From assembly GCA_011523635.1 (NCBI GenBank), contig WTGI01000005.1, positions 1 to 53,004 of the forward strand: DNA of 53,004 nt. The letters run 5' to 3'. Shown piece after piece: positions 1 to 53,004 of this stretch (position 1 is its first letter; every line of letters begins with the position of its first letter). Origin of the DNA: Acidimicrobiia bacterium. GTDB lineage: Bacteria > Actinomycetota > Acidimicrobiia > Spongiisociales > Spongiisociaceae. A program made the translations under genes and the position numbers. The notes beneath the pieces are model-generated. The model was not told the DNA's origin. It worked only from the letters and a program-made list of their open reading frames with translations, and searched no databases.

Positions 1-1
1 G

Positions 2-3000
2 ATCCAGCTGGCGCACGCCGCGGGCGCCGAGGTCTTCGCCACGGCCAGCCTCCCGAAGCACGACTTCGTCCGGTCGCTGGGCGTCGAGCACGTGTACGAC
101 AGCCGCCAGACCGCGTTCGGCGACCAGATCCTGGAAGCCACCGGAGGCGAGGGCGTTCACGTGCTGCTGAACAGCCTCACCAGCGAGGGCTTCATCGAGG
201 CCGGCCTGTCCTGCCTGGCGGAGGGTGGCCGTTTCGTCGAGTTGGCCCGGAGGGACATCCTGACCCACGAGGAGATGGCGGAGGTCCGCCCGGATGTGGG
301 CTACGACATCCTGGAGCTGGACGTGCTCAAGAAGACCGAGCCGGAGTGGGTGGGCGAGGTACTGCGAGAGGTGATGGCCCAGTTGTCGGAGGGGGTGCTG
401 GAGCCGCTCATCCACAGCAGGTGGCCGCTGGCCGAGGCCGGACCTGCGCTGGCGTTCATGCGAGCGGCCCGGCACCTCGGCAAGATCGTGGTGACGGCCA
501 ATCCCCTCGCCCGGGGCCGGCTACGGCAGGACCGAACCTACCTGGTCACCGGCGGTCTGGGCGGCATCGGCTGCGCCGTGGCCGAGTGGCTGGCGGACCG
601 GGGCGCCGGGACCATCGTCCTGAACGGCCGCAGGGATCCCGATGCCGAGGCACGGAAAACCATCGAGGAGTTGCGCCGGAGAGGCGTCAGGGTCGAGGTC
701 GAGTTGGCGGACGTGACGGATGTCGCGGCGCTCGACGCGATGCTGGCGCGCATGGACGCGGAGCTACCGCCACTCGGTGGCGTCATCCACAGCGTGGGGG
801 TGCTGTCGGACGCGGCGCTGACCAACCAGACCTGGGAGAGCTTCGAGCGGGTGCTGTGGCCGAAGATCGTGGGGGCCTGGCACCTGCACCGGGCCACGCG
901 CGGGCGGGACCTGGATCTCTTCATCCTGTTCTCGAGCCGCGTCGGCGTGATGGGCAATCCCGGGCAGGCCAACCATGCCGCGGCCAATGCCTTCCTCGAC
1001 CAGCTCGCCGGTCACCGCCGTGCCCGGGGTCTCGCCGGACAGGCCATCGCCTGGGGGGCCTGGTCCGACATCGGCGAGGCGGCCGAGCAGCGGGAGCGGA
1101 TCGAGCAGCGACGGGCGGCCCTCGGCGGTCGCTGGTTCACGCCGCAGCAGGGCATCCGGACGCTCGAGCGGCTGGTACGCCAGGACAGCACGAACGCGGT
1201 GGTCATGTCGATGGACTGGTCGGTGTTCGAGGAGGCTGTCGAGGAACGGCCTTCCCTGCTGGAGGAGATGCTGTCCTCGGATGCGGGCGACGCGGCCGGC
1301 GCTTCCACCGCGGCGGAGGACATCTTCTCCCGGCTCGGAGCGACCCCTGCCGGGGACCGTGAGGACATACTGGCCTCCTTCCTGGCGGAGCAGGTCCAGG
1401 CCGTGCTCAGGCTGCCGAAGTCGCCGTCGCCCACGGTCGGGTTCTTCGATCTGGGCATGGATTCTCTCATGGCGGTCGAGTTACGCAACCGCCTGAACCG
1501 CGCTTTCGACGGCGAGTACGTCGCCTCCAACACCATCGTCTTCGACTACCCGGACATCGAGAGCATGTCTCGCCACCTCGCCGAAGAACTCGGCCAGCTC
1601 TCAGCGGTCGGCAAGGCTCCCCCATCGCCCGAGATCCCGGAACGGGAGCCCCCGGCTCCGGCCCCTAGCGACGAGGACGGGATCGCGGTGATCGGTATGG
1701 CCTGCCGCTTCCCCGGCGCAAGCGATCTGGAGGCTTTCTGGGACCTGCTGGAGGGCGGTGTCGATGCGGTGACCGACGGGCGCCAGGACGCCGGGTCATG
1801 GAGCGACGCCGTCGGGGACCCCGGTGCGGAGGAGGTCGCGTACCGGCGGGGCGCATTCGTCGACGGGATCGACTGGTTCGACTCGCGGTTCTTCCGGATC
1901 TCCCCGCTCGAGGCGCAGCTGATGGATCCCCAGCAACGCATGCTGCTCGAGACCACCTGGCAGGCGCTGGAGGACGCCGGGCTGGATCCGGACGGGCTCA
2001 GAGGCAGCCGCACCGGGGTGTATGCGGGAATCGGTAGCAGCGAGTACCGCGATCTGCTCCAGGCGGGCAGCAGGGCCGACAGCTACCTCGGGACCACCGG
2101 AAGCGTGGCCGTGGGTCGGATCGCCTTCGCCCTTGGTCTCGAGGGACCGGCGATGCCGGTCGACATGGCCTGCGCGTCTTCGCTGGCCTCGGTGCATCAG
2201 GCGGTCGTGGGCCTCCAGCGGGGCGAGGTGGACCTGGCGCTCGCGGGTGGTGTGAACGTGATCCTCTCACGCCCGGTCTCGAAGTTCATGATGGAGATCG
2301 GGATGCTGTCCCCCACCGGGCGGTGCTGTCCGTTCGACGCCTCCGCCGACGGTTACGTGCGCGGCGAGGGTTGCGGGGTGGTGGTCCTGAAGCGGTTGAG
2401 CGACGCTGAGGCGGACGGCGACCGGATATGGGCCGTCATACGGGGGTCGGCGGTCAACCAGAACGGCGCCAGCGCGGGCCTGACGGTCCCGAACGGCCCG
2501 GCCCAGGAGCGCGTCATGAAGGAAGCTCTCGTCCAGGCGGGCATAGCACCGTCCCGGATCGACTATCTGGAATCGCACGCCACCGGCTCGCAACTGGGCG
2601 ACCCGATCGAGTTGCACGCCGCGGCGGCGGTCTACGGCGACGGGCGTGACGCCGATCGCCCCCTGCTCGTCGGGTCGGTGAAGTCCAACATCGGACACGC
2701 CGAGTGGGCGGCCGGGATCGCGGCTCTCATCAAGACCGTTCTCTCGATGAGCCGGCAGGTCATCCCTCCGATGCTGCACCTGCGGGACCCGAATCCTCAC
2801 GTCGACTGGGACCGGATACCGGTCAAGATCGCGTCGGAGAAGACAACTTGGCCGACCGGATCCGGCCGGCCGCCTCTGGCAGGTATCAACGCTTTCGGGC
2901 TGTCGGGGACCAACGCACATGTCCTGGTCGAGGGCTACGGTTCCGGTCCGGATTCTGCGGCGGCGGACGGAGTGGTCGCCCGGCCGGCCGGAGGCCCGCA

Positions 3001-4192
3001 AGCGGTACCGGCGATCCTTCCGCAAGCCATGGCCGGTTTCTCCGTGTCGGAAGCCGCGCAGCGCGGCGCTCGCCTGCTGCCGCTCTCCGGCAAGTCGCCC
3101 GGCGCGGTCAGGGATCTGGCGAGGCGGTACGTGTCATGGCTCGACGGTCGGCAAGGTTCCGCCTCTGATCCCCTGCTGTCCGACCTGGCCTGGACCGCGG
3201 GTACAGCCCGGAGCCACTTCCCGCACCGCGCCGGGCTGGTGTTCACGGATGCCGACCAGCTCCGGGAGAGCCTGGGGAGGCTGGCCGGAAGCTACGGAGC
3301 GCCTGACCTGCGTGACGGCACGGCCAGGGTGGCATTCGCGTACACCGGCCATGACCGCCGATGGATGGCCGCGGGCGAAGCTCTCTACCGGAGCGAGCCG
3401 GTGGCGCGTGCGGTGCTGGAACGCTGTGGTGAGGCACTCGGAGAAACCCTGAACGTATCGCTGCTCGATGTGATTTCCGGCCGACCCGGAGCAGGCCAGC
3501 ACCTGAACGATCCTGCCCTGGTCCAGCCACTCTCCTACGCACTTGCCTGCGCGCTGACCGCGCAGTGGGCGAGCGTCGGCATCCGCCCCGCTGCGGTGGT
3601 GGGGCATGGTCCGGCAAGCCTGGCGGCGGCGCAGGCGGCAGGTGTGCTCAGCCTGGAGGAGGGTCTGGGGTTGGCGGCGGAACTGGGCGCCCGGCAGAGG
3701 CCGGGCCCCGGCTGGGACCCGCAAGCAGCTCTCGACGGTCTGGAGGCGGAGGTGGCCGGCCTCACCCTCTCGGCGCCGTCCATCTCCCTCGTCGACGGTT
3801 CGGACGGCCGGGTGGTGGGGTCGGTCGACGATCCCGACATAGCCATCTGGCTCCGGCAGGCCACCGGACCGGCCGGCCTTTCCGCCTCCGCCGGCACCCT
3901 GGCCGGGCTCGGGACGGATGTGGTCATAGTGATCGGTCCCGACCCGACGCAGGGGAGGGCCATCCGTGAGGCCTGGCCGGAGTCCGGGGCGGCGCCGACC
4001 GTGCTCTCCGCCCTGGTGGGTTCCCGGGGCGACGCCGAAACGGCGGAGGCCGACGGCGGGTTCCTGAGCGCGGTGGCGGGCGCCTACGAGGCCGGGGTGG
4101 ACATCGCCTTCGCCGGCCTGTTCGCCGGTGAGGTCCGGCGCCGGATCTCCCTCCCCGGCTACCCGTTCCAGCGCCGCCGGCACTGGATCTAG
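2..4192 (+). CDS. Modular type I polyketide synthase, 3' part (ER-KR-ACP-KS-AT), AT lacks nucleophile
   Basis: The reading frame is open from base 2, so the gene begins upstream of the window. Numbering from the ATG at 92, the order is: end of an enoyl reductase (to ~135), ketoreductase with TGGLGGIG (~148), ACP with LGMDSL (~452-457, Ser carrying phosphopantetheine), ketosynthase (~545-960) and an acyltransferase-like domain (~1080-1300). The KS keeps its catalytic triad: Cys694 in MACASSL, His829 in ESHATG and His869 in KSNIGH. In the AT the usual GHSxG is GHGPA, with Gly1173 where Ser should be, and the FxFPGQGSQ region is AYTGHDRRW, so this AT is probably inactive. The protein ends in a typical post-AT linker (PFQRRRHW) with no ACP or thioesterase after it. 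It would need a following module or trans acyltransferase elsewhere. A sulfatase gene starts 17 bases downstream with its own GGAGGT site. The product is unknown. Confidence 0.93.
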   Translation: MQLAHAAGAEVFATASLPKHDFVRSLGVEHVYDSRQTAFGDQILEATGGEGVHVLLNSLTSEGFIEAGLSCLAEGGRFVELARRDILTHEEMAEVRPDVGYDILELDVLKKTEPEWVGEVLREVMAQLSEGVLEPLIHSRWPLAEAGPALAFMRAARHLGKIVVTANPLARGRLRQDRTYLVTGGLGGIGCAVAEWLADRGAGTIVLNGRRDPDAEARKTIEELRRRGVRVEVELADVTDVAALDAMLARMDAELPPLGGVIHSVGVLSDAALTNQTWESFERVLWPKIVGAWHLHRATRGRDLDLFILFSSRVGVMGNPGQANHAAANAFLDQLAGHRRARGLAGQAIAWGAWSDIGEAAEQRERIEQRRAALGGRWFTPQQGIRTLERLVRQDSTNAVVMSMDWSVFEEAVEERPSLLEEMLSSDAGDAAGASTAAEDIFSRLGATPAGDREDILASFLAEQVQAVLRLPKSPSPTVGFFDLGMDSLMAVELRNRLNRAFDGEYVASNTIVFDYPDIESMSRHLAEELGQLSAVGKAPPSPEIPEREPPAPAPSDEDGIAVIGMACRFPGASDLEAFWDLLEGGVDAVTDGRQDAGSWSDAVGDPGAEEVAYRRGAFVDGIDWFDSRFFRISPLEAQLMDPQQRMLLETTWQALEDAGLDPDGLRGSRTGVYAGIGSSEYRDLLQAGSRADSYLGTTGSVAVGRIAFALGLEGPAMPVDMACASSLASVHQAVVGLQRGEVDLALAGGVNVILSRPVSKFMMEIGMLSPTGRCCPFDASADGYVRGEGCGVVVLKRLSDAEADGDRIWAVIRGSAVNQNGASAGLTVPNGPAQERVMKEALVQAGIAPSRIDYLESHATGSQLGDPIELHAAAAVYGDGRDADRPLLVGSVKSNIGHAEWAAGIAALIKTVLSMSRQVIPPMLHLRDPNPHVDWDRIPVKIASEKTTWPTGSGRPPLAGINAFGLSGTNAHVLVEGYGSGPDSAAADGVVARPAGGPQAVPAILPQAMAGFSVSEAAQRGARLLPLSGKSPGAVRDLARRYVSWLDGRQGSASDPLLSDLAWTAGTARSHFPHRAGLVFTDADQLRESLGRLAGSYGAPDLRDGTARVAFAYTGHDRRWMAAGEALYRSEPVARAVLERCGEALGETLNVSLLDVISGRPGAGQHLNDPALVQPLSYALACALTAQWASVGIRPAAVVGHGPASLAAAQAAGVLSLEEGLGLAAELGARQRPGPGWDPQAALDGLEAEVAGLTLSAPSISLVDGSDGRVVGSVDDPDIAIWLRQATGPAGLSASAGTLAGLGTDVVIVIGPDPTQGRAIREAWPESGAAPTVLSALVGSRGDAETAEADGGFLSAVAGAYEAGVDIAFAGLFAGEVRRRISLPGYPFQRRRHWI

Positions 4193-4209
4193 AGCCTGGA
4201 GGTAGCGAC

Positions 4210-5739
4210 ATGGCCGGCTCGATCGGACAGCCCAACATCCTGCTGGTGATGGCCGACCAGCTGGCGCCGCAGTTCACCGGCGCCTACGAACATCCGCTGG
4301 TCCGCACCCCTGCGATGGACAGCCTGGTCGAGCGGGGCGCTCGCTTCGACGCCGCCTACTGCCCATCGCCGTTGTGCGCTCCGTCCCGGTTCGCCATGAT
4401 GACGGGACAACCGGTTTCAGCCATCGGCGCCTGGGACAACGGCGCCGAGTTGCCGGCGTCGGTACCGACCCTCGCCCACTACCTCCGGCTGTCCGGATAC
4501 CGCACCACGCTGTCGGGGAAGATGCACTTCGTCGGCCCGGACCAGCTGCACGGGTTCGAGCGGCGCCTGACCACCGACATCTACCCGGCTGACTTCGCCT
4601 GGACACCGGAATGGGAGTCGTCAGACGACAGGATCGACAAGTGGTTCCACGGAATGGACAGCCTGGCGGAGGCCGGCCGGGCATCGGCGACCTACCAGAT
4701 CGACTATGACGAGGAGGTGGGTTTCGCCGCCGTCAGGCACCTCTACGACATGGCCCGCGACGCCGACGAGCGGCCCTTCTTCCTGGTCGCCTCCTTCATC
4801 CATCCGCACGATCCCTACGTGGCCCGCCCCGAGTGGTGGGACCTCTACGACCACGACCACATCGACCTGCCCGACGTGCCCCCGCACGACTCCCTCGATC
4901 CCCACACCCGGCGCATCCGCCGGGCCGTCCAGGCCGAGAGCGTCGGCTACAACGAGGCCGGATGCCGCAACGCCCGGCACGCCTACTACGCCAACACCAG
5001 CTACTTCGACTCCTGGGTGGGCGCCCTTCTCGGTGCGCTCGCCGAGACCGGACAGATCGACGACACGTTGGTCATCGTGACCAGCGACCACGGCGACATG
5101 CTCGGCGACCGCGGCACGTGGTTCAAGATGTCGTTCTTCGAGCGTTCGGCCCGGGTGCCGCTCATCATGGCCGGCCCCGACATCGTCCAGCGCGCCGTCC
5201 CCAACGCCTGCTCGCTGCTGGATCTGCTGCCCACGCTGCTGGACGTGGCCGGCGGCGGTGCGCCGTGGCCGGAGATGGCCAGGGCACCGGCCGGGCGCAG
5301 CCTGTGGGAGAGCGCCGCCGGAGGGCGGGATCCGGTCGACGAGACCACCTGCGAGTACATGGCCGAGATGACCACGCATCCGATGTTCATGATCCGCCGC
5401 GGGTGCCACAAGTACATGCACTGCGACACCGACCCACCCCTCCTCTACGACGTGGAGGCCGACCCGCTGGAGCGGAACAACCTGGCGGACGATCCCGACC
5501 ATGCCGACCTCGCCTCGGACTTCGCCGCCGAGGTGGGCGAGCGCTGGGACAGCGACTCCATCCGGGAGCGGGTGCTGGCCTCGCAACGGACCCGGCAGCT
5601 GGTACACGCGGCGATGGCGACCGGCGACCCGGTCTCCTGGGACTACGCGCCGGCCCGGGACGCGGCCAACGAGTACGTCCGCAACCACATGGACTGGAAC
5701 GTGGTGGGCCCCCGCTACCTCCTCCCCGAGCTCGGCTGA
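4210..5739 (+). CDS. Choline-sulfatase-like sulfatase (copy 1)
   Basis: Type I formylglycine-dependent sulfatase of 509 residues. The signature CAPSR places the Cys to be converted to formylglycine at residue 56. Metal-binding elements are MADQ near the N-terminus and SDHGDMLGDRG in the middle. Segments GKMHFVGPDQLHGFE and LTTDIYPADF, and the C-terminal pattern SQR...NHMDW, are characteristic of BetC choline-sulfatases, which hydrolyse choline-O-sulfate to choline and sulfate. No signal peptide is visible, so it should be cytoplasmic like BetC. The start follows GGAGGTAGCGAC. Its stop overlaps the start of a same-length paralogue (TGATG), and an FAD amine oxidase follows. The context suggests use of sulfated quaternary amines as C, N or S source; tailoring of the upstream polyketide is possible but less likely. 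Confidence 0.9.
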   Translation: MAGSIGQPNILLVMADQLAPQFTGAYEHPLVRTPAMDSLVERGARFDAAYCPSPLCAPSRFAMMTGQPVSAIGAWDNGAELPASVPTLAHYLRLSGYRTTLSGKMHFVGPDQLHGFERRLTTDIYPADFAWTPEWESSDDRIDKWFHGMDSLAEAGRASATYQIDYDEEVGFAAVRHLYDMARDADERPFFLVASFIHPHDPYVARPEWWDLYDHDHIDLPDVPPHDSLDPHTRRIRRAVQAESVGYNEAGCRNARHAYYANTSYFDSWVGALLGALAETGQIDDTLVIVTSDHGDMLGDRGTWFKMSFFERSARVPLIMAGPDIVQRAVPNACSLLDLLPTLLDVAGGGAPWPEMARAPAGRSLWESAAGGRDPVDETTCEYMAEMTTHPMFMIRRGCHKYMHCDTDPPLLYDVEADPLERNNLADDPDHADLASDFAAEVGERWDSDSIRERVLASQRTRQLVHAAMATGDPVSWDYAPARDAANEYVRNHMDWNVVGPRYLLPELG

Positions 5740-7268
5740 TGGCCGGCTCGTCCGCCCAGCCCAACATCCTGTTGGTGATGGCCGACCAGCTGGCGCCGCA
5801 GTTCACCGGCGCCTACGAGCACCCGGTGGTCCGCACGCCGGCCATGGACGCCCTGGTGGAGCGGGGAGTCCGCTTCGACACCGCCTACTGCCCCTACCCG
5901 CTGTGCGCACCGTCCAGGTACTCGATGCTGACAGGCCAGCCGGCCACGGCGATCGGCGCCTGGGACAACGGTTCGGAATTGCCGGCGTCGATACCGACCC
6001 TCGCCCACTACCTCCGGCTGGCGGGCTACCGCACCACGCTGTCGGGCAAGATGCACTTCGTGGGGCCCGACCAGCTCCACGGCTTCAACGAACGCCTCAC
6101 CACCGACGTCTACCCGGCCGACTTCGCCTGGACCGCCAACTGGGATGAGGCCGCCGACCGGATGGGCAAGTGGTGGCACAACATGACCAGCCTTTCGGAA
6201 GCCGGCCAGGCGCTGGCGACCTACCAGATCGACTACGACGAGGATGTCGGATCGGCGGCCGTGCGCCACCTCTACGACCTGGCCCGCGACACCGACGAGC
6301 GGCCCTTCTTCCTGACCGTCTCGTTCATCCACCCCCACGATCCCTACGTGGCCCGCCCCGAATGGTGGAACCTGTACGACCACGACGAGATCGACCTGCC
6401 CGACGTGCCCCCGGCCGCGTCGCTGGACCCCCACACCGTCCGCATCCGCCACGGCATCGAGATCGATACGGTCGGCTACACCGAGGACCAGTGCCGGAAC
6501 GCCCGCCGCGCCTACTACGCCAACACGAGCTACGTGGACGCCTGGCTGGACAGGCTGGTGCGCGTCCTGGAGGAGACCGGGCAGCTGGACAACACGATCG
6601 TCATGTTCACCAGCGACCACGGCGACATGCTGGGCGACCGGGGAGTGTGGTTCAAGATGTCGTTCTTCGAGCGCTCGGCCCGGGTACCGCTCATCATGGC
6701 CGGGCCCGACATCACCAACGGCACGGTCCCCAACGCCTGCTCGCTACTGGACATGCTGCCCACCCTGGCCGACATCGTCACCGGCGGCGGAGCCTGGACG
6801 GAGTTGGCCGAAGCACCGGCCGGGCGCAGCCTCTGGGAGAGCGCCACGGGAGGCCGCGACCCCGTGGACGAGACCACCTCCGAGTACACGGGCGTCATGA
6901 CCTCCCACCCGATGTTCATGATCCGCCGCGGACGGTACAAGTACATCCACTGCGACACCGACCCCGCCCAGCTGTACGACGTGGAGGCCGACCCGCTGGA
7001 GCGGGACAACCTGGCCGAGGATCCCGACCATGCCGACCTCGCCTCGGGCTTCGCCACCGAGGTGGGCGAGCGCTGGGACAGCGACGCCATCCGCGAGCAG
7101 GCGCTCGCCTCGCAGCGAGCCCGCCGGGTCGTCCACGCCGCCATGGAGGTAGGCGACCTCCACTCGTGGGACTTCTCGCCCTCGAGCGACGCCACCAACC
7201 AGTACATCCGCAACCACATGGACTGGGCCGACGCCGGACCCCGCACCCGTTACCCGCCGGTCACCTGA
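5739..7268 (+). CDS. Choline-sulfatase-like sulfatase (copy 2, tandem paralogue)
   Basis: The start ATG shares one base with the TGA of the preceding sulfatase, so the two should be translationally coupled; an earlier start in this frame would only read antisense-like sequence inside copy 1. The length is 509 residues, as in copy 1, with CAPSR at the same position (Cys56) and the same BetC-type segments (MHFVGPDQLHGF, SDHGDMLGDRG, IRNHMDW). Identity to copy 1 is high throughout, pointing to a tandem duplication. Differences cluster in the lid region (~115-150) and around residues 210-240, so the copies may differ in substrate. The formylglycine-generating enzyme needed for maturation is not in this window. 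Confidence 0.9.
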   Translation: MAGSSAQPNILLVMADQLAPQFTGAYEHPVVRTPAMDALVERGVRFDTAYCPYPLCAPSRYSMLTGQPATAIGAWDNGSELPASIPTLAHYLRLAGYRTTLSGKMHFVGPDQLHGFNERLTTDVYPADFAWTANWDEAADRMGKWWHNMTSLSEAGQALATYQIDYDEDVGSAAVRHLYDLARDTDERPFFLTVSFIHPHDPYVARPEWWNLYDHDEIDLPDVPPAASLDPHTVRIRHGIEIDTVGYTEDQCRNARRAYYANTSYVDAWLDRLVRVLEETGQLDNTIVMFTSDHGDMLGDRGVWFKMSFFERSARVPLIMAGPDITNGTVPNACSLLDMLPTLADIVTGGGAWTELAEAPAGRSLWESATGGRDPVDETTSEYTGVMTSHPMFMIRRGRYKYIHCDTDPAQLYDVEADPLERDNLAEDPDHADLASGFATEVGERWDSDAIREQALASQRARRVVHAAMEVGDLHSWDFSPSSDATNQYIRNHMDWADAGPRTRYPPVT

Positions 7269-7289
7269 ACGAGGCAGTCCGGAGGGGAT

Positions 7290-8399
7290 ATGGCAGAACT
7301 CCCTTCCTCCGCCTCGGTGGTGGTCATCGGCGGCGGCATCATGGGCGCGTCCGCCGCCTACCACCTGGCCACCGCAGGGGTGGACGTGGTGGTGCTGGAG
7401 CGCGACACCATCGGCTCCGGCTCTACCGGGCGCGCCGCGGGCGGCTTCCGGGCGCAGTTCTCGGACGAACTGAACATCCGGATGGCCGTCGAGAACATCC
7501 GCCGGCTGGAGAGGTTCGAAACGGAGTTCGAGACCGGCATCGATCTCAAGCAGTACGGCTACCTGTTCCTACTGCGCGAATCCGAGGTGGACGCCTTCCA
7601 CCGTGCGGTAGCCCTGCAGAGGTCGCTCGGCGTTCCGTCGGAACTGATCACCCCCGAGGCGGCGCTCCACATGGTGCCGGGAATCCGCATCCACGACGTG
7701 GCGGCAGCCACCTTCTGCCCATGGGACGGCTACTGCACGCCGGAGTCCGTGGCGCTCGGCTACGCACGGGCGGCCTCCCGCCACGGCGCGGCCATCATCC
7801 AGGGTTGCGAGGTGACAGAGATCATCGTGTCGGACGGGCAGGTGCGGGGGGTGACCACCACGGACGGGTTCGTCTCCACCCCCGAGGTGGTGCTGGCCGC
7901 AGGAGTGTGGAGCCCCCGGCTGGCGGCACCTCTCGGCGTCAGCATGCCGGTGCGGGCGGTCAAGCGCCACATCTGGCTGACCAGGGGCTCGGACCCCTTC
8001 CCGCGCCGGTTGCCGCTCGTGATCGACTTCGCCACCGGCTTCTACTTCCACCGGGAGGCGGAGGGGCTGGCCATGGGCGGACGGGCGCAGACGATCGAGG
8101 ACCTGGCGCCGGCCGTCCTCAACCGGGCGCCGGCCGTGGCCGAGATGGAAGTGACCCACAGCTGGTGGGGGTACTACGCCGTGACCCCCGACAACAACGC
8201 CATCATCGGCACCGTTCCCGGGATCGAACGGCTGCACTACGCCACCGGGTTCAGCGGGCACGGATTCCAGCAGGGACCGGTGGTGGGAGAGCACCTTGCG
8301 GAGCTGGTCCTCGGTTCGGAACCGACCTTCGACCTGTCCCCCTTCGACATGGACCGCTTCGAGACCGGGCGAGCCCTTCCGGAGACCGCGGTCATCTGA
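7290..8399 (+). CDS. FAD-dependent amine/amino-acid oxidoreductase (DAO family)
   Basis: The 369-residue protein begins with an ADP-binding Rossmann motif (VIGGGIMGASAAYHL) and continues with the DAO fold. The C-terminal ATGFSGHGFQQGP motif is typical of sarcosine oxidase beta, dimethylglycine oxidase and D-amino-acid dehydrogenase relatives. These enzymes oxidise secondary or N-methylated amines at a flavin. The gene starts 22 bases after the second sulfatase behind a GGAGG-like site (AGTCCGGAGGGGATATG), so it belongs to that operon, and it converges on a proline/hydroxyproline racemase gene. Two roles fit: oxidation of demethylation products of choline and betaine, or of D-hydroxyproline made by the racemase. 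The substrate cannot be set from sequence. Confidence 0.85.
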   Translation: MAELPSSASVVVIGGGIMGASAAYHLATAGVDVVVLERDTIGSGSTGRAAGGFRAQFSDELNIRMAVENIRRLERFETEFETGIDLKQYGYLFLLRESEVDAFHRAVALQRSLGVPSELITPEAALHMVPGIRIHDVAAATFCPWDGYCTPESVALGYARAASRHGAAIIQGCEVTEIIVSDGQVRGVTTTDGFVSTPEVVLAAGVWSPRLAAPLGVSMPVRAVKRHIWLTRGSDPFPRRLPLVIDFATGFYFHREAEGLAMGGRAQTIEDLAPAVLNRAPAVAEMEVTHSWWGYYAVTPDNNAIIGTVPGIERLHYATGFSGHGFQQGPVVGEHLAELVLGSEPTFDLSPFDMDRFETGRALPETAVI

Positions 8400-8422
8400 T
8401 GCGATGCGCGGCTCTCGGAGTG

Positions 8423-9442
8423 TCAGCCGCCGGCGGCGGGGAGGAAGAGGCCGGCGCCTAGGGGGTCGTCACGGTCCAGGACCAGTTCGTTAAAGCCGGT
8501 CAGGTAGGCGGAACCGGTGATGGTGGGGATGATCGCCCGGCGTCCGTCGACCTCCGTCTCGTCCTGGATAGTGCCGGTGAACATGGTGTTGAGGACGCTC
8601 TCGTGGACGAAGGTGTCCCCCACCGCCAGCTCCCCCCTCTCGAAATGCCAGGCCATGCGGGCGCAGCACCCGGTCCCGCAGGGGGACCGGTCGAAGCCCA
8701 GGCCCGTGGAGGTGGCCAGGTTCTGCCCGTCCGCCCCGGCGCTGGTCGGCGGCCCGACGTAGAGCAGCTGATCGACCCGCTCCGGCGTTCCGGGCGGCCA
8801 GCCGGATCGCTCGCGGAGCGTCCGGTTGACCTCCAGCCGGATCCGGTGGCTGAATGCCACCAGGCCGGGCACCGATTCCACCGCTATCGGCACACCGGTC
8901 TGCTCCACCCGCATCAGGACGAACCAGATCCCGCCGAACCCGATGTCCACCTCAAAGGTCCGCCCGCCGACCTCCACCTCCAGCCCGGTGACCGCCACCC
9001 AGGACGGCACTCCCCGGAAGGTCACGGAGTGGACCTTTCCCCCGTCCACCCGCGCCTCGGCCCTGACCAGGCCGCTCAAGGTCTCCACCACCACTGCGGT
9101 CACCGGTTCCCGGGCCGGCAGGCGCTCCGTCTCCAGGAGGGTGGTGACCGTGCCGATCAGGGCGTGCCCGCACATGGTGAGCGATCCGAGGGCGGAGACG
9201 ATCAGGACGGAGAGGTCGGCCTCGGGATGGAGCGGCGCCAGAGGCACGACGGCGTGCCAGGGCGCATGACCCCGCGGCTCCCCGACCAGCAACCTCATCA
9301 GGTCGGCGTGGTTGGCGATAAGGTCCGCCTCCTTCTCCGCCAGGGTACCGCCGACCAGGTCCGGGAAGCCTCCGACCACCACCCTGGTGGGCTCCCCGGC
9401 GGTGTGGGAGTCGACGACGCGCACGCGGCGGGCGAACGTCAT
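8423..9442 (-). CDS. Proline racemase family; probable 4-hydroxyproline epimerase
   Basis: The 339-residue protein has both catalytic thiols of the family: Cys91 in MCGHALIG and Cys255 in SPCGTG. Two-Cys members are racemases or epimerases, whereas trans-3-hydroxyproline dehydratases carry Ser or Thr in one of these positions, so epimerase activity is favoured. These enzymes invert C-alpha of proline or trans-4-hydroxy-L-proline through two-base chemistry and need no cofactor. The gene is divergent from an aldehyde dehydrogenase with 81 bases between them, and convergent with an FAD oxidase. Epimerase, D-hydroxyproline oxidase and a terminal semialdehyde dehydrogenase are three of the four steps of bacterial hydroxyproline catabolism; the deaminase is not seen here. 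Confidence 0.87.
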   Translation of the reverse strand: MTFARRVRVVDSHTAGEPTRVVVGGFPDLVGGTLAEKEADLIANHADLMRLLVGEPRGHAPWHAVVPLAPLHPEADLSVLIVSALGSLTMCGHALIGTVTTLLETERLPAREPVTAVVVETLSGLVRAEARVDGGKVHSVTFRGVPSWVAVTGLEVEVGGRTFEVDIGFGGIWFVLMRVEQTGVPIAVESVPGLVAFSHRIRLEVNRTLRERSGWPPGTPERVDQLLYVGPPTSAGADGQNLATSTGLGFDRSPCGTGCCARMAWHFERGELAVGDTFVHESVLNTMFTGTIQDETEVDGRRAIIPTITGSAYLTGFNELVLDRDDPLGAGLFLPAAGG

Positions 9443-9523
9443 CCGGCGGGATCGGGATCGAGGCTGCGCATGCTAGATTTTCGGGGCTCCCCTTCTGGCT
9501 ACTCGCTCAAAGGAAACTACACC

Positions 9524-11080
9524 ATGGGAAAGATCACCTACGCCACGATGTCGGCGGACGACCCGGCGCTCCATCGAGCCTACGAGGAGGGTCTCGCCGC
9601 CGCCACCGAGCAGATCGGGCAGACCCACCCCCTCCTGATCAACGGTGAGAAACGCTACACCGCCGAGACCTACACGGAACGTTCCCCGATCGACTCTGAG
9701 GTGGTGGTGGGTATCTACTCCCAGGCTTCCGATGACGATGTGGACGAGGCCGTGGCCGCGGCCCGCGCCTTCCAGCCCGAGTGGGAGGCGACGCCCTGGC
9801 AGGACCGGGTGGCCATCATCCGGCGGGCGGCCGACATCATGGACGAGGAGACCCCGGTCCTAGCCGGCTTCCTGAGCCTGGAGATCGGCAAGAACCGGCT
9901 CGAGGCGCTCGGGGACGTCTCCGAGGCGGTGGCCTTCGCCAACTACTACTGCGACCGCCTGGACGAGGCCGGGGGGATGGAAACGGCCATGGGCGCATAC
10001 GGGGTGGGCGACACCAACCATTCGGTGCTGCGGCCCTGGGGGGTTTGGGCGATCATCTCCCCCTTCAACTTCCCGATGGCGCTGGTGGCCAGCCCCACAT
10101 CGGCGGCGCTCCTGACCGGCAACACCGTGGTCCTCAAGCCGTCCAACACCGGCGCCCTGGGATCGCTGCTGCTGGCCGACATCTACTCCCGGGCCGGACT
10201 ACCCGCCGGTGCCCTGCATGTGGTGACCGGCGGTGACGAGGCCGGCGATCGGCTCGCCCATCACGACGACGTGGACGGGGTCACCTTCACCGGCTCCTAC
10301 GACGTCGGCATGTACCTGTACCGGACGGTGGCGGCCGGCCGCCCCAAGCCGGTGGTGTGCGAGATGGGCGGTAAGAACCCGGCGGTGGTCACGGCCAGCG
10401 CCGACCTCGATCTGGCCGCCGAAGGGGTGATGAGGGCCGCCTTCGGCCTGTCGGGCCAGAAATGCTCGGCCAACTCCCGTGTCTACGTGGAAAGGCCCGC
10501 CTTCCGGGAGTTCGTCAACCTGCTCGCGGACAAGACCGGCGAACTCGGGGTCGGCGACCCCCGCAACCGCGACACCTTCGTGGGACCCGTCATCGACCGG
10601 GAGGCGGTCGACCGCTTCCGTTCGGCGGTAGAAGCCGTGCGCGAAGCCGGGGGCGAGGTCATCTCCGGGGGCGAGGTCGTGACCGACGGTGACCTGGAGC
10701 GGGGGAACTTCGTCCAGCCCACCGTCGTGACCGCGCCGGAGGAGACCTGGATCTGGGAGAAGGAGCTGTTCGTTCCCTTCGTGGCGGTGACTCCGGTGGA
10801 TTCCCTGGACGAGGGGATCGACAAGGCCAACGACACCATCTTCGGGCTCACGGCCGGGGTCTTCGCGGGCACCGACGGGGAGGTCGACCGGTTCTTCGAG
10901 CGCATCCAGGCCGGCGTGGTCTACGCCAACCGCCGGGCCGGGTCCACCACCGGGGCGTGGCCCGACATCCAGCCCTTCGGAGGCTGGAAGGGTTCAGGCA
11001 CCTCGGGAGCCGGCAGCGGCGGGCCCTGGTACATGCGCTCGTACGTGCGGGAACAGGCCCGCACCGTGATCCGGGAGTAA
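9524..11080 (+). CDS. NAD(P)-dependent aldehyde dehydrogenase (P5C / ketoglutarate semialdehyde type)
   Basis: ALDH superfamily, 518 residues. Visible motifs are SPFNFPMA at the cofactor site, the general base Glu in CEMGGKNP, the catalytic Cys in SGQKCSANSR and a C-terminal PFGGWKGSGTSG. The N-terminal LINGEKRYT...SPIDSEVVVG pattern is closest to RocA-type 1-pyrroline-5-carboxylate dehydrogenases and alpha-ketoglutarate semialdehyde dehydrogenases. The ATG was chosen because the protein begins in conserved family sequence here; the longer open frame upstream lies antisense to the racemase gene. Divergence from the racemase suggests a joint role in proline or hydroxyproline breakdown, ending in glutamate or 2-oxoglutarate (inference). 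Confidence 0.88.
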   Translation: MGKITYATMSADDPALHRAYEEGLAAATEQIGQTHPLLINGEKRYTAETYTERSPIDSEVVVGIYSQASDDDVDEAVAAARAFQPEWEATPWQDRVAIIRRAADIMDEETPVLAGFLSLEIGKNRLEALGDVSEAVAFANYYCDRLDEAGGMETAMGAYGVGDTNHSVLRPWGVWAIISPFNFPMALVASPTSAALLTGNTVVLKPSNTGALGSLLLADIYSRAGLPAGALHVVTGGDEAGDRLAHHDDVDGVTFTGSYDVGMYLYRTVAAGRPKPVVCEMGGKNPAVVTASADLDLAAEGVMRAAFGLSGQKCSANSRVYVERPAFREFVNLLADKTGELGVGDPRNRDTFVGPVIDREAVDRFRSAVEAVREAGGEVISGGEVVTDGDLERGNFVQPTVVTAPEETWIWEKELFVPFVAVTPVDSLDEGIDKANDTIFGLTAGVFAGTDGEVDRFFERIQAGVVYANRRAGSTTGAWPDIQPFGGWKGSGTSGAGSGGPWYMRSYVREQARTVIRE

Positions 11081-11121
11081 TGCCCGGACCCACCTAGCTG
11101 CTCCCGACCTGGGGTCTGCGG

Positions 11122-11436
11122 ATGGGTGTCACCCTTTTCTACAACGCGGACTGCCCGGACTGTGGCCGCCGAGCTGGGCGTACCGCCAGGCTGGACTGGC
11201 TGCGCCGGGTGCGGGTTTCGACCGACGACTCACCCATCGGCCCGGTGCCCAGGGGCGAGATCGTGGTGGTCGACGATGACACGGGCAGGGTCTTCACCGG
11301 CGTCTACGCCACCAGGGCCGTATGCATACGGGTACCGGCCTACATGCCGTACGGGCTGGTGCTCCACATTCCGCCTCTCCTGCGGATCGCCAGCCGCGGC
11401 AAGAAGGGCTGCAACGGCGATGCCTGCGAGGTGTGA
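11122..11436 (+). CDS. DCC/DUF393-like small thiol protein
   Basis: The 104-residue protein starts with a beta strand and the thiol motif CPDC (TLFYNADCPDCGRRAGR), followed by a LDWLRRV helix. That is the layout of the DCC1-like thiol-disulfide oxidoreductase family (DUF393). It lacks a signal peptide. A distal Cys pair (CNGDAC) lies at the C-terminus. The gene is 41 bases after the aldehyde dehydrogenase on the same strand, so it may be co-transcribed, and it is followed by a perfect inverted repeat. The partner and substrate are unknown. Confidence 0.6.
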   Translation: MGVTLFYNADCPDCGRRAGRTARLDWLRRVRVSTDDSPIGPVPRGEIVVVDDDTGRVFTGVYATRAVCIRVPAYMPYGLVLHIPPLLRIASRGKKGCNGDACEV

Positions 11437-11455
11437 CCACCCCGCGAAGTGATCA

Positions 11456-11485
11456 GGCCGGCCGGTACGCGATCCCCGGCCGGCC
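11456..11485. terminator. Bidirectional terminator-like hairpin
   Basis: GGCCGGCCGG and CCGGCCGGCC form a perfect 10-bp stem with a 10-base loop, placed between two convergent genes that end 20 and 14 bases away. No U-tract follows, which is common in very high-GC genomes. Confidence 0.65.
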
Positions 11486-11499
11486 GCTTACCGGCGGCG

Positions 11500-12366
11500 C
11501 TACGTCTTGGGTCGGAGCTCGAAGATCATCGAGACCCGGGACGTGACCACCTCGGCGCCGCCGAACACGGGCGTGGGCGCGGATGCCGACTCCGCAGCCA
11601 CCGCATCGTCACCTTGCATCCTCTCGACGGCTGCATAGGGATCGAAGCCGGCCGGGGTGATCCTGACGATCCGCACGATCTCGTACCCCATGTGTCCGGC
11701 GATGGCCCGGGCAGTCGCCTGGGCGTCGTCGATGGCATCGAGCAGGGCAAGCCGCTCGAACTCGGCACGGCGGGAGACGGTGAAGTCCAACCCGTCGAAG
11801 CGAACGTGGTCTCCCCCGCTCGTGATCACCATGTCGACCAGGCCACCGGCGAACCCCGTGCCGCGGATGGCGATCGACAGCCTGTTCTCGTAGAGGAAAC
11901 CGAGCGAGACCCGGCCCTGGTCGGTCCAGTCGAACTCCTCCCGGATGCGGATGCTCACCGTCTGCAGGCCGTTCGGGGAGATACAGGTCGGAGGCGCCGT
12001 GTGATCCGCCGTCTCGGGCTCGGTCTTCGTGCAGTTCTCGGCGACCGCGTCGGCGATGGCCTGGACCGACTTGTTCCCGTCCGACACCGCGGTGATGAGC
12101 GAGTCACGCAGCACGCTCACCGTGAACCGGCCGATGGCGCCGTCGTAGCTGACGCTACGGCTGCCGACGCCCTCCACCGCCAGTTCCGTCAGCTTCGGCT
12201 CCCCCGACTCGACCTCGCCCGGCATGGTCGATCCGTTGCCTTCCGCCTGTCCTGCTCGCGCCGACGGCAGGAGCGCGGGCGTGCTCACCACGGCCAGCAC
12301 GATGATCGCCACCAGCATCACCTTGACCGTCCGGGACCTACCCGGAACCCGTATCGCTTCCCTCAT
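11500..12366 (-). CDS. Secreted SIMPL-domain (DUF541) protein
   Basis: The 288-residue protein has an N-terminal signal sequence (charged stretch, then VMLVAIIVLAVVSTPALL, then an AxA-type cleavage region near residue 36). A SIMPL/DUF541 domain follows, recognisable by LAVEGVGSRSVSYDGAIG near its start and by RAEFERLALLDAIDDAQATA and the final SMIFELRP strand. The ATG at 12366 is preferred over the longer frame because GGAGG lies 7 bases upstream and a clean signal peptide follows directly. SIMPL proteins are periplasmic or extracytoplasmic and their biochemical role is poorly defined. The gene is divergent from the predicted selenoprotein with 128 bases between them. Confidence 0.82.
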   Translation of the reverse strand: MREAIRVPGRSRTVKVMLVAIIVLAVVSTPALLPSARAGQAEGNGSTMPGEVESGEPKLTELAVEGVGSRSVSYDGAIGRFTVSVLRDSLITAVSDGNKSVQAIADAVAENCTKTEPETADHTAPPTCISPNGLQTVSIRIREEFDWTDQGRVSLGFLYENRLSIAIRGTGFAGGLVDMVITSGGDHVRFDGLDFTVSRRAEFERLALLDAIDDAQATARAIAGHMGYEIVRIVRITPAGFDPYAAVERMQGDDAVAAESASAPTPVFGGAEVVTSRVSMIFELRPKT

Positions 12367-12494
12367 CTCGATCCTCCAGATAGTTGCCGGCCGGCGCTCG
12401 ACCACGTCGATGCTCGATTCCACATACTCGAAACCTAGTGATACTGGCCGGGTATCCTGGCGCGGCACTCACCCTCCAGGTACGCGGAGCGGAC

Positions 12495-13382
12495 TTGCGG
12501 CTGATCCCTTCGGTCTTAGCAATAGCCCTGGTCGCGGTCGCGGTCATGTCCTGCGGTGGAGACACCACCGGTCCCGCCACCACTCCGGCATCCCCGGATA
12601 CGGGCATGGCCATCGACGACACGCCTGCTCCGGAAGAGCCCACCACCACCGTGGCGGATGCGGCGGCGACCGTCGCGACTACATCCGAGCCGCTCCCTAC
12701 GACCACCGGTATGACCGAGCCGGAGACGACAGCCTCTACCCCCGCGACTACCACGTCCACGACGGCCGCGGTGACCTCCGAAGAGACGGCTGCCACCACC
12801 GAGCCCTCCACCACCACGACCGCGCCACCCGAAACCACTACCACCGCCGCAGCCGAGACCACCACCACGACAGTGGCAGCCGAGACCACCACGACCACTA
12901 CCGAGGCGCTGGTCACCACTACAGCCGTACCGGCCACGACCACCGCCGCACCACCGCCCGCCACCGCGATCTCCGATGACGTGCCCGACATCGAGATGTT
13001 CGACGCCGCCACCGGAGAGTTGGTCAGCCTGCGATCGGTCGTCAAGGGCGAGAAGCCCCTGATGTTCTGGTTCTGGTCCCCCTTCTGAGAGACGTGCCGG
13101 GAGGAAGCCCCGGGCATCGAGCAGTTTGCTCGGCAGAACTCCAGCCGCCTCACCGTCATCGGGATCGGCGGCGTCGGCACCCTCGAGATCGCGCAGGAGT
13201 TCGTGGTCGAGAAGGGGGTCACGTTCACCGCGCTCTGGAGCGAGTCGCGTGACGCCTGGGAGTACTACGGGATGGACAGCACGTCGGACTTCATGCTCCT
13301 CGACAGGTTCGGCAACCGCCTGACCGAACCCGAACCCTACGACGAGCAACTCGTCATCCAGCTTCTGGACGAACTGGCCTGA
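12495..13382 (+). CDS. Predicted selenocysteine-containing thioredoxin-like lipoprotein (TGA at 13086-13088 read as Sec)
   Basis: The frame starts at TTG 12495, 5 bases after GGAG, and gives a short lipoprotein signal ending in VMSC. A long Thr/Pro/Ala-rich tether follows (to ~160), then a thioredoxin-like domain. The conventional frame ends at TGA 13086, exactly where the first active-site Cys of a CxxC thioredoxin motif belongs: MFWFWSPF-[TGA]-ETC-REEAP. The same frame stays open for 97 more codons with clear thioredoxin-fold sequence (LTVIGIGG, FMLLDRFGNR) up to TGA 13380. Read through, it gives 295 residues with Sec198 and Cys201 (UxxC). A hairpin matching the bacterial SECIS pattern lies downstream. 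It probably acts outside the membrane as a thiol/selenol oxidoreductase. The alternative is a Cys-to-stop mutation (TGC or TGT to TGA) in a decaying gene, but the undamaged 3' half argues against it. SelA/B/C/D are not in the window. Confidence 0.8.
13117..13133 (+). promoter_or_regulatory. Candidate bacterial SECIS hairpin
   Basis: CGAGC (13118-13122) pairs with GCTCG (13128-13132) around the 5-base loop AGTTT; a T-G wobble at 13117/13133 extends the stem. The loop begins 34 bases after the TGA and has G as its second base. This fits the published bSECIS rule of a small loop with G in its first two positions, 16-37 bases from the Sec codon. A second GC-rich hairpin (13095-13116, loop AGGAAG) lies between it and the TGA. 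Confidence 0.55.
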
Positions 13383-13403
13383 ACCTGTCCCTGAGATAGC
13401 TGG

Positions 13404-14591
13404 CTAAATCTGGTCCAGGCTTCTCTCCACGAAGGTCCGGTCGAGGGCGAAGGGTGAATCCTCCATCCGCCCGGTGATCAGGTCGGCCAGGATGCGACCT
13501 CCCGCCGGGGAGCACATGATGCCGTGGCCCGAGTAACCGCTGTTGACCCACAATCCGTCGATGGGCGCCTGCCCGATCAGGGGACGGTGGTCCGGGCTCA
13601 TCACGTACTGCCCGGAGTGGACCATCCACGAAAGCTCCCCCTCGTTCCAGGCCTCGCCCCAGAACGGACTGATCCGGGCGGCGGCATCCGGACTGGAGGG
13701 ATCCAGCACCCGGAACGCCATGCCGGAGCTGGGGGGGACATCCTCCACGGGTTCCCTTCCCGGCCCCCGGGGCGCGGCGTCCAGCAGTGCGGCGCCTGCC
13801 AGGGCGGGGCGCCAGTGCGTGCCGGTGTCGTCATCGATCGTCATGGGCGCGTCTGGAGGGACCCGCGCCAGATCGGGCACCACCACCTTGTGGCGGGGCT
13901 TGACCTCCAGCGGTAATTCCACGCCGAGGAGGGCGGCCAACTGGGCCGTGAAGGGTCCGGCGGCTATCACCACCTGCTCGGCGCGGATGTGACCGCTCTC
14001 CGTACCCACGTCAAAGCCTCCGGTGGGCAGTTCCCGAAGGGATAGCACCCGGCACGAAACGTGGAGTGGGGCGCCCGACGCCTGCAACAGCCCCAGGGTC
14101 AGGGCCCTCGGGTCGGCGAAGCCGTCGTCCCCCCGGTAGCGGGCGCTGACGACATCACGGCTCAGATAGGGGAACCTGCGCCGGGCCTCGTCCCCGGTCA
14201 GGATCTCGATGTCGGTCTGCCCCCAGGAGTGCTGGCGAGCCACCAACCGGCGCTGCTTGGCAGCCTTTTCCTCTGACGTGGTCGCCCAGAGGTACCCCGG
14301 CTGCCTGACCGCCAGCCCCGCCGCGTCCTGGCCGGTGATCGCGGCGAAGTTCAGGATCAGGTCGACCGTCTCGCGCACCAGGTCGGTCTCCTCCCGGTTG
14401 TCGAACTGCAGCCGGAAGGCACCGGTGGAAGCCGGGGTGGTGAGCGAGGCGGCCACAGGCCTGGCTTCCAGCACCACGGGCGACAGCCCGGCCCGGGCTG
14501 CCCAGAATGCCGTGGACGCCCCGACTATCCCGGCCCCGATGATCACCAACTCCGCGCCGGCCGGAAGGCCCCTTTCAACCTCGGACACCAT
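13404..14591 (-). CDS. FAD-dependent oxidoreductase (DAO family)
   Basis: The 395-residue protein opens with the dinucleotide motif LVIIGAGIVGASTAFWAARAG. It carries the DAO-fold patterns (QPGYLW, FADPRALTLGLL, VIAAGPFTAQLAALLG) and the C-terminal substrate/FAD motif VNSGYSGHGIM. It resembles sarcosine oxidase beta subunits and related amine oxidases more than monomeric sarcosine oxidase. It is distinct from the paralogue at 7290-8399 and probably uses a different amine. It converges on the predicted selenoprotein gene with 21 bases between them. No operon partner is visible upstream. Confidence 0.83.
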   Translation of the reverse strand: MVSEVERGLPAGAELVIIGAGIVGASTAFWAARAGLSPVVLEARPVAASLTTPASTGAFRLQFDNREETDLVRETVDLILNFAAITGQDAAGLAVRQPGYLWATTSEEKAAKQRRLVARQHSWGQTDIEILTGDEARRRFPYLSRDVVSARYRGDDGFADPRALTLGLLQASGAPLHVSCRVLSLRELPTGGFDVGTESGHIRAEQVVIAAGPFTAQLAALLGVELPLEVKPRHKVVVPDLARVPPDAPMTIDDDTGTHWRPALAGAALLDAAPRGPGREPVEDVPPSSGMAFRVLDPSSPDAAARISPFWGEAWNEGELSWMVHSGQYVMSPDHRPLIGQAPIDGLWVNSGYSGHGIMCSPAGGRILADLITGRMEDSPFALDRTFVERSLDQI

Positions 14592-14770
14592 GCCACAAAG
14601 CTAGTTCGGTACCAGGCCAAGCCACAAGGGGGACGGCCGGGACCGAGACCGAGAACGGTGCTCCGCAGGGTGGAAGTCCGGATGAACAAGGTCGCCGGCG
14701 CTGGACGGTTCCAACCTCGTCAGGTGTCTCGTCCAGGTCCGACTCCACTGGGGTCCGGTCGGCGAACTCC

Positions 14771-15070
14771 CTAGACGATGCTGTGATCCCCGCACCGTTC
14801 CCACTTCACATGCCGCAGCCCGCTCACTCGTGGAGTCCCGAGGAAGAACGTTGCCCGGCCGTCAGGCGCCCATCTCATCTCGAAGAGGCCCGGCACCCCT
14901 TGTACGCCTTTCACACGGAGGCCGGGGCGGAACCAGTGCCGTTCGCCTGCCTCCATCGCCATGAGGTCATCGACGAACCGTCCGAGAGCGGTCAGAAAGC
15001 GGGTCCGCTGCGCCGGCGTGAGGCGCCGAACGTCGTAGAGGAACGCATCAGACTCTTCATGAGTAGGCAC
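14771..15070 (-). CDS. RelE/HigB-like toxin
   Basis: The 99-residue basic protein has the pattern GLFEMRWAPDGRATFFLG and a C-terminal HVKWERCGDHSIV. This is the core of a RelE/ParE-superfamily toxin group common in actinobacteria (usual form ...WRR-GTHDIF). These proteins act as ribosome-dependent mRNA endonucleases. The GTG start lies 12 bases after the stop of a small upstream ORF, the expected antitoxin position. The C-terminal GTH seen in many relatives is CGDH here, so activity is uncertain. Confidence 0.6.
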   Translation of the reverse strand: MPTHEESDAFLYDVRRLTPAQRTRFLTALGRFVDDLMAMEAGERHWFRPGLRVKGVQGVPGLFEMRWAPDGRATFFLGTPRVSGLRHVKWERCGDHSIV

Positions 15071-15082
15071 TTGTGGGGTGGA

Positions 15083-15307
15083 CTAGCCGCTATTCCGCTC
15101 GTAAGGCTGCGACTCGATACATGCGAGGAACTCCTCGCTGCTCGCGTGGAAGTGCGTTCGACCGGCCGCGAAGTCACCGGTCCTGTCGGGATTCGTTCCC
15201 ACGGACGCATCCAAATCAGTCAGTGTCAATTCCTCAGCGTCGACTTCGGTCGTTGGAACAGGAGTCACGTTGTTTCTCCGCTTCTGTGCCTCTTCAACCA
15301 TCAGCAT
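15083..15307 (-). CDS. Small acidic protein, putative antitoxin
   Basis: This 74-residue ORF sits just upstream of the RelE-like toxin, with 12 bases between stop and GTG start. It is acidic in its first half (EVDAEELTLTDLDA) and I see no recognisable HTH or ribbon-helix-helix motif. Its call rests on position and size only. An alternative ATG two codons in (MVEEAQKRR) is equally possible. Confidence 0.4.
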   Translation of the reverse strand: MLMVEEAQKRRNNVTPVPTTEVDAEELTLTDLDASVGTNPDRTGDFAAGRTHFHASSEEFLACIESQPYERNSG

Positions 15308-15470
15308 ACAACGTATCGTCGTTACGGTATAGCCCCTCGACGCGGGGAGTGGTTGCTACGTTCGCAATCCCAGCCATGAGCACCGCTTCCCCGGGTCGGA
15401 CACCTCGATGGTAGCCCACCGGGGAGTCTCCCTTAGGAGGGATCAGCCGGTTGCCGGGGCCGAAGCCCGG

Positions 15471-16511
15471 TCAGTCGGTGGCCGGCTTGCGGGCGCGGAT
15501 GAAGTAGGCGGGTGTGAAGATGCCGAGCCGGCCCGCCTCGACCAGGGCCGCCGCGCAGATGTTAAGGGTCTCCGCCACCCGCACCGATCCCTTCGGCGCG
15601 ATGCGGAGGGCCTCGAGCAGCCTGAGCGTACTCCGGGTGACCGAGCGTCCGATCCTCGAACTCCGGAAGGTCGCCAGGGAGATCCCCGAACCGACCAGAG
15701 GCTGGTACCAGGGAACCGACGGACCGGTCGGCACCATGACATCCTGCGTCTCCAGCACGTCGAATCCCACCGCCACGAGCGCTTCGTCCAAGGTCCGGCG
15801 CTCGTCGAGCTCGAGTATGCCGCCGCCCAGTTCGATATCGGCCTTGATCCTGCGGTGAAGGGGATCCTCGGGGTCGTAGCGATCGGTCATGCACCATTCG
15901 TAGGAAGCGAAGCAGGCACCCGGCTTCAGCAGCCGGAACGCCTCGCCGTAGATGCTGACCTTGTCCGGGGCGTGGCAGGTCGCCTCTATGGAGAAAACGG
16001 CGTCGAACGAGCCGTCAGGAGCGTCCACGTCGAGGAAGTCGCAGTGCATGAATTCGGCCAGATGGGTCAGCTCCGCCTCCTCCGCATACTTGCGGGCGTG
16101 CTCGAGCTGGTAGGCGTTGCTGTTGACGCCCACGATCCGGGCGCCGGTGAACCGGGCGATCTCCAGGAGCGGCCCGCCGACGCCGCAGCCGAGGTCGGCG
16201 ACCACCATGCCGGGTCCCAGCCCGAGCTTGTGGGCCAGGTAGTGCTGGTGGCGGGCCAGCGACGCCTTGAAGCTCTCGCCGGGGACCCGAGGGGCGAAAT
16301 GGAACGACCTTCCCCACCCGAACTCGAAGAAGTCCGTGACCACGTTGTAGTAGAGATCGTTGATCTCCTTGTGGTCGAGCGGTGTCCTCTCCCGCTTGTC
16401 ACGCCGAGTCGTGCGGAAGCGCTGGTCGTACTCACCGATGGTCCGGGCGATGCCGGAAGTGGCACCCTTCAGGGAGTTGTAAAGCTTGAACGCCACGGTT
16501 CTCTCCAGCAT
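15471..16511 (-). CDS. Sterol C-24 methyltransferase homologue (bacterial SMT)
   Basis: From the ATG at 16511 the protein has 346 residues. It shows the full eukaryotic-type SMT pattern: YYNVVTDFFEFGWGRSFHF (54-72), the SAM motif LGCGVGG (107-113), IEATCHAPD (175-183) and YEWCMTDRYDP (204-214), with the C-terminal GRLGIFTPAYFIRARKP. These blocks match ERG6-type enzymes, which add a methyl group from SAM to C-24 of the sterol side chain. The longer frame back to 16670 is rejected because its extra residues lack family similarity. No other sterol gene is visible nearby, so it may act on host-derived sterols (inference). It is divergent from a cyclophilin gene. Other small-molecule C-methyltransferases are a weaker alternative, because YEWCMTD is specific to SMTs. 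Confidence 0.85.
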   Translation of the reverse strand: MLERTVAFKLYNSLKGATSGIARTIGEYDQRFRTTRRDKRERTPLDHKEINDLYYNVVTDFFEFGWGRSFHFAPRVPGESFKASLARHQHYLAHKLGLGPGMVVADLGCGVGGPLLEIARFTGARIVGVNSNAYQLEHARKYAEEAELTHLAEFMHCDFLDVDAPDGSFDAVFSIEATCHAPDKVSIYGEAFRLLKPGACFASYEWCMTDRYDPEDPLHRRIKADIELGGGILELDERRTLDEALVAVGFDVLETQDVMVPTGPSVPWYQPLVGSGISLATFRSSRIGRSVTRSTLRLLEALRIAPKGSVRVAETLNICAAALVEAGRLGIFTPAYFIRARKPATD

Positions 16512-16669
16512 GCCTTGCGACAACCCACCCCGGGCACCGTAACGAGGGGCCCGCGCCGCTGTCAACCATCTGGGCGGCGCGACGGGTGTGAAAGCCGGTT
16601 CGATCTCGCGGTTAGGGTTACCCGGTCCATTTTCGGTCTGATGACAGAGAACAGTTGAGGAGTCCACCA

Positions 16670-17230
16670 ATGACCGACGTACCCTGCCCCGCGGCGGACG
16701 GGTCCAGCCCCGCTCGCCGCCAGTTCCCGAAGCCGCCCCCGATGTGCATCGACCCCGCCAAGTCCTACACGGCGGTGATGGACACTTCGATGGGGTCGAT
16801 CACCATCGCCCTCGACGCCGACGCCGCCCCCCTTACCGTCAACAACTTCGTGGTGCTGTCTCGCTATCACTACTACGACGGCGTCATCTTCCACCGCATC
16901 ATCAAGGGTTTCGTGTGCCAGGGCGGTGACCCCACCGGCAGCGGCCGGGGCGGCCCCGGCTACCGTTTCGCAGACGAACTCCCCCAGCCCGGCAGCTACG
17001 AGCTGGGTTCGCTGGCCATGGCCAACGCGGGGCCCGACACCAACGGCAGCCAGTTCTTCATCATCAGCGGCTCCGACGGCACCCGCCTGCCGCCCCACTA
17101 CTCGCTGTTCGGCAAGGTGACCGACGGCCTGGACGTGGTGGACGCCATGCAGAAGGTGCCGACCGCCCGCAACGACCGCCCGCTCACCCCGGTCACGATC
17201 AACTCCGTAACGATTACAGAGTCCGACTGA
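16670..17230 (+). CDS. Cyclophilin-type peptidyl-prolyl cis-trans isomerase
   Basis: The 186-residue protein has the cyclophilin fold: FHRIIKGFVCQGGDPTGSGRG, then SLAMANAGPDTNGSQFFI and a late HYSLFGKV. It retains the catalytic Arg (HRI) and the FFI pocket. There is no signal peptide, so it should be a cytoplasmic folding helper. The ATG at 16670 follows GAGG by 9 bases; the in-frame TTG at 16655 overlaps that site and is less likely. The gene is monocistronic and converges on a UvrA-like gene. Confidence 0.93.
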   Translation: MTDVPCPAADGSSPARRQFPKPPPMCIDPAKSYTAVMDTSMGSITIALDADAAPLTVNNFVVLSRYHYYDGVIFHRIIKGFVCQGGDPTGSGRGGPGYRFADELPQPGSYELGSLAMANAGPDTNGSQFFIISGSDGTRLPPHYSLFGKVTDGLDVVDAMQKVPTARNDRPLTPVTINSVTITESD

Positions 17231-17243
17231 CGCCAGGCCGACG

Positions 17244-17270
17244 TCGACAATCGCAAGTTTGGGTTGTCGA
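17244..17270. terminator. Possible terminator between convergent genes
   Basis: TCGACAA and TTGTCGA form a 7-bp inverted repeat with a 13-base loop, in the 42 bases between the cyclophilin and UvrA-like genes. The evidence is weak. Confidence 0.4.
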
Positions 17271-17272
17271 TG

Positions 17273-19600
17273 CTATGGCACTTCAAGCCAGGACTTGAGA
17301 TACCGCCCGGTGTAACTGTCATGGCGCATGGCGATCGTCTCCGGAGTGCCGGTGGCGACGAGGGTGCCTCCGTCCTTGCCGCCTCCCGGACCGATGTCCA
17401 CTATCCAGTCTGCGGCCGAGATGATGTCGAGGTTGTGCTCGACGATGACAACGGTGTTGCCTCCACCGATGAGGCGGTCGATTACGGCAAGTAGCCGATC
17501 GATGTCGAGCGGATGGAGCCCGGTGCTCGGTTCGTCCATCACGTATAGGTTGCCGGTCTTGGTGAGTTCGGCGGCTAGCTTCAGGCGCTGCGCTTCTCCA
17601 CCCGACAAGGTGGGGAGCGACTGGCCGAGGCGGAGGTAGCCGACACCCACGTCGGCCAGGAGCTGGAGGCCCGAGATGATGCGGGCTTCGCGGCTCCGCT
17701 CGGCATTGTTGGGCGGAGTGAAGAAGCCGATGGCCTGAGCCACGGTGAGTTCGAGGAGATCGGCGATGGTCATGCCGCCGTAGCGGTGTTCGAGGACTTC
17801 ATCGCGGTAGCGCTTCCCCCGGCACATGGAGCACTCGAGTCGGACATCGTCGATGAACGAGAGTTCCATCTCGACATGGCCCTTGCCACGACATTCCGGG
17901 CAGGAGCCCTTGGAGTTGAAGCTGAAGAGGGACGGGCTGACCCCGTTGGCCTTGGCGAAGGCTTGGCGGATGGCGTCGAAGATCCCTATGTAGGTGGCGG
18001 GGTTGGAGCGCCAACTGCGCCCGACCGCTGTCTGGTCCACAGAGACGACCTTGCCGCCGACGTCCCGGACGTTGTTGATGAATTCGTGGATGAGGCTGCT
18101 CTTTCCCGACCCGGCCACACCCGTGAGGCAGGTCAGCACGCCCTTGGGGATCTCCACCGAAACGTTTCGCAGGTTGTTGCGGGTGGCGTTGGTGATGGCA
18201 AGAGTCTCCTTCCAGCGACGACGCTGACGGCGGTGCCGGATGGGTCCCGATGCGAAGGCCCGGCCCGTGGCGCTGTCCGTGGTGACCAGTCCGCCGGGAG
18301 GCCCGTTGTAGAGGACGTGGCCGCCACCATCGCCGCCTTCCGGGCCGATGTCGATTATCCAGTCGGCGGCTCGCATGATCGAGGTGTCGTGCTCTACGAC
18401 CAGGACACTGTTTCCGGCATCCCGGAGCTTGGAGAGCATGCCGATCAAGTGGTCGATATCTCGGGCGTGTAGCCCTACGGACGGTTCGTCAAGGATGTAG
18501 ATGAGGTCGATCAGGTCGCAATCGAGTTGCCGGGCCATCTTGACCCGCTGGCTCTCGCCACCCGAAAGGGTGTTGACACCGCGGTTGAGCGAGAGGTAGC
18601 CGACCCCGATGTCGATGAGGTGGCGGAGACTCGAGCGCATCTTGGACACGAGCGTCTCGACCGCCGGGCGAATCTGGTCGTACTCGGGCTGATCGGCGAC
18701 AGTGGCAAGGGCCTCGTCGAGATCGGTCAGTTCAAGGTTGATCAGGTCACCGATGCGCTGACCACCGGCTAGTTCCACCGATAGCGACTGCCGGTTGAGG
18801 CGGTCCCCGGCGCAGTCACAGCATGTGGTGGCGTGGAACAGGCGCTTGTAGGCGATCCTGCGGACACCCGAGATCTGGTCCTCGTCCTTGTCTACGTGGA
18901 GCTGTTCGAGTTTGCGGGCCACCCCGTCGAAGGTGCGTTGATAGGTCTTTCCGTGGTCCTCGTAGCTGATCGGGAGCCTGTCCGCCCACAGCAGCCGATC
19001 CATCTCCTCGTCGCTGAACTCCGAGAGCGGCTTGTCGGCCGGGAGCACACCGGACCACAGGATCTGGCGGTAGTACCACTTGCCGATGTCGTAGTCGGGA
19101 TGCTGGATGGCGCCCTCCCGTATCGTCCTGGTCCGATCGAGCAGCTTGTGAAGATCGACGGTGATCCGCTTGCCCAGGCCCTTGCAGCCCGGGCACATCC
19201 CGTCGGGGTGATTGAAAGAGAACACGTGACTCCAGCCTGCGAACGGCCGCGCCGCCCGGCTGTAGAGCATCCGCAGATAGGTGTAGATCTCGGTTGCCGT
19301 ACCGACTGTCGACCTGGACGAGGCGCCGAGGCGCTTCTGATCGATCACGATGCAGGGGCTGATGTTGCGGATCTCATCCACAGGTGGTCGGGTCAATTTG
19401 GGCAGGCGGCGCCGGGCATAGGTACTGAACGTCTCGATCAGTTGCCGCTGGGCCTCGGTGTAGATGGTGTCGAACGCCAGGGACGACTTCCCCGAGCCGC
19501 TCACGCCCGTGAAAACCACCAGCCGATGTCTGGGCACATCCACATCTACGTCCTTCAGGTTGTGCGTCCGCGCACCCCGAACTTCGATCGGTATCACCAC
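17273..19600 (-). CDS. UvrA-like ABC ATPase (short class, UvrB-independent type)
   Basis: At 775 residues it is shorter than canonical UvrA (~950). It has two ABC modules: Walker A GVSGSGKSS near residue 33 and GVAGSGKSS in the second half, with signatures LSGGESQR and LSGGEAQR and Walker B ILDEPS and VMDEPS. Zinc-finger Cys clusters survive (CPGCKG; CTTC is changed to TTCCDC; CPECRG...CSMCRG). The shorter length and divergence suggest it belongs to the UvrA paralogues linked to self-resistance against DNA-binding drugs (DrrC type) rather than general excision repair. It is the last gene of a tight operon: its GTG start lies only 7 bases after a 46-codon ORF. Tandem GTGs at 19600 and 19597 are both possible starts. 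Confidence 0.87.
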   Translation of the reverse strand: MVIPIEVRGARTHNLKDVDVDVPRHRLVVFTGVSGSGKSSLAFDTIYTEAQRQLIETFSTYARRRLPKLTRPPVDEIRNISPCIVIDQKRLGASSRSTVGTATEIYTYLRMLYSRAARPFAGWSHVFSFNHPDGMCPGCKGLGKRITVDLHKLLDRTRTIREGAIQHPDYDIGKWYYRQILWSGVLPADKPLSEFSDEEMDRLLWADRLPISYEDHGKTYQRTFDGVARKLEQLHVDKDEDQISGVRRIAYKRLFHATTCCDCAGDRLNRQSLSVELAGGQRIGDLINLELTDLDEALATVADQPEYDQIRPAVETLVSKMRSSLRHLIDIGVGYLSLNRGVNTLSGGESQRVKMARQLDCDLIDLIYILDEPSVGLHARDIDHLIGMLSKLRDAGNSVLVVEHDTSIMRAADWIIDIGPEGGDGGGHVLYNGPPGGLVTTDSATGRAFASGPIRHRRQRRRWKETLAITNATRNNLRNVSVEIPKGVLTCLTGVAGSGKSSLIHEFINNVRDVGGKVVSVDQTAVGRSWRSNPATYIGIFDAIRQAFAKANGVSPSLFSFNSKGSCPECRGKGHVEMELSFIDDVRLECSMCRGKRYRDEVLEHRYGGMTIADLLELTVAQAIGFFTPPNNAERSREARIISGLQLLADVGVGYLRLGQSLPTLSGGEAQRLKLAAELTKTGNLYVMDEPSTGLHPLDIDRLLAVIDRLIGGGNTVVIVEHNLDIISAADWIVDIGPGGGKDGGTLVATGTPETIAMRHDSYTGRYLKSWLEVP

Positions 19601-19606
19601 TGCGGG

Positions 19607-19747
19607 TCAGCCAAGGTCTTGAACCCCGGCCCCCGGTGCCGGGCCTGATCCCGTGCCAAGGTCGGCAACCGACTTGGCCCGGAATTGCTCGCGCCACTCG
19701 GGCGTCGGTCCCTGCGAAGTGCGAAAGCCCACAGGGCTGGTCGTCAT
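19607..19747 (-). CDS. Small peptide gene in the BtrH/UvrA-like operon
   Basis: This 46-codon ORF begins MTTSPVGFRTSQGPTPEWRE and ends in a Gly/Ala/Pro-rich tail (GTGSGPAPGAG) followed by VQDLG. Its ATG is preceded by AAGGAG at ideal spacing and lies 10 bases after the stop of the BtrH-like gene; its TGA is 7 bases before the UvrA-like GTG. This spacing makes real translation likely. I recognise no family. The charged first half with a small-residue tail could suit a modified-peptide precursor or a small regulatory subunit. Both are guesses. Confidence 0.6.
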   Translation of the reverse strand: MTTSPVGFRTSQGPTPEWREQFRAKSVADLGTGSGPAPGAGVQDLG

Positions 19748-19757
19748 CGGGTCTCCT

Positions 19758-20735
19758 TCACATAACATCGGCCAGTTCCGACACGGCGGCCTCCTCCGAG
19801 TCTGCGACCTCTAGGAGCAGGTCGGCGGCTGCTTCAAGGCGGCCGGCGCCCCCAGCGGCGCAGCCCTCGATATGTCCGGCGATCTCAGTCCAGAGCCGCC
19901 CCGCCGCATCAAACCGGTCAGCCAGGTGGAGGAGGCGATCATCGTCGAGGTGGCTCGCGGCCTCCCGAAGGAAGTCGGCGTACATGTAGCGGAACAGGCC
20001 GCCACCGGTGCCACCTCGCTCCATCAGCAGACCGACTAGTGCCAGGTCCTCGGCCTCGTAGTTCCCGTACCAACCGGTGATGAGCTCGGCCGTCTTGCGG
20101 ATCCCCGTGGCGCCGAAGTTGGCTATCGGCGGGTGCAGATAATCACGCATGTTCGCCGAGATCGCGCCTTGCAACACGCGTGGCCAGTCGATGTCGGTGG
20201 AGGCAACGTTGATTGTCCAGGTCATGGCGTTGGACGACATCGAGCCCTTCCACAGGCGTCCTGCTTCGAAGCTGCCACGACCGGTGACCTGCGGACCGCC
20301 TTGCTGGTCGGTGTCCACTACCAATACCGTGGCGGCGTCGTAGCCATACACCGCCACGTAGTGGCCGGCGAAATCAACTTCGGAGTTGACGTAGTCCAAG
20401 AAGCGCATGTTCAGCTTTGCGGCGACCGGTTGGCCGGCATCGATGAACGAAGCCACGTTGTCCCAGGCCCGCTTCTTCGACCGCGTCTGGCGGTACTCGA
20501 CCTCCAACCCGAGATGCTTGGCCAGTGTCCGGGTGAGCGCTTCAGGACGAGGCCGCCCACCGATGAACGGCGCGCCCATGCTCTTGAACACCAGCACCCC
20601 GTAGGACAGGCCTTCGCCCATGCCGTACAACATCGGCTCGCTCAACTCCAGGCCGGCCGCTCCGAGCAAGTTGCCCGTAGTGCTTGTCTCACAGTGTTGG
20701 CCGACGAAGGGCTCGTAGCCATCAATCACAGCCAT
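19758..20735 (-). CDS. BtrH N-terminal domain protein (cysteine-based acyltransferase/peptidase-like fold) with DUF4872-type C-terminus
   Basis: The protein has 325 residues from ATG 20735, which has GGAGCC upstream; the longer frame is rejected because conserved sequence starts at GYEPFVGQHCETSTTGNLL. The N-terminal half matches the BtrH_N family: Cys in QHCETST, LYGMGEGLSYG, His in DFAGHYVAVYGYD and Asp in VVDTDQQG form a plausible Cys-His-Asp site. BtrH itself transfers an acyl group from ACP to an aminoglycoside in butirosin synthesis. The C-terminal helical half resembles DUF4872. It is the second gene of the PadR operon. The substrate is unknown; no ACP gene is adjacent. Confidence 0.78.
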   Translation of the reverse strand: MAVIDGYEPFVGQHCETSTTGNLLGAAGLELSEPMLYGMGEGLSYGVLVFKSMGAPFIGGRPRPEALTRTLAKHLGLEVEYRQTRSKKRAWDNVASFIDAGQPVAAKLNMRFLDYVNSEVDFAGHYVAVYGYDAATVLVVDTDQQGGPQVTGRGSFEAGRLWKGSMSSNAMTWTINVASTDIDWPRVLQGAISANMRDYLHPPIANFGATGIRKTAELITGWYGNYEAEDLALVGLLMERGGTGGGLFRYMYADFLREAASHLDDDRLLHLADRFDAAGRLWTEIAGHIEGCAAGGAGRLEAAADLLLEVADSEEAAVSELADVM

Positions 20736-20845
20736 GTACCGGCTGGCTCCTTGCGTGACGGAGCTGTTGCCGGTTGGCAAGACCTGCCGCTGGTGGTGGT
20801 CTCACGGTGCTCCCCCAAGAAACGGCGAGAAGTCCTCGACACCCG

Positions 20846-21418
20846 TCATGTCGGCCCTTTCTTCGTGCGGACCGTTGCTGCTCGGACCTTGGTCGCAGCC
20901 GCACGTGTCCAGGCCTGCTCGGCCTCGATACCATGCAGAATCCGATCAAACAACAGCCGTGCGCTCAGCGGCAAGTCTTCTCCTCTCTCGTATACATCGC
21001 TCACACGGTCATACTCGACCTCAAGGAAGGCCGAGCGGCGCTGCAGACACTGCACCGTCTCACCGAGGCCGAACTGATCGATCCCACATAGTGCGATGTT
21101 GAACCGAGGGTCATGCTCTCGAGTCGATGACAGCCCCTCGGCAATCGCGCCGAGCAGCGCCTCCTTGCCGTACCTGGTAAGACGAAACAGCTGACCTGGT
21201 GGTCCACGGTCCTGTTTCTGGGTGTCCACGGCTGACACCGCCAGATCTCGCGCCTCGATCCTCTTCAGGCCGTTGTAGATCGAGGACGATCCAACACCAG
21301 CCCACGCCGAGATTCCCCGCTCCTTCACCAGACGGCGGATCGTGTAACCATTGATGCCCGGCCGCTCTCCGATCAACAACAGCAGCACGAACTCGGCATT
21401 GGTCAGAATATAGTCCAT
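20846..21418 (-). CDS. PadR-family transcriptional regulator
   Basis: The 190-residue protein has an N-terminal winged helix typical of PadR (LTNAEFVLLLLIGERPGINGY...SSIYNGLKRIEARDLA) and a helical C-terminal dimerisation part. PadR proteins usually repress a neighbouring transporter or enzyme operon and release on ligand binding. It is the first gene of the BtrH-like, small peptide and UvrA-like operon, so it probably controls its own operon. Two copies of TATATTCT (minus strand) flank the start codon. The upstream one can serve as a -10 placed so that transcription would begin at or next to the ATG. Confidence 0.85.
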   Translation of the reverse strand: MDYILTNAEFVLLLLIGERPGINGYTIRRLVKERGISAWAGVGSSSIYNGLKRIEARDLAVSAVDTQKQDRGPPGQLFRLTRYGKEALLGAIAEGLSSTREHDPRFNIALCGIDQFGLGETVQCLQRRSAFLEVEYDRVSDVYERGEDLPLSARLLFDRILHGIEAEQAWTRAAATKVRAATVRTKKGPT

Positions 21419-21641
21419 ATCAAGAATATACCAGCTGTGGAACTAAAGCCACCGGGGAGGAGATCTGGGGGCTGGGTGGTTCGTGACCGGACGTGAACTG
21501 AACGGCCGCCCGGACAACGCTGTTGAGGCGTCGCCGCCGACTTGCTCTGTAGAGCCTTGATGGGACCAAGCGCGTCCCGTCTACCTCTTGAGACGCTCCG
21601 GCGGAAGCGCTAGCCGTTGCCCGAAATCTCGACAGTCAGGC

Positions 21642-23690
21642 TCACACGCGTGGCTCCCCGAAACCGACTCCGGCGACCGGATCGTATAGGCGGTCGAGGG
21701 CGCGCACCAGCAGGGTGGCCATCTCGGCCCGGGTCACGGGGCGGTCGGGGCAGAAACGCAACGGATCGGTGGCGCACCCCGCGGTGATGCCGGCTGCGGC
21801 CAGATCATCTATGTCGTCCTCGTGGGTATTGCCGCCGGTGTCCGTGAAACCGGCCGACGCGGCGCCTTCCAGGTCGAACGCCTTCACCAGGAAGGTGGCC
21901 ATCTGGGCCCGGGACACGGCCTGATCCGGGCAGAATCGCGGCGGATCGGCGCCGCACCCCTTGGTCACTTCGAGTTCAGCGAGACGCTCGACATAACTCG
22001 CCCACCACTCACCGGGATCCACATCGTCGAACCGCGTCCCGGTGTCGGAAGGCTCGAAACCCGGGTCGAGGACCCGGACCATCCAGACCGCCATGGTCGA
22101 GCGCCGGAGGGGATCACCGGGGCAGAAGAGCCGCTCGCCGCATCCGGTCCTGTCCAGGACGCCCGCCGCCGCCAACCGGTTGATCGAAGGCTCGAAGACG
22201 CTGCTGTCATCGTCGTCGAAGCTGCCCGGACCGGCGGGCTGTCCAGGTTCCTCCGGGTCGTCGGCCGGCGGAGGGGCCACGCCGTCGATAGCCGTGATAT
22301 TGGAGGATTTGAGGCCCAGGGCGGTCCGGAACGCGGCCCCGGCGACGGTTACCGAGACGGGATTGCCGCCGCGGACACCGCTGAACCTGACCCGCGCCGG
22401 TGAGGACAGGGACTCCCGGTCGACCAGAACCGCCTCGGTGACGTCGTCCCAGCCCAGCCAAGTGGCCAAAGAGGCGGCGCTCACCCGCTCCTCCCAGGAG
22501 GCGTGCGGGTTGCCTACGGCCGGGTCCACGTCCCACGGGTCCGCCACCGGTCTCAGGTAGGGCCACTCCGTTCCCCGCGGGTTGCCGTCCCATTCGGTGA
22601 AGAACCCGTACACGTTGGTGCGGGTGACACCGCCGGACGAGGCGGAGAAGAACGTCTGCACGATCCCCGCCTTCGTGTACCTCTCCCACCCGGCGCCGAA
22701 GTAGGTGAGCACCCGGTCCCTGGTCGACTCCACGCCGTCGAGCCAGGGCTGCCCGTTCGACCGGGTCTCCTTGGCCCAGCCTATGTAGTTGATGTCCCTC
22801 CAGCTGTCGTAGAGGTGGCACCAGCAGCTGTCCTTGCGGGCGGCGCTGATCCCTGGGTCCTCGTCGGGATCGGCCGGGCGCGACCCGGTCTCCCACAGGA
22901 AGAACTTGTAGGCCGCGTACGAGCGGGACGTGACGGCCTGAGCCTCGTTCACCCCCGGCGCCGCCCAGTGGTCCAGCACCTCGGCAACGCCGCGGAGGTA
23001 GTCCTCCATCCCGATCGCCAGGACCACGTGGAACCCCACCTCCACGGGGTCGTCCCGTATCTTCAGCTCCCCGTGCCGGTACTCGCAGATCTCGTTGGTC
23101 CGGGATGCGCACAGCTTGCCCCTGCTCTCGCCGTGACGGAGCCGGACCCCGGCCGCGCCGGGCCACGAGATGGACGCCCGGCAGCTACCGGCCGTTCCCT
23201 GGAGCGCGCCACCGTGGAAGAAGCCGCATTGGCCGCGGGCGATGCGGCGGAACTCCCACCGCTCCCCCGCCTGGGGATGCTGCGGCTTCGGGCACGGACC
23301 CGCACCGTCGTCCGCGAGGCACAGATCCAAGGGACCTCCCACGGCGGTGAACTCCAGCAGCGTGATCTGGGAACCCAGGTTGATCCACAGCGGCTTGTCG
23401 AGCGTGTAAAGCAGGTCGTTGGGCAGGGCGAGATCCCGCATGGTCCCCGGCGCCGAGCCGGGGAAGTAGTAGGCGGCGATGTCCTCGCCCGGCTTGGCCG
23501 GATCGGCGAGGGCTTGGCCCAGAGCGCCCCACTGGCCCATGCCCACACCGTGGCCCCATCCCGCGCCCTCGAAGTCGAACCCCGGGGTGTGGTGGGCGTC
23601 TGCCCCGACAGCCGGGAGCAGCCCCACCAGAAGCAGCACGACGAGCACTCTCCGGACCACCCGCCGAGTGTAGGGGTGCTCTGTTAGCAA
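21642..23690 (-). CDS. Secreted SpoIID/LytB-domain protein with three SLH-like repeats
   Basis: The 682-residue protein starts with an N-terminal signal (VLVVLLLVGLLPAVGADA). A SpoIID-type domain follows, recognisable by GAGWGHGVGMGQWGALG, GMEDYLRGVAEV and AQAVTSRSYA; SpoIID enzymes are peptidoglycan lytic transglycosylases. The C-terminus has a short spacer and three SLH-like repeats (FCPGDPLRRSTMAVWMVR, FCPDQAVSRAQMATFLVK, FCPDRPVTRAEMATLLVR) that would anchor it to the cell envelope. Each repeat has a Cys pair (CG..LFC), common in actinobacterial versions. The TTG at 23690 or GTG at 23660 may be the start. Confidence 0.88.
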   Translation of the reverse strand: MLTEHPYTRRVVRRVLVVLLLVGLLPAVGADAHHTPGFDFEGAGWGHGVGMGQWGALGQALADPAKPGEDIAAYYFPGSAPGTMRDLALPNDLLYTLDKPLWINLGSQITLLEFTAVGGPLDLCLADDGAGPCPKPQHPQAGERWEFRRIARGQCGFFHGGALQGTAGSCRASISWPGAAGVRLRHGESRGKLCASRTNEICEYRHGELKIRDDPVEVGFHVVLAIGMEDYLRGVAEVLDHWAAPGVNEAQAVTSRSYAAYKFFLWETGSRPADPDEDPGISAARKDSCWCHLYDSWRDINYIGWAKETRSNGQPWLDGVESTRDRVLTYFGAGWERYTKAGIVQTFFSASSGGVTRTNVYGFFTEWDGNPRGTEWPYLRPVADPWDVDPAVGNPHASWEERVSAASLATWLGWDDVTEAVLVDRESLSSPARVRFSGVRGGNPVSVTVAGAAFRTALGLKSSNITAIDGVAPPPADDPEEPGQPAGPGSFDDDDSSVFEPSINRLAAAGVLDRTGCGERLFCPGDPLRRSTMAVWMVRVLDPGFEPSDTGTRFDDVDPGEWWASYVERLAELEVTKGCGADPPRFCPDQAVSRAQMATFLVKAFDLEGAASAGFTDTGGNTHEDDIDDLAAAGITAGCATDPLRFCPDRPVTRAEMATLLVRALDRLYDPVAGVGFGEPRV

Positions 23691-23807
23691 GACGTCAGGG
23701 CCCCACCCGGCAGCCCATGTCGAGGGCTGGTTCCGCCGGGTCGGTCTCGGCCCTCGCAGGCCCGGAGCTACCCGGGCGGTTGACCACGTCTGGCGGCGCC
23801 GGTTCGT

Positions 23808-24629
23808 TCAGCGTTTGGGGCGCCACCAGAGCGTGCTGTGCCGGCCCATGCGGTTCCCGACGTACAGGCGACCGTCCTCCTCGGTGACCTGCGGTTCCAG
23901 GAGAGGCCGCAGTTCCGAGCGTCGGGCCAGCGGCAAGGTCACCCTCTTGCCGTAGAAGGCGAGGATCTCCTCCCAGTTCTCGAACCACAACAACGCCGGT
24001 CTCTCCCAGTACTCCACTTCGGGACGGACACCGACCTCCTCGCCGATCACCTCCACCAGGTCGTCGACCGACGGGCCGTCCGGACGGTCGACGCCGTGGA
24101 CGGCGCGGAACAGCGGCGCGATGTTCACCCGGGGATGCCGCTCGGTCATCTCGATCACCACCCCCCGGCGGGCAGCGTGGTCGAGAGCCGCCACGAACGG
24201 ACTGATGTCCGCCACGTCGTAAACGACGTTGGCCGACATGACGACATCGACCTGCGGGACCTGACCCGCCACCTCCGGCCAGCGTCCCCTCACCAGCCGG
24301 GCGGAGACACCGAGCCGGGCCGCCTCCTCCTCGAAACCGTCCGCCATCCCCGCGTCGGGCTCCACCGCGGTGAGATCATGGCCCGAGAGGGCCAGGGGTA
24401 GTGAGACCCGTCCCCTCCCGGCGCCCACATCGAGCACCGAGGCGTGCTCCCCGGCGAGGCGCCTCGCCACCTCGACCGTCACCGGAGGAGGCACAGAACG
24501 TGCCGCTGCCGACATGCGCTCCCATATCCACGGCGACCAACCGTAGGGCGACTCCTCCGCCGCATCGAGCAGCCTCTGTGGAATCACCCAGGCCTCCAGT
24601 TCGGCCCGCCACCGATCCGCCGCCCTCAA
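23808..24629 (-). CDS. Class I SAM-dependent methyltransferase
   Basis: The 273-residue protein has SAM motif I VLDVGAGRGRVSLPLA (~85), an acidic residue after the second strand (AVEPDAGM) and motif IV near VDVVMSANVVYDV. The N-terminal helix bundle (PYGWSPWIWERM) and the C-terminal WENWEE-like region (ENWEEILAFYGKRVTLP) recur in uncharacterised actinobacterial methyltransferases. The start TTG is supported by AGGAGGT 7 bases upstream. The substrate is unknown. It follows a cytochrome c gene on the same strand. Confidence 0.8.
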   Translation of the reverse strand: MRAADRWRAELEAWVIPQRLLDAAEESPYGWSPWIWERMSAAARSVPPPVTVEVARRLAGEHASVLDVGAGRGRVSLPLALSGHDLTAVEPDAGMADGFEEEAARLGVSARLVRGRWPEVAGQVPQVDVVMSANVVYDVADISPFVAALDHAARRGVVIEMTERHPRVNIAPLFRAVHGVDRPDGPSVDDLVEVIGEEVGVRPEVEYWERPALLWFENWEEILAFYGKRVTLPLARRSELRPLLEPQVTEEDGRLYVGNRMGRHSTLWWRPKR

Positions 24630-24668
24630 CTCACCACCTCCTGTCCGGACCGCGCCGCACCGAACGTC

Positions 24669-25184
24669 TCAACCATCGCATACCGCCAGACCGGCCGGCT
24701 CGATGAAGATGCCGTTGGCGTACTGCAGCTCGCGCACGTAGCAGATGACCTTGTTCAAGTCCTCGGGCGACAGGCCCGGCACCGGCTCCATGTCCCCGAA
24801 GTTCCAGTGGTGCTGGGGCGATCCCGTCTCCACGGCGCGGACGAAGCTGAAGTCGGCGTGGTGACCCGGCTCGTAGATCTTGTGCACCAGCGGAGGGCCC
24901 TGCGACGACCCGCCGGCGGTGGGGCCGTGACACTCCGAACAGTTGGCGGTGAACAGTTCGGCGCCCTCGCTAGCCACGTCCGAGAGGTCGGGCACCTCGA
25001 CCGACACCGTCTGGGCGCCGGAGGCGTCACCAGCCGAATACTGGTCTTCCTCGCCCCCCGAACAACTCGCCAGCAACACCACGACCAGTACGGCCACCGG
25101 GACCGGACGCCACACCGGGTGTAGCCGGCCACCGACCCAGCGAATGCCCGCGCCTCGCCCGACCGACCGGGTGTTGAGGGTCAT
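24669..25184 (-). CDS. Membrane-anchored cytochrome c (class I)
   Basis: About 171 residues. An N-terminal hydrophobic stretch (VAVLVVVLLASCSGG) ends in a lipobox, so the protein is probably a lipoprotein on the outer face of the membrane. The haem-binding motif is CSECH, and a Met in FGDMEPVPGLSPEDL serves as likely distal ligand, followed by the usual C-terminal helix. It should act as a small electron carrier. The start at 25184 (GGGG 7 bases upstream) is preferred to the GTG four codons earlier. Confidence 0.82.
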   Translation of the reverse strand: MTLNTRSVGRGAGIRWVGGRLHPVWRPVPVAVLVVVLLASCSGGEEDQYSAGDASGAQTVSVEVPDLSDVASEGAELFTANCSECHGPTAGGSSQGPPLVHKIYEPGHHADFSFVRAVETGSPQHHWNFGDMEPVPGLSPEDLNKVICYVRELQYANGIFIEPAGLAVCDG

Positions 25185-25346
25185 CGCGTTCCCCACTTTC
25201 GATCACACGTCTCCCAGTGCCTATCTGACGATACATAGAGGATCCGGGCTAGGCGTCCGTGGTTCGGGGAAGGGGCCACGTCGGGAATCCGTAGGAATCT
25301 GGTGGGGCCGGGAACCTTGGAGCGGGCCGGCGTCGTCACAAGAGAC

Positions 25347-26891
25347 ATGAAGACCACACCTGCCCCCACCCGAACCCTGATAGTGCTGCTAGCGGTCGTC
25401 ACACTCCTGGCGGGCGCCTGCAGCTCCGAAAGCTCCGAGAGCGTCGACACGACCCTTGCAACCACCGCTGTCCCGGTGGAGACAACGGCGGCGCCGGCGG
25501 TCGATCCCGGACCCGAGCCCTCCGGCGAGGGCGGAACCCCATCCGTTGACAGCGGAACGGCTCCGACCACCGACGACGGATGGATCGAGGGGGAACCCGA
25601 CTGGGACGGAGACGCCGCCGCCGCCGCATCCGTCGAGCTCGAGGCGATGGCGGAAGCCGTGATGGAGGAAGTGGCCATGGCGGCAGATGCCGCCGAGATG
25701 GCCGCCGCGGAGGCTGCCGCCCCTGAACCCACTGCCGCCCCCGCGACGACGGCAGCCGCTGCCGCCACGATCGCAACCGAGGACGACGTGGTCGTCCCCG
25801 AGACCGATGCCGTCACCCACGAGTCAGAGTTGCGGCAGGTGAGGCTCACGGGCGGGTCGATCGACGACAACGAACGCTTCGAGGACTACCTGGCCTACCG
25901 GGCCGACTTCTTCCGGCTCGGCATTGCGGTGCGGGATATCGACCCCGGCGGACGCATAGTGGTGAAGGTGACCGGCGAGGGCGGCCTTCCGGCGGCCGGC
26001 GCGGAGGTCCTGGTGACGGCGGGCCAGAGAGGGGTGGGCCTGAGGACCACCGCCGACGGCACCGTCCGCTTCCACCCCGAGGCCTACGAGTTGGGTGACG
26101 GACCGTTCACGGTGTCGGCCGGCGGCGCCAGCGCCGAGGCCGCACGAGGCGAGAGCCTCGCCCTGGAGACCTCCCTGCCCACGGCGTCCGGCGAGACCGT
26201 CGCCCTCGACGTCCTGTTCCTGCTCGACGCCACCGGCTCGATGGCGGACGAGATCCACCAGCTCAAGATCACCATCGACGAGGTGGCCATGCGCATCCAC
26301 CGGCTCCCCGGCGACGTGGACGTGCGCCTGGGCATGACCCTGTACCGCGACGAGGGCGACATCTTCCTCACCAGGACGTTTGACCTCACGCCGGACGCAG
26401 AGGCCTTCGCCCAAGCCCTTTCGGAGGTGGTGGCCGACGACGGCGGCGACAACCCGGAAGCCCTCGACGAAGCGCTCGCCGACGCTCTGTCCAAGCCGTC
26501 GTGGCGGCCTTCTTCCGAGACGGTGCAGCTGATCTTCCTGGTGGCCGACGCTCCCCCGCAGGTGCTGCGGCAGGTGCCGGTGCCCTACACCGACTCGATG
26601 CGTAACGCCGCCGGGCGGGGCATCAAGATCTTCCCGGTGTCGTCGTCCGGCACCGACGACCAGGCCGAGTTCGTGTTCCGCCAGCTCGCCCAGTTCACCG
26701 GCGCCCGCTACGTGTTCCTGACCTACGGCGCCGAGGGCCGCGCCACCGGTGCGGCCACCGACATCGACCAGCGCGACTACGAGGAACTGTCCCTGGACGA
26801 CCTGATAGTGCGCCTGGTCGCAGAGGAACTGGCAGACCTGCACGGCCCCACGGACGCCGAGCCGTCAAAGACACCCGAAGACGACCAATAA
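25347..26891 (+). CDS. Lipoprotein with von Willebrand factor A domain
   Basis: 514 residues from ATG 25347. The signal ends at the lipobox LAGAC, followed by a long Ala/Glu/Thr-rich linker (~25-165). An Ig- or carboxypeptidase-regulatory-like stretch (GGRIVVKVTGEGGLPAAGAEV) comes next, then a VWA domain from ~285 with the MIDAS motif DATGSM. VWA domains bind protein ligands through a metal, so an extracellular binding or adhesion role is likely. The gene is monocistronic and ends before a strong terminator. Its linker includes a notable helix-prone run of Ala, Glu and Met (~100-140). Confidence 0.83.
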   Translation: MKTTPAPTRTLIVLLAVVTLLAGACSSESSESVDTTLATTAVPVETTAAPAVDPGPEPSGEGGTPSVDSGTAPTTDDGWIEGEPDWDGDAAAAASVELEAMAEAVMEEVAMAADAAEMAAAEAAAPEPTAAPATTAAAAATIATEDDVVVPETDAVTHESELRQVRLTGGSIDDNERFEDYLAYRADFFRLGIAVRDIDPGGRIVVKVTGEGGLPAAGAEVLVTAGQRGVGLRTTADGTVRFHPEAYELGDGPFTVSAGGASAEAARGESLALETSLPTASGETVALDVLFLLDATGSMADEIHQLKITIDEVAMRIHRLPGDVDVRLGMTLYRDEGDIFLTRTFDLTPDAEAFAQALSEVVADDGGDNPEALDEALADALSKPSWRPSSETVQLIFLVADAPPQVLRQVPVPYTDSMRNAAGRGIKIFPVSSSGTDDQAEFVFRQLAQFTGARYVFLTYGAEGRATGAATDIDQRDYEELSLDDLIVRLVAEELADLHGPTDAEPSKTPEDDQ

Positions 26892-26933
26892 GGAAACTGA
26901 AGCCACCGCCGGACTCCCTAGCAGCCCTCCCGC

Positions 26934-26988
26934 CGCCGGCCGCCACCCCTCCTCGACGAGCCTCCCGAGGATTGGGTGGCGGCCGGCG
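26934..26988 (+). terminator. Strong terminator hairpin after the VWA lipoprotein
   Basis: CGCCGGCCGCCACCC (26934-26948) and GGGTGGCGGCCGGCG (26974-26988) form a perfect 15-bp stem with a 25-base loop, followed by TTTAG. It begins 43 bases after the stop codon. Confidence 0.75.
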
Positions 26989-27073
26989 TTTAGCTGGTTC
27001 AGAGTCCGATCAAGTCGGCGACGAGTCCCCGAATCTCTTGCAGCGCGACGGGTCCGATGTTCGTGCACCCAAG

Positions 27074-27127
27074 GGATCGATGGCTCTGCCAACAACGCGG
27101 CTATTAGTCTTGAAGGCCGTGGGTCGA
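27074..27127 (-). pseudogene. Short remnant of a DUF1778-type antitoxin gene
   Basis: Read on the minus strand this piece encodes PRPSRLIAALLAEPSIP, close to the C-terminal segment of the DUF1778 protein at 31489-31797 (KPRIAALLAEPSIL). About 40 bases are alike at DNA level, including the shared run GCCAACAACGCGGC on the plus strand. No start, stop or remaining domain is present. The rest of the 285-base gap (26892-27177) holds only the terminator. Confidence 0.5.
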
Positions 27128-27177
27128 CCAGCGGATCCCGGAGTACCGCCACCCTCGCCGGACGCAGCCGGTCGTTG

Positions 27178-28917
27178 ATGCGCGTCAACGAGTACATCCG
27201 TTACGAACCCGACGAACGCTGCCCTGCCCCCCTTACGCTGGGCGTGGCGGTGCAGGGGACCATGATCAGCCTGTCTATCACCGTCATCGTGGTGACGATC
27301 TTCGTCCTCGGGGCCGGCGAGGACAGGGACTACCTCTCGTGGGCGGTGTTCGCCGCCCTGATGATCACCGGACTCGGCACCCTGTTGGTGGCCAGCCGCC
27401 TGGGAAAGCTCGGAGCGGGGCACATTCTGATGATGGCATCGGGCGGCCAGTTCATAGGTGTCTGCGTGGTGGCGATGACCGAAGCCGGTCCGGCCACGCT
27501 GGCGATGCTGCTGGTCGTCTCGTCGGTGCTCCAGTTCCTGGTGGCCACGTGGCTCCCGAAGATGCGCCGGATCATCACACCCGTCGTCGCCGGGACCGCG
27601 CACATACTGATAGCGACGACAGTGATACCGGTAGCCATCGCCAGGTTGGTGGACACACCTGCCGGAACGTCGCCATCCCAGGGCCTGGCGGCCTCCGGGG
27701 CGGCGGCCCTCGCCTTCCTGTTCCTGGTATTGCGAGGCACGAGCATCTGGCGCCTGTGGGCGATCCCCATCGGGATCGGGGCCGGCTCGCTGGTCGCCGC
27801 GGCGGTGGGACTGTACGACTTCGGGCCGGTCCTGGACACGCCCTGGTTCGATCTGCCCGATTCGGCCGCATGGCCGGGATTGGACCTGACACCCGGCCCG
27901 GAGTTCTGGGGACTGCTGCCGATGTTCCTGATCGTGAGCCTGGTCGTGGCCGTCAAGTCGAGCAGCGACGGCGCGGTGATCCAGCAGGTCTCACGCCGCC
28001 AACCCCGCGCCACGGACTTCCGCACGGTGCAGGGAACCCTCAATGTCAGCGGGGTGACGATGCTGCTGTCGGGGATAGCCGGAACGGTTCCGCCCATCAT
28101 GGTCTCGGCCAGCTCCATCTCGTTGATCAACCTCACCGGGGTCGCGTCCCGCCGGGTCGGACAGGTCATCGGGGGTCTGCTGATCCTGCTGGCGCTGTTC
28201 CCCAAGGGCCTCGCCGTCCTGCTCGCAGCGCCGACTTCGGTGATGGGGGCGGTCCTGCTGATGATCATGGGAGTGCTCCTCGTGGAGGGTATGCGGACCA
28301 TCGTCAAGGACGGTCTCGACCATCGGAAGGGGATGGTGGCGGGAGCATCCCTCGCACTAGGCATCGGCCTGGAGAGCAACAACGTCCTGGAAGATCTGCT
28401 GGCCGGAACGTGGGGCGTGGTGTTCGGCAGCGGGTTGGTCGTCGGCGTCCTGGCGGTGGTGGTGCTGACATCCCTGATGGAACTGTCCAGCCCGCGCCGC
28501 AAGCGGCTGGAGGTGGAACTCGACATGTCCGACCTTCCCAGTATCAACACGTTCCTCACCGGACTCGCCACCCGCGCCAACTGGAGCGCAGCTTCGACAG
28601 AACGCCTGACCGCCGCCGGGGAGGAGACCCTCTCGACCATGCTGCAGCTGCGTGAGGACTACGCGGATCAGGCCCAGCCGCGCCTGATACTCACGGCTCA
28701 GGGCAGTGCTCGTGCGATCGATCTGGAGTTCATGGCTATCTTCGGTGAGGGAAACATCGAGGACCACCTGGCGTACCTGGTAGAACACACCGACACCCCG
28801 GACGAGAGAGATGTCTCGTTCCGCCTGCTGCGCCACTACGCATCCTCGGTCCGGCACAGCAAGTACTACGGCATAGACATCGTCTCGGTACAGGTGGAGT
28901 CCTTACCCGAGTCCTGA
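27178..28917 (+). CDS. NCS2-family nucleobase permease with C-terminal cytosolic domain
   Basis: The 579-residue integral membrane protein has about 12 hydrophobic segments up to ~440. Family features include QxxxxVATWLPKMRR and the region VAVKSSSDGAVIQQVSRR followed by NVSGVTMLLSGIAGTVPP. NCS2 carriers take up xanthine, uric acid or uracil with protons. The last ~130 residues are soluble and follow a basic SPRRKRLEVEL hinge. They have a pattern like a degenerate histidine-kinase-type ATPase (ERLTAAGEETLSTML as N-box, a late LLRHYASSV), which may sense nucleotides or bind a regulator (inference). The ATG at 27178 is preferred to the TTG one codon upstream. A DUF1330 gene follows 31 bases later. 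Confidence 0.83.
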   Translation: MRVNEYIRYEPDERCPAPLTLGVAVQGTMISLSITVIVVTIFVLGAGEDRDYLSWAVFAALMITGLGTLLVASRLGKLGAGHILMMASGGQFIGVCVVAMTEAGPATLAMLLVVSSVLQFLVATWLPKMRRIITPVVAGTAHILIATTVIPVAIARLVDTPAGTSPSQGLAASGAAALAFLFLVLRGTSIWRLWAIPIGIGAGSLVAAAVGLYDFGPVLDTPWFDLPDSAAWPGLDLTPGPEFWGLLPMFLIVSLVVAVKSSSDGAVIQQVSRRQPRATDFRTVQGTLNVSGVTMLLSGIAGTVPPIMVSASSISLINLTGVASRRVGQVIGGLLILLALFPKGLAVLLAAPTSVMGAVLLMIMGVLLVEGMRTIVKDGLDHRKGMVAGASLALGIGLESNNVLEDLLAGTWGVVFGSGLVVGVLAVVVLTSLMELSSPRRKRLEVELDMSDLPSINTFLTGLATRANWSAASTERLTAAGEETLSTMLQLREDYADQAQPRLILTAQGSARAIDLEFMAIFGEGNIEDHLAYLVEHTDTPDERDVSFRLLRHYASSVRHSKYYGIDIVSVQVESLPES

Positions 28918-28948
28918 CAACACCCGACACGAAAGGAGAGGACGAACG

Positions 28949-29236
28949 ATGCGAGGATACGCGATCGTCAACACCGAAATAACCGACCCGGAGGGGTACG
29001 GCGAGTTCATAGAGCGCATACCGGACGTCATAGCAACATACGGCGGTAAGTACGTGGTCCGGGGTGGAAGGACCGAGTACAGGTACGGTGACTGGCAACC
29101 GGGCCGCGTGGTGGTGATCGAGTTCGCCAGCTTCGAGCAGGCGCGCACTTTCGCGGACTCCCCCGAGTTCACTGAGCTCCGGGAGATCATCGATCGAACG
29201 TCTACGGGACGCATGATCCTGGCAGAGGGCGTCTAG
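28949..29236 (+). CDS. DUF1330 family protein
   Basis: The 95-residue protein begins RGYAIVNTEITDPEGYGEF and contains GGKYVVRGG and VVVIEFASFEQARTFADSPE, the standard DUF1330 pattern. This is a ferredoxin-like alpha-beta barrel related to EthD-type dimeric proteins. The role is undefined. AAGGAG stands 11 bases upstream of the ATG. It is probably co-transcribed with the permease. Confidence 0.9.
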   Translation: MRGYAIVNTEITDPEGYGEFIERIPDVIATYGGKYVVRGGRTEYRYGDWQPGRVVVIEFASFEQARTFADSPEFTELREIIDRTSTGRMILAEGV

Positions 29237-29472
29237 CCTCCCTCGCCCCGGACGGAGAAGCCACGCACCGGTCCGGCGAGAACCGCTCCCAGCGATCGGC
29301 GGTGACGCGTCCCAAGAGACCATCTCCACTGGACGGTTCCGGTAGCACTGATCGAATAGACGAAGGGATTGACTATGAAGAACACGTCCGGTAGGTCCCC
29401 CTCGGTTTGGGGGCTTGGCCGCCCGGCCGTCCCGGCTGGTCCCTCGCCCCTCTCCGGCTCCGGAGTGCTCCC

Positions 29473-30357
29473 GTGGTAGCGGTGGATGTAGCCCTCCGGG
29501 CGGGCGCGCAGCTCGGTGAGTGCCCGCTCTGGAGTCCCGAGGAGGGGGTGCTCTACTGGGAGGACATCGACGCCCGGCTGGTGCACCGTTACGACCCCGC
29601 CACCGGCGAGGACCTGACCCGCGAACTGCCGGGACGGCCCGGCTCGATGGTTCTAACGTCGGAGCCCGGCCGCCTCCTGATCGCGGCGGAGACCGAACTG
29701 GTCTGGTTCGATTGGCAGACCGGGGACACCACTCCCTGGGTGACGCTGGAACCCCCGGGGACCGGAAACCGGATGAACGACGGCCGTACCGACCCGGTGG
29801 GCCGCTACTGGGTGGGCTCGATGTACGAATTCGCCGCCGCCGAGCGCTATACCGGCCGCCTGTACCGCGTCGAGGGCGACGGGTCGTTCACCGTCACCCG
29901 AGCCGGGGTGGGAGTACCCAACGCGCTGGCTTTCGACACCGAACGCAGCCGGATGTACTGGGCCGACTCCCTGAGCCGTACCGTGCTGTGCTACGACTAC
30001 GACCTCGAGACGGGAGAGGCCAGGAACGGGAGGGTCTTCGTCGAGTTCGGCGACATCCCGGGACGGCCGGACGGGGCGTGCCTCGACGTAGAGGGCTGCT
30101 ACTGGGTAGCGGCGGTCCGCGGATCGGCCGTGCTGCGGTTCACGCCGGACGGCGCTCTGGACCTCAGTATCGACCTGCCCGTGGCCAAACCCTCGATGGT
30201 CGCGTTCGGAGGATCCGATCTGGGCACGCTGTTCGTGACCTCGATCGGCGGCGGGGGCAGCCATCGGCGGAAGGCCGCCGAACCGCGTGCGGGCGACCTG
30301 TTCGCCATCGACCCCGGCGTCACCGGACTAGCCGACGCCCCGTTCGCCGGCGCCTGA
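29473..30357 (+). CDS. SMP-30/gluconolactonase-like lactonase
   Basis: 294 residues from GTG 29473, which has GGAG 7 bases upstream; the extra residues of the longer frame do not match the family. The six-bladed propeller pattern is clear: GECPLWSPEEGVLYWEDI with the metal Glu, NRMNDGRTDPVGRYWVGSM with the Asn/Asp ligands, PNALAFDTERSRMYWADS and GRPDGACLDVEGCYW. These are metal-dependent sugar lactonases or related esterases. A D-2-hydroxyacid dehydrogenase gene follows on the same strand. The two may serve a sugar-acid pathway (inference). Confidence 0.88.
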   Translation: MVAVDVALRAGAQLGECPLWSPEEGVLYWEDIDARLVHRYDPATGEDLTRELPGRPGSMVLTSEPGRLLIAAETELVWFDWQTGDTTPWVTLEPPGTGNRMNDGRTDPVGRYWVGSMYEFAAAERYTGRLYRVEGDGSFTVTRAGVGVPNALAFDTERSRMYWADSLSRTVLCYDYDLETGEARNGRVFVEFGDIPGRPDGACLDVEGCYWVAAVRGSAVLRFTPDGALDLSIDLPVAKPSMVAFGGSDLGTLFVTSIGGGGSHRRKAAEPRAGDLFAIDPGVTGLADAPFAGA

Positions 30358-30459
30358 GGCCCCGACACCCGCAGGGCGTCTCGATGCTCCAGTGCTAGCA
30401 TCCGCCGACCCGCCCAGGAGGGATCCCGCATAGCGCGCATCTGGTTCGAACGTCGGGTC

Positions 30460-31401
30460 ATGCCCCTCCTGCAGCCCTACGTTCCGTCATCCGTCGAGGT
30501 GCTGGGGCCCGGCCGCCCGGAGGACACCCACGCCGGCATAGAAACGGCCCAGGGGGCCATCGTCGCCAGGTCCCGATTCGACGAACGCGTCTTCGACCGG
30601 GCGCCGGATCTGGTGGCCATCTGCCGGACCGGGATCGGCTGCGACAGCATCGACCTGGAGGCCGCCACCCGCCGCGGAGTCGCCGTCTGCAACGCTCCGG
30701 ACGGACCGACGATATCCACCGCCGAGCACACGGTCGCCCTGATGCTGGCGGTCTCCAAGAGCGTGGTGCGAGCAGGGAACCAGCTCCGCAACGCGTGCGG
30801 CGACGGTGACCACTACGCGACCCACCTGGGGATCGAACTGCGCAACAAGACGCTCGGCCTGGTCGGATTCGGAAGGATCGCCCGCCGGGTAGCCGCCATC
30901 GGCACCGGCCTGAGCATGCATGTACACGCATTCGACCCCTACATCGCCGAGGACGCCTTTCCCTCAACGGTGGTCCGGGCAGGGACCCTGGAGGAGCTGC
31001 TGATGGCAAGCGATGTGGTGTCGGTCCACGTGCCCATGACCCCCGCCAATGCGCAGATGTTCGACGCCCGGGCGTTCGCCACGATGAAGCCGGGCGCGGT
31101 GTTCGTCAACGCGGCGCGCGGCGGCCTCGTCGACCAAGATGCCCTGCTGGAGGCCCTGGACAGCGGCCACCTCTTCGGGGCAGGCCTCGACGTGACCGAT
31201 CCCGAGCCGCTCGACACGTCCCACCCGCTACTGCATCGACCCAACGTGACCGTGACCCCCCATGTCGCCGCCGGCACCGACGAGGCCCGCATCCGAATGT
31301 TCCAGCCCGCCGTCGAGCAGGCGATCATGGTCATCGAAGGACGCAGACCTCCACACATGGTCAACCCCGAAGCCTGGAAAGGCGTGGTCGCTCGCCTCTA
31401 A
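30460..31401 (+). CDS. D-isomer-specific 2-hydroxyacid dehydrogenase
   Basis: The 313-residue protein has the NAD-binding GFGRIARRVAAIG (GxGxxG type), the catalytic Arg in NAARGG, Glu in DVTDPEPL and His in VTPHVAAG. It reduces or oxidises a D-2-hydroxyacid, by family. The frame is open upstream to an ATA at 30430 that lies 8 bases after GGAGG and would add RIWFERRV, a natural family N-terminus. The annotated ATG lacks a good ribosome site and starts inside the first conserved strand. An ATA start or a base change in the start codon is therefore likely. A decayed second copy lies at 41371-41835. Confidence 0.88.
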   Translation: MPLLQPYVPSSVEVLGPGRPEDTHAGIETAQGAIVARSRFDERVFDRAPDLVAICRTGIGCDSIDLEAATRRGVAVCNAPDGPTISTAEHTVALMLAVSKSVVRAGNQLRNACGDGDHYATHLGIELRNKTLGLVGFGRIARRVAAIGTGLSMHVHAFDPYIAEDAFPSTVVRAGTLEELLMASDVVSVHVPMTPANAQMFDARAFATMKPGAVFVNAARGGLVDQDALLEALDSGHLFGAGLDVTDPEPLDTSHPLLHRPNVTVTPHVAAGTDEARIRMFQPAVEQAIMVIEGRRPPHMVNPEAWKGVVARL

Positions 31402-31518
31402 CAGCGAGGAGAAACGGTGGAGCCGGGCTGCCACACCCATCCGATCGGGTGGAGTTCCCGGGTGTCGCACCGGGGGGTCTGGTACCCGTTACCCCGGTTC
31501 GCCCGATCCGGACTCCGA
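30625..31518 (+). repeat. Segment duplicated at 41371-41960 (dispersed repeat, intact copy)
   Basis: The C-terminal two thirds of the hydroxyacid dehydrogenase and ~115 bases beyond its stop reappear 10.7 kb downstream. Shared sequence past the stop includes CACACCCATCCGATCGGGTG and TCCGGACTCCG, so the duplication was made at DNA level and is not just a shared domain. Confidence 0.8.
31402..31518 (-). mobile_element. IS256-family transposase fragment
   Basis: On the minus strand this piece reads NRGNGYQTPRCDTRELHP, matching the NGYRxRRWDTR block of IS256/IS1081-type transposases. Only this block is present. The same DNA occurs at 41836-41960, where more of the transposase N-terminus survives. 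Confidence 0.55.
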
Positions 31519-31797
31519 TAAGGCCTCACCCCTGTCGAGGATCGAGGGCTCAGCCAACAACGCGGCGATCCTGGGCTTGGTGATCGGCGGCCGGTCGAGC
31601 ACCTCTTGTAGTTCCTCCCATACCTGTGGGGACACCGCGAAGACACGCCGGTCGGCAAGGTCATCGGCAGCCGCGGCCACGGCGCAGCCCACCACGTATT
31701 CGTTCAACGACATCCCGGTAGCCTCCAGCACCCTGCGCACGATCGTGTCCTGGGCCGGTGTAACCCGGAGCGACCACCGCCTGGTCTTCGTATCCAT
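31489..31797 (-). CDS. DUF1778-type antitoxin, C-terminus altered
   Basis: 102 residues from ATG 31797. The N-terminal ribbon-helix-helix (WSLRVTPAQDTIVRRVLEATGMSLNEYVV) and the tail VWEELQEVLDRPPITKPRIAALL match DUF1778 (TacA-like) antitoxins, which neutralise GNAT acetyltransferase toxins. No GNAT gene follows. Instead the last ~10 codons run into the IS256-family remnant, so insertion or deletion has probably removed the toxin and replaced the native C-terminus. A DprA-like gene lies upstream on the same strand, 47 bases away. Confidence 0.75.
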   Translation of the reverse strand: MDTKTRRWSLRVTPAQDTIVRRVLEATGMSLNEYVVGCAVAAAADDLADRRVFAVSPQVWEELQEVLDRPPITKPRIAALLAEPSILDRGEALSESGSGEPG

Positions 31798-31844
31798 GCC
31801 TGTAGCGTACGCCGAACCGACATACACACAGGGCACGGAGTAGG

Positions 31845-32789
31845 TCAGAAGAGGGCAGCCTGCTTCGGAGGCGAGCCCTGTTCCAGATCGGATCGGGCAC
31901 CGTCGAGGATCTGGTCAAGTTCCGATGTGTCGGTCAGGGGTAGGGCGCCTCTCCGCTCGAGCGGCTCGTTACCGGGACCCTCTCCGTTCCCCCGCCACAC
32001 GGCCACCCGGCAGTAGTCGCCTCTGATGGCCTCCGTGGCGCCCGACCAGGTTCCGCCCGAGCCGTTGTCAGCGGCAACCGCCACCGTCACGTCCGACAAC
32101 GCATAGATGAGCTTGTTCCGGCCCATCGCCTTGCCGACCGAGAACCCAGAGTCCGGAGCGTACGGGGAGCACATCACCGTCCGCCCCTCGTGGACCGCCC
32201 GCCGCACGTCGGGAGTCCTCAGCGTCCGGACGAGCGAGTGGGCCGGGACTCCGACCACGGTTCCTCCGGCCTGGAACGCCGCGTCCATCGCCGATTGGTC
32301 GACTCCCCGGGCCGCGCCCGAGATGAGAGGAAGCCCAAGCGAGGCGGCCTGCCGTCCCAGCCCCTTGGCGACCTCCGCGCCCTCCTTGCTCACGTTGCGG
32401 CTTCCCACGACGCCAACACCCGGCTGATCGAGTAGCTCGAGGGCGCCGGCGGCATGAAGGATCGCCGGCCTCTTCGATCCGAGCCTTGCCTGCAACCGCT
32501 GCGGATAGTCCTCGTCGAACGGCGTCAGCGTCGCTATCCCGGACTGGGCGAGCCGGTCCAGCTCGAAAGCCATCGCCATTGCCCGCGAAAGGAGCCCCAC
32601 CACCTGGGCAGCCATGTGATCCGCCAACCCGGAGCCGATCAGATCGTCCTCCGTCCGTCCAAGCAGGCCGCCCGGCTCCCCGACCTGGTCGACCAGGCGC
32701 CAGAACTGCGAAACGCTGAACGGCGCCAACCCGTCCCGCGCCATCCTGCTCACCAGGAGAATGGTCGCCAGCGAGTCGTCGTTCCGCAT
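31845..32789 (-). CDS. DprA/Smf-like Rossmann protein
   Basis: 314 residues from ATG 32789, which has GAGAGG 8 bases upstream. The DprA core is present: FDEDYPQRL, VGVVGSRNVSKEGAEVAKGLG, SGAARGVDQSAMDAAF and GGTVVGVPA. Canonical DprA binds single-stranded DNA and loads RecA during transformation. The linear order differs from housekeeping DprA, which usually sits near topA and rnhB, and this copy lies among toxin-antitoxin and defence-type genes. It may be an accessory or defence-associated DprA relative (inference). The Rossmann fold could also sense a nucleotide signal. Confidence 0.75.
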   Translation of the reverse strand: MRNDDSLATILLVSRMARDGLAPFSVSQFWRLVDQVGEPGGLLGRTEDDLIGSGLADHMAAQVVGLLSRAMAMAFELDRLAQSGIATLTPFDEDYPQRLQARLGSKRPAILHAAGALELLDQPGVGVVGSRNVSKEGAEVAKGLGRQAASLGLPLISGAARGVDQSAMDAAFQAGGTVVGVPAHSLVRTLRTPDVRRAVHEGRTVMCSPYAPDSGFSVGKAMGRNKLIYALSDVTVAVAADNGSGGTWSGATEAIRGDYCRVAVWRGNGEGPGNEPLERRGALPLTDTSELDQILDGARSDLEQGSPPKQAALF

Positions 32790-33055
32790 CAAACCCACCT
32801 CTCCGCGGTCTCTTCTCGCTTAGCGCCCTTGAGGGTCGCAGCCCGACTCAGACACCCGCGGTCCCCTCAATCTGGCTGCGCACACACCACCTCGCGTATC
32901 TCCTCAGGAAACGTAACGAGGTGTTGTGACAGGAACCACACAACTACATCCGAGGCCGGGAGCACGGCCAAGGGGAACTGTCGCTTGGCGACCGCATGGG
33001 CCACGACCTCATGGCCACTCCGTCGCCCGAGGAACTCGCCAGGTGTTGACTGGTC

Positions 33056-33724
33056 CTACGCAACGCGGGAGCAGCGCACCGCGTCATCCACGGCCCGTGG
33101 TGTGATGTCCCACACTTCGGCGACGACATCCCGGCTCTCCCCCGCGACAACGGACTCGGTCACTGTGGCAACCCGTAGACGGCGTCCGGCGATCGTCGGC
33201 TCGCCCGACGCATACTCCGGATCGATCACGATGCTGTCCGCGATGCGGAACCGGCGCACGATGGCATCCTCATAGTCCGCGGCCTGCAGGAAACGCCGGA
33301 CCTCAAGGGACGGCAAGACGGCCTGCCCGCTACGAAATACGAAACGAAGCGATGGCTGCAGGTTCGTTTCCTGCTGCACCCTCAGAACCAACTCACGGCC
33401 CTCAGTGCTCAAGAACGGCTGAGCGGCGGCCAGCGGGTAGGCGGTGCCGAACTCTTTGCGGAGCGCCATGATCGCCGGGCGCATCCGGAAGACGGACACA
33501 CCCTGCTGCCGATACTCTGAAATGAGGCGGGCTTCTACGAACTCTCCCCATGTGACGGTCTCCGAACCGGTAGCCACCGCCCTTACGAGCGGTTCGAAGT
33601 GCCGACCCCGCCGTTCGTATCCATCGATCCAACGGCACGCCGTACCACGGGAGAGGCCCAACAGACGGTCGACCTGGCCCATGCCGTAGACCTCGCGGTC
33701 CAATAGAGCAACCGTATCACCCAC
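33056..33724 (-). CDS. HTH-DUF433 protein (antitoxin-like)
   Basis: 222 residues from GTG 33724, which follows AGGAGG by 5 bases. The N-terminal MerR-like helix-turn-helix is VYGMGQVDRLLGLSRGTACRW, followed by a middle helical part and a C-terminal DUF433 domain (SIVIDPEYASGEPTIAGRRL...DVVAEVWDITPRAVDDA). DUF433 proteins commonly pair with a DUF5615/PIN-like toxin encoded just downstream. Here the downstream 256 bases hold no such gene, so it is an orphan antitoxin or a regulator that lost its partner. Confidence 0.75.
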   Translation of the reverse strand: MGDTVALLDREVYGMGQVDRLLGLSRGTACRWIDGYERRGRHFEPLVRAVATGSETVTWGEFVEARLISEYRQQGVSVFRMRPAIMALRKEFGTAYPLAAAQPFLSTEGRELVLRVQQETNLQPSLRFVFRSGQAVLPSLEVRRFLQAADYEDAIVRRFRIADSIVIDPEYASGEPTIAGRRLRVATVTESVVAGESRDVVAEVWDITPRAVDDAVRCSRVA

Positions 33725-33855
33725 TAACGCCTCCTGCGTAGGTCTGCCAACTCTCGGGCCAAAGTAGCACGACGCTGCGACCACGGCCCACGTTTCCCGC
33801 TCCAAGACCCCGTGCGACCCAGGGCACAAGTTGACCGGCCATCTATGCCGGTACC

Positions 33856-34194
33856 ATGCGTGCCGTGATGAGTTCCTCCGAATCAGCCCGTCCGACTGCC
33901 TGGTACCGGCCCGTAGCCGTTCCCGACGATATTGACGCCCCTTGGGTGGTCAAAGCGAGCGGATGTATCGAGTTGCCGTCCCATGTTCGATGGAGCGGTG
34001 ATCGGGTGTACGACCTCGACGATGTAGCGGACCGCATGTCCGTGTACAAGCAGGTGCTGTCACATGGCGTCGCCGAGGATGTCCGCCGGTTCATCCGGGT
34101 AGAGGAACTCGCTCGCTTGTGGGGCCAGATGATCTTGCCCTCGTATGTGAGAGACGTGTGGGGGCCATGGTTACGCCGGCACGGTCTCCTATAG
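33856..34194 (+). CDS. Partner protein of AbiEii-like nucleotidyltransferase (putative antitoxin)
   Basis: The 112-residue protein contains GCIELPSHVRWSG, YDLDDVADRMSVYKQVL and EDVRRFIRVEELARLWGQM, a pattern I know from small actinobacterial genes encoded immediately before AbiEii-type toxins. No classical HTH is obvious. Its TAG is 9 bases before the ATG of the toxin gene, so the pair is an operon. An alternative ATG lies four codons in (MSSSES). Confidence 0.6.
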   Translation: MRAVMSSSESARPTAWYRPVAVPDDIDAPWVVKASGCIELPSHVRWSGDRVYDLDDVADRMSVYKQVLSHGVAEDVRRFIRVEELARLWGQMILPSYVRDVWGPWLRRHGLL

Positions 34195-34203
34195 AGGAAC
34201 GGC

Positions 34204-34875
34204 ATGCTGTCGCCCTTGCAGCGTCGCCTGCGGCAGATCATCAACACCATCCCTGAAGCAGCCGACGTGGCATTGGCCGGAGGGGGTGCTCTGATCGTCC
34301 GGGGTGTTGTAGCGCGCGTGACCGCGGATCTGGACTACTTCGCGACATCCTTGAGAGATGTCGATCGGCTTCTTCCCGCCCTGGAAGCCCGCCTCGAACA
34401 GGAAGGGCTCCGCACGAGACGAGTCCAAGACCACCCGGGCTTCGCCAGGCTCAGCGTTTCCGATGGGCACGACACCGCGCGTATTGATCTGGCGTGGGAC
34501 GTACGGCTGTGGCCGCCGGACAAGATCGAAGGGGGCGTCCTCCTTTCCGAGCGGGAGTTGGGAGCTGACAAGCTCCTAGCACTCGCCGATCGAGGCGAAG
34601 CCCGCGACTACATCGACGTCGCAGCGCTAGCAGATCGGGTCGGGTTCACCCGCCTGTACGAGTTGGCTCAACGGAAACATCCGGAGCTGCATCCCGGACA
34701 GTTGCTGCGCTCGCTGGCTGTGTTCGACGCACTGCCGAGAGGAGACTTCGGTCTGAGCGATCGCGATTGGCAGCAGCTACGAACACAGCTCAACAGCTGG
34801 CGGAACGAGTTGGAGCAGCTCAGCGCTAGAGACAGTCGACCCGACCCGACAAGGTTTCCCGAACTCGGCTGGTGA
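34204..34875 (+). CDS. AbiEii/DUF1814-type nucleotidyltransferase toxin
   Basis: The 223-residue protein has the nucleotidyltransferase signature GGGAL...TADLDYF with the DxD metal pair, then SERELGADKLLALADRGEARDYID, the conserved AbiEii LxxxKLxAL...RxxxRDxxD element. AbiEii toxins transfer nucleotides, in some cases to tRNA, and cause growth arrest in phage abortive infection. The start is preceded by AGAGGA. It is the second gene of a two-gene toxin-antitoxin operon in the accessory island. Confidence 0.78.
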   Translation: MLSPLQRRLRQIINTIPEAADVALAGGGALIVRGVVARVTADLDYFATSLRDVDRLLPALEARLEQEGLRTRRVQDHPGFARLSVSDGHDTARIDLAWDVRLWPPDKIEGGVLLSERELGADKLLALADRGEARDYIDVAALADRVGFTRLYELAQRKHPELHPGQLLRSLAVFDALPRGDFGLSDRDWQQLRTQLNSWRNELEQLSARDSRPDPTRFPELGW

Positions 34876-35045
34876 ATACGGGCCTGCGGGGAGGATCGCA
34901 CGATTCCAGTCCGCTGAGGTCTTGATCTCCTAATCCTGTGGTGCATCACGCCTTCGCCGGATCTCCAGCGCCCGTAGAAGACCAGCTGCTGTTGCCCTGG
35001 CTCAGCAAGCCGACGCACCGACCTTCGTCGCAGCCAAGCCTGGAA

Positions 35046-35080
35046 TTGCTATATGGTTAGTTCTAGTTATAATAGAACTA
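35046..35080 (+). promoter_or_regulatory. Promoter with palindromic operator giving a leaderless YtrA mRNA
   Basis: TTGCTA (35046-35051) and TATAAT (35068-35073) are spaced by 16 bases. The palindrome TAGTTCTA (35058-35065) / TAGAACTA (35073-35080) straddles the -10 box. Transcription should start ~7 bases after the -10, at the A of the ATG (35080). The A+T-rich island stands out from its surroundings. Confidence 0.75.
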
Positions 35081-35427
35081 TGCTCTGGAAGATCGATGCG
35101 CAGTCACCCCAGCCCCTTCACGAACAGTTGGCCGGTCAGATACGCCGTGGCATTGCCGCCCGCGACCTTGCCGAGGGCGAGAAGCTACCCCCGGCGCGTG
35201 ATCTGGCGCACGGCCTTGGGGTGAACATGCATACGGTCCTCCGGGCCTTCCAGACGCTGCGCGACGAGGGCTTATTGGAGGTCCGCAGAGGCCGCGGCAC
35301 ATCGGTGGCGCGGGACGCCAAGTCGGCGGCCCGCCACGTCGAACTCGCCCGAAGCCTGGTCAACGAAGCGCGTCGCGCCGGTCTGGACAATCACGAGATC
35401 CTACGACTGGTAGAGGTGCAACTATGA
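35080..35427 (+). CDS. YtrA-subfamily GntR transcriptional regulator
   Basis: 115 residues. The winged helix (PLHEQLAGQIRRGIAARDLAEGEKLPPARDLAHGLGVNMHTVLRAFQTL) is that of GntR, and the very short C-terminal region (ARSLVNEARRAGLDNHEILRLVEVQL) defines the YtrA group, which control ABC or membrane protein genes. The ATG is part of a palindromic operator overlapping the -10 box, so autorepression is expected. Its TGA overlaps the next ATG (ATGA), coupling it to a DUF1648 membrane protein. The 203 bases upstream (34876-35079) hold no gene. Confidence 0.9.
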   Translation: MLWKIDAQSPQPLHEQLAGQIRRGIAARDLAEGEKLPPARDLAHGLGVNMHTVLRAFQTLRDEGLLEVRRGRGTSVARDAKSAARHVELARSLVNEARRAGLDNHEILRLVEVQL

Positions 35428-36401
35428 AAACCACCATCGAACGGACACGAACGAAGGTCCTGGGCGTCGGCATCCCTGTCGCGGTGATGTGCGCGGGCCT
35501 CGGCCTCTACCTGGCCTATTGGTACGACCTCCGGGATCGGTTGGCGAGGCACTGCGGTTGCTTCGGCGGGGTGGACGGTTCAATGACACCGCAGTTCCTC
35601 CTCGTTGTCTTCGTGCTGATGGTGCTCGGCTTGGGGACTTGCGTGGTGATCGCCCTGATCCGGCGTGGGCGCCGGCCGACGGCCGCAACGGGCGCGTCGT
35701 CCATCGGCTTGTTCGTCGGAGCGCTGGCGGCAGGAGTACTCGCCACCACCGCTATCGCGGAGATAGGGATGTCGCTCTGGCAGAATGCGACACTGTCCTC
35801 CCCGGCCAAGACCCTATGGATGGGCGGCAGCGTGATCATCGGCAGTGCGGCGGCGTGGATCGCCTCATCCATTCCGTCCGGCAGTGATCCAGGCACCGGA
35901 ACGGCGTCACCGGTGATGGCCCTTGCTAACGGCGAGCGCGCCTTGTGGACCGCCACCCTATCCGCCAAGTGGCCGCTCATGCTGGGCCTCGTAACTCTGC
36001 TCACGGCCATAGGCCTAACCCAGATCGTGGAAAGGCCGATCGGGATGGTCCTGCTGGTGCTCGCCATCTCCATCACCACCTTTAGCCGTATACGCGTCAC
36101 CGCCAACCGATCAGGGCTGCAGGTCCGTTACGGGTTCCTCGGCTGGCCCCGCACGTCGGTGCCCCTCGATCGCATCGCCACCGCCCAGGCCATAGACGTC
36201 GACCCCGCCGGATGGGGTGGTTGGGGATACCGGGGCAACCTGACCCTCATGAAACGGGCCGCCGTGGTCCTGCGCGCCGGTCCCGGGCTCCGTCTCGACC
36301 TGCACGACGGGAAGGTGTTCGTAGTGACCATCGACGACCCCGACATCCCGGCCCAACTCCTCAACGCCGAAGCCTCCCGCCTGGAGCTACCGACGGCTTG
36401 A
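35424..36401 (+). CDS. DUF1648-type integral membrane protein (copy 1)
   Basis: The 325-residue protein has the N-terminal DUF1648 pattern (LGLYLAYWYDLRDRLARHCG...DGSMTPQFLL), about six hydrophobic segments, and a soluble C-terminal part (GWPRTSVPLDRIATAQAIDVDP...GWGYRG) like a PH-type domain. YtrA regulators and DUF1648 membrane proteins often form such pairs; the molecular role is unknown. Start and the previous stop overlap by 4 bases. The usual HFG-like motif of DUF1648 is changed to HCGCFG here, introducing two Cys residues. Confidence 0.82.
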   Translation: MKTTIERTRTKVLGVGIPVAVMCAGLGLYLAYWYDLRDRLARHCGCFGGVDGSMTPQFLLVVFVLMVLGLGTCVVIALIRRGRRPTAATGASSIGLFVGALAAGVLATTAIAEIGMSLWQNATLSSPAKTLWMGGSVIIGSAAAWIASSIPSGSDPGTGTASPVMALANGERALWTATLSAKWPLMLGLVTLLTAIGLTQIVERPIGMVLLVLAISITTFSRIRVTANRSGLQVRYGFLGWPRTSVPLDRIATAQAIDVDPAGWGGWGYRGNLTLMKRAAVVLRAGPGLRLDLHDGKVFVVTIDDPDIPAQLLNAEASRLELPTA

Positions 36402-36417
36402 TGGGCGACGAAGGGCT

Positions 36418-36635
36418 CTATCCAGTACTCATGTATCCGGCCAGATGGTGTCCGGTCAGGGTCGACCGCTGGGTGACCAGGTCGGCCGGTGTGCCCTCGA
36501 AGACCACCCGGCCACCAACCTGGCCGGCGCTGGGACCGAGGTCGATGATCCAGTCGGCGTGGGCTGTCACCGCCTGGTGGTGCTCGATCACTATGACCGA
36601 CTTGCCCGAGTCCACCAGCCAGTCGAGCAGCGCCA
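36418..36635 (-). pseudogene. UvrA-like gene fragment (C-terminal ~72 codons)
   Basis: The minus strand encodes [20 protein letters not shown], then [20 protein letters not shown] and a stop after GYMSTG, nearly identical to the end of the UvrA-like protein at 38959-41319. There is no upstream part. Homology stops at 36631-36635 (CGCCA), where sequence of the YtrA gene begins on the other strand. The five bases are shared by both parents, which suggests a microhomology-mediated junction. Confidence 0.85.
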
Positions 36636-36726
36636 CGTCGAACTGGCCTGGCGGCTGGTCGAAGAAGCGCGTCGCGCCGGTCTGGGCGACCGCGAGATCC
36701 TTCAATTGGTAGAGGTGCAACTATGA
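36631..36726 (+). pseudogene. 3' remnant of a second YtrA-type regulator gene
   Basis: Encodes HVELAWRLVEEARRAGLGDR then EILQLVEVQL and TGA, closely matching the last 30 residues of the regulator at 35080-35427. DNA-binding domain, promoter and operator are gone, replaced by the UvrA fragment. The stop still overlaps the next ATG (ATGA). An open frame from 36445 runs through antisense UvrA sequence into this tail and could give a 93-residue chimera. Confidence 0.85.
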
Positions 36727-37694
36727 ACGAGTGGACACGAAGAGCGCTCCTGGGCGCCGCCATCCCCGCCGCGGTGGCGGCCCTGGGCCTCAGCACATAC
36801 CTGGCCTATCGCTCCGACCTCCCGGACCGGGTGGCGAGCCACTACGGCATCGCCGGCAGGCCGGACGGATCGATGACATTCGAGCAGTTCCTCATCGCCG
36901 TCGGGGTGCTCATGGTGCTCGGATGGGGGGCGTGCGCCTTCATCGCACTCACCCGGCGGCGGTTCCAGCCCATGGTCGCACCGACCCTCTCGTTCGTCGG
37001 TGCGTTCCTGGTGGCGCTCGGCTCGGGGATCCTCGCCACCACCGCCATCGGCCAGCGAGGCCTGGACACCTGGCAGGACGCGTCGCTCTCCCCCTGGGCA
37101 CTGATCCCCTGGCTCGCCGGCAGCCTGATCGTTGGCAGTGCGGCGGCTCGGATCGCCTCGTCCCTGCCCCACCAAGCCGACACCGGCGGCGATACCGCAC
37201 CGCCGGCGATGGACCTCGCTCCCGGCGAGCGGGCCTTCTGGACCGCCACCCTGTCCGCCAGGTGGCCGCTGCTCCTGGGCGCGGCCGTGCTCGTCGTAGG
37301 AGTCATCCTCGCGCAGCTCACGGAACCATGGCTCGCGCCCGTCCTGCTGCTCCCCGCTATCGCCGTCATCACCTTCAGCCGCACACGCGTCACCGCCGAC
37401 CGGTCGGGACTGACCGTGCGATACGGGTTCCTCGGCTGGCCCCGCACATCCGTGCCCCTGCGCCGCATCGCCACCGCCCGGGCCATCGACGTCCGCCCCA
37501 CCGAATGGGGCGGATGGGGATACCGCGGCAACCTGACCCTCATGAACCGCGCTGCTGTGGTCCTGCGCGCCGGCCCCGGCATCCGCCTCGACCTCCACGA
37601 CGGCAAGGTGTTCGTAGTGACCATCGACAACCCCGACACCCCGGCCCGCCTGCTCAACGCCTACGCCCCCGGCCTGGAGGCGCCGAGACAATGA
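36723..37694 (+). CDS. DUF1648-type integral membrane protein (copy 2)
   Basis: The 323-residue paralogue of the protein at 35424-36401 has the canonical DUF1648 motif intact (LASHYGIAGRPDGSM-like: VASHYGIAGRPDGSMT). The C-terminal ~100 residues of the two copies are almost identical (GFLGWPRTSVPL, GGWGYRGNLTLM, RAGPG-RLDLHDGKVFVVTID), while the membrane part has diverged more; gene conversion or selection on the soluble part could explain this. It has lost its own full regulator gene. Expression must come from an unidentified promoter or through the chimeric ORF upstream. The following 200 bases (37695-37894) hold no gene I can support. Confidence 0.82.
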   Translation: MNEWTRRALLGAAIPAAVAALGLSTYLAYRSDLPDRVASHYGIAGRPDGSMTFEQFLIAVGVLMVLGWGACAFIALTRRRFQPMVAPTLSFVGAFLVALGSGILATTAIGQRGLDTWQDASLSPWALIPWLAGSLIVGSAAARIASSLPHQADTGGDTAPPAMDLAPGERAFWTATLSARWPLLLGAAVLVVGVILAQLTEPWLAPVLLLPAIAVITFSRTRVTADRSGLTVRYGFLGWPRTSVPLRRIATARAIDVRPTEWGGWGYRGNLTLMNRAAVVLRAGPGIRLDLHDGKVFVVTIDNPDTPARLLNAYAPGLEAPRQ

Positions 37695-37894
37695 TGGACA
37701 AACTCAAAACTATCCGGATGCGGCTTGGCCGGTAGCACTCGGGGCCACATACGAGCGCAGACGTCGAGGAGGCGGACGTTACGTAGGTGCGCTCGTGGAG
37801 GTGCGCCGGTGGGTTCGCTCCACGGGAGCTTGGTGGCACATCGGAACTCGCGAGCACGGCGTTTGTGAAGTGGCATAGCCGTCGCGACAAGCGC

Positions 37895-38185
37895 TCACCG
37901 GCGGTGTCGGTCTACCAATGACAATAGTTCCTGTTCATGGTCGGGGGTGAGAGGCCAATCGCGGCCTGTTAGGACACACTTGATTGTTCGCCGGTGCCAG
38001 TTTTGCTGATCGACCATATTCGTGTCGCCGGTGATAACGAGGTCAAACCCGTTTTGCTCGGCGGCGTCCAACAAGGCCCCGTTGTCCAAGCCCTTCCATC
38101 CCATGTACTCGACAGTGGATACGTCGTCGTCTTGGAACAGATGCCGCAGGCGTACGTTCAGGTTCTCGTCTATCAGGATTCGCAC
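37895..38185 (-). CDS. DUF5615 PIN-like toxin
   Basis: The 96-residue protein starts MRILIDENLNVRLRHLFQDD and has AEQNGFDLVITGDTNMVDQQN. These are the first and second acidic motifs (DEN and TGD) of the Mut7-C/DUF5615 PIN-like nuclease fold. It is encoded 30 bases after a DUF433 antitoxin gene on the same strand, the standard arrangement. It is likely to be an RNase toxin held inactive by its partner. Confidence 0.82.
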   Translation of the reverse strand: MRILIDENLNVRLRHLFQDDDVSTVEYMGWKGLDNGALLDAAEQNGFDLVITGDTNMVDQQNWHRRTIKCVLTGRDWPLTPDHEQELLSLVDRHRR

Positions 38186-38215
38186 AGAAACCGTGTGGGT
38201 TCGCCCGTTACCGCT

Positions 38216-38701
38216 CTAGGCGGCGGCGTGGCTCAACACCGCTCTGATGTCGTCGTAGTCCAACCCGTACGTGTCGCTGAACTCCTCCGCGGTCTTCCCG
38301 CCCTTGAGGTAGTGGAAGAGCGACTCAACCGGGAACTGGGTGCCCCGGAAGGCTGGGATGTTCCTGGCGCTGAGCCGCACAGCGGGGCAGCCGGTCAGGT
38401 CGACCACTTCCACCGGAGGGGCGTCGTCCAGGTAGCGGAACGCTTCGATCACAGCATCCGCAGCTATTCGGAACGTATCAGCGAACCCCTCACAAGTACC
38501 ACCCGCTGCGATCCAATCAACCAGTCCCTCCACTGCTATACGCCGCCCGATGAACGATGGGTGACTCCCCACCCGTCCAGGAACATATTCGACTGCGGAA
38601 CAGCCGCGCCAGTCGATCATTCTCAGGACCATCGGATCGTTCTGGGACTCCGCGGACAGGTCGTCCGTGCCCGGTTGGGCTGCTGTGACAGTGGTTACCA
38701 T
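38216..38701 (-). CDS. Double-DUF433 antitoxin
   Basis: The 161-residue protein contains two DUF433-like units: GRVGSHPSFIGRRIAVEGLVDWIAAGGTCEGFADTF (split here: first unit ~45-80) and a second at ~115-155 (IPAFRGTQFPVESLFHYL, then KGGKTAEEFSDTYGLDYDDI). Single-unit DUF433 antitoxins are about 75-110 residues, so this one is a tandem fusion. It is followed by a DUF5615 toxin gene. The upstream flank is A+T-rich (CTCTATAATGAGAAAAC on the minus strand, with TATAAT), a likely promoter directly ahead of the start. Confidence 0.8.
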   Translation of the reverse strand: MVTTVTAAQPGTDDLSAESQNDPMVLRMIDWRGCSAVEYVPGRVGSHPSFIGRRIAVEGLVDWIAAGGTCEGFADTFRIAADAVIEAFRYLDDAPPVEVVDLTGCPAVRLSARNIPAFRGTQFPVESLFHYLKGGKTAEEFSDTYGLDYDDIRAVLSHAAA

Positions 38702-38881
38702 GATGTTTTCTCATTATAGAGGTCGGGACTTCGTACTGGTTAGTGCCCTGATTCAGATGTCTACGGATGCGGTGGTCGGGGGAACGGAGGCGTAGTGGGC
38801 GCGGCCGTCGAGCTTGCTGTCGAACGGATTCAGCGTGATAGATTGGAGTGGCCTTCCGGTGATACTCCGGGAGGAAGTCGC

Positions 38882-38941
38882 AAACCCCGGAGTGCCCGTC
38901 CGAGGATCTGTCAGGATCGACTAGGACGGGAGCCGGGGTTT
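38882..38941. terminator. Long imperfect hairpin after the UvrA-like gene
   Basis: AAACCCCGG (38882-38890) pairs with CCGGGGTTT (38933-38941) and CCCGTCC (38895-38901) with GGACGGG (38924-38930), leaving a 22-base loop; GGAAGT/ACTTCC extends the arms outward. It lies between the UvrA-like stop and the start of the DUF433 gene, so it probably ends UvrA-like transcription. Nothing else is visible in 38702-38958. Confidence 0.6.
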
Positions 38942-38958
38942 ACGCACTTCCGGGGGCT

Positions 38959-41319
<2,361 letters not shown>

Positions 41320-41370
41320 GCTACCGGCTCCCAGCGTGTCGTTCACAGAACGGTGCAGCAACCGACCTCA

Positions 41371-41835
41371 CGACCGGGATCGGCTGCGACAGCATCGATC
41401 TGGAGGCCGCCGCCCGCGGGGTCGCCGCCATCGGTACCGGCCTGAGGATGCGCTTACATGCATACGACCCCTACATCGCCGAAGACGCTCTCCCGCACCG
41501 GTGGTCCGGGCGCCGACTTTGGAAGAGTTACTGATCGCCAGCGACGTAGTGTCGGTCCACGTAGCCATGAACTCCACCAGCGCGCGGACGTTCCGACGCC
41601 CAGGCGTTCGCCACGGTGAAGCCGGGCGCGGTGTTCGTCATCGCGGCGCGCGGCGGCCGCGTCGACCACGATGCCCTGCTGGAGGCGCTGGACCGCGGCC
41701 ACCTCTTCGGCGGACGAAGCCCGTGTGCGAATGTTCCAACCCGTCCGTCGAGCAGGCAATAATGGTCATTGAAGGGAGCAGACCTCCACACATCGCCAAC
41801 CCGCCGGCTGGAAGGGCGTGATCGCTCGCCTGTAA
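41371..41835 (+). pseudogene. Decayed copy of the D-2-hydroxyacid dehydrogenase
   Basis: Starts at GGGATCGGCTGCGACAGCAT (TGIGCDSIDLEAA) and ends at the TAA matching the intact gene at 30460-31401. Compared with it, ~230 bases are missing after the first block (the join lies in GTCGCCGCCATCGG) and ~120 bases after CACCTCTTCGG. Small indels shift the frame in between. The 5' third of the gene is absent. The catalytic His and the substrate loop are lost, so it cannot make an enzyme. Confidence 0.9.
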
Positions 41836-42094
41836 CAGAGAGGACGAGAAACGGTGGGGCGGGCTGTCACACCCATCCGATCGGGTGGAGTCCCCCCGTG
41901 TGTCCCACCGGGGGGTCCGGTACTCGTAACGGTGATTCGCCCAATCCGGACTCCGCCCTCCCCCAGGCCACATCCGCTTCCGCGAACATCAGACCCTGCG
42001 CGAAGCTCCGCACCATCTCCCGCAACAGATCCTCACCCTTTGCCTCGAACTGGCTGCGTAACGACACCAACTCATCCATTCTTGTGCTGACCAC
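41836..42094 (-). mobile_element. IS256/IS1081-type transposase remnant
   Basis: The minus strand encodes an intact transposase N-terminus (EDLLREMVRSFAQGLMFAEAD). After a frameshift it continues as YRTPRWDTR, the N-terminal landmarks of IS256-family mutator transposases. The DDE catalytic part is missing, and I see no clear terminal inverted repeats. The remnant separates the dehydrogenase pseudogene from the lower-GC defence operon, so it may mark the insertion border. The bases 42095-42422 hold no recognisable gene. Confidence 0.7.
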
Positions 42095-42422
42095 CGCGTT
42101 TCCTCCTCACGGACTACCCAAAACGTGTGAGTCTGACTCAGTGGGTCACCTAATTCAAAGGGCCTCACCCGCCGCATACCACAAGAATGGACTCCGTTCA
42201 CTAAGATCACAGAGCAACGATTGGCCCGAGTGACCATCAGACGCGCCCAGGTATTTGGAAACCTTCGTCTAACGGAACATATCACCGGTCGTAGAGGTTC
42301 CGGACCTCCGGGCAAGACGGAGTCCGGGATCGCTCACAAGGCACCGGGAGCCTCAGCTAGGGCCTACCGCCACCGGTCAGTTCCCACCTGAATCGATAGA
42401 CTGGTAGCGGGGCTGTTCTCTC

Positions 42423-45400
42423 TCACTGTTTGGCAGCTCTCACGTAGTGAGGGATTACTCGCAGCTTGACCCACGGCCGGTGGTGCAGACTCTGGATGAT
42501 GCAATCCATGGAGGCAAGTCCGCGAACGATGCTTCCGAGGTGGTCCGCCTCCGCCCCGGATGTCTTACCGATGAGTGTCCGTTGGATCTCGCGTACCTGC
42601 TCCGCTTTGGTCTGGTTGAAGATAAGGCGTGTGCCGGTGGATCCAGCAATCTGGTCAGGCAGATCCCTCGGGAACTGAGTGGCTACGATGACCCCCAGAC
42701 CAAAGGCGCGCCCTTCGCGCATTAGCGGCTCCAGAAAAGGGGACTTGACGAGTCTCCACGCCTCATCAAGGACGAGAAGGCGCTCTAGTCGGTGTCGATG
42801 TTCACGTCGTATTAGGTAGTTGTAAACAGCCATTAGGAAGAACTCAGCCACAGCGTCCTTTACCCGGTCACCAGGAAGCTGACTGATTCGTATCACTGTT
42901 GGAGTCCTGAGAAATTCATCTAGGTTCGTTGCATCAGCTCCACTGCTGAACAAACCGAGATCGAAGATTGGGGAAAGTCGACCTAAGAGTGGCGTCGCGT
43001 TCTCGCGGACGAGAACATCGCGAACAGCATCAAATGGTAGATAGTGCTGTCCTTCAGTCGGAAGGAACGACCGACCATCAATACCAGCGATAGTGTAAGT
43101 CTCCTTCATTGCCTCACGGAGGGTAAACGCTTGCTGGTCACCAAGTCTATATATGCGTTGAATCATATTAGTCAGTTGATGAACATGGCTAATAGGGTTT
43201 ACAAGGCCACTCTCGCGATCTATAGGTGGAACCATCGGGTTGAACGGAAGGCTGTCAATGTTGGCGTCATGGACCACCAACCCTTCGGGTCCTGCATAGT
43301 CACGCTTCGAGTAGTCGTCCTTAAAGTCAAGCACGAGCGCGGGTAGTCCTTGTGGTAGTAGTTCGTGGACCAAAGCCTTCGTCGCTTGGGTCTTGCCGCT
43401 ACCCGTCTCCCCGGAGATTGATATGTGCGGGTTGTTAAGTGACTGCTCGGGGTTATGTGGGTCAAACCACACCTGACGGGCTGCACCCGAACCAGGCATA
43501 CGGTGACCGATCATGACCCTGGGTCTAGACGTCCCGCCTGTCGTGGAGTCATTCCGAGCGGAGCCTAAATCGGGCTTGTGCTCCTTGCTTGACAGAGGAT
43601 ACGACTCTCGTGCTGTCGGGGCAAACACATTGTCATCATTATTCGCTTGTTGACGATGCACTGTCCCATCAGGGCCTTGATCTGGTGTCAATGCTGATTT
43701 AACGCTCTCGACACCGTCTTCATTGAGGTCGATGATATCCACCGGCACACATCGGTTATCATCGATCGCATAAACGGTACGTAGAGGAGAGAGACTCCCT
43801 CGCGAATAGCCCAGATGCATCTCAACTAACGCACACCGAAGATCGACTTCCGGCTCACCATCGAATAGCCGTCCAGATCGCTTCGCCCAACGCTGCTTGG
43901 TTATGCTGTTATAGCGTGCCTTGCAGAGTTCCCTATACAAGTGGCCACGCAGAATTTCACGCCTTGACGGGGTCACTAACAAGTCCGCATCCGACAGATC
44001 CAGTATCTGACGGATTAGCCGGTAGGTGGATAACAGCTGATCGACCGCCCTCCCCGTAACATTGTTTCCGCTGATCTGATACTCTCGGGCCGTATCGGTG
44101 CGCGTCTTGACCTCTACCACTGTGACAATAAACCGATCGTCAGCAGCGTCAATGACCAGGAGATCTGCCCGACGAGGATCGTCCCCCAGGTGTAGCCAGC
44201 GTCTCGCCTGTGTACTGTCAAGACTTAGAAGAACCCGATCGTAACCGTCCGGAGTGAGATCACGCAAAGCCTGTACAGCTACGAGCAGACCAAGTAGTCC
44301 GCGTACATGGGATTGAGTTACTTCACCTGATCGGTTTGGGCGCAACGACAATATTCCCGCGTCGAGAAGATCGCTCAACTCTTCAAGAAGGACATCAAGC
44401 TTGTCGTCGGTGACGTACGTATTAAATTGACGCACCACATCGCGAAGACCTCGACGAAAGGCAGCAGGGGAGCGAGAGAAGGCGGCCATATCCCGAGTGC
44501 CTTCGCGTTCCGTCAAGATCCGTAGCGCCATGAGCTGTAAGTCACGATCTATATGGCTATCGGCAATCACATACCAAGGCACTAATTGAACTGCTGCTCG
44601 AAAGGACTCCTTGAGCGCTGCACCCTGGTGCATCGTAGCATAGGAGTTTACGTCAGTACCAATAGCGAGTGTAGCCAACGAATTGTACTCTGCAAGGATC
44701 CCACCGAGACCCGGTTCCATGTCTAAACTGTTTGTTGAGATTCGGTATATGATCCGTCTTCTATTGACGAGCGGCTGAATCTCCTGAACAGGGGCTCCAG
44801 CGCTCGCAGTTTCCCGTTCTGTAAGATCGAAGGCCACGCATATGTGGGCTCGGCTGTCGTCTAGGGGACCAACTACATTAGATGGGATACGTTTTGTCTC
44901 GAACGTGAAGCGGCGTTGCGTATGATCGCCAAAGCGGTGCTGAATACGACGTTCCTCATCGCTAGATAGGTTGAGCTCAGTTCTGAGTGCATTGCTGCGC
45001 CGTAGGACAGTCACATGTGCTCCGCGAAGACGTCCTGTGTCTGCGAGGTCACAGCACATGGACAAGAAGATGCCCGCATCGACGGGATCGAGTAGTACGA
45101 GGCGGAATCCCTCGGAAGCTGCTGGGTGTAAGTCAACGAACGCTTCGATTAACTTTCGGATGACTCGGGTGCCGTCCTTCGGATCACGGGCGGTTGCTTG
45201 CACACTGAAGTGTGGGAGATCACCGAGACGACCTGAGAAGGGAATGCTGTTAATGCCCCGGTTGGAGATGGCACGAGGTATACCAATTGACGAGAAGAAG
45301 TACGGGACTCCACTCTGGTCCAACTCAGATCGGACGAGCGTACGGTCTCGGGCCGTAAGGAGGTCCTTCTGTGTGGTAAGAACACGAACATACTCGCTAT

Positions 45401-46661
45401 AGTGCCAAAGTAACATCGGATGCAAAGGGGTTAGAAGAGCCACAAGTGTTGAACCGTTATCGAGGAACACTGTATCGAGAAGCAGAAGCAATTCTACGAA
45501 ATAGCGAGCATCGTCGCCGAACTCGGTATGCAACTCGCGATACGCAGCGCTTGTGACAGTGATCAGCTCCCGGTAAGCACTGACAACGTTCGTGACGAGG
45601 TTCCGGGTCGTCGGTGCTGTTGCGACCAACAGCGGAGCCGCGTGCAATTCTCCGAGGTACGGAAGTAGGGCAGTGCGGGCATTATCGTAATTGTTGAAAG
45701 CCTTGAGGATCGGCCTACCGGGTACAGCTTCGGCGAAAGCCTCCAGAAACCTATCAATTGTAAGACGCTCGAATCGGCGAAGGACTTTAGCGGAGTGTTG
45801 GAATCCTTGGACCATGGTGTCGATGTCTTCGCCATGTGACGACACCAAGCCTCCGTAGCTATCGTCACCGATCAGTCGGTTGACCATGTTTATGACAGCA
45901 GTTGAGACTTGGTGATCTACTTGAAGTCCGTCAGGTAAGGTGACGGAGACAGGCACGGGTCTAATCGTTGATTCGTTGATATTCTCTAGTTGGGCCCTCA
46001 CCTGTGTCATGGCTTCGTCTGGGCACATGTCGGCAACGGCATTGTCGGTGTCTTCGTCGTTCAATAGACTCTCAACGGCGAGGCCTGTCAACGTACGAGG
46101 GACCTGACGCCGATTATCAGGGTCAGGATCCGGCTTGGGCTTCGGGGGCTTCGGGCGCTGGCGTCTGATGTTCAGCAGTTGCCGCGCGTCCGATGCGGTA
46201 AGGCTTAGCGGGCCGCCACGCCGGTAGTCTTGGAGACGGCGAAGTAGGTGCCTTAGATGTGTACGTTGTTCTGCGTCGCTCTCTTCGCTCAATACCTTGC
46301 CGACCCTTTGACGGTCTTCTTCGCTAAAGTTCGCGAGACGTAAGGCGATGGCCCGGTTGTCCCTGAGCCTCTTGCGGAGCTGTACTTTGGTGGGCTTGTT
46401 GAAGAACGCCGGATCGGGTAGAAGACCGAGGCGGTTTATCTCCAGCGCCGCTCTATCGCGCAGAGCACGCCCATCCAAGTCGCTCAAAGCGAGGTAATAG
46501 TCGATAAGATCAAGAAAGGAGATTTGTTCATCACTGCCGATAATCTGCCACCAACGAGGTAGGACTTCGTTCGGTTCACTGAACTTGGTACATGCGTGCT
46601 CAATAAGAAGACCCCGGAGCCTCGAGGGACCGACCGGAAAGAAGTCTTCCAACGAAGTCAA
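42423..46661 (-). CDS. Giant HerA/DptH-like ATPase with PD-(D/E)xK-like motif (defence operon; main part)
   Basis: From a possible TTG at 46661 this is 1412 residues. It begins in a conserved-looking block (SLEDFFPVGPSRLRGLLIEH) that seems to continue the upstream ORF in another frame. A Pro/Lys linker (PKPPKPKPDPDPD) lies near residue 175. At ~833-852 RADLLVID...TVVEVKTR fits the D-x(n)-ExK core of a restriction-type nuclease. The C-terminal HerA/FtsK-like motor has Walker A GETGSGKT (1084-1091), LVLDFKDDYS, Walker B LLVLDEAW (1295-1302) and sensor VIVATQFPRDLP. Domain order and size recall DptH, the ATPase of phosphorothioation-dependent restriction. Base composition is clearly lower in GC than the flanks. 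A role in recognising and cutting invading DNA is inferred. Confidence 0.75.
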   Translation of the reverse strand: MTSLEDFFPVGPSRLRGLLIEHACTKFSEPNEVLPRWWQIIGSDEQISFLDLIDYYLALSDLDGRALRDRAALEINRLGLLPDPAFFNKPTKVQLRKRLRDNRAIALRLANFSEEDRQRVGKVLSEESDAEQRTHLRHLLRRLQDYRRGGPLSLTASDARQLLNIRRQRPKPPKPKPDPDPDNRRQVPRTLTGLAVESLLNDEDTDNAVADMCPDEAMTQVRAQLENINESTIRPVPVSVTLPDGLQVDHQVSTAVINMVNRLIGDDSYGGLVSSHGEDIDTMVQGFQHSAKVLRRFERLTIDRFLEAFAEAVPGRPILKAFNNYDNARTALLPYLGELHAAPLLVATAPTTRNLVTNVVSAYRELITVTSAAYRELHTEFGDDARYFVELLLLLDTVFLDNGSTLVALLTPLHPMLLWHYSEYVRVLTTQKDLLTARDRTLVRSELDQSGVPYFFSSIGIPRAISNRGINSIPFSGRLGDLPHFSVQATARDPKDGTRVIRKLIEAFVDLHPAASEGFRLVLLDPVDAGIFLSMCCDLADTGRLRGAHVTVLRRSNALRTELNLSSDEERRIQHRFGDHTQRRFTFETKRIPSNVVGPLDDSRAHICVAFDLTERETASAGAPVQEIQPLVNRRRIIYRISTNSLDMEPGLGGILAEYNSLATLAIGTDVNSYATMHQGAALKESFRAAVQLVPWYVIADSHIDRDLQLMALRILTEREGTRDMAAFSRSPAAFRRGLRDVVRQFNTYVTDDKLDVLLEELSDLLDAGILSLRPNRSGEVTQSHVRGLLGLLVAVQALRDLTPDGYDRVLLSLDSTQARRWLHLGDDPRRADLLVIDAADDRFIVTVVEVKTRTDTAREYQISGNNVTGRAVDQLLSTYRLIRQILDLSDADLLVTPSRREILRGHLYRELCKARYNSITKQRWAKRSGRLFDGEPEVDLRCALVEMHLGYSRGSLSPLRTVYAIDDNRCVPVDIIDLNEDGVESVKSALTPDQGPDGTVHRQQANNDDNVFAPTARESYPLSSKEHKPDLGSARNDSTTGGTSRPRVMIGHRMPGSGAARQVWFDPHNPEQSLNNPHISISGETGSGKTQATKALVHELLPQGLPALVLDFKDDYSKRDYAGPEGLVVHDANIDSLPFNPMVPPIDRESGLVNPISHVHQLTNMIQRIYRLGDQQAFTLREAMKETYTIAGIDGRSFLPTEGQHYLPFDAVRDVLVRENATPLLGRLSPIFDLGLFSSGADATNLDEFLRTPTVIRISQLPGDRVKDAVAEFFLMAVYNYLIRREHRHRLERLLVLDEAWRLVKSPFLEPLMREGRAFGLGVIVATQFPRDLPDQIAGSTGTRLIFNQTKAEQVREIQRTLIGKTSGAEADHLGSIVRGLASMDCIIQSLHHRPWVKLRVIPHYVRAAKQ

Positions 46662-46986
46662 CTTGGCGGGTGTCCGACTTCGTGATGACGACGATGAGGG
46701 CGTCAAGGTTTCTCGTGTTTCGCCAGATCTCAGCTTGCTCGATGCTGGTGGTGAAGATGTCTTCTGTAACACCCGGGGCTCTTGCCCTATCCGCAGCCGT
46801 GGCGTCGAGGTAGGCGATACACAGATCAATACCCTCAGCCAGAAGTGTGCTCAACGACGGGATAACGGCGTCGGGGTCTAGGTGGGGTACGTCGCGTACG
46901 AGGACACCAGGTTCGCCCTGTGCCTTGCGCAGGGCCTCGGCTAGGAGCTGGGCCACTAACTGACTGGCGTCAGACGGTTGTGTCAT
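46600..46986 (-). CDS. N-terminal part of the DptH-like protein, frame-shifted (or separate small protein)
   Basis: This 128-codon ORF begins MTQPSDASQLVAQLLAEALR and contains GIDLCIAYLDATA and IWRNTRNLDALIVVITKSDTR. Near codon 108 (around 46661) the protein-like sequence stops, and the neighbouring frame continues it as KLTSLEDFFPVGPS. The remaining ~20 codons of this frame look random. Strand-helix-strand logic and the RN...LIVVITKSD...SLEDFF pattern point to one polypeptide with the giant ATPase. Its ATG overlaps the stop of the previous gene (ATGA). Either a sequencing or assembly indel, a true mutation, or recoding is present. Confidence 0.6.
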   Translation of the reverse strand: MTQPSDASQLVAQLLAEALRKAQGEPGVLVRDVPHLDPDAVIPSLSTLLAEGIDLCIAYLDATAADRARAPGVTEDIFTTSIEQAEIWRNTRNLDALIVVITKSDTRQVDFVGRLLSGRSLEAPGSSY

Positions 46987-48500
46987 ACGGTGGTCCAGTC
47001 TGTTGTCACGATGGTACGGCCATCTGCATATGACTTCGCAAATCCGATGTCGATGATCAGCTCTCGGAAGGCGTGGAGATTAGCCCGTAAATCCGTCTCA
47101 TTCACTGAAATCGACCTGCGCAAGAACGGTCCAGGCTGAAGGTCATTATGACGGATGATATCAAAGTCGATAGGCCGGCCCAGAACGATTCCGAAGGAAT
47201 CTCGGAGGCGGTCAAGGAACCTGTCGAAGTCCACCGTCTCGTCGGGTGTCACTGTCGATACCACCAATAGCTCCGCAAATTCGGCATTGGCCCCGTAGCG
47301 TTTATGCTCCCTACCACCGCGACCGCGATTGTCGTAGGGTAATAGGTAGCCAGCGCGGCGGCCCAGCGCGAGTAGCGTATTCCAAGGTAGTCCCCTCACT
47401 TCTTTGGGCCCAACTCGGGAGTATCCGACCTTCCAGAAGGCCTCAACTAGCGCGTCCACCGGGTCGTCCTCGACAAGGTGTGCTCTGTACTCTGCCTTGA
47501 CAGCGTCCCATTGACCGTCTGAAGGTAGAGTGCCGACGTATGAATCGGGGTCCTCACCGCAGACACTGGTCACATACGCTCGTATCCGGCTGACCACAAG
47601 TTGCTCAATGGCGCGGAACCCTGCCTGTAGGGTTGCTGCTGACGCATCGCGAAGCGATCGCCGCCTACCATCGAACAAGTCGAGCAAGATTGGCGGTTGG
47701 GGCCCGGCCGGTATTACGTCATTGCATCGACGGATCATATGGACGTGTGTGGCGAAGACTCCAAAGAGCACGAGGCGTCGCAGGGTAGTCAGCTTCGAAC
47801 TTTGGGTTTCCTCGTACCTGGCGAGCTGATCGACTCGATCGCGCAATACCCTCAGTGTAGGGGAACAGAAATTACCCTTGTCGTCAGTCCTAAGGAGCGC
47901 CGTGCCCCGCTCGAAGCGCACGGTAGCCCCCGCTCCGAGCGCCGCCGACTGTTCACTACAATACTCCAATAGCGGCAACGCAATCATTGTCCACGGGTCG
48001 GTCTCACTCTCCAGAAGGCGCCGCAGTAGGTTTGCCGCCGTGCCAGCGTTCCTCGGGATGCCAGCTGTCAAAAGCCTGGCGAGGAAGTCGCCGCAGCCGT
48101 TATCGGAAATATCACCGGTGACCATCTTGGCGTGTGACAGTGTGAATGATGCCTGCGAGGGAAATACTGCATCGTCCGCACCGAGGGTGTCCTTGGCGAG
48201 CGACCGGAAACGGGTCATCACTTCGTCGGTCGGTTGGTTGCCGAACTGATCTGTGAAGCAATCCCCATAGTCGGCTAGGATCTCCTCGTTCGGATTGCGT
48301 TCCTCGCTGAAACTACGCCTCTGGTCCTTGACGTACTGTCTCAGAACCCGCGCTAGGGGTCTAAAGTCGCTTTGGGTTTCTAGTAAGCGACGAGCCGTCC
48401 CGTTGGCTACATGGACCGGCTTCATAGAGCTGTTTGTTGGGATAAAGCCGAAGTCCTCATCGTAGATGCGGCGTAGTAACGTCTTTGGCGTCTCGGTCAC
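46983..48500 (-). CDS. Unrecognised 505-residue defence-operon protein (DptG-like position)
   Basis: A soluble, mainly helical protein of 505 residues with no P-loop or nuclease motif that I can identify. It starts MTETPKTLLRRIYDEDFGFI and ends in an alpha-beta part (FAELLVVSTVTPDETVDFDRF...FGIVLGRPIDF). The GTG start overlaps the previous stop (GTGA) and its own stop overlaps the next start (ATGA), so all operon proteins should be made in fixed proportion. By position between the P-loop ATPase and the HerA-like gene it corresponds to DptG in dptFGH operons. I see no direct sequence match to DptG, so that remains an inference. Confidence 0.75.
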   Translation of the reverse strand: MTETPKTLLRRIYDEDFGFIPTNSSMKPVHVANGTARRLLETQSDFRPLARVLRQYVKDQRRSFSEERNPNEEILADYGDCFTDQFGNQPTDEVMTRFRSLAKDTLGADDAVFPSQASFTLSHAKMVTGDISDNGCGDFLARLLTAGIPRNAGTAANLLRRLLESETDPWTMIALPLLEYCSEQSAALGAGATVRFERGTALLRTDDKGNFCSPTLRVLRDRVDQLARYEETQSSKLTTLRRLVLFGVFATHVHMIRRCNDVIPAGPQPPILLDLFDGRRRSLRDASAATLQAGFRAIEQLVVSRIRAYVTSVCGEDPDSYVGTLPSDGQWDAVKAEYRAHLVEDDPVDALVEAFWKVGYSRVGPKEVRGLPWNTLLALGRRAGYLLPYDNRGRGGREHKRYGANAEFAELLVVSTVTPDETVDFDRFLDRLRDSFGIVLGRPIDFDIIRHNDLQPGPFLRRSISVNETDLRANLHAFRELIIDIGFAKSYADGRTIVTTDWTTV

Positions 48501-51500
48501 AGTCTGTACTTCCTCTGTTCGAATCGAACTTGAACTGTCGCCTGTCGGTTGGTTTCAACATTTCGAATGTCCAAATCTGCGATCGCTAGCGGATTGCTCA
48601 AGTTGCGGTGTAACTCGTCTGCGAAGCGAGTGACCTTACGAGCCACACTGCGGGACCAAGTCGAGTGTCCGAGTCCGGCAGCTGCATCGCGAAGCGTCAG
48701 ATACACCTCGCGATCGACGAGCAGCCTACTTGGAGGGGTTCCGGGTGCATTAGTAACGGTTAGCGCGAACTGACTCATGCGACGCATGTCCGGTGGTAGC
48801 CATAGGGTAACCCACTCCGCAAGTTGCGGAGTCTCGGCCTCGATCGCCTCGGAAGATTGTTTGTATAGGGAGACGAAGGCCGTCGGTGCCCTGACATCGT
48901 ACCGGTGACTTTGCCAAAGCGTGATCTCGCGTTCGCCGTCCTCGGAGGGGCAGTCGGGCTCGAAGAAACGGTTGATAGCAAGTACCATTTCCCGTACAAG
49001 CTGCGGATCGCCCTCTAGGCCGCCAGCCAGAACGCGGTCGAACGCGCTCTCGTCGGAGGGTAGAGATCCCAGTAGTTCGTCACCGCGGGCGTGCTCAAAG
49101 TAGAAGCGGCGCTTCGCGATGCGAAAGCAATAGTCCCGGTCCTCGGCAGCACATGAGGCAGGCGCGATCGGAACATCATTCTCGTCAAGCCATTCGCTTG
49201 GGTCAGTCGTACCACGCCAGAGTTCCTCATCGATTTCCGGATGTGTGACGACCGCTGGATCTAAAGACCGGCGAACAAGATCAAAGAGTGGGCCAATCCC
49301 GCCCTCAAATACCAGGTTCGCAAAGCAGAAGCGACCATCACCCTGACTAGTAGCACGAACCGTCGCGTTTGTACCCCCGGTAATGAGATATGCGAGAAAT
49401 CCCATCAGTTGCCGCATTGTCGTATGCTCGCCTCGTCGGGCGGCTTGTTCGAGAAGGCTGGCAAGTCTATCTTTAGCCCTATGCGTCCGAAGGCGGGTGA
49501 CATTGACTTTCGCTGGATCAGTGTCGGTCAGTTGTGATGTAAATCGATCATCAATGAGCCGCTCGACCGCCTCAAAGATGACGCGCCTAGTAAGGATGTC
49601 CCGGAGGTTAAGATCGATCACACGCACTGGGTCTCTCGGTGGGTCCGGCGGATCACCAAAGTAGACTGCCGACCTCACCTGCCGTACGGATTCCGTGACG
49701 GGCTCGAAGCCTTCTCTGGTGGCGAGGCGCTCGAGTTCCAAGAGTGGCCATTCGTTAATGGCTAGTACAAAGGCACGACCTCCAATGTGACAGGAACGCC
49801 ACTTTTGGAGAATCTCGGTATCACTGCACGCGTTCGCGTCGGTGATGACAACAGCGTTGTAGGTCGACTCGAGCACTTGCCGAAGCCGTTCGATGACAAA
49901 GGTCTTACCATCCCCCGGATTGCCTGTCATGATCAATTGCAGCCCGTCACTGGCACACGTGAGTAGGTACTCGTCTAAGTCGAGATCGACATGGAGCCAG
50001 TCAAGTTCCTCAAGGGTGAGTCGATCTGCATAGCTGTTGGCGTTGCGATACAAGCGTTCAACAAATGTAATCGGGTCGTCCCCGCCATCCACTCGGAGGT
50101 TGGTCGTAGAAAGAGCTTCTTGGGGCCGACGCACCACATACACCGATGTACCAAGTTTAGACGCTACCTTGCTTAGGAGGTGATCGTCGCGCCTGCTCTC
50201 ACGTATCTTTTCCACCGTACCGGAACGTTTAAGCCGCGGTTTAGCCCAGCGCTCATACCAATACGATGCAATCTGAGCAGAGATCTCCGCGCCACCATCT
50301 TGCGGCAGTATGTAGTCTGGGCACCGGCTCAATCCGAGTAGAATATCGAAGGCGTTGGTTGCCAGAGGCACCACGTAGAGCAGGCGCGGTGAGTGGTGTC
50401 GAAGGTAATCGTTGGATCGTAAGCCGAGACCGTCGAGACCCATACGCAAGGAACGTAGCTTCGGGCTTGTGCCTTCGCCAAACAGATTATTTACCACCCG
50501 TTGGCCGTCGTTCGCGAGGTGAGCAACGGCTAGAAGACTCTCGGTGGTATCCGAAGCAAACTGCACGGTTCCGAAACTGTCAGTTGTGCCGACTCGTGTG
50601 TAGCGTATTTCGCCGACACCGCCAGCTATAGGGCCGGGTATACGGATGCGATTGTATTGTGCACTACCCAACGCATAAAGGCTTGAGGTGGTGAGAACGG
50701 AGAGAGCAGGTGTCCGGCGGACAGGATAACCAGCCATACCGGAGGCGATCAGACTCACCTTTCCATCATATCTGTCCCTTAGGTCACACACAACCTGAGG
50801 ACTAGCCACCAACATTGCGACGAGCTTCCCTCCAAGAATCTGATTATATGGTGGGACAGCTCCGCACGTGATGATCTCCATAATGTTCTCGGCGACGGCC
50901 TGCTGCTTGATTCGCCGAAGCGCGACTTTAACAGCCCGCTGGCCGACCTCGGTGCGTAGGAGCTCTAGAAGGTTGTCTGAGCCATCCGAGATGCCGCTCT
51001 CCTCAAAGACCGTGAGGGCACGAATAGTGTCGGCCAGGTTGGCCGCACGCTTTCGTCGGTAGAGTTGAGTCTCCGCGACGGCCATCCAATCGACATCGTC
51101 TGCTTGCCCGCGCGCGACAAGATTGTGCATCTCGCGGATGAAGAGGTACTCCTCAGTCCGGAACTCACCCGCGCGGCCTAAGTCAACACGACGGATAGAG
51201 TCTGCTGACCTTTCAATTTCGAGTAGATGGGTAACAGCATCCCCGGCCGGTAGACAGTCTATACCAAGGTCCTTCTTGTAGACGCGCTCATACTCCGCAC
51301 GCATAAATTCGACAAGATGGTTAGCTATCTTGTAACGTTCAACAGCACTTGCTGACTCCAGCCGATCGGAAAGGGCAGAGGTAGACCATCCAAGAGCCTC
51401 GTCACGCTGGGATAGACCAAGAACCGGATTGCCCAGACCGACGATCCCGATGATGGGGCGGTTTGGTCCGGCTTCGTCACGAATAAGATAGTGGATGTTT

Positions 51501-52243
51501 CTACCTGGTGTTTGCTGGTACGGGATGGACCACTGGAGACGAGCGTAACGCCATATGTCCTGAAGTCTCAGCCCAGTACATGCGTCATGAGCGTTGCTTG
51601 TTATGAGTTCAAGAACTGGTCGGATTGCAGTGCTGGCAGCGTTAGTGCCATCGATACGTCCGAGCCGATCGGCCAGGTCTGGCCCATCAGCGAACAGCGT
51701 TGCGACGCCATGCTTCTCCATTCTGGCAACAAACGCGGAAACCGAATCAGAGAGGAGTTGGTCGGCCTTGGCAAACTTGAAAGAGTTCCTAAGTTTCAAC
51801 TTCGCGGCAGAGGTATCGTCGCCGACTGTTGCCAGAGTTGGAGGCAGGAAATAGATACCACCGTCGTCCACATCAACAAACCATCCCTGGAGAACAAGAT
51901 CGCGTAGCAACCTAATCGCAGCCTGATAGTAGACAGTCGGCTGGAGAGCGTCCACGCTGACACCCAGAGTAACAAGCTGGGTCCGAAGTTCCTCAGCAGC
52001 ATCAATTGATGCCTGAATAGCTTCCACGCGGCCAGCAAAGTCATGAGTCCGGAGGTCATGGACCAAGGACACCAAAGACTGATAGTAGCCGAGACTAAGA
52101 CGAGGCCGGAACCTCCGAGGCTCGACCGAGCCCGCCCGTATGCCCGACGGTGACTTGAGTGCTGACAAAGGCGGCATCAAATGGCTACCAGCCGTTGCCG
52201 CTTGCCACCCAAGGGATCCAAGTCCATCGGGTTGAAGATCCAA
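48497..52243 (-). CDS. DruA (DUF4338)-P-loop ATPase fusion protein
   Basis: About 1248 residues. Residues ~50-680 match the Druantia DruA/DUF4338 family: SIPYQQTPGRNIHYLIRD (239-256), CGAVPPYNQILGGKLVAML (460-478), SLYALGSAQYNRIRIPG (521-537) and FGEGTSPKLRSLRMGLDGLG (588-607). The remainder is a P-loop ATPase: GNPGDGKT (774-781), a Walker B-like AFVLAINEWP (824-833) and a long helical C-terminus. The GxxGDGKT form and length recall DptF. DruA and a DptF-like ATPase in one chain is an arrangement I do not know from described systems. The TTG at 52243 or ATG at 52177 may be the start; neither has a strong ribosome site. This is the first gene of the operon. Confidence 0.8.
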   Translation of the reverse strand: MDLQPDGLGSLGWQAATAGSHLMPPLSALKSPSGIRAGSVEPRRFRPRLSLGYYQSLVSLVHDLRTHDFAGRVEAIQASIDAAEELRTQLVTLGVSVDALQPTVYYQAAIRLLRDLVLQGWFVDVDDGGIYFLPPTLATVGDDTSAAKLKLRNSFKFAKADQLLSDSVSAFVARMEKHGVATLFADGPDLADRLGRIDGTNAASTAIRPVLELITSNAHDACTGLRLQDIWRYARLQWSIPYQQTPGRNIHYLIRDEAGPNRPIIGIVGLGNPVLGLSQRDEALGWSTSALSDRLESASAVERYKIANHLVEFMRAEYERVYKKDLGIDCLPAGDAVTHLLEIERSADSIRRVDLGRAGEFRTEEYLFIREMHNLVARGQADDVDWMAVAETQLYRRKRAANLADTIRALTVFEESGISDGSDNLLELLRTEVGQRAVKVALRRIKQQAVAENIMEIITCGAVPPYNQILGGKLVAMLVASPQVVCDLRDRYDGKVSLIASGMAGYPVRRTPALSVLTTSSLYALGSAQYNRIRIPGPIAGGVGEIRYTRVGTTDSFGTVQFASDTTESLLAVAHLANDGQRVVNNLFGEGTSPKLRSLRMGLDGLGLRSNDYLRHHSPRLLYVVPLATNAFDILLGLSRCPDYILPQDGGAEISAQIASYWYERWAKPRLKRSGTVEKIRESRRDDHLLSKVASKLGTSVYVVRRPQEALSTTNLRVDGGDDPITFVERLYRNANSYADRLTLEELDWLHVDLDLDEYLLTCASDGLQLIMTGNPGDGKTFVIERLRQVLESTYNAVVITDANACSDTEILQKWRSCHIGGRAFVLAINEWPLLELERLATREGFEPVTESVRQVRSAVYFGDPPDPPRDPVRVIDLNLRDILTRRVIFEAVERLIDDRFTSQLTDTDPAKVNVTRLRTHRAKDRLASLLEQAARRGEHTTMRQLMGFLAYLITGGTNATVRATSQGDGRFCFANLVFEGGIGPLFDLVRRSLDPAVVTHPEIDEELWRGTTDPSEWLDENDVPIAPASCAAEDRDYCFRIAKRRFYFEHARGDELLGSLPSDESAFDRVLAGGLEGDPQLVREMVLAINRFFEPDCPSEDGEREITLWQSHRYDVRAPTAFVSLYKQSSEAIEAETPQLAEWVTLWLPPDMRRMSQFALTVTNAPGTPPSRLLVDREVYLTLRDAAAGLGHSTWSRSVARKVTRFADELHRNLSNPLAIADLDIRNVETNRQATVQVRFEQRKYRL

Positions 52244-53004
52244 ACACCCTTAGGCCCGTTGCCACAGTAGACATCACCAGAGTGGTACTGGATTGGCTCG
52301 GCCCTGGTACCAATTGGAGGTACCCATTCGTAGTCTGCCCACCTCTTCTTCCTCCGTACTTCTCCGCAACCCCTCGAAGCGACACTCTTTCGGCTCGCGA
52401 TTCAAGTCTAGGGTACTCACCTCGTGACGTGGTCCCCGTCGAGTGATCAGACGCGCCTTCGTGTCCACCGGTTGGTGAACGTGCGTAGACGCAATCTTCA
52501 GCCAATACCTGGCGACGATCTTGAAGCCAGGGACTCGCACGACCGACTTCGGTCATCACACACCAGTATGGATCAGCGATGTGACAGAGTCCCCGCCAGC
52601 TGCGTTCCGATGCCTCCACTTCGACAAGTGCGTCAAGGCTGGGCGATCCCAGTGGAGCTCGTGCTGGGCGTCCCGCAGGGGCTCCCATCGAGACCACCAG
52701 ACCGTCCCCTCTACACGACAGGCCCTGAGGCACAAAGGTATAGGTCTCAGCCCGAGCGCGTGATCTCGTCCTTGAGTTCGATACGCTGCGGATGAACCCT
52801 CTTCCCGACAACCCGACACTCTCAGTTTCCCTTAGCAGCCCCACCCACCCGCCGAAGCATGCCAGGACGCCATCTCCGAGCCGGTAACCACCGACACCCA
52901 CGGGAGCGAGAGACAGCATCCGGAGTGGCCTCGTAGTTAGCTGGCCATATCCGGCATGTCGGGCTCCGCAGGACTAGGTGCCTCTCGCGGCTACCAGTCC
53001 AGCT
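52244..53004. other. Gene-poor flank upstream of the defence operon
   Basis: Open frames on both strands here have no recognisable family, no good start sites, and composition like non-coding DNA. The operon promoter should lie in the first part, but no convincing -35/-10 pair was found. The DNA could contain worn mobile-element sequence. Confidence 0.4.

Follow-up and report, generated by a model that had tools for sequence, protein, structure and literature searches.

A three-gene set on the minus strand (positions 42423-52243) of the window, by which the whole 53,004-nucleotide stretch of Acidimicrobiia DNA analyzed here is meant, is probably (roughly 60%) a DNA-restriction defense of the DndFGH/SspFGH kind that would act without phosphorothioate (PT) marks and would carry DruA of Druantia as the N-terminal half of its subunit F. 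Based on the ORF list and profile searches, the set comprises F (a DruA-DndF/SspF fusion), G and H, in the gene order of the DndFGH/SspFGH restriction modules (Table 1). The open reading frames lie where an earlier note, made from the sequence alone, had put them, and its other points on layout hold as well, namely an order mirroring dptF-dptG-dptH with DruA leading, 4-base gene overlaps (GTGA at F/G and ATGA at G/H) and a GC content below that of the flanks (0.554 for the operon vs 0.671). As judged by alignment with three relatives (L002-L004), ATG at 52177 is a likelier start of F than TTG at 52243 (1248 aa). The end of the contig, at 53004, lies 0.8 kb upstream of F, which places the region upstream of F outside view in this genome. 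An FGH operon with DruA as its only extra partner raises the question of what protects the host, because known FGH modules damage unmarked host DNA, and the answer would also bear on the role of DruA in Druantia.

Table 1 Features of the three-gene set and of its downstream border in the window.
Feature	Positions	Strand	Basis and remarks
Gene F, DruA-DndF/SspF fusion	48497..52177	-	1226 aa; ORF and PADLOC DruA1, SspF
DruA (DUF4338) region of F	50183..51928	-	PADLOC PDLC00001, Pfam PF14236
DndF/SspF core of F, P-loop kinase-like domain and C-terminal region	48500..50146	-	PADLOC SspF; alignment
Walker A GNPGDGKT of F	49901..49924	-	Alignment and motif scan
Walker-B-like LAINEWPL of F, with the Asn described for DndF	49742..49765	-	Alignment and motif scan
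Gene G, SspG/DndG-like	46983..48500	-	505 aa; PADLOC SspG
Gene H, DndH/SspH-like restriction-translocase	42423..46986	-	PADLOC DndH; split by one-base insertion
One-base insertion in H, extra C in GACACC[C]GCCAAG	46668..46670	-	DNA compared with L002, L004, L005
PD-(D/E)xK-type nuclease motif RADLLVID...VVEVK of H	44106..44171	-	Intact; motif scan
HerA/FtsK-type ATPase domain of H	42531..43592	-	Walker A GETGSGKT, Walker B LVLDEAW, sensor ATQFP
Decayed 2-hydroxyacid dehydrogenase gene	about 41376-41760	+	Pfam PF02826, E 1.4e-11; internal stops

The N-terminal half of F matches DruA over residues 106-687, both in PADLOC (DruA1, PDLC00001, E 2.1e-139) and in Pfam (PF14236, E 3e-36), and the motif CGAVPPYNQILGGK is conserved in this region in an alignment of 11 DruA sequences. 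A P-loop core follows, in which residues 825-961 match the PADLOC SspF profile (best E 3.4e-5; an archaeal homolog, E 1.7e-16), bearing out the DruA-DptF fusion that had been proposed. When the core was aligned with the separate archaeal F proteins, TGNPGDGKT was invariant and AIN[ED]xPL was conserved; an Asn in the Walker B position is a feature of DndF (PMC10853773). DUF4338 has been assigned a GNAT fold (PMC10853773); the AF2 model of F, from a six-row alignment, has a pLDDT of 47.5, too poor for examining this fold, and a Foldseek search with it returned nothing below E 0.001. Sequence searches of solved structures gave no convincing relative of F or G, and a DruA tree did not resolve single from several origins of the FGH-linked DruA.

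The 505-aa protein, taken as unknown in the earlier note, is SspG-like (PADLOC, E 3.7e-8). DndG/SspG-type proteins are DNA-binding proteins of 450-500 aa with three winged helices; G shows a profile match to them, its AF2 model (pLDDT 41) being too poor for examining a triple winged helix. Homologs of G occupy the same place in L002, L004 and L005, and others, about 22-23% identical, do so in Hymenobacter and haloarchaea. A tblastn search with G in the plasmids returned nothing, and a profile was needed to recover plasmid G, because G diverges fast.

The third subunit, H, matches DndH over the ATPase region (PADLOC, E 8.6e-30), Pfam agrees on a HerA-type domain, and the intact H homolog of L002 matches the solved DptH structure 7es4 (E 9.8e-16), in keeping with the DptH-like nuclease-ATPase named in the earlier note. 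The nuclease motif is present in 9 of the 10 H sequences scanned and was not found in the C-terminal piece from Hymenobacter. Between L002 and haloarchaeal H, the N-terminal parts are 24% identical across ~1,100 residues (E 4e-63), and the ATPase parts align at the P-loop only. The sensor of the window type is ATQFP, with a DndH match, and that of the archaeal type is STQRP or ATQRP, with an SspH match; such an apparent domain exchange fits the 'HerA/FtsK capture' of Rakesh et al. (PMC10853773).

In the window, H is split into an N-terminal piece (46986-46600) and the rest (46829-42423). Relatives have H in one piece (1534 aa in L002, 1460 aa or more in L005), and the 128-aa ORF that had been counted as a possible fourth gene corresponds to its N-terminus. 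Both a separate fourth gene and programmed frameshifting were set aside on the same grounds: relatives read through in one frame, and the site is one extra C. The frame of H stays open for ~1,410 codons past the insertion, and pN/pS vs L002 is 0.29 for F, 0.26 for G and 0.30 for H after the frameshift, values that point to purifying selection on all three genes, in H also past the frameshift. The insertion is therefore either recent or a sequencing error, and unless it is the latter, the window copy of H may be inactive. A decaying, non-functional remnant would account for the insertion and for the decayed dehydrogenase at the border, and H is interrupted in L004 too; however, the absence of further stops over so long a frame, a pN/pS in H like that in F and G, and the chance of a sequencing error all argue against decay, which we regard as unlikely.

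The decayed dehydrogenase is a downstream border marker outside the system. An IS remnant had been reported at this border, but no transposase was found there, in the fragment at ~41.93-42.1 kb, by Pfam or by tblastn against plasmids. An IS256-like identity of the fragment at ~42 kb was confirmed by neither search. Further downstream of the system, the window encodes a UvrA-like ABC ATPase of 800 aa (38959-41361) and a protein with two DUF433 matches (38216-38701).

To find relatives, 84,980 species genomes were scanned. As a result, four further loci were obtained, three from other Actinomycetota and one from Dormibacterota, with F and G 46-69% identical where complete. F, G and H are all intact in L002 (Ilumatobacteraceae), the contig stops inside G in L003 (Acidimicrobiia), and H runs beyond the locus edge in L005 (Dormibacterota). 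In L004 (Actinomycetes, 7290-15755), the reading frame of H is broken up by insertions, called from their sequences as an IS256-like transposase gene, a group II intron-type reverse transcriptase and an IS3-like element. The fused F set is rare: no full-length F relative was found in the 9 other genomes of the genus, in 395 further genomes sampled from the phylum or in 200 further ones sampled from Dormibacterota. A Hymenobacter canadensis plasmid carries the fused DruA-F, G and a split H. Among phage-like contigs, two carry complete fused DruA-F, G and H, and a third breaks off within G; DruA is fused in all three of these F-core hits, which were found with the F core alone as query, a query itself built from DruA-F sets. 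Five haloarchaeal plasmids have four separate genes, ordered DruA-F-G-H, and a DruE1 helicase gene adjoins the operon in four of the five. No DruE was found at the bacterial fused loci within the flanks covered, nor near L002-L005. The co-conservation check suggested in the earlier note was thus answered in favor of the set, as the same genes recur in other Actinomycetota, Dormibacterota, Hymenobacter, phage-like contigs and haloarchaea.

Several neighborhoods were recorded in addition. The haloarchaeal plasmid loci L018 (3034-21800), L019, L020 and L024, with separate DruA-F-G-H genes and adjoining DruE1, are Druantia/SspFGH composites, and two unassigned genes lie alongside in L018-L020. In Halobaculum (L021, 13004-19160), DruA and F are whole, and G and H are in several ORFs. 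An SfsA-like gene follows H in the two complete phage-like contigs (L043, 15795-16499; L045, 15843-16523; 53% identical to each other); L043 has phage-type DUF2800 and Enc34 ssDNA-binding genes among its neighbors, and LmuA/LmuB-like (Lamassu) genes lie upstream in L045. A common upstream partner in the two phage-like contigs was considered and rejected, the two proteins being unrelated. In Leisingera (L023, 10019-13761), the gene of an MzaB-like ATPase, which appears to be another ATPase partner for DruA, overlaps the DruA gene by 4 bases, and DruE comes next.

Genes for PT modification were searched for with the DndC, DndD and PF01507 profiles. DndC (TIGR03183) was found in none of five genomes (that of the window and those of four relatives), DndD (TIGR03185) gave no match above cut-off in the same five, and no PAPS-reductase-type PF01507 gene (DndC/SspD type) was found in the genome of the window (97% complete) or in six plasmids, which agrees with the earlier note that no dnd phosphorothioation gene is present in the window. 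Besides the DruA-F sets, only three SspF-type loci were found in 396 Actinomycetota. In L051 (8415-17984), the gene of a C5-cytosine methyltransferase shares 4 bases with F, and G and H follow; this locus is predicted to be an FGH restriction operon with DNA methylation replacing phosphorothioation. In L050 (70-17434), an N6-methyltransferase and a specificity subunit stand directly before a NERD-kinase-F fusion. This locus matches mad2, mad5, mad6, mad7 and mad8 of MADS, and the C-terminus of its mad6 protein and its mad7 and mad8 proteins match the SspF, SspG and HerA/SspH profiles, suggesting that MADS has an FGH module as its effector. The third, L049, has a NERD-kinase-F fusion, G and H with no modification gene adjoining. 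Because one of these loci has a C5-methyltransferase, one an N6-methyltransferase and one no modification gene, F-G-H appears to be a common effector that is combined with various front ends. The loci together suggest one effector paired with phosphorothioation, N6-methylation (MADS), C5-methylation or DruA, and the role of DruA is therefore testable by exchange or deletion.

In the proposed mechanism, F (nucleotide-binding), G (DNA-binding) and H (nuclease and HerA translocase) would assemble into a single complex; this would engage DNA that enters the cell, translocate, and cut or nick that DNA. Nickase and translocase activities have been reported for DndFGH (PMC11662687). In the case of SspFGH, DNA without PT is damaged and cells lacking PT suffer toxicity (PMC8092258), and since the host's own DNA is damaged when it lacks PT, an unmarked FGH needs another safeguard. 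With less certainty, DruA may fill the slot taken by a modification module (PT genes or an N6- or C5-methyltransferase) in related FGH systems, and may serve self/non-self discrimination or as a trigger, either by recognizing DNA that is unmarked or foreign or by placing a mark on that of the host. Of these roles, recognition of foreign DNA by DruA, which the earlier note had raised, is possible. Against this explanation stand L049, in which no modification gene adjoins, so that the slot before F is not always filled; nine amino-methyltransferase hits in the genome of the window, away from the system, which could supply a mark; the contig end, which hides what precedes F; the backup-effector role suggested in the literature; and the state of H, frameshifted in the window and broken by insertions in L004. 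A bolder proposal, which seems quite improbable, would have DruA mark or recognize self in a distinct class of FGH systems that spans bacteria and archaea and uses neither phosphorothioation nor a methyltransferase, with host DNA marked or verified by a GNAT-type enzyme on the sensor subunit, as part of the same chain. If true, it would also explain the job of DruA in Druantia.

The best explanation has a narrower form, in which DruA is a GNAT-type transferase that marks host DNA much as phage Mom would and FGH spares the marked DNA, with marker and checkpoint in one chain. Some GNAT-like enzymes, such as Mom, modify DNA, but we know of no DNA-modifying activity of DruA. The GNAT fold assigned to DUF4338 (PMC10853773), the DNA methyltransferases in the slot before F in L050 and L051, and the lack of detected PT genes alongside the toxicity of markless FGH in the tested case (PMC8092258) would suit such a marker, whereas the AF2 model of F is too poor for the GNAT fold and a modifying enzyme fused to a sensor subunit would be unusual; a DNA-marking DruA is thus rather unlikely. 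Rakesh et al. put forward a backup-effector role for every N-terminal DndF fusion (PMC10853773), so that the DUF4338/GNAT part would hit host molecules once the main restriction is blocked, and clear effectors do occupy the same place on other F proteins (NERD and kinase domains, L049 and L050). This role is doubtful for DruA, which in haloarchaea is a separate leading gene beside DruE, more a core component than an optional add-on, and which is on all F relatives from the F-core search, though that query was built from such sets. FGH could also be guarded by unlinked host methyltransferases, DruA being only structural or regulatory: N6- or N4-type methyltransferases occur elsewhere in all five genomes, and C5-type ones in two relatives only. 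However, no methyltransferase was recognized by inspection among the flank genes, and the sporadic occurrence of the set in distant phyla favors self-sufficiency, making an unlinked guard very unlikely.

A PT-independent FGH restriction system with DruA input thus remains the preferred reading, and the set fits the DndFGH/SspFGH module in the Walker A, Walker B Asn and SspF match of F and in the REase motif and C-terminal HerA/FtsK ATPase of H, in a frameshifted copy. The earlier note had called it a new defense system, but standalone DndFGH and DndF fused to DUF4338 were both described by Rakesh, Aravind and Krishnan (NAR 2024, PMC10853773), so the kind is already known. Shared with the systems in that paper are the fusion itself (DUF4338 is DruA in Pfam), the F-G-H order, independence of PT genes, the nuclease and HerA domains in H, and the Walker B Asn in F. 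Its main text does not mention Druantia and proposes the backup-effector role for N-terminal fusions; neither the separate four-gene archaeal form nor the DruE neighborhood was found in it.

With SspFGH (Wang et al., mBio 2021, PMC8092258), the set shares the SspF and SspG profile matches of F and G, the three-gene module and, in SspH, an FtsK-like C-terminus. SspFGH is paired with SspABCD ssDNA phosphorothioation, whereas no phosphorothioation genes of a PT-dependent Dnd or Ssp system were found here, and H in the window has a DndH-type HerA part. Druantia type I has in common with the set a full-length DruA and, in haloarchaea, the DruE1 helicase gene adjoining DruA-F-G-H; the bacterial fused loci differ in that they are without the DruE helicase and have DruA fused to F and linked to another effector. 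In a genome-wide search for DruE, the genome of the window gave only a 92-position helicase-fragment match to DruE1 (E 2.9e-11), on another contig. MADS (methylation-associated defense system, mad1-8) has counterparts of F, G and H in mad6, mad7 and mad8, but the N6-methyltransferase, the specificity subunit and the NERD-kinase on F of the MADS-like L050 are all absent from the window system. Relative to the Dnd/Ssp literature compared, a comparison short of a full literature check, the new points are that the DUF4338 of the fusion is a full-length Druantia type I DruA, that a split four-gene archaeal form lies next to DruE, that DruA-F-G-H is shared across distant lineages, and that it parallels methyltransferase-linked FGH and MADS.
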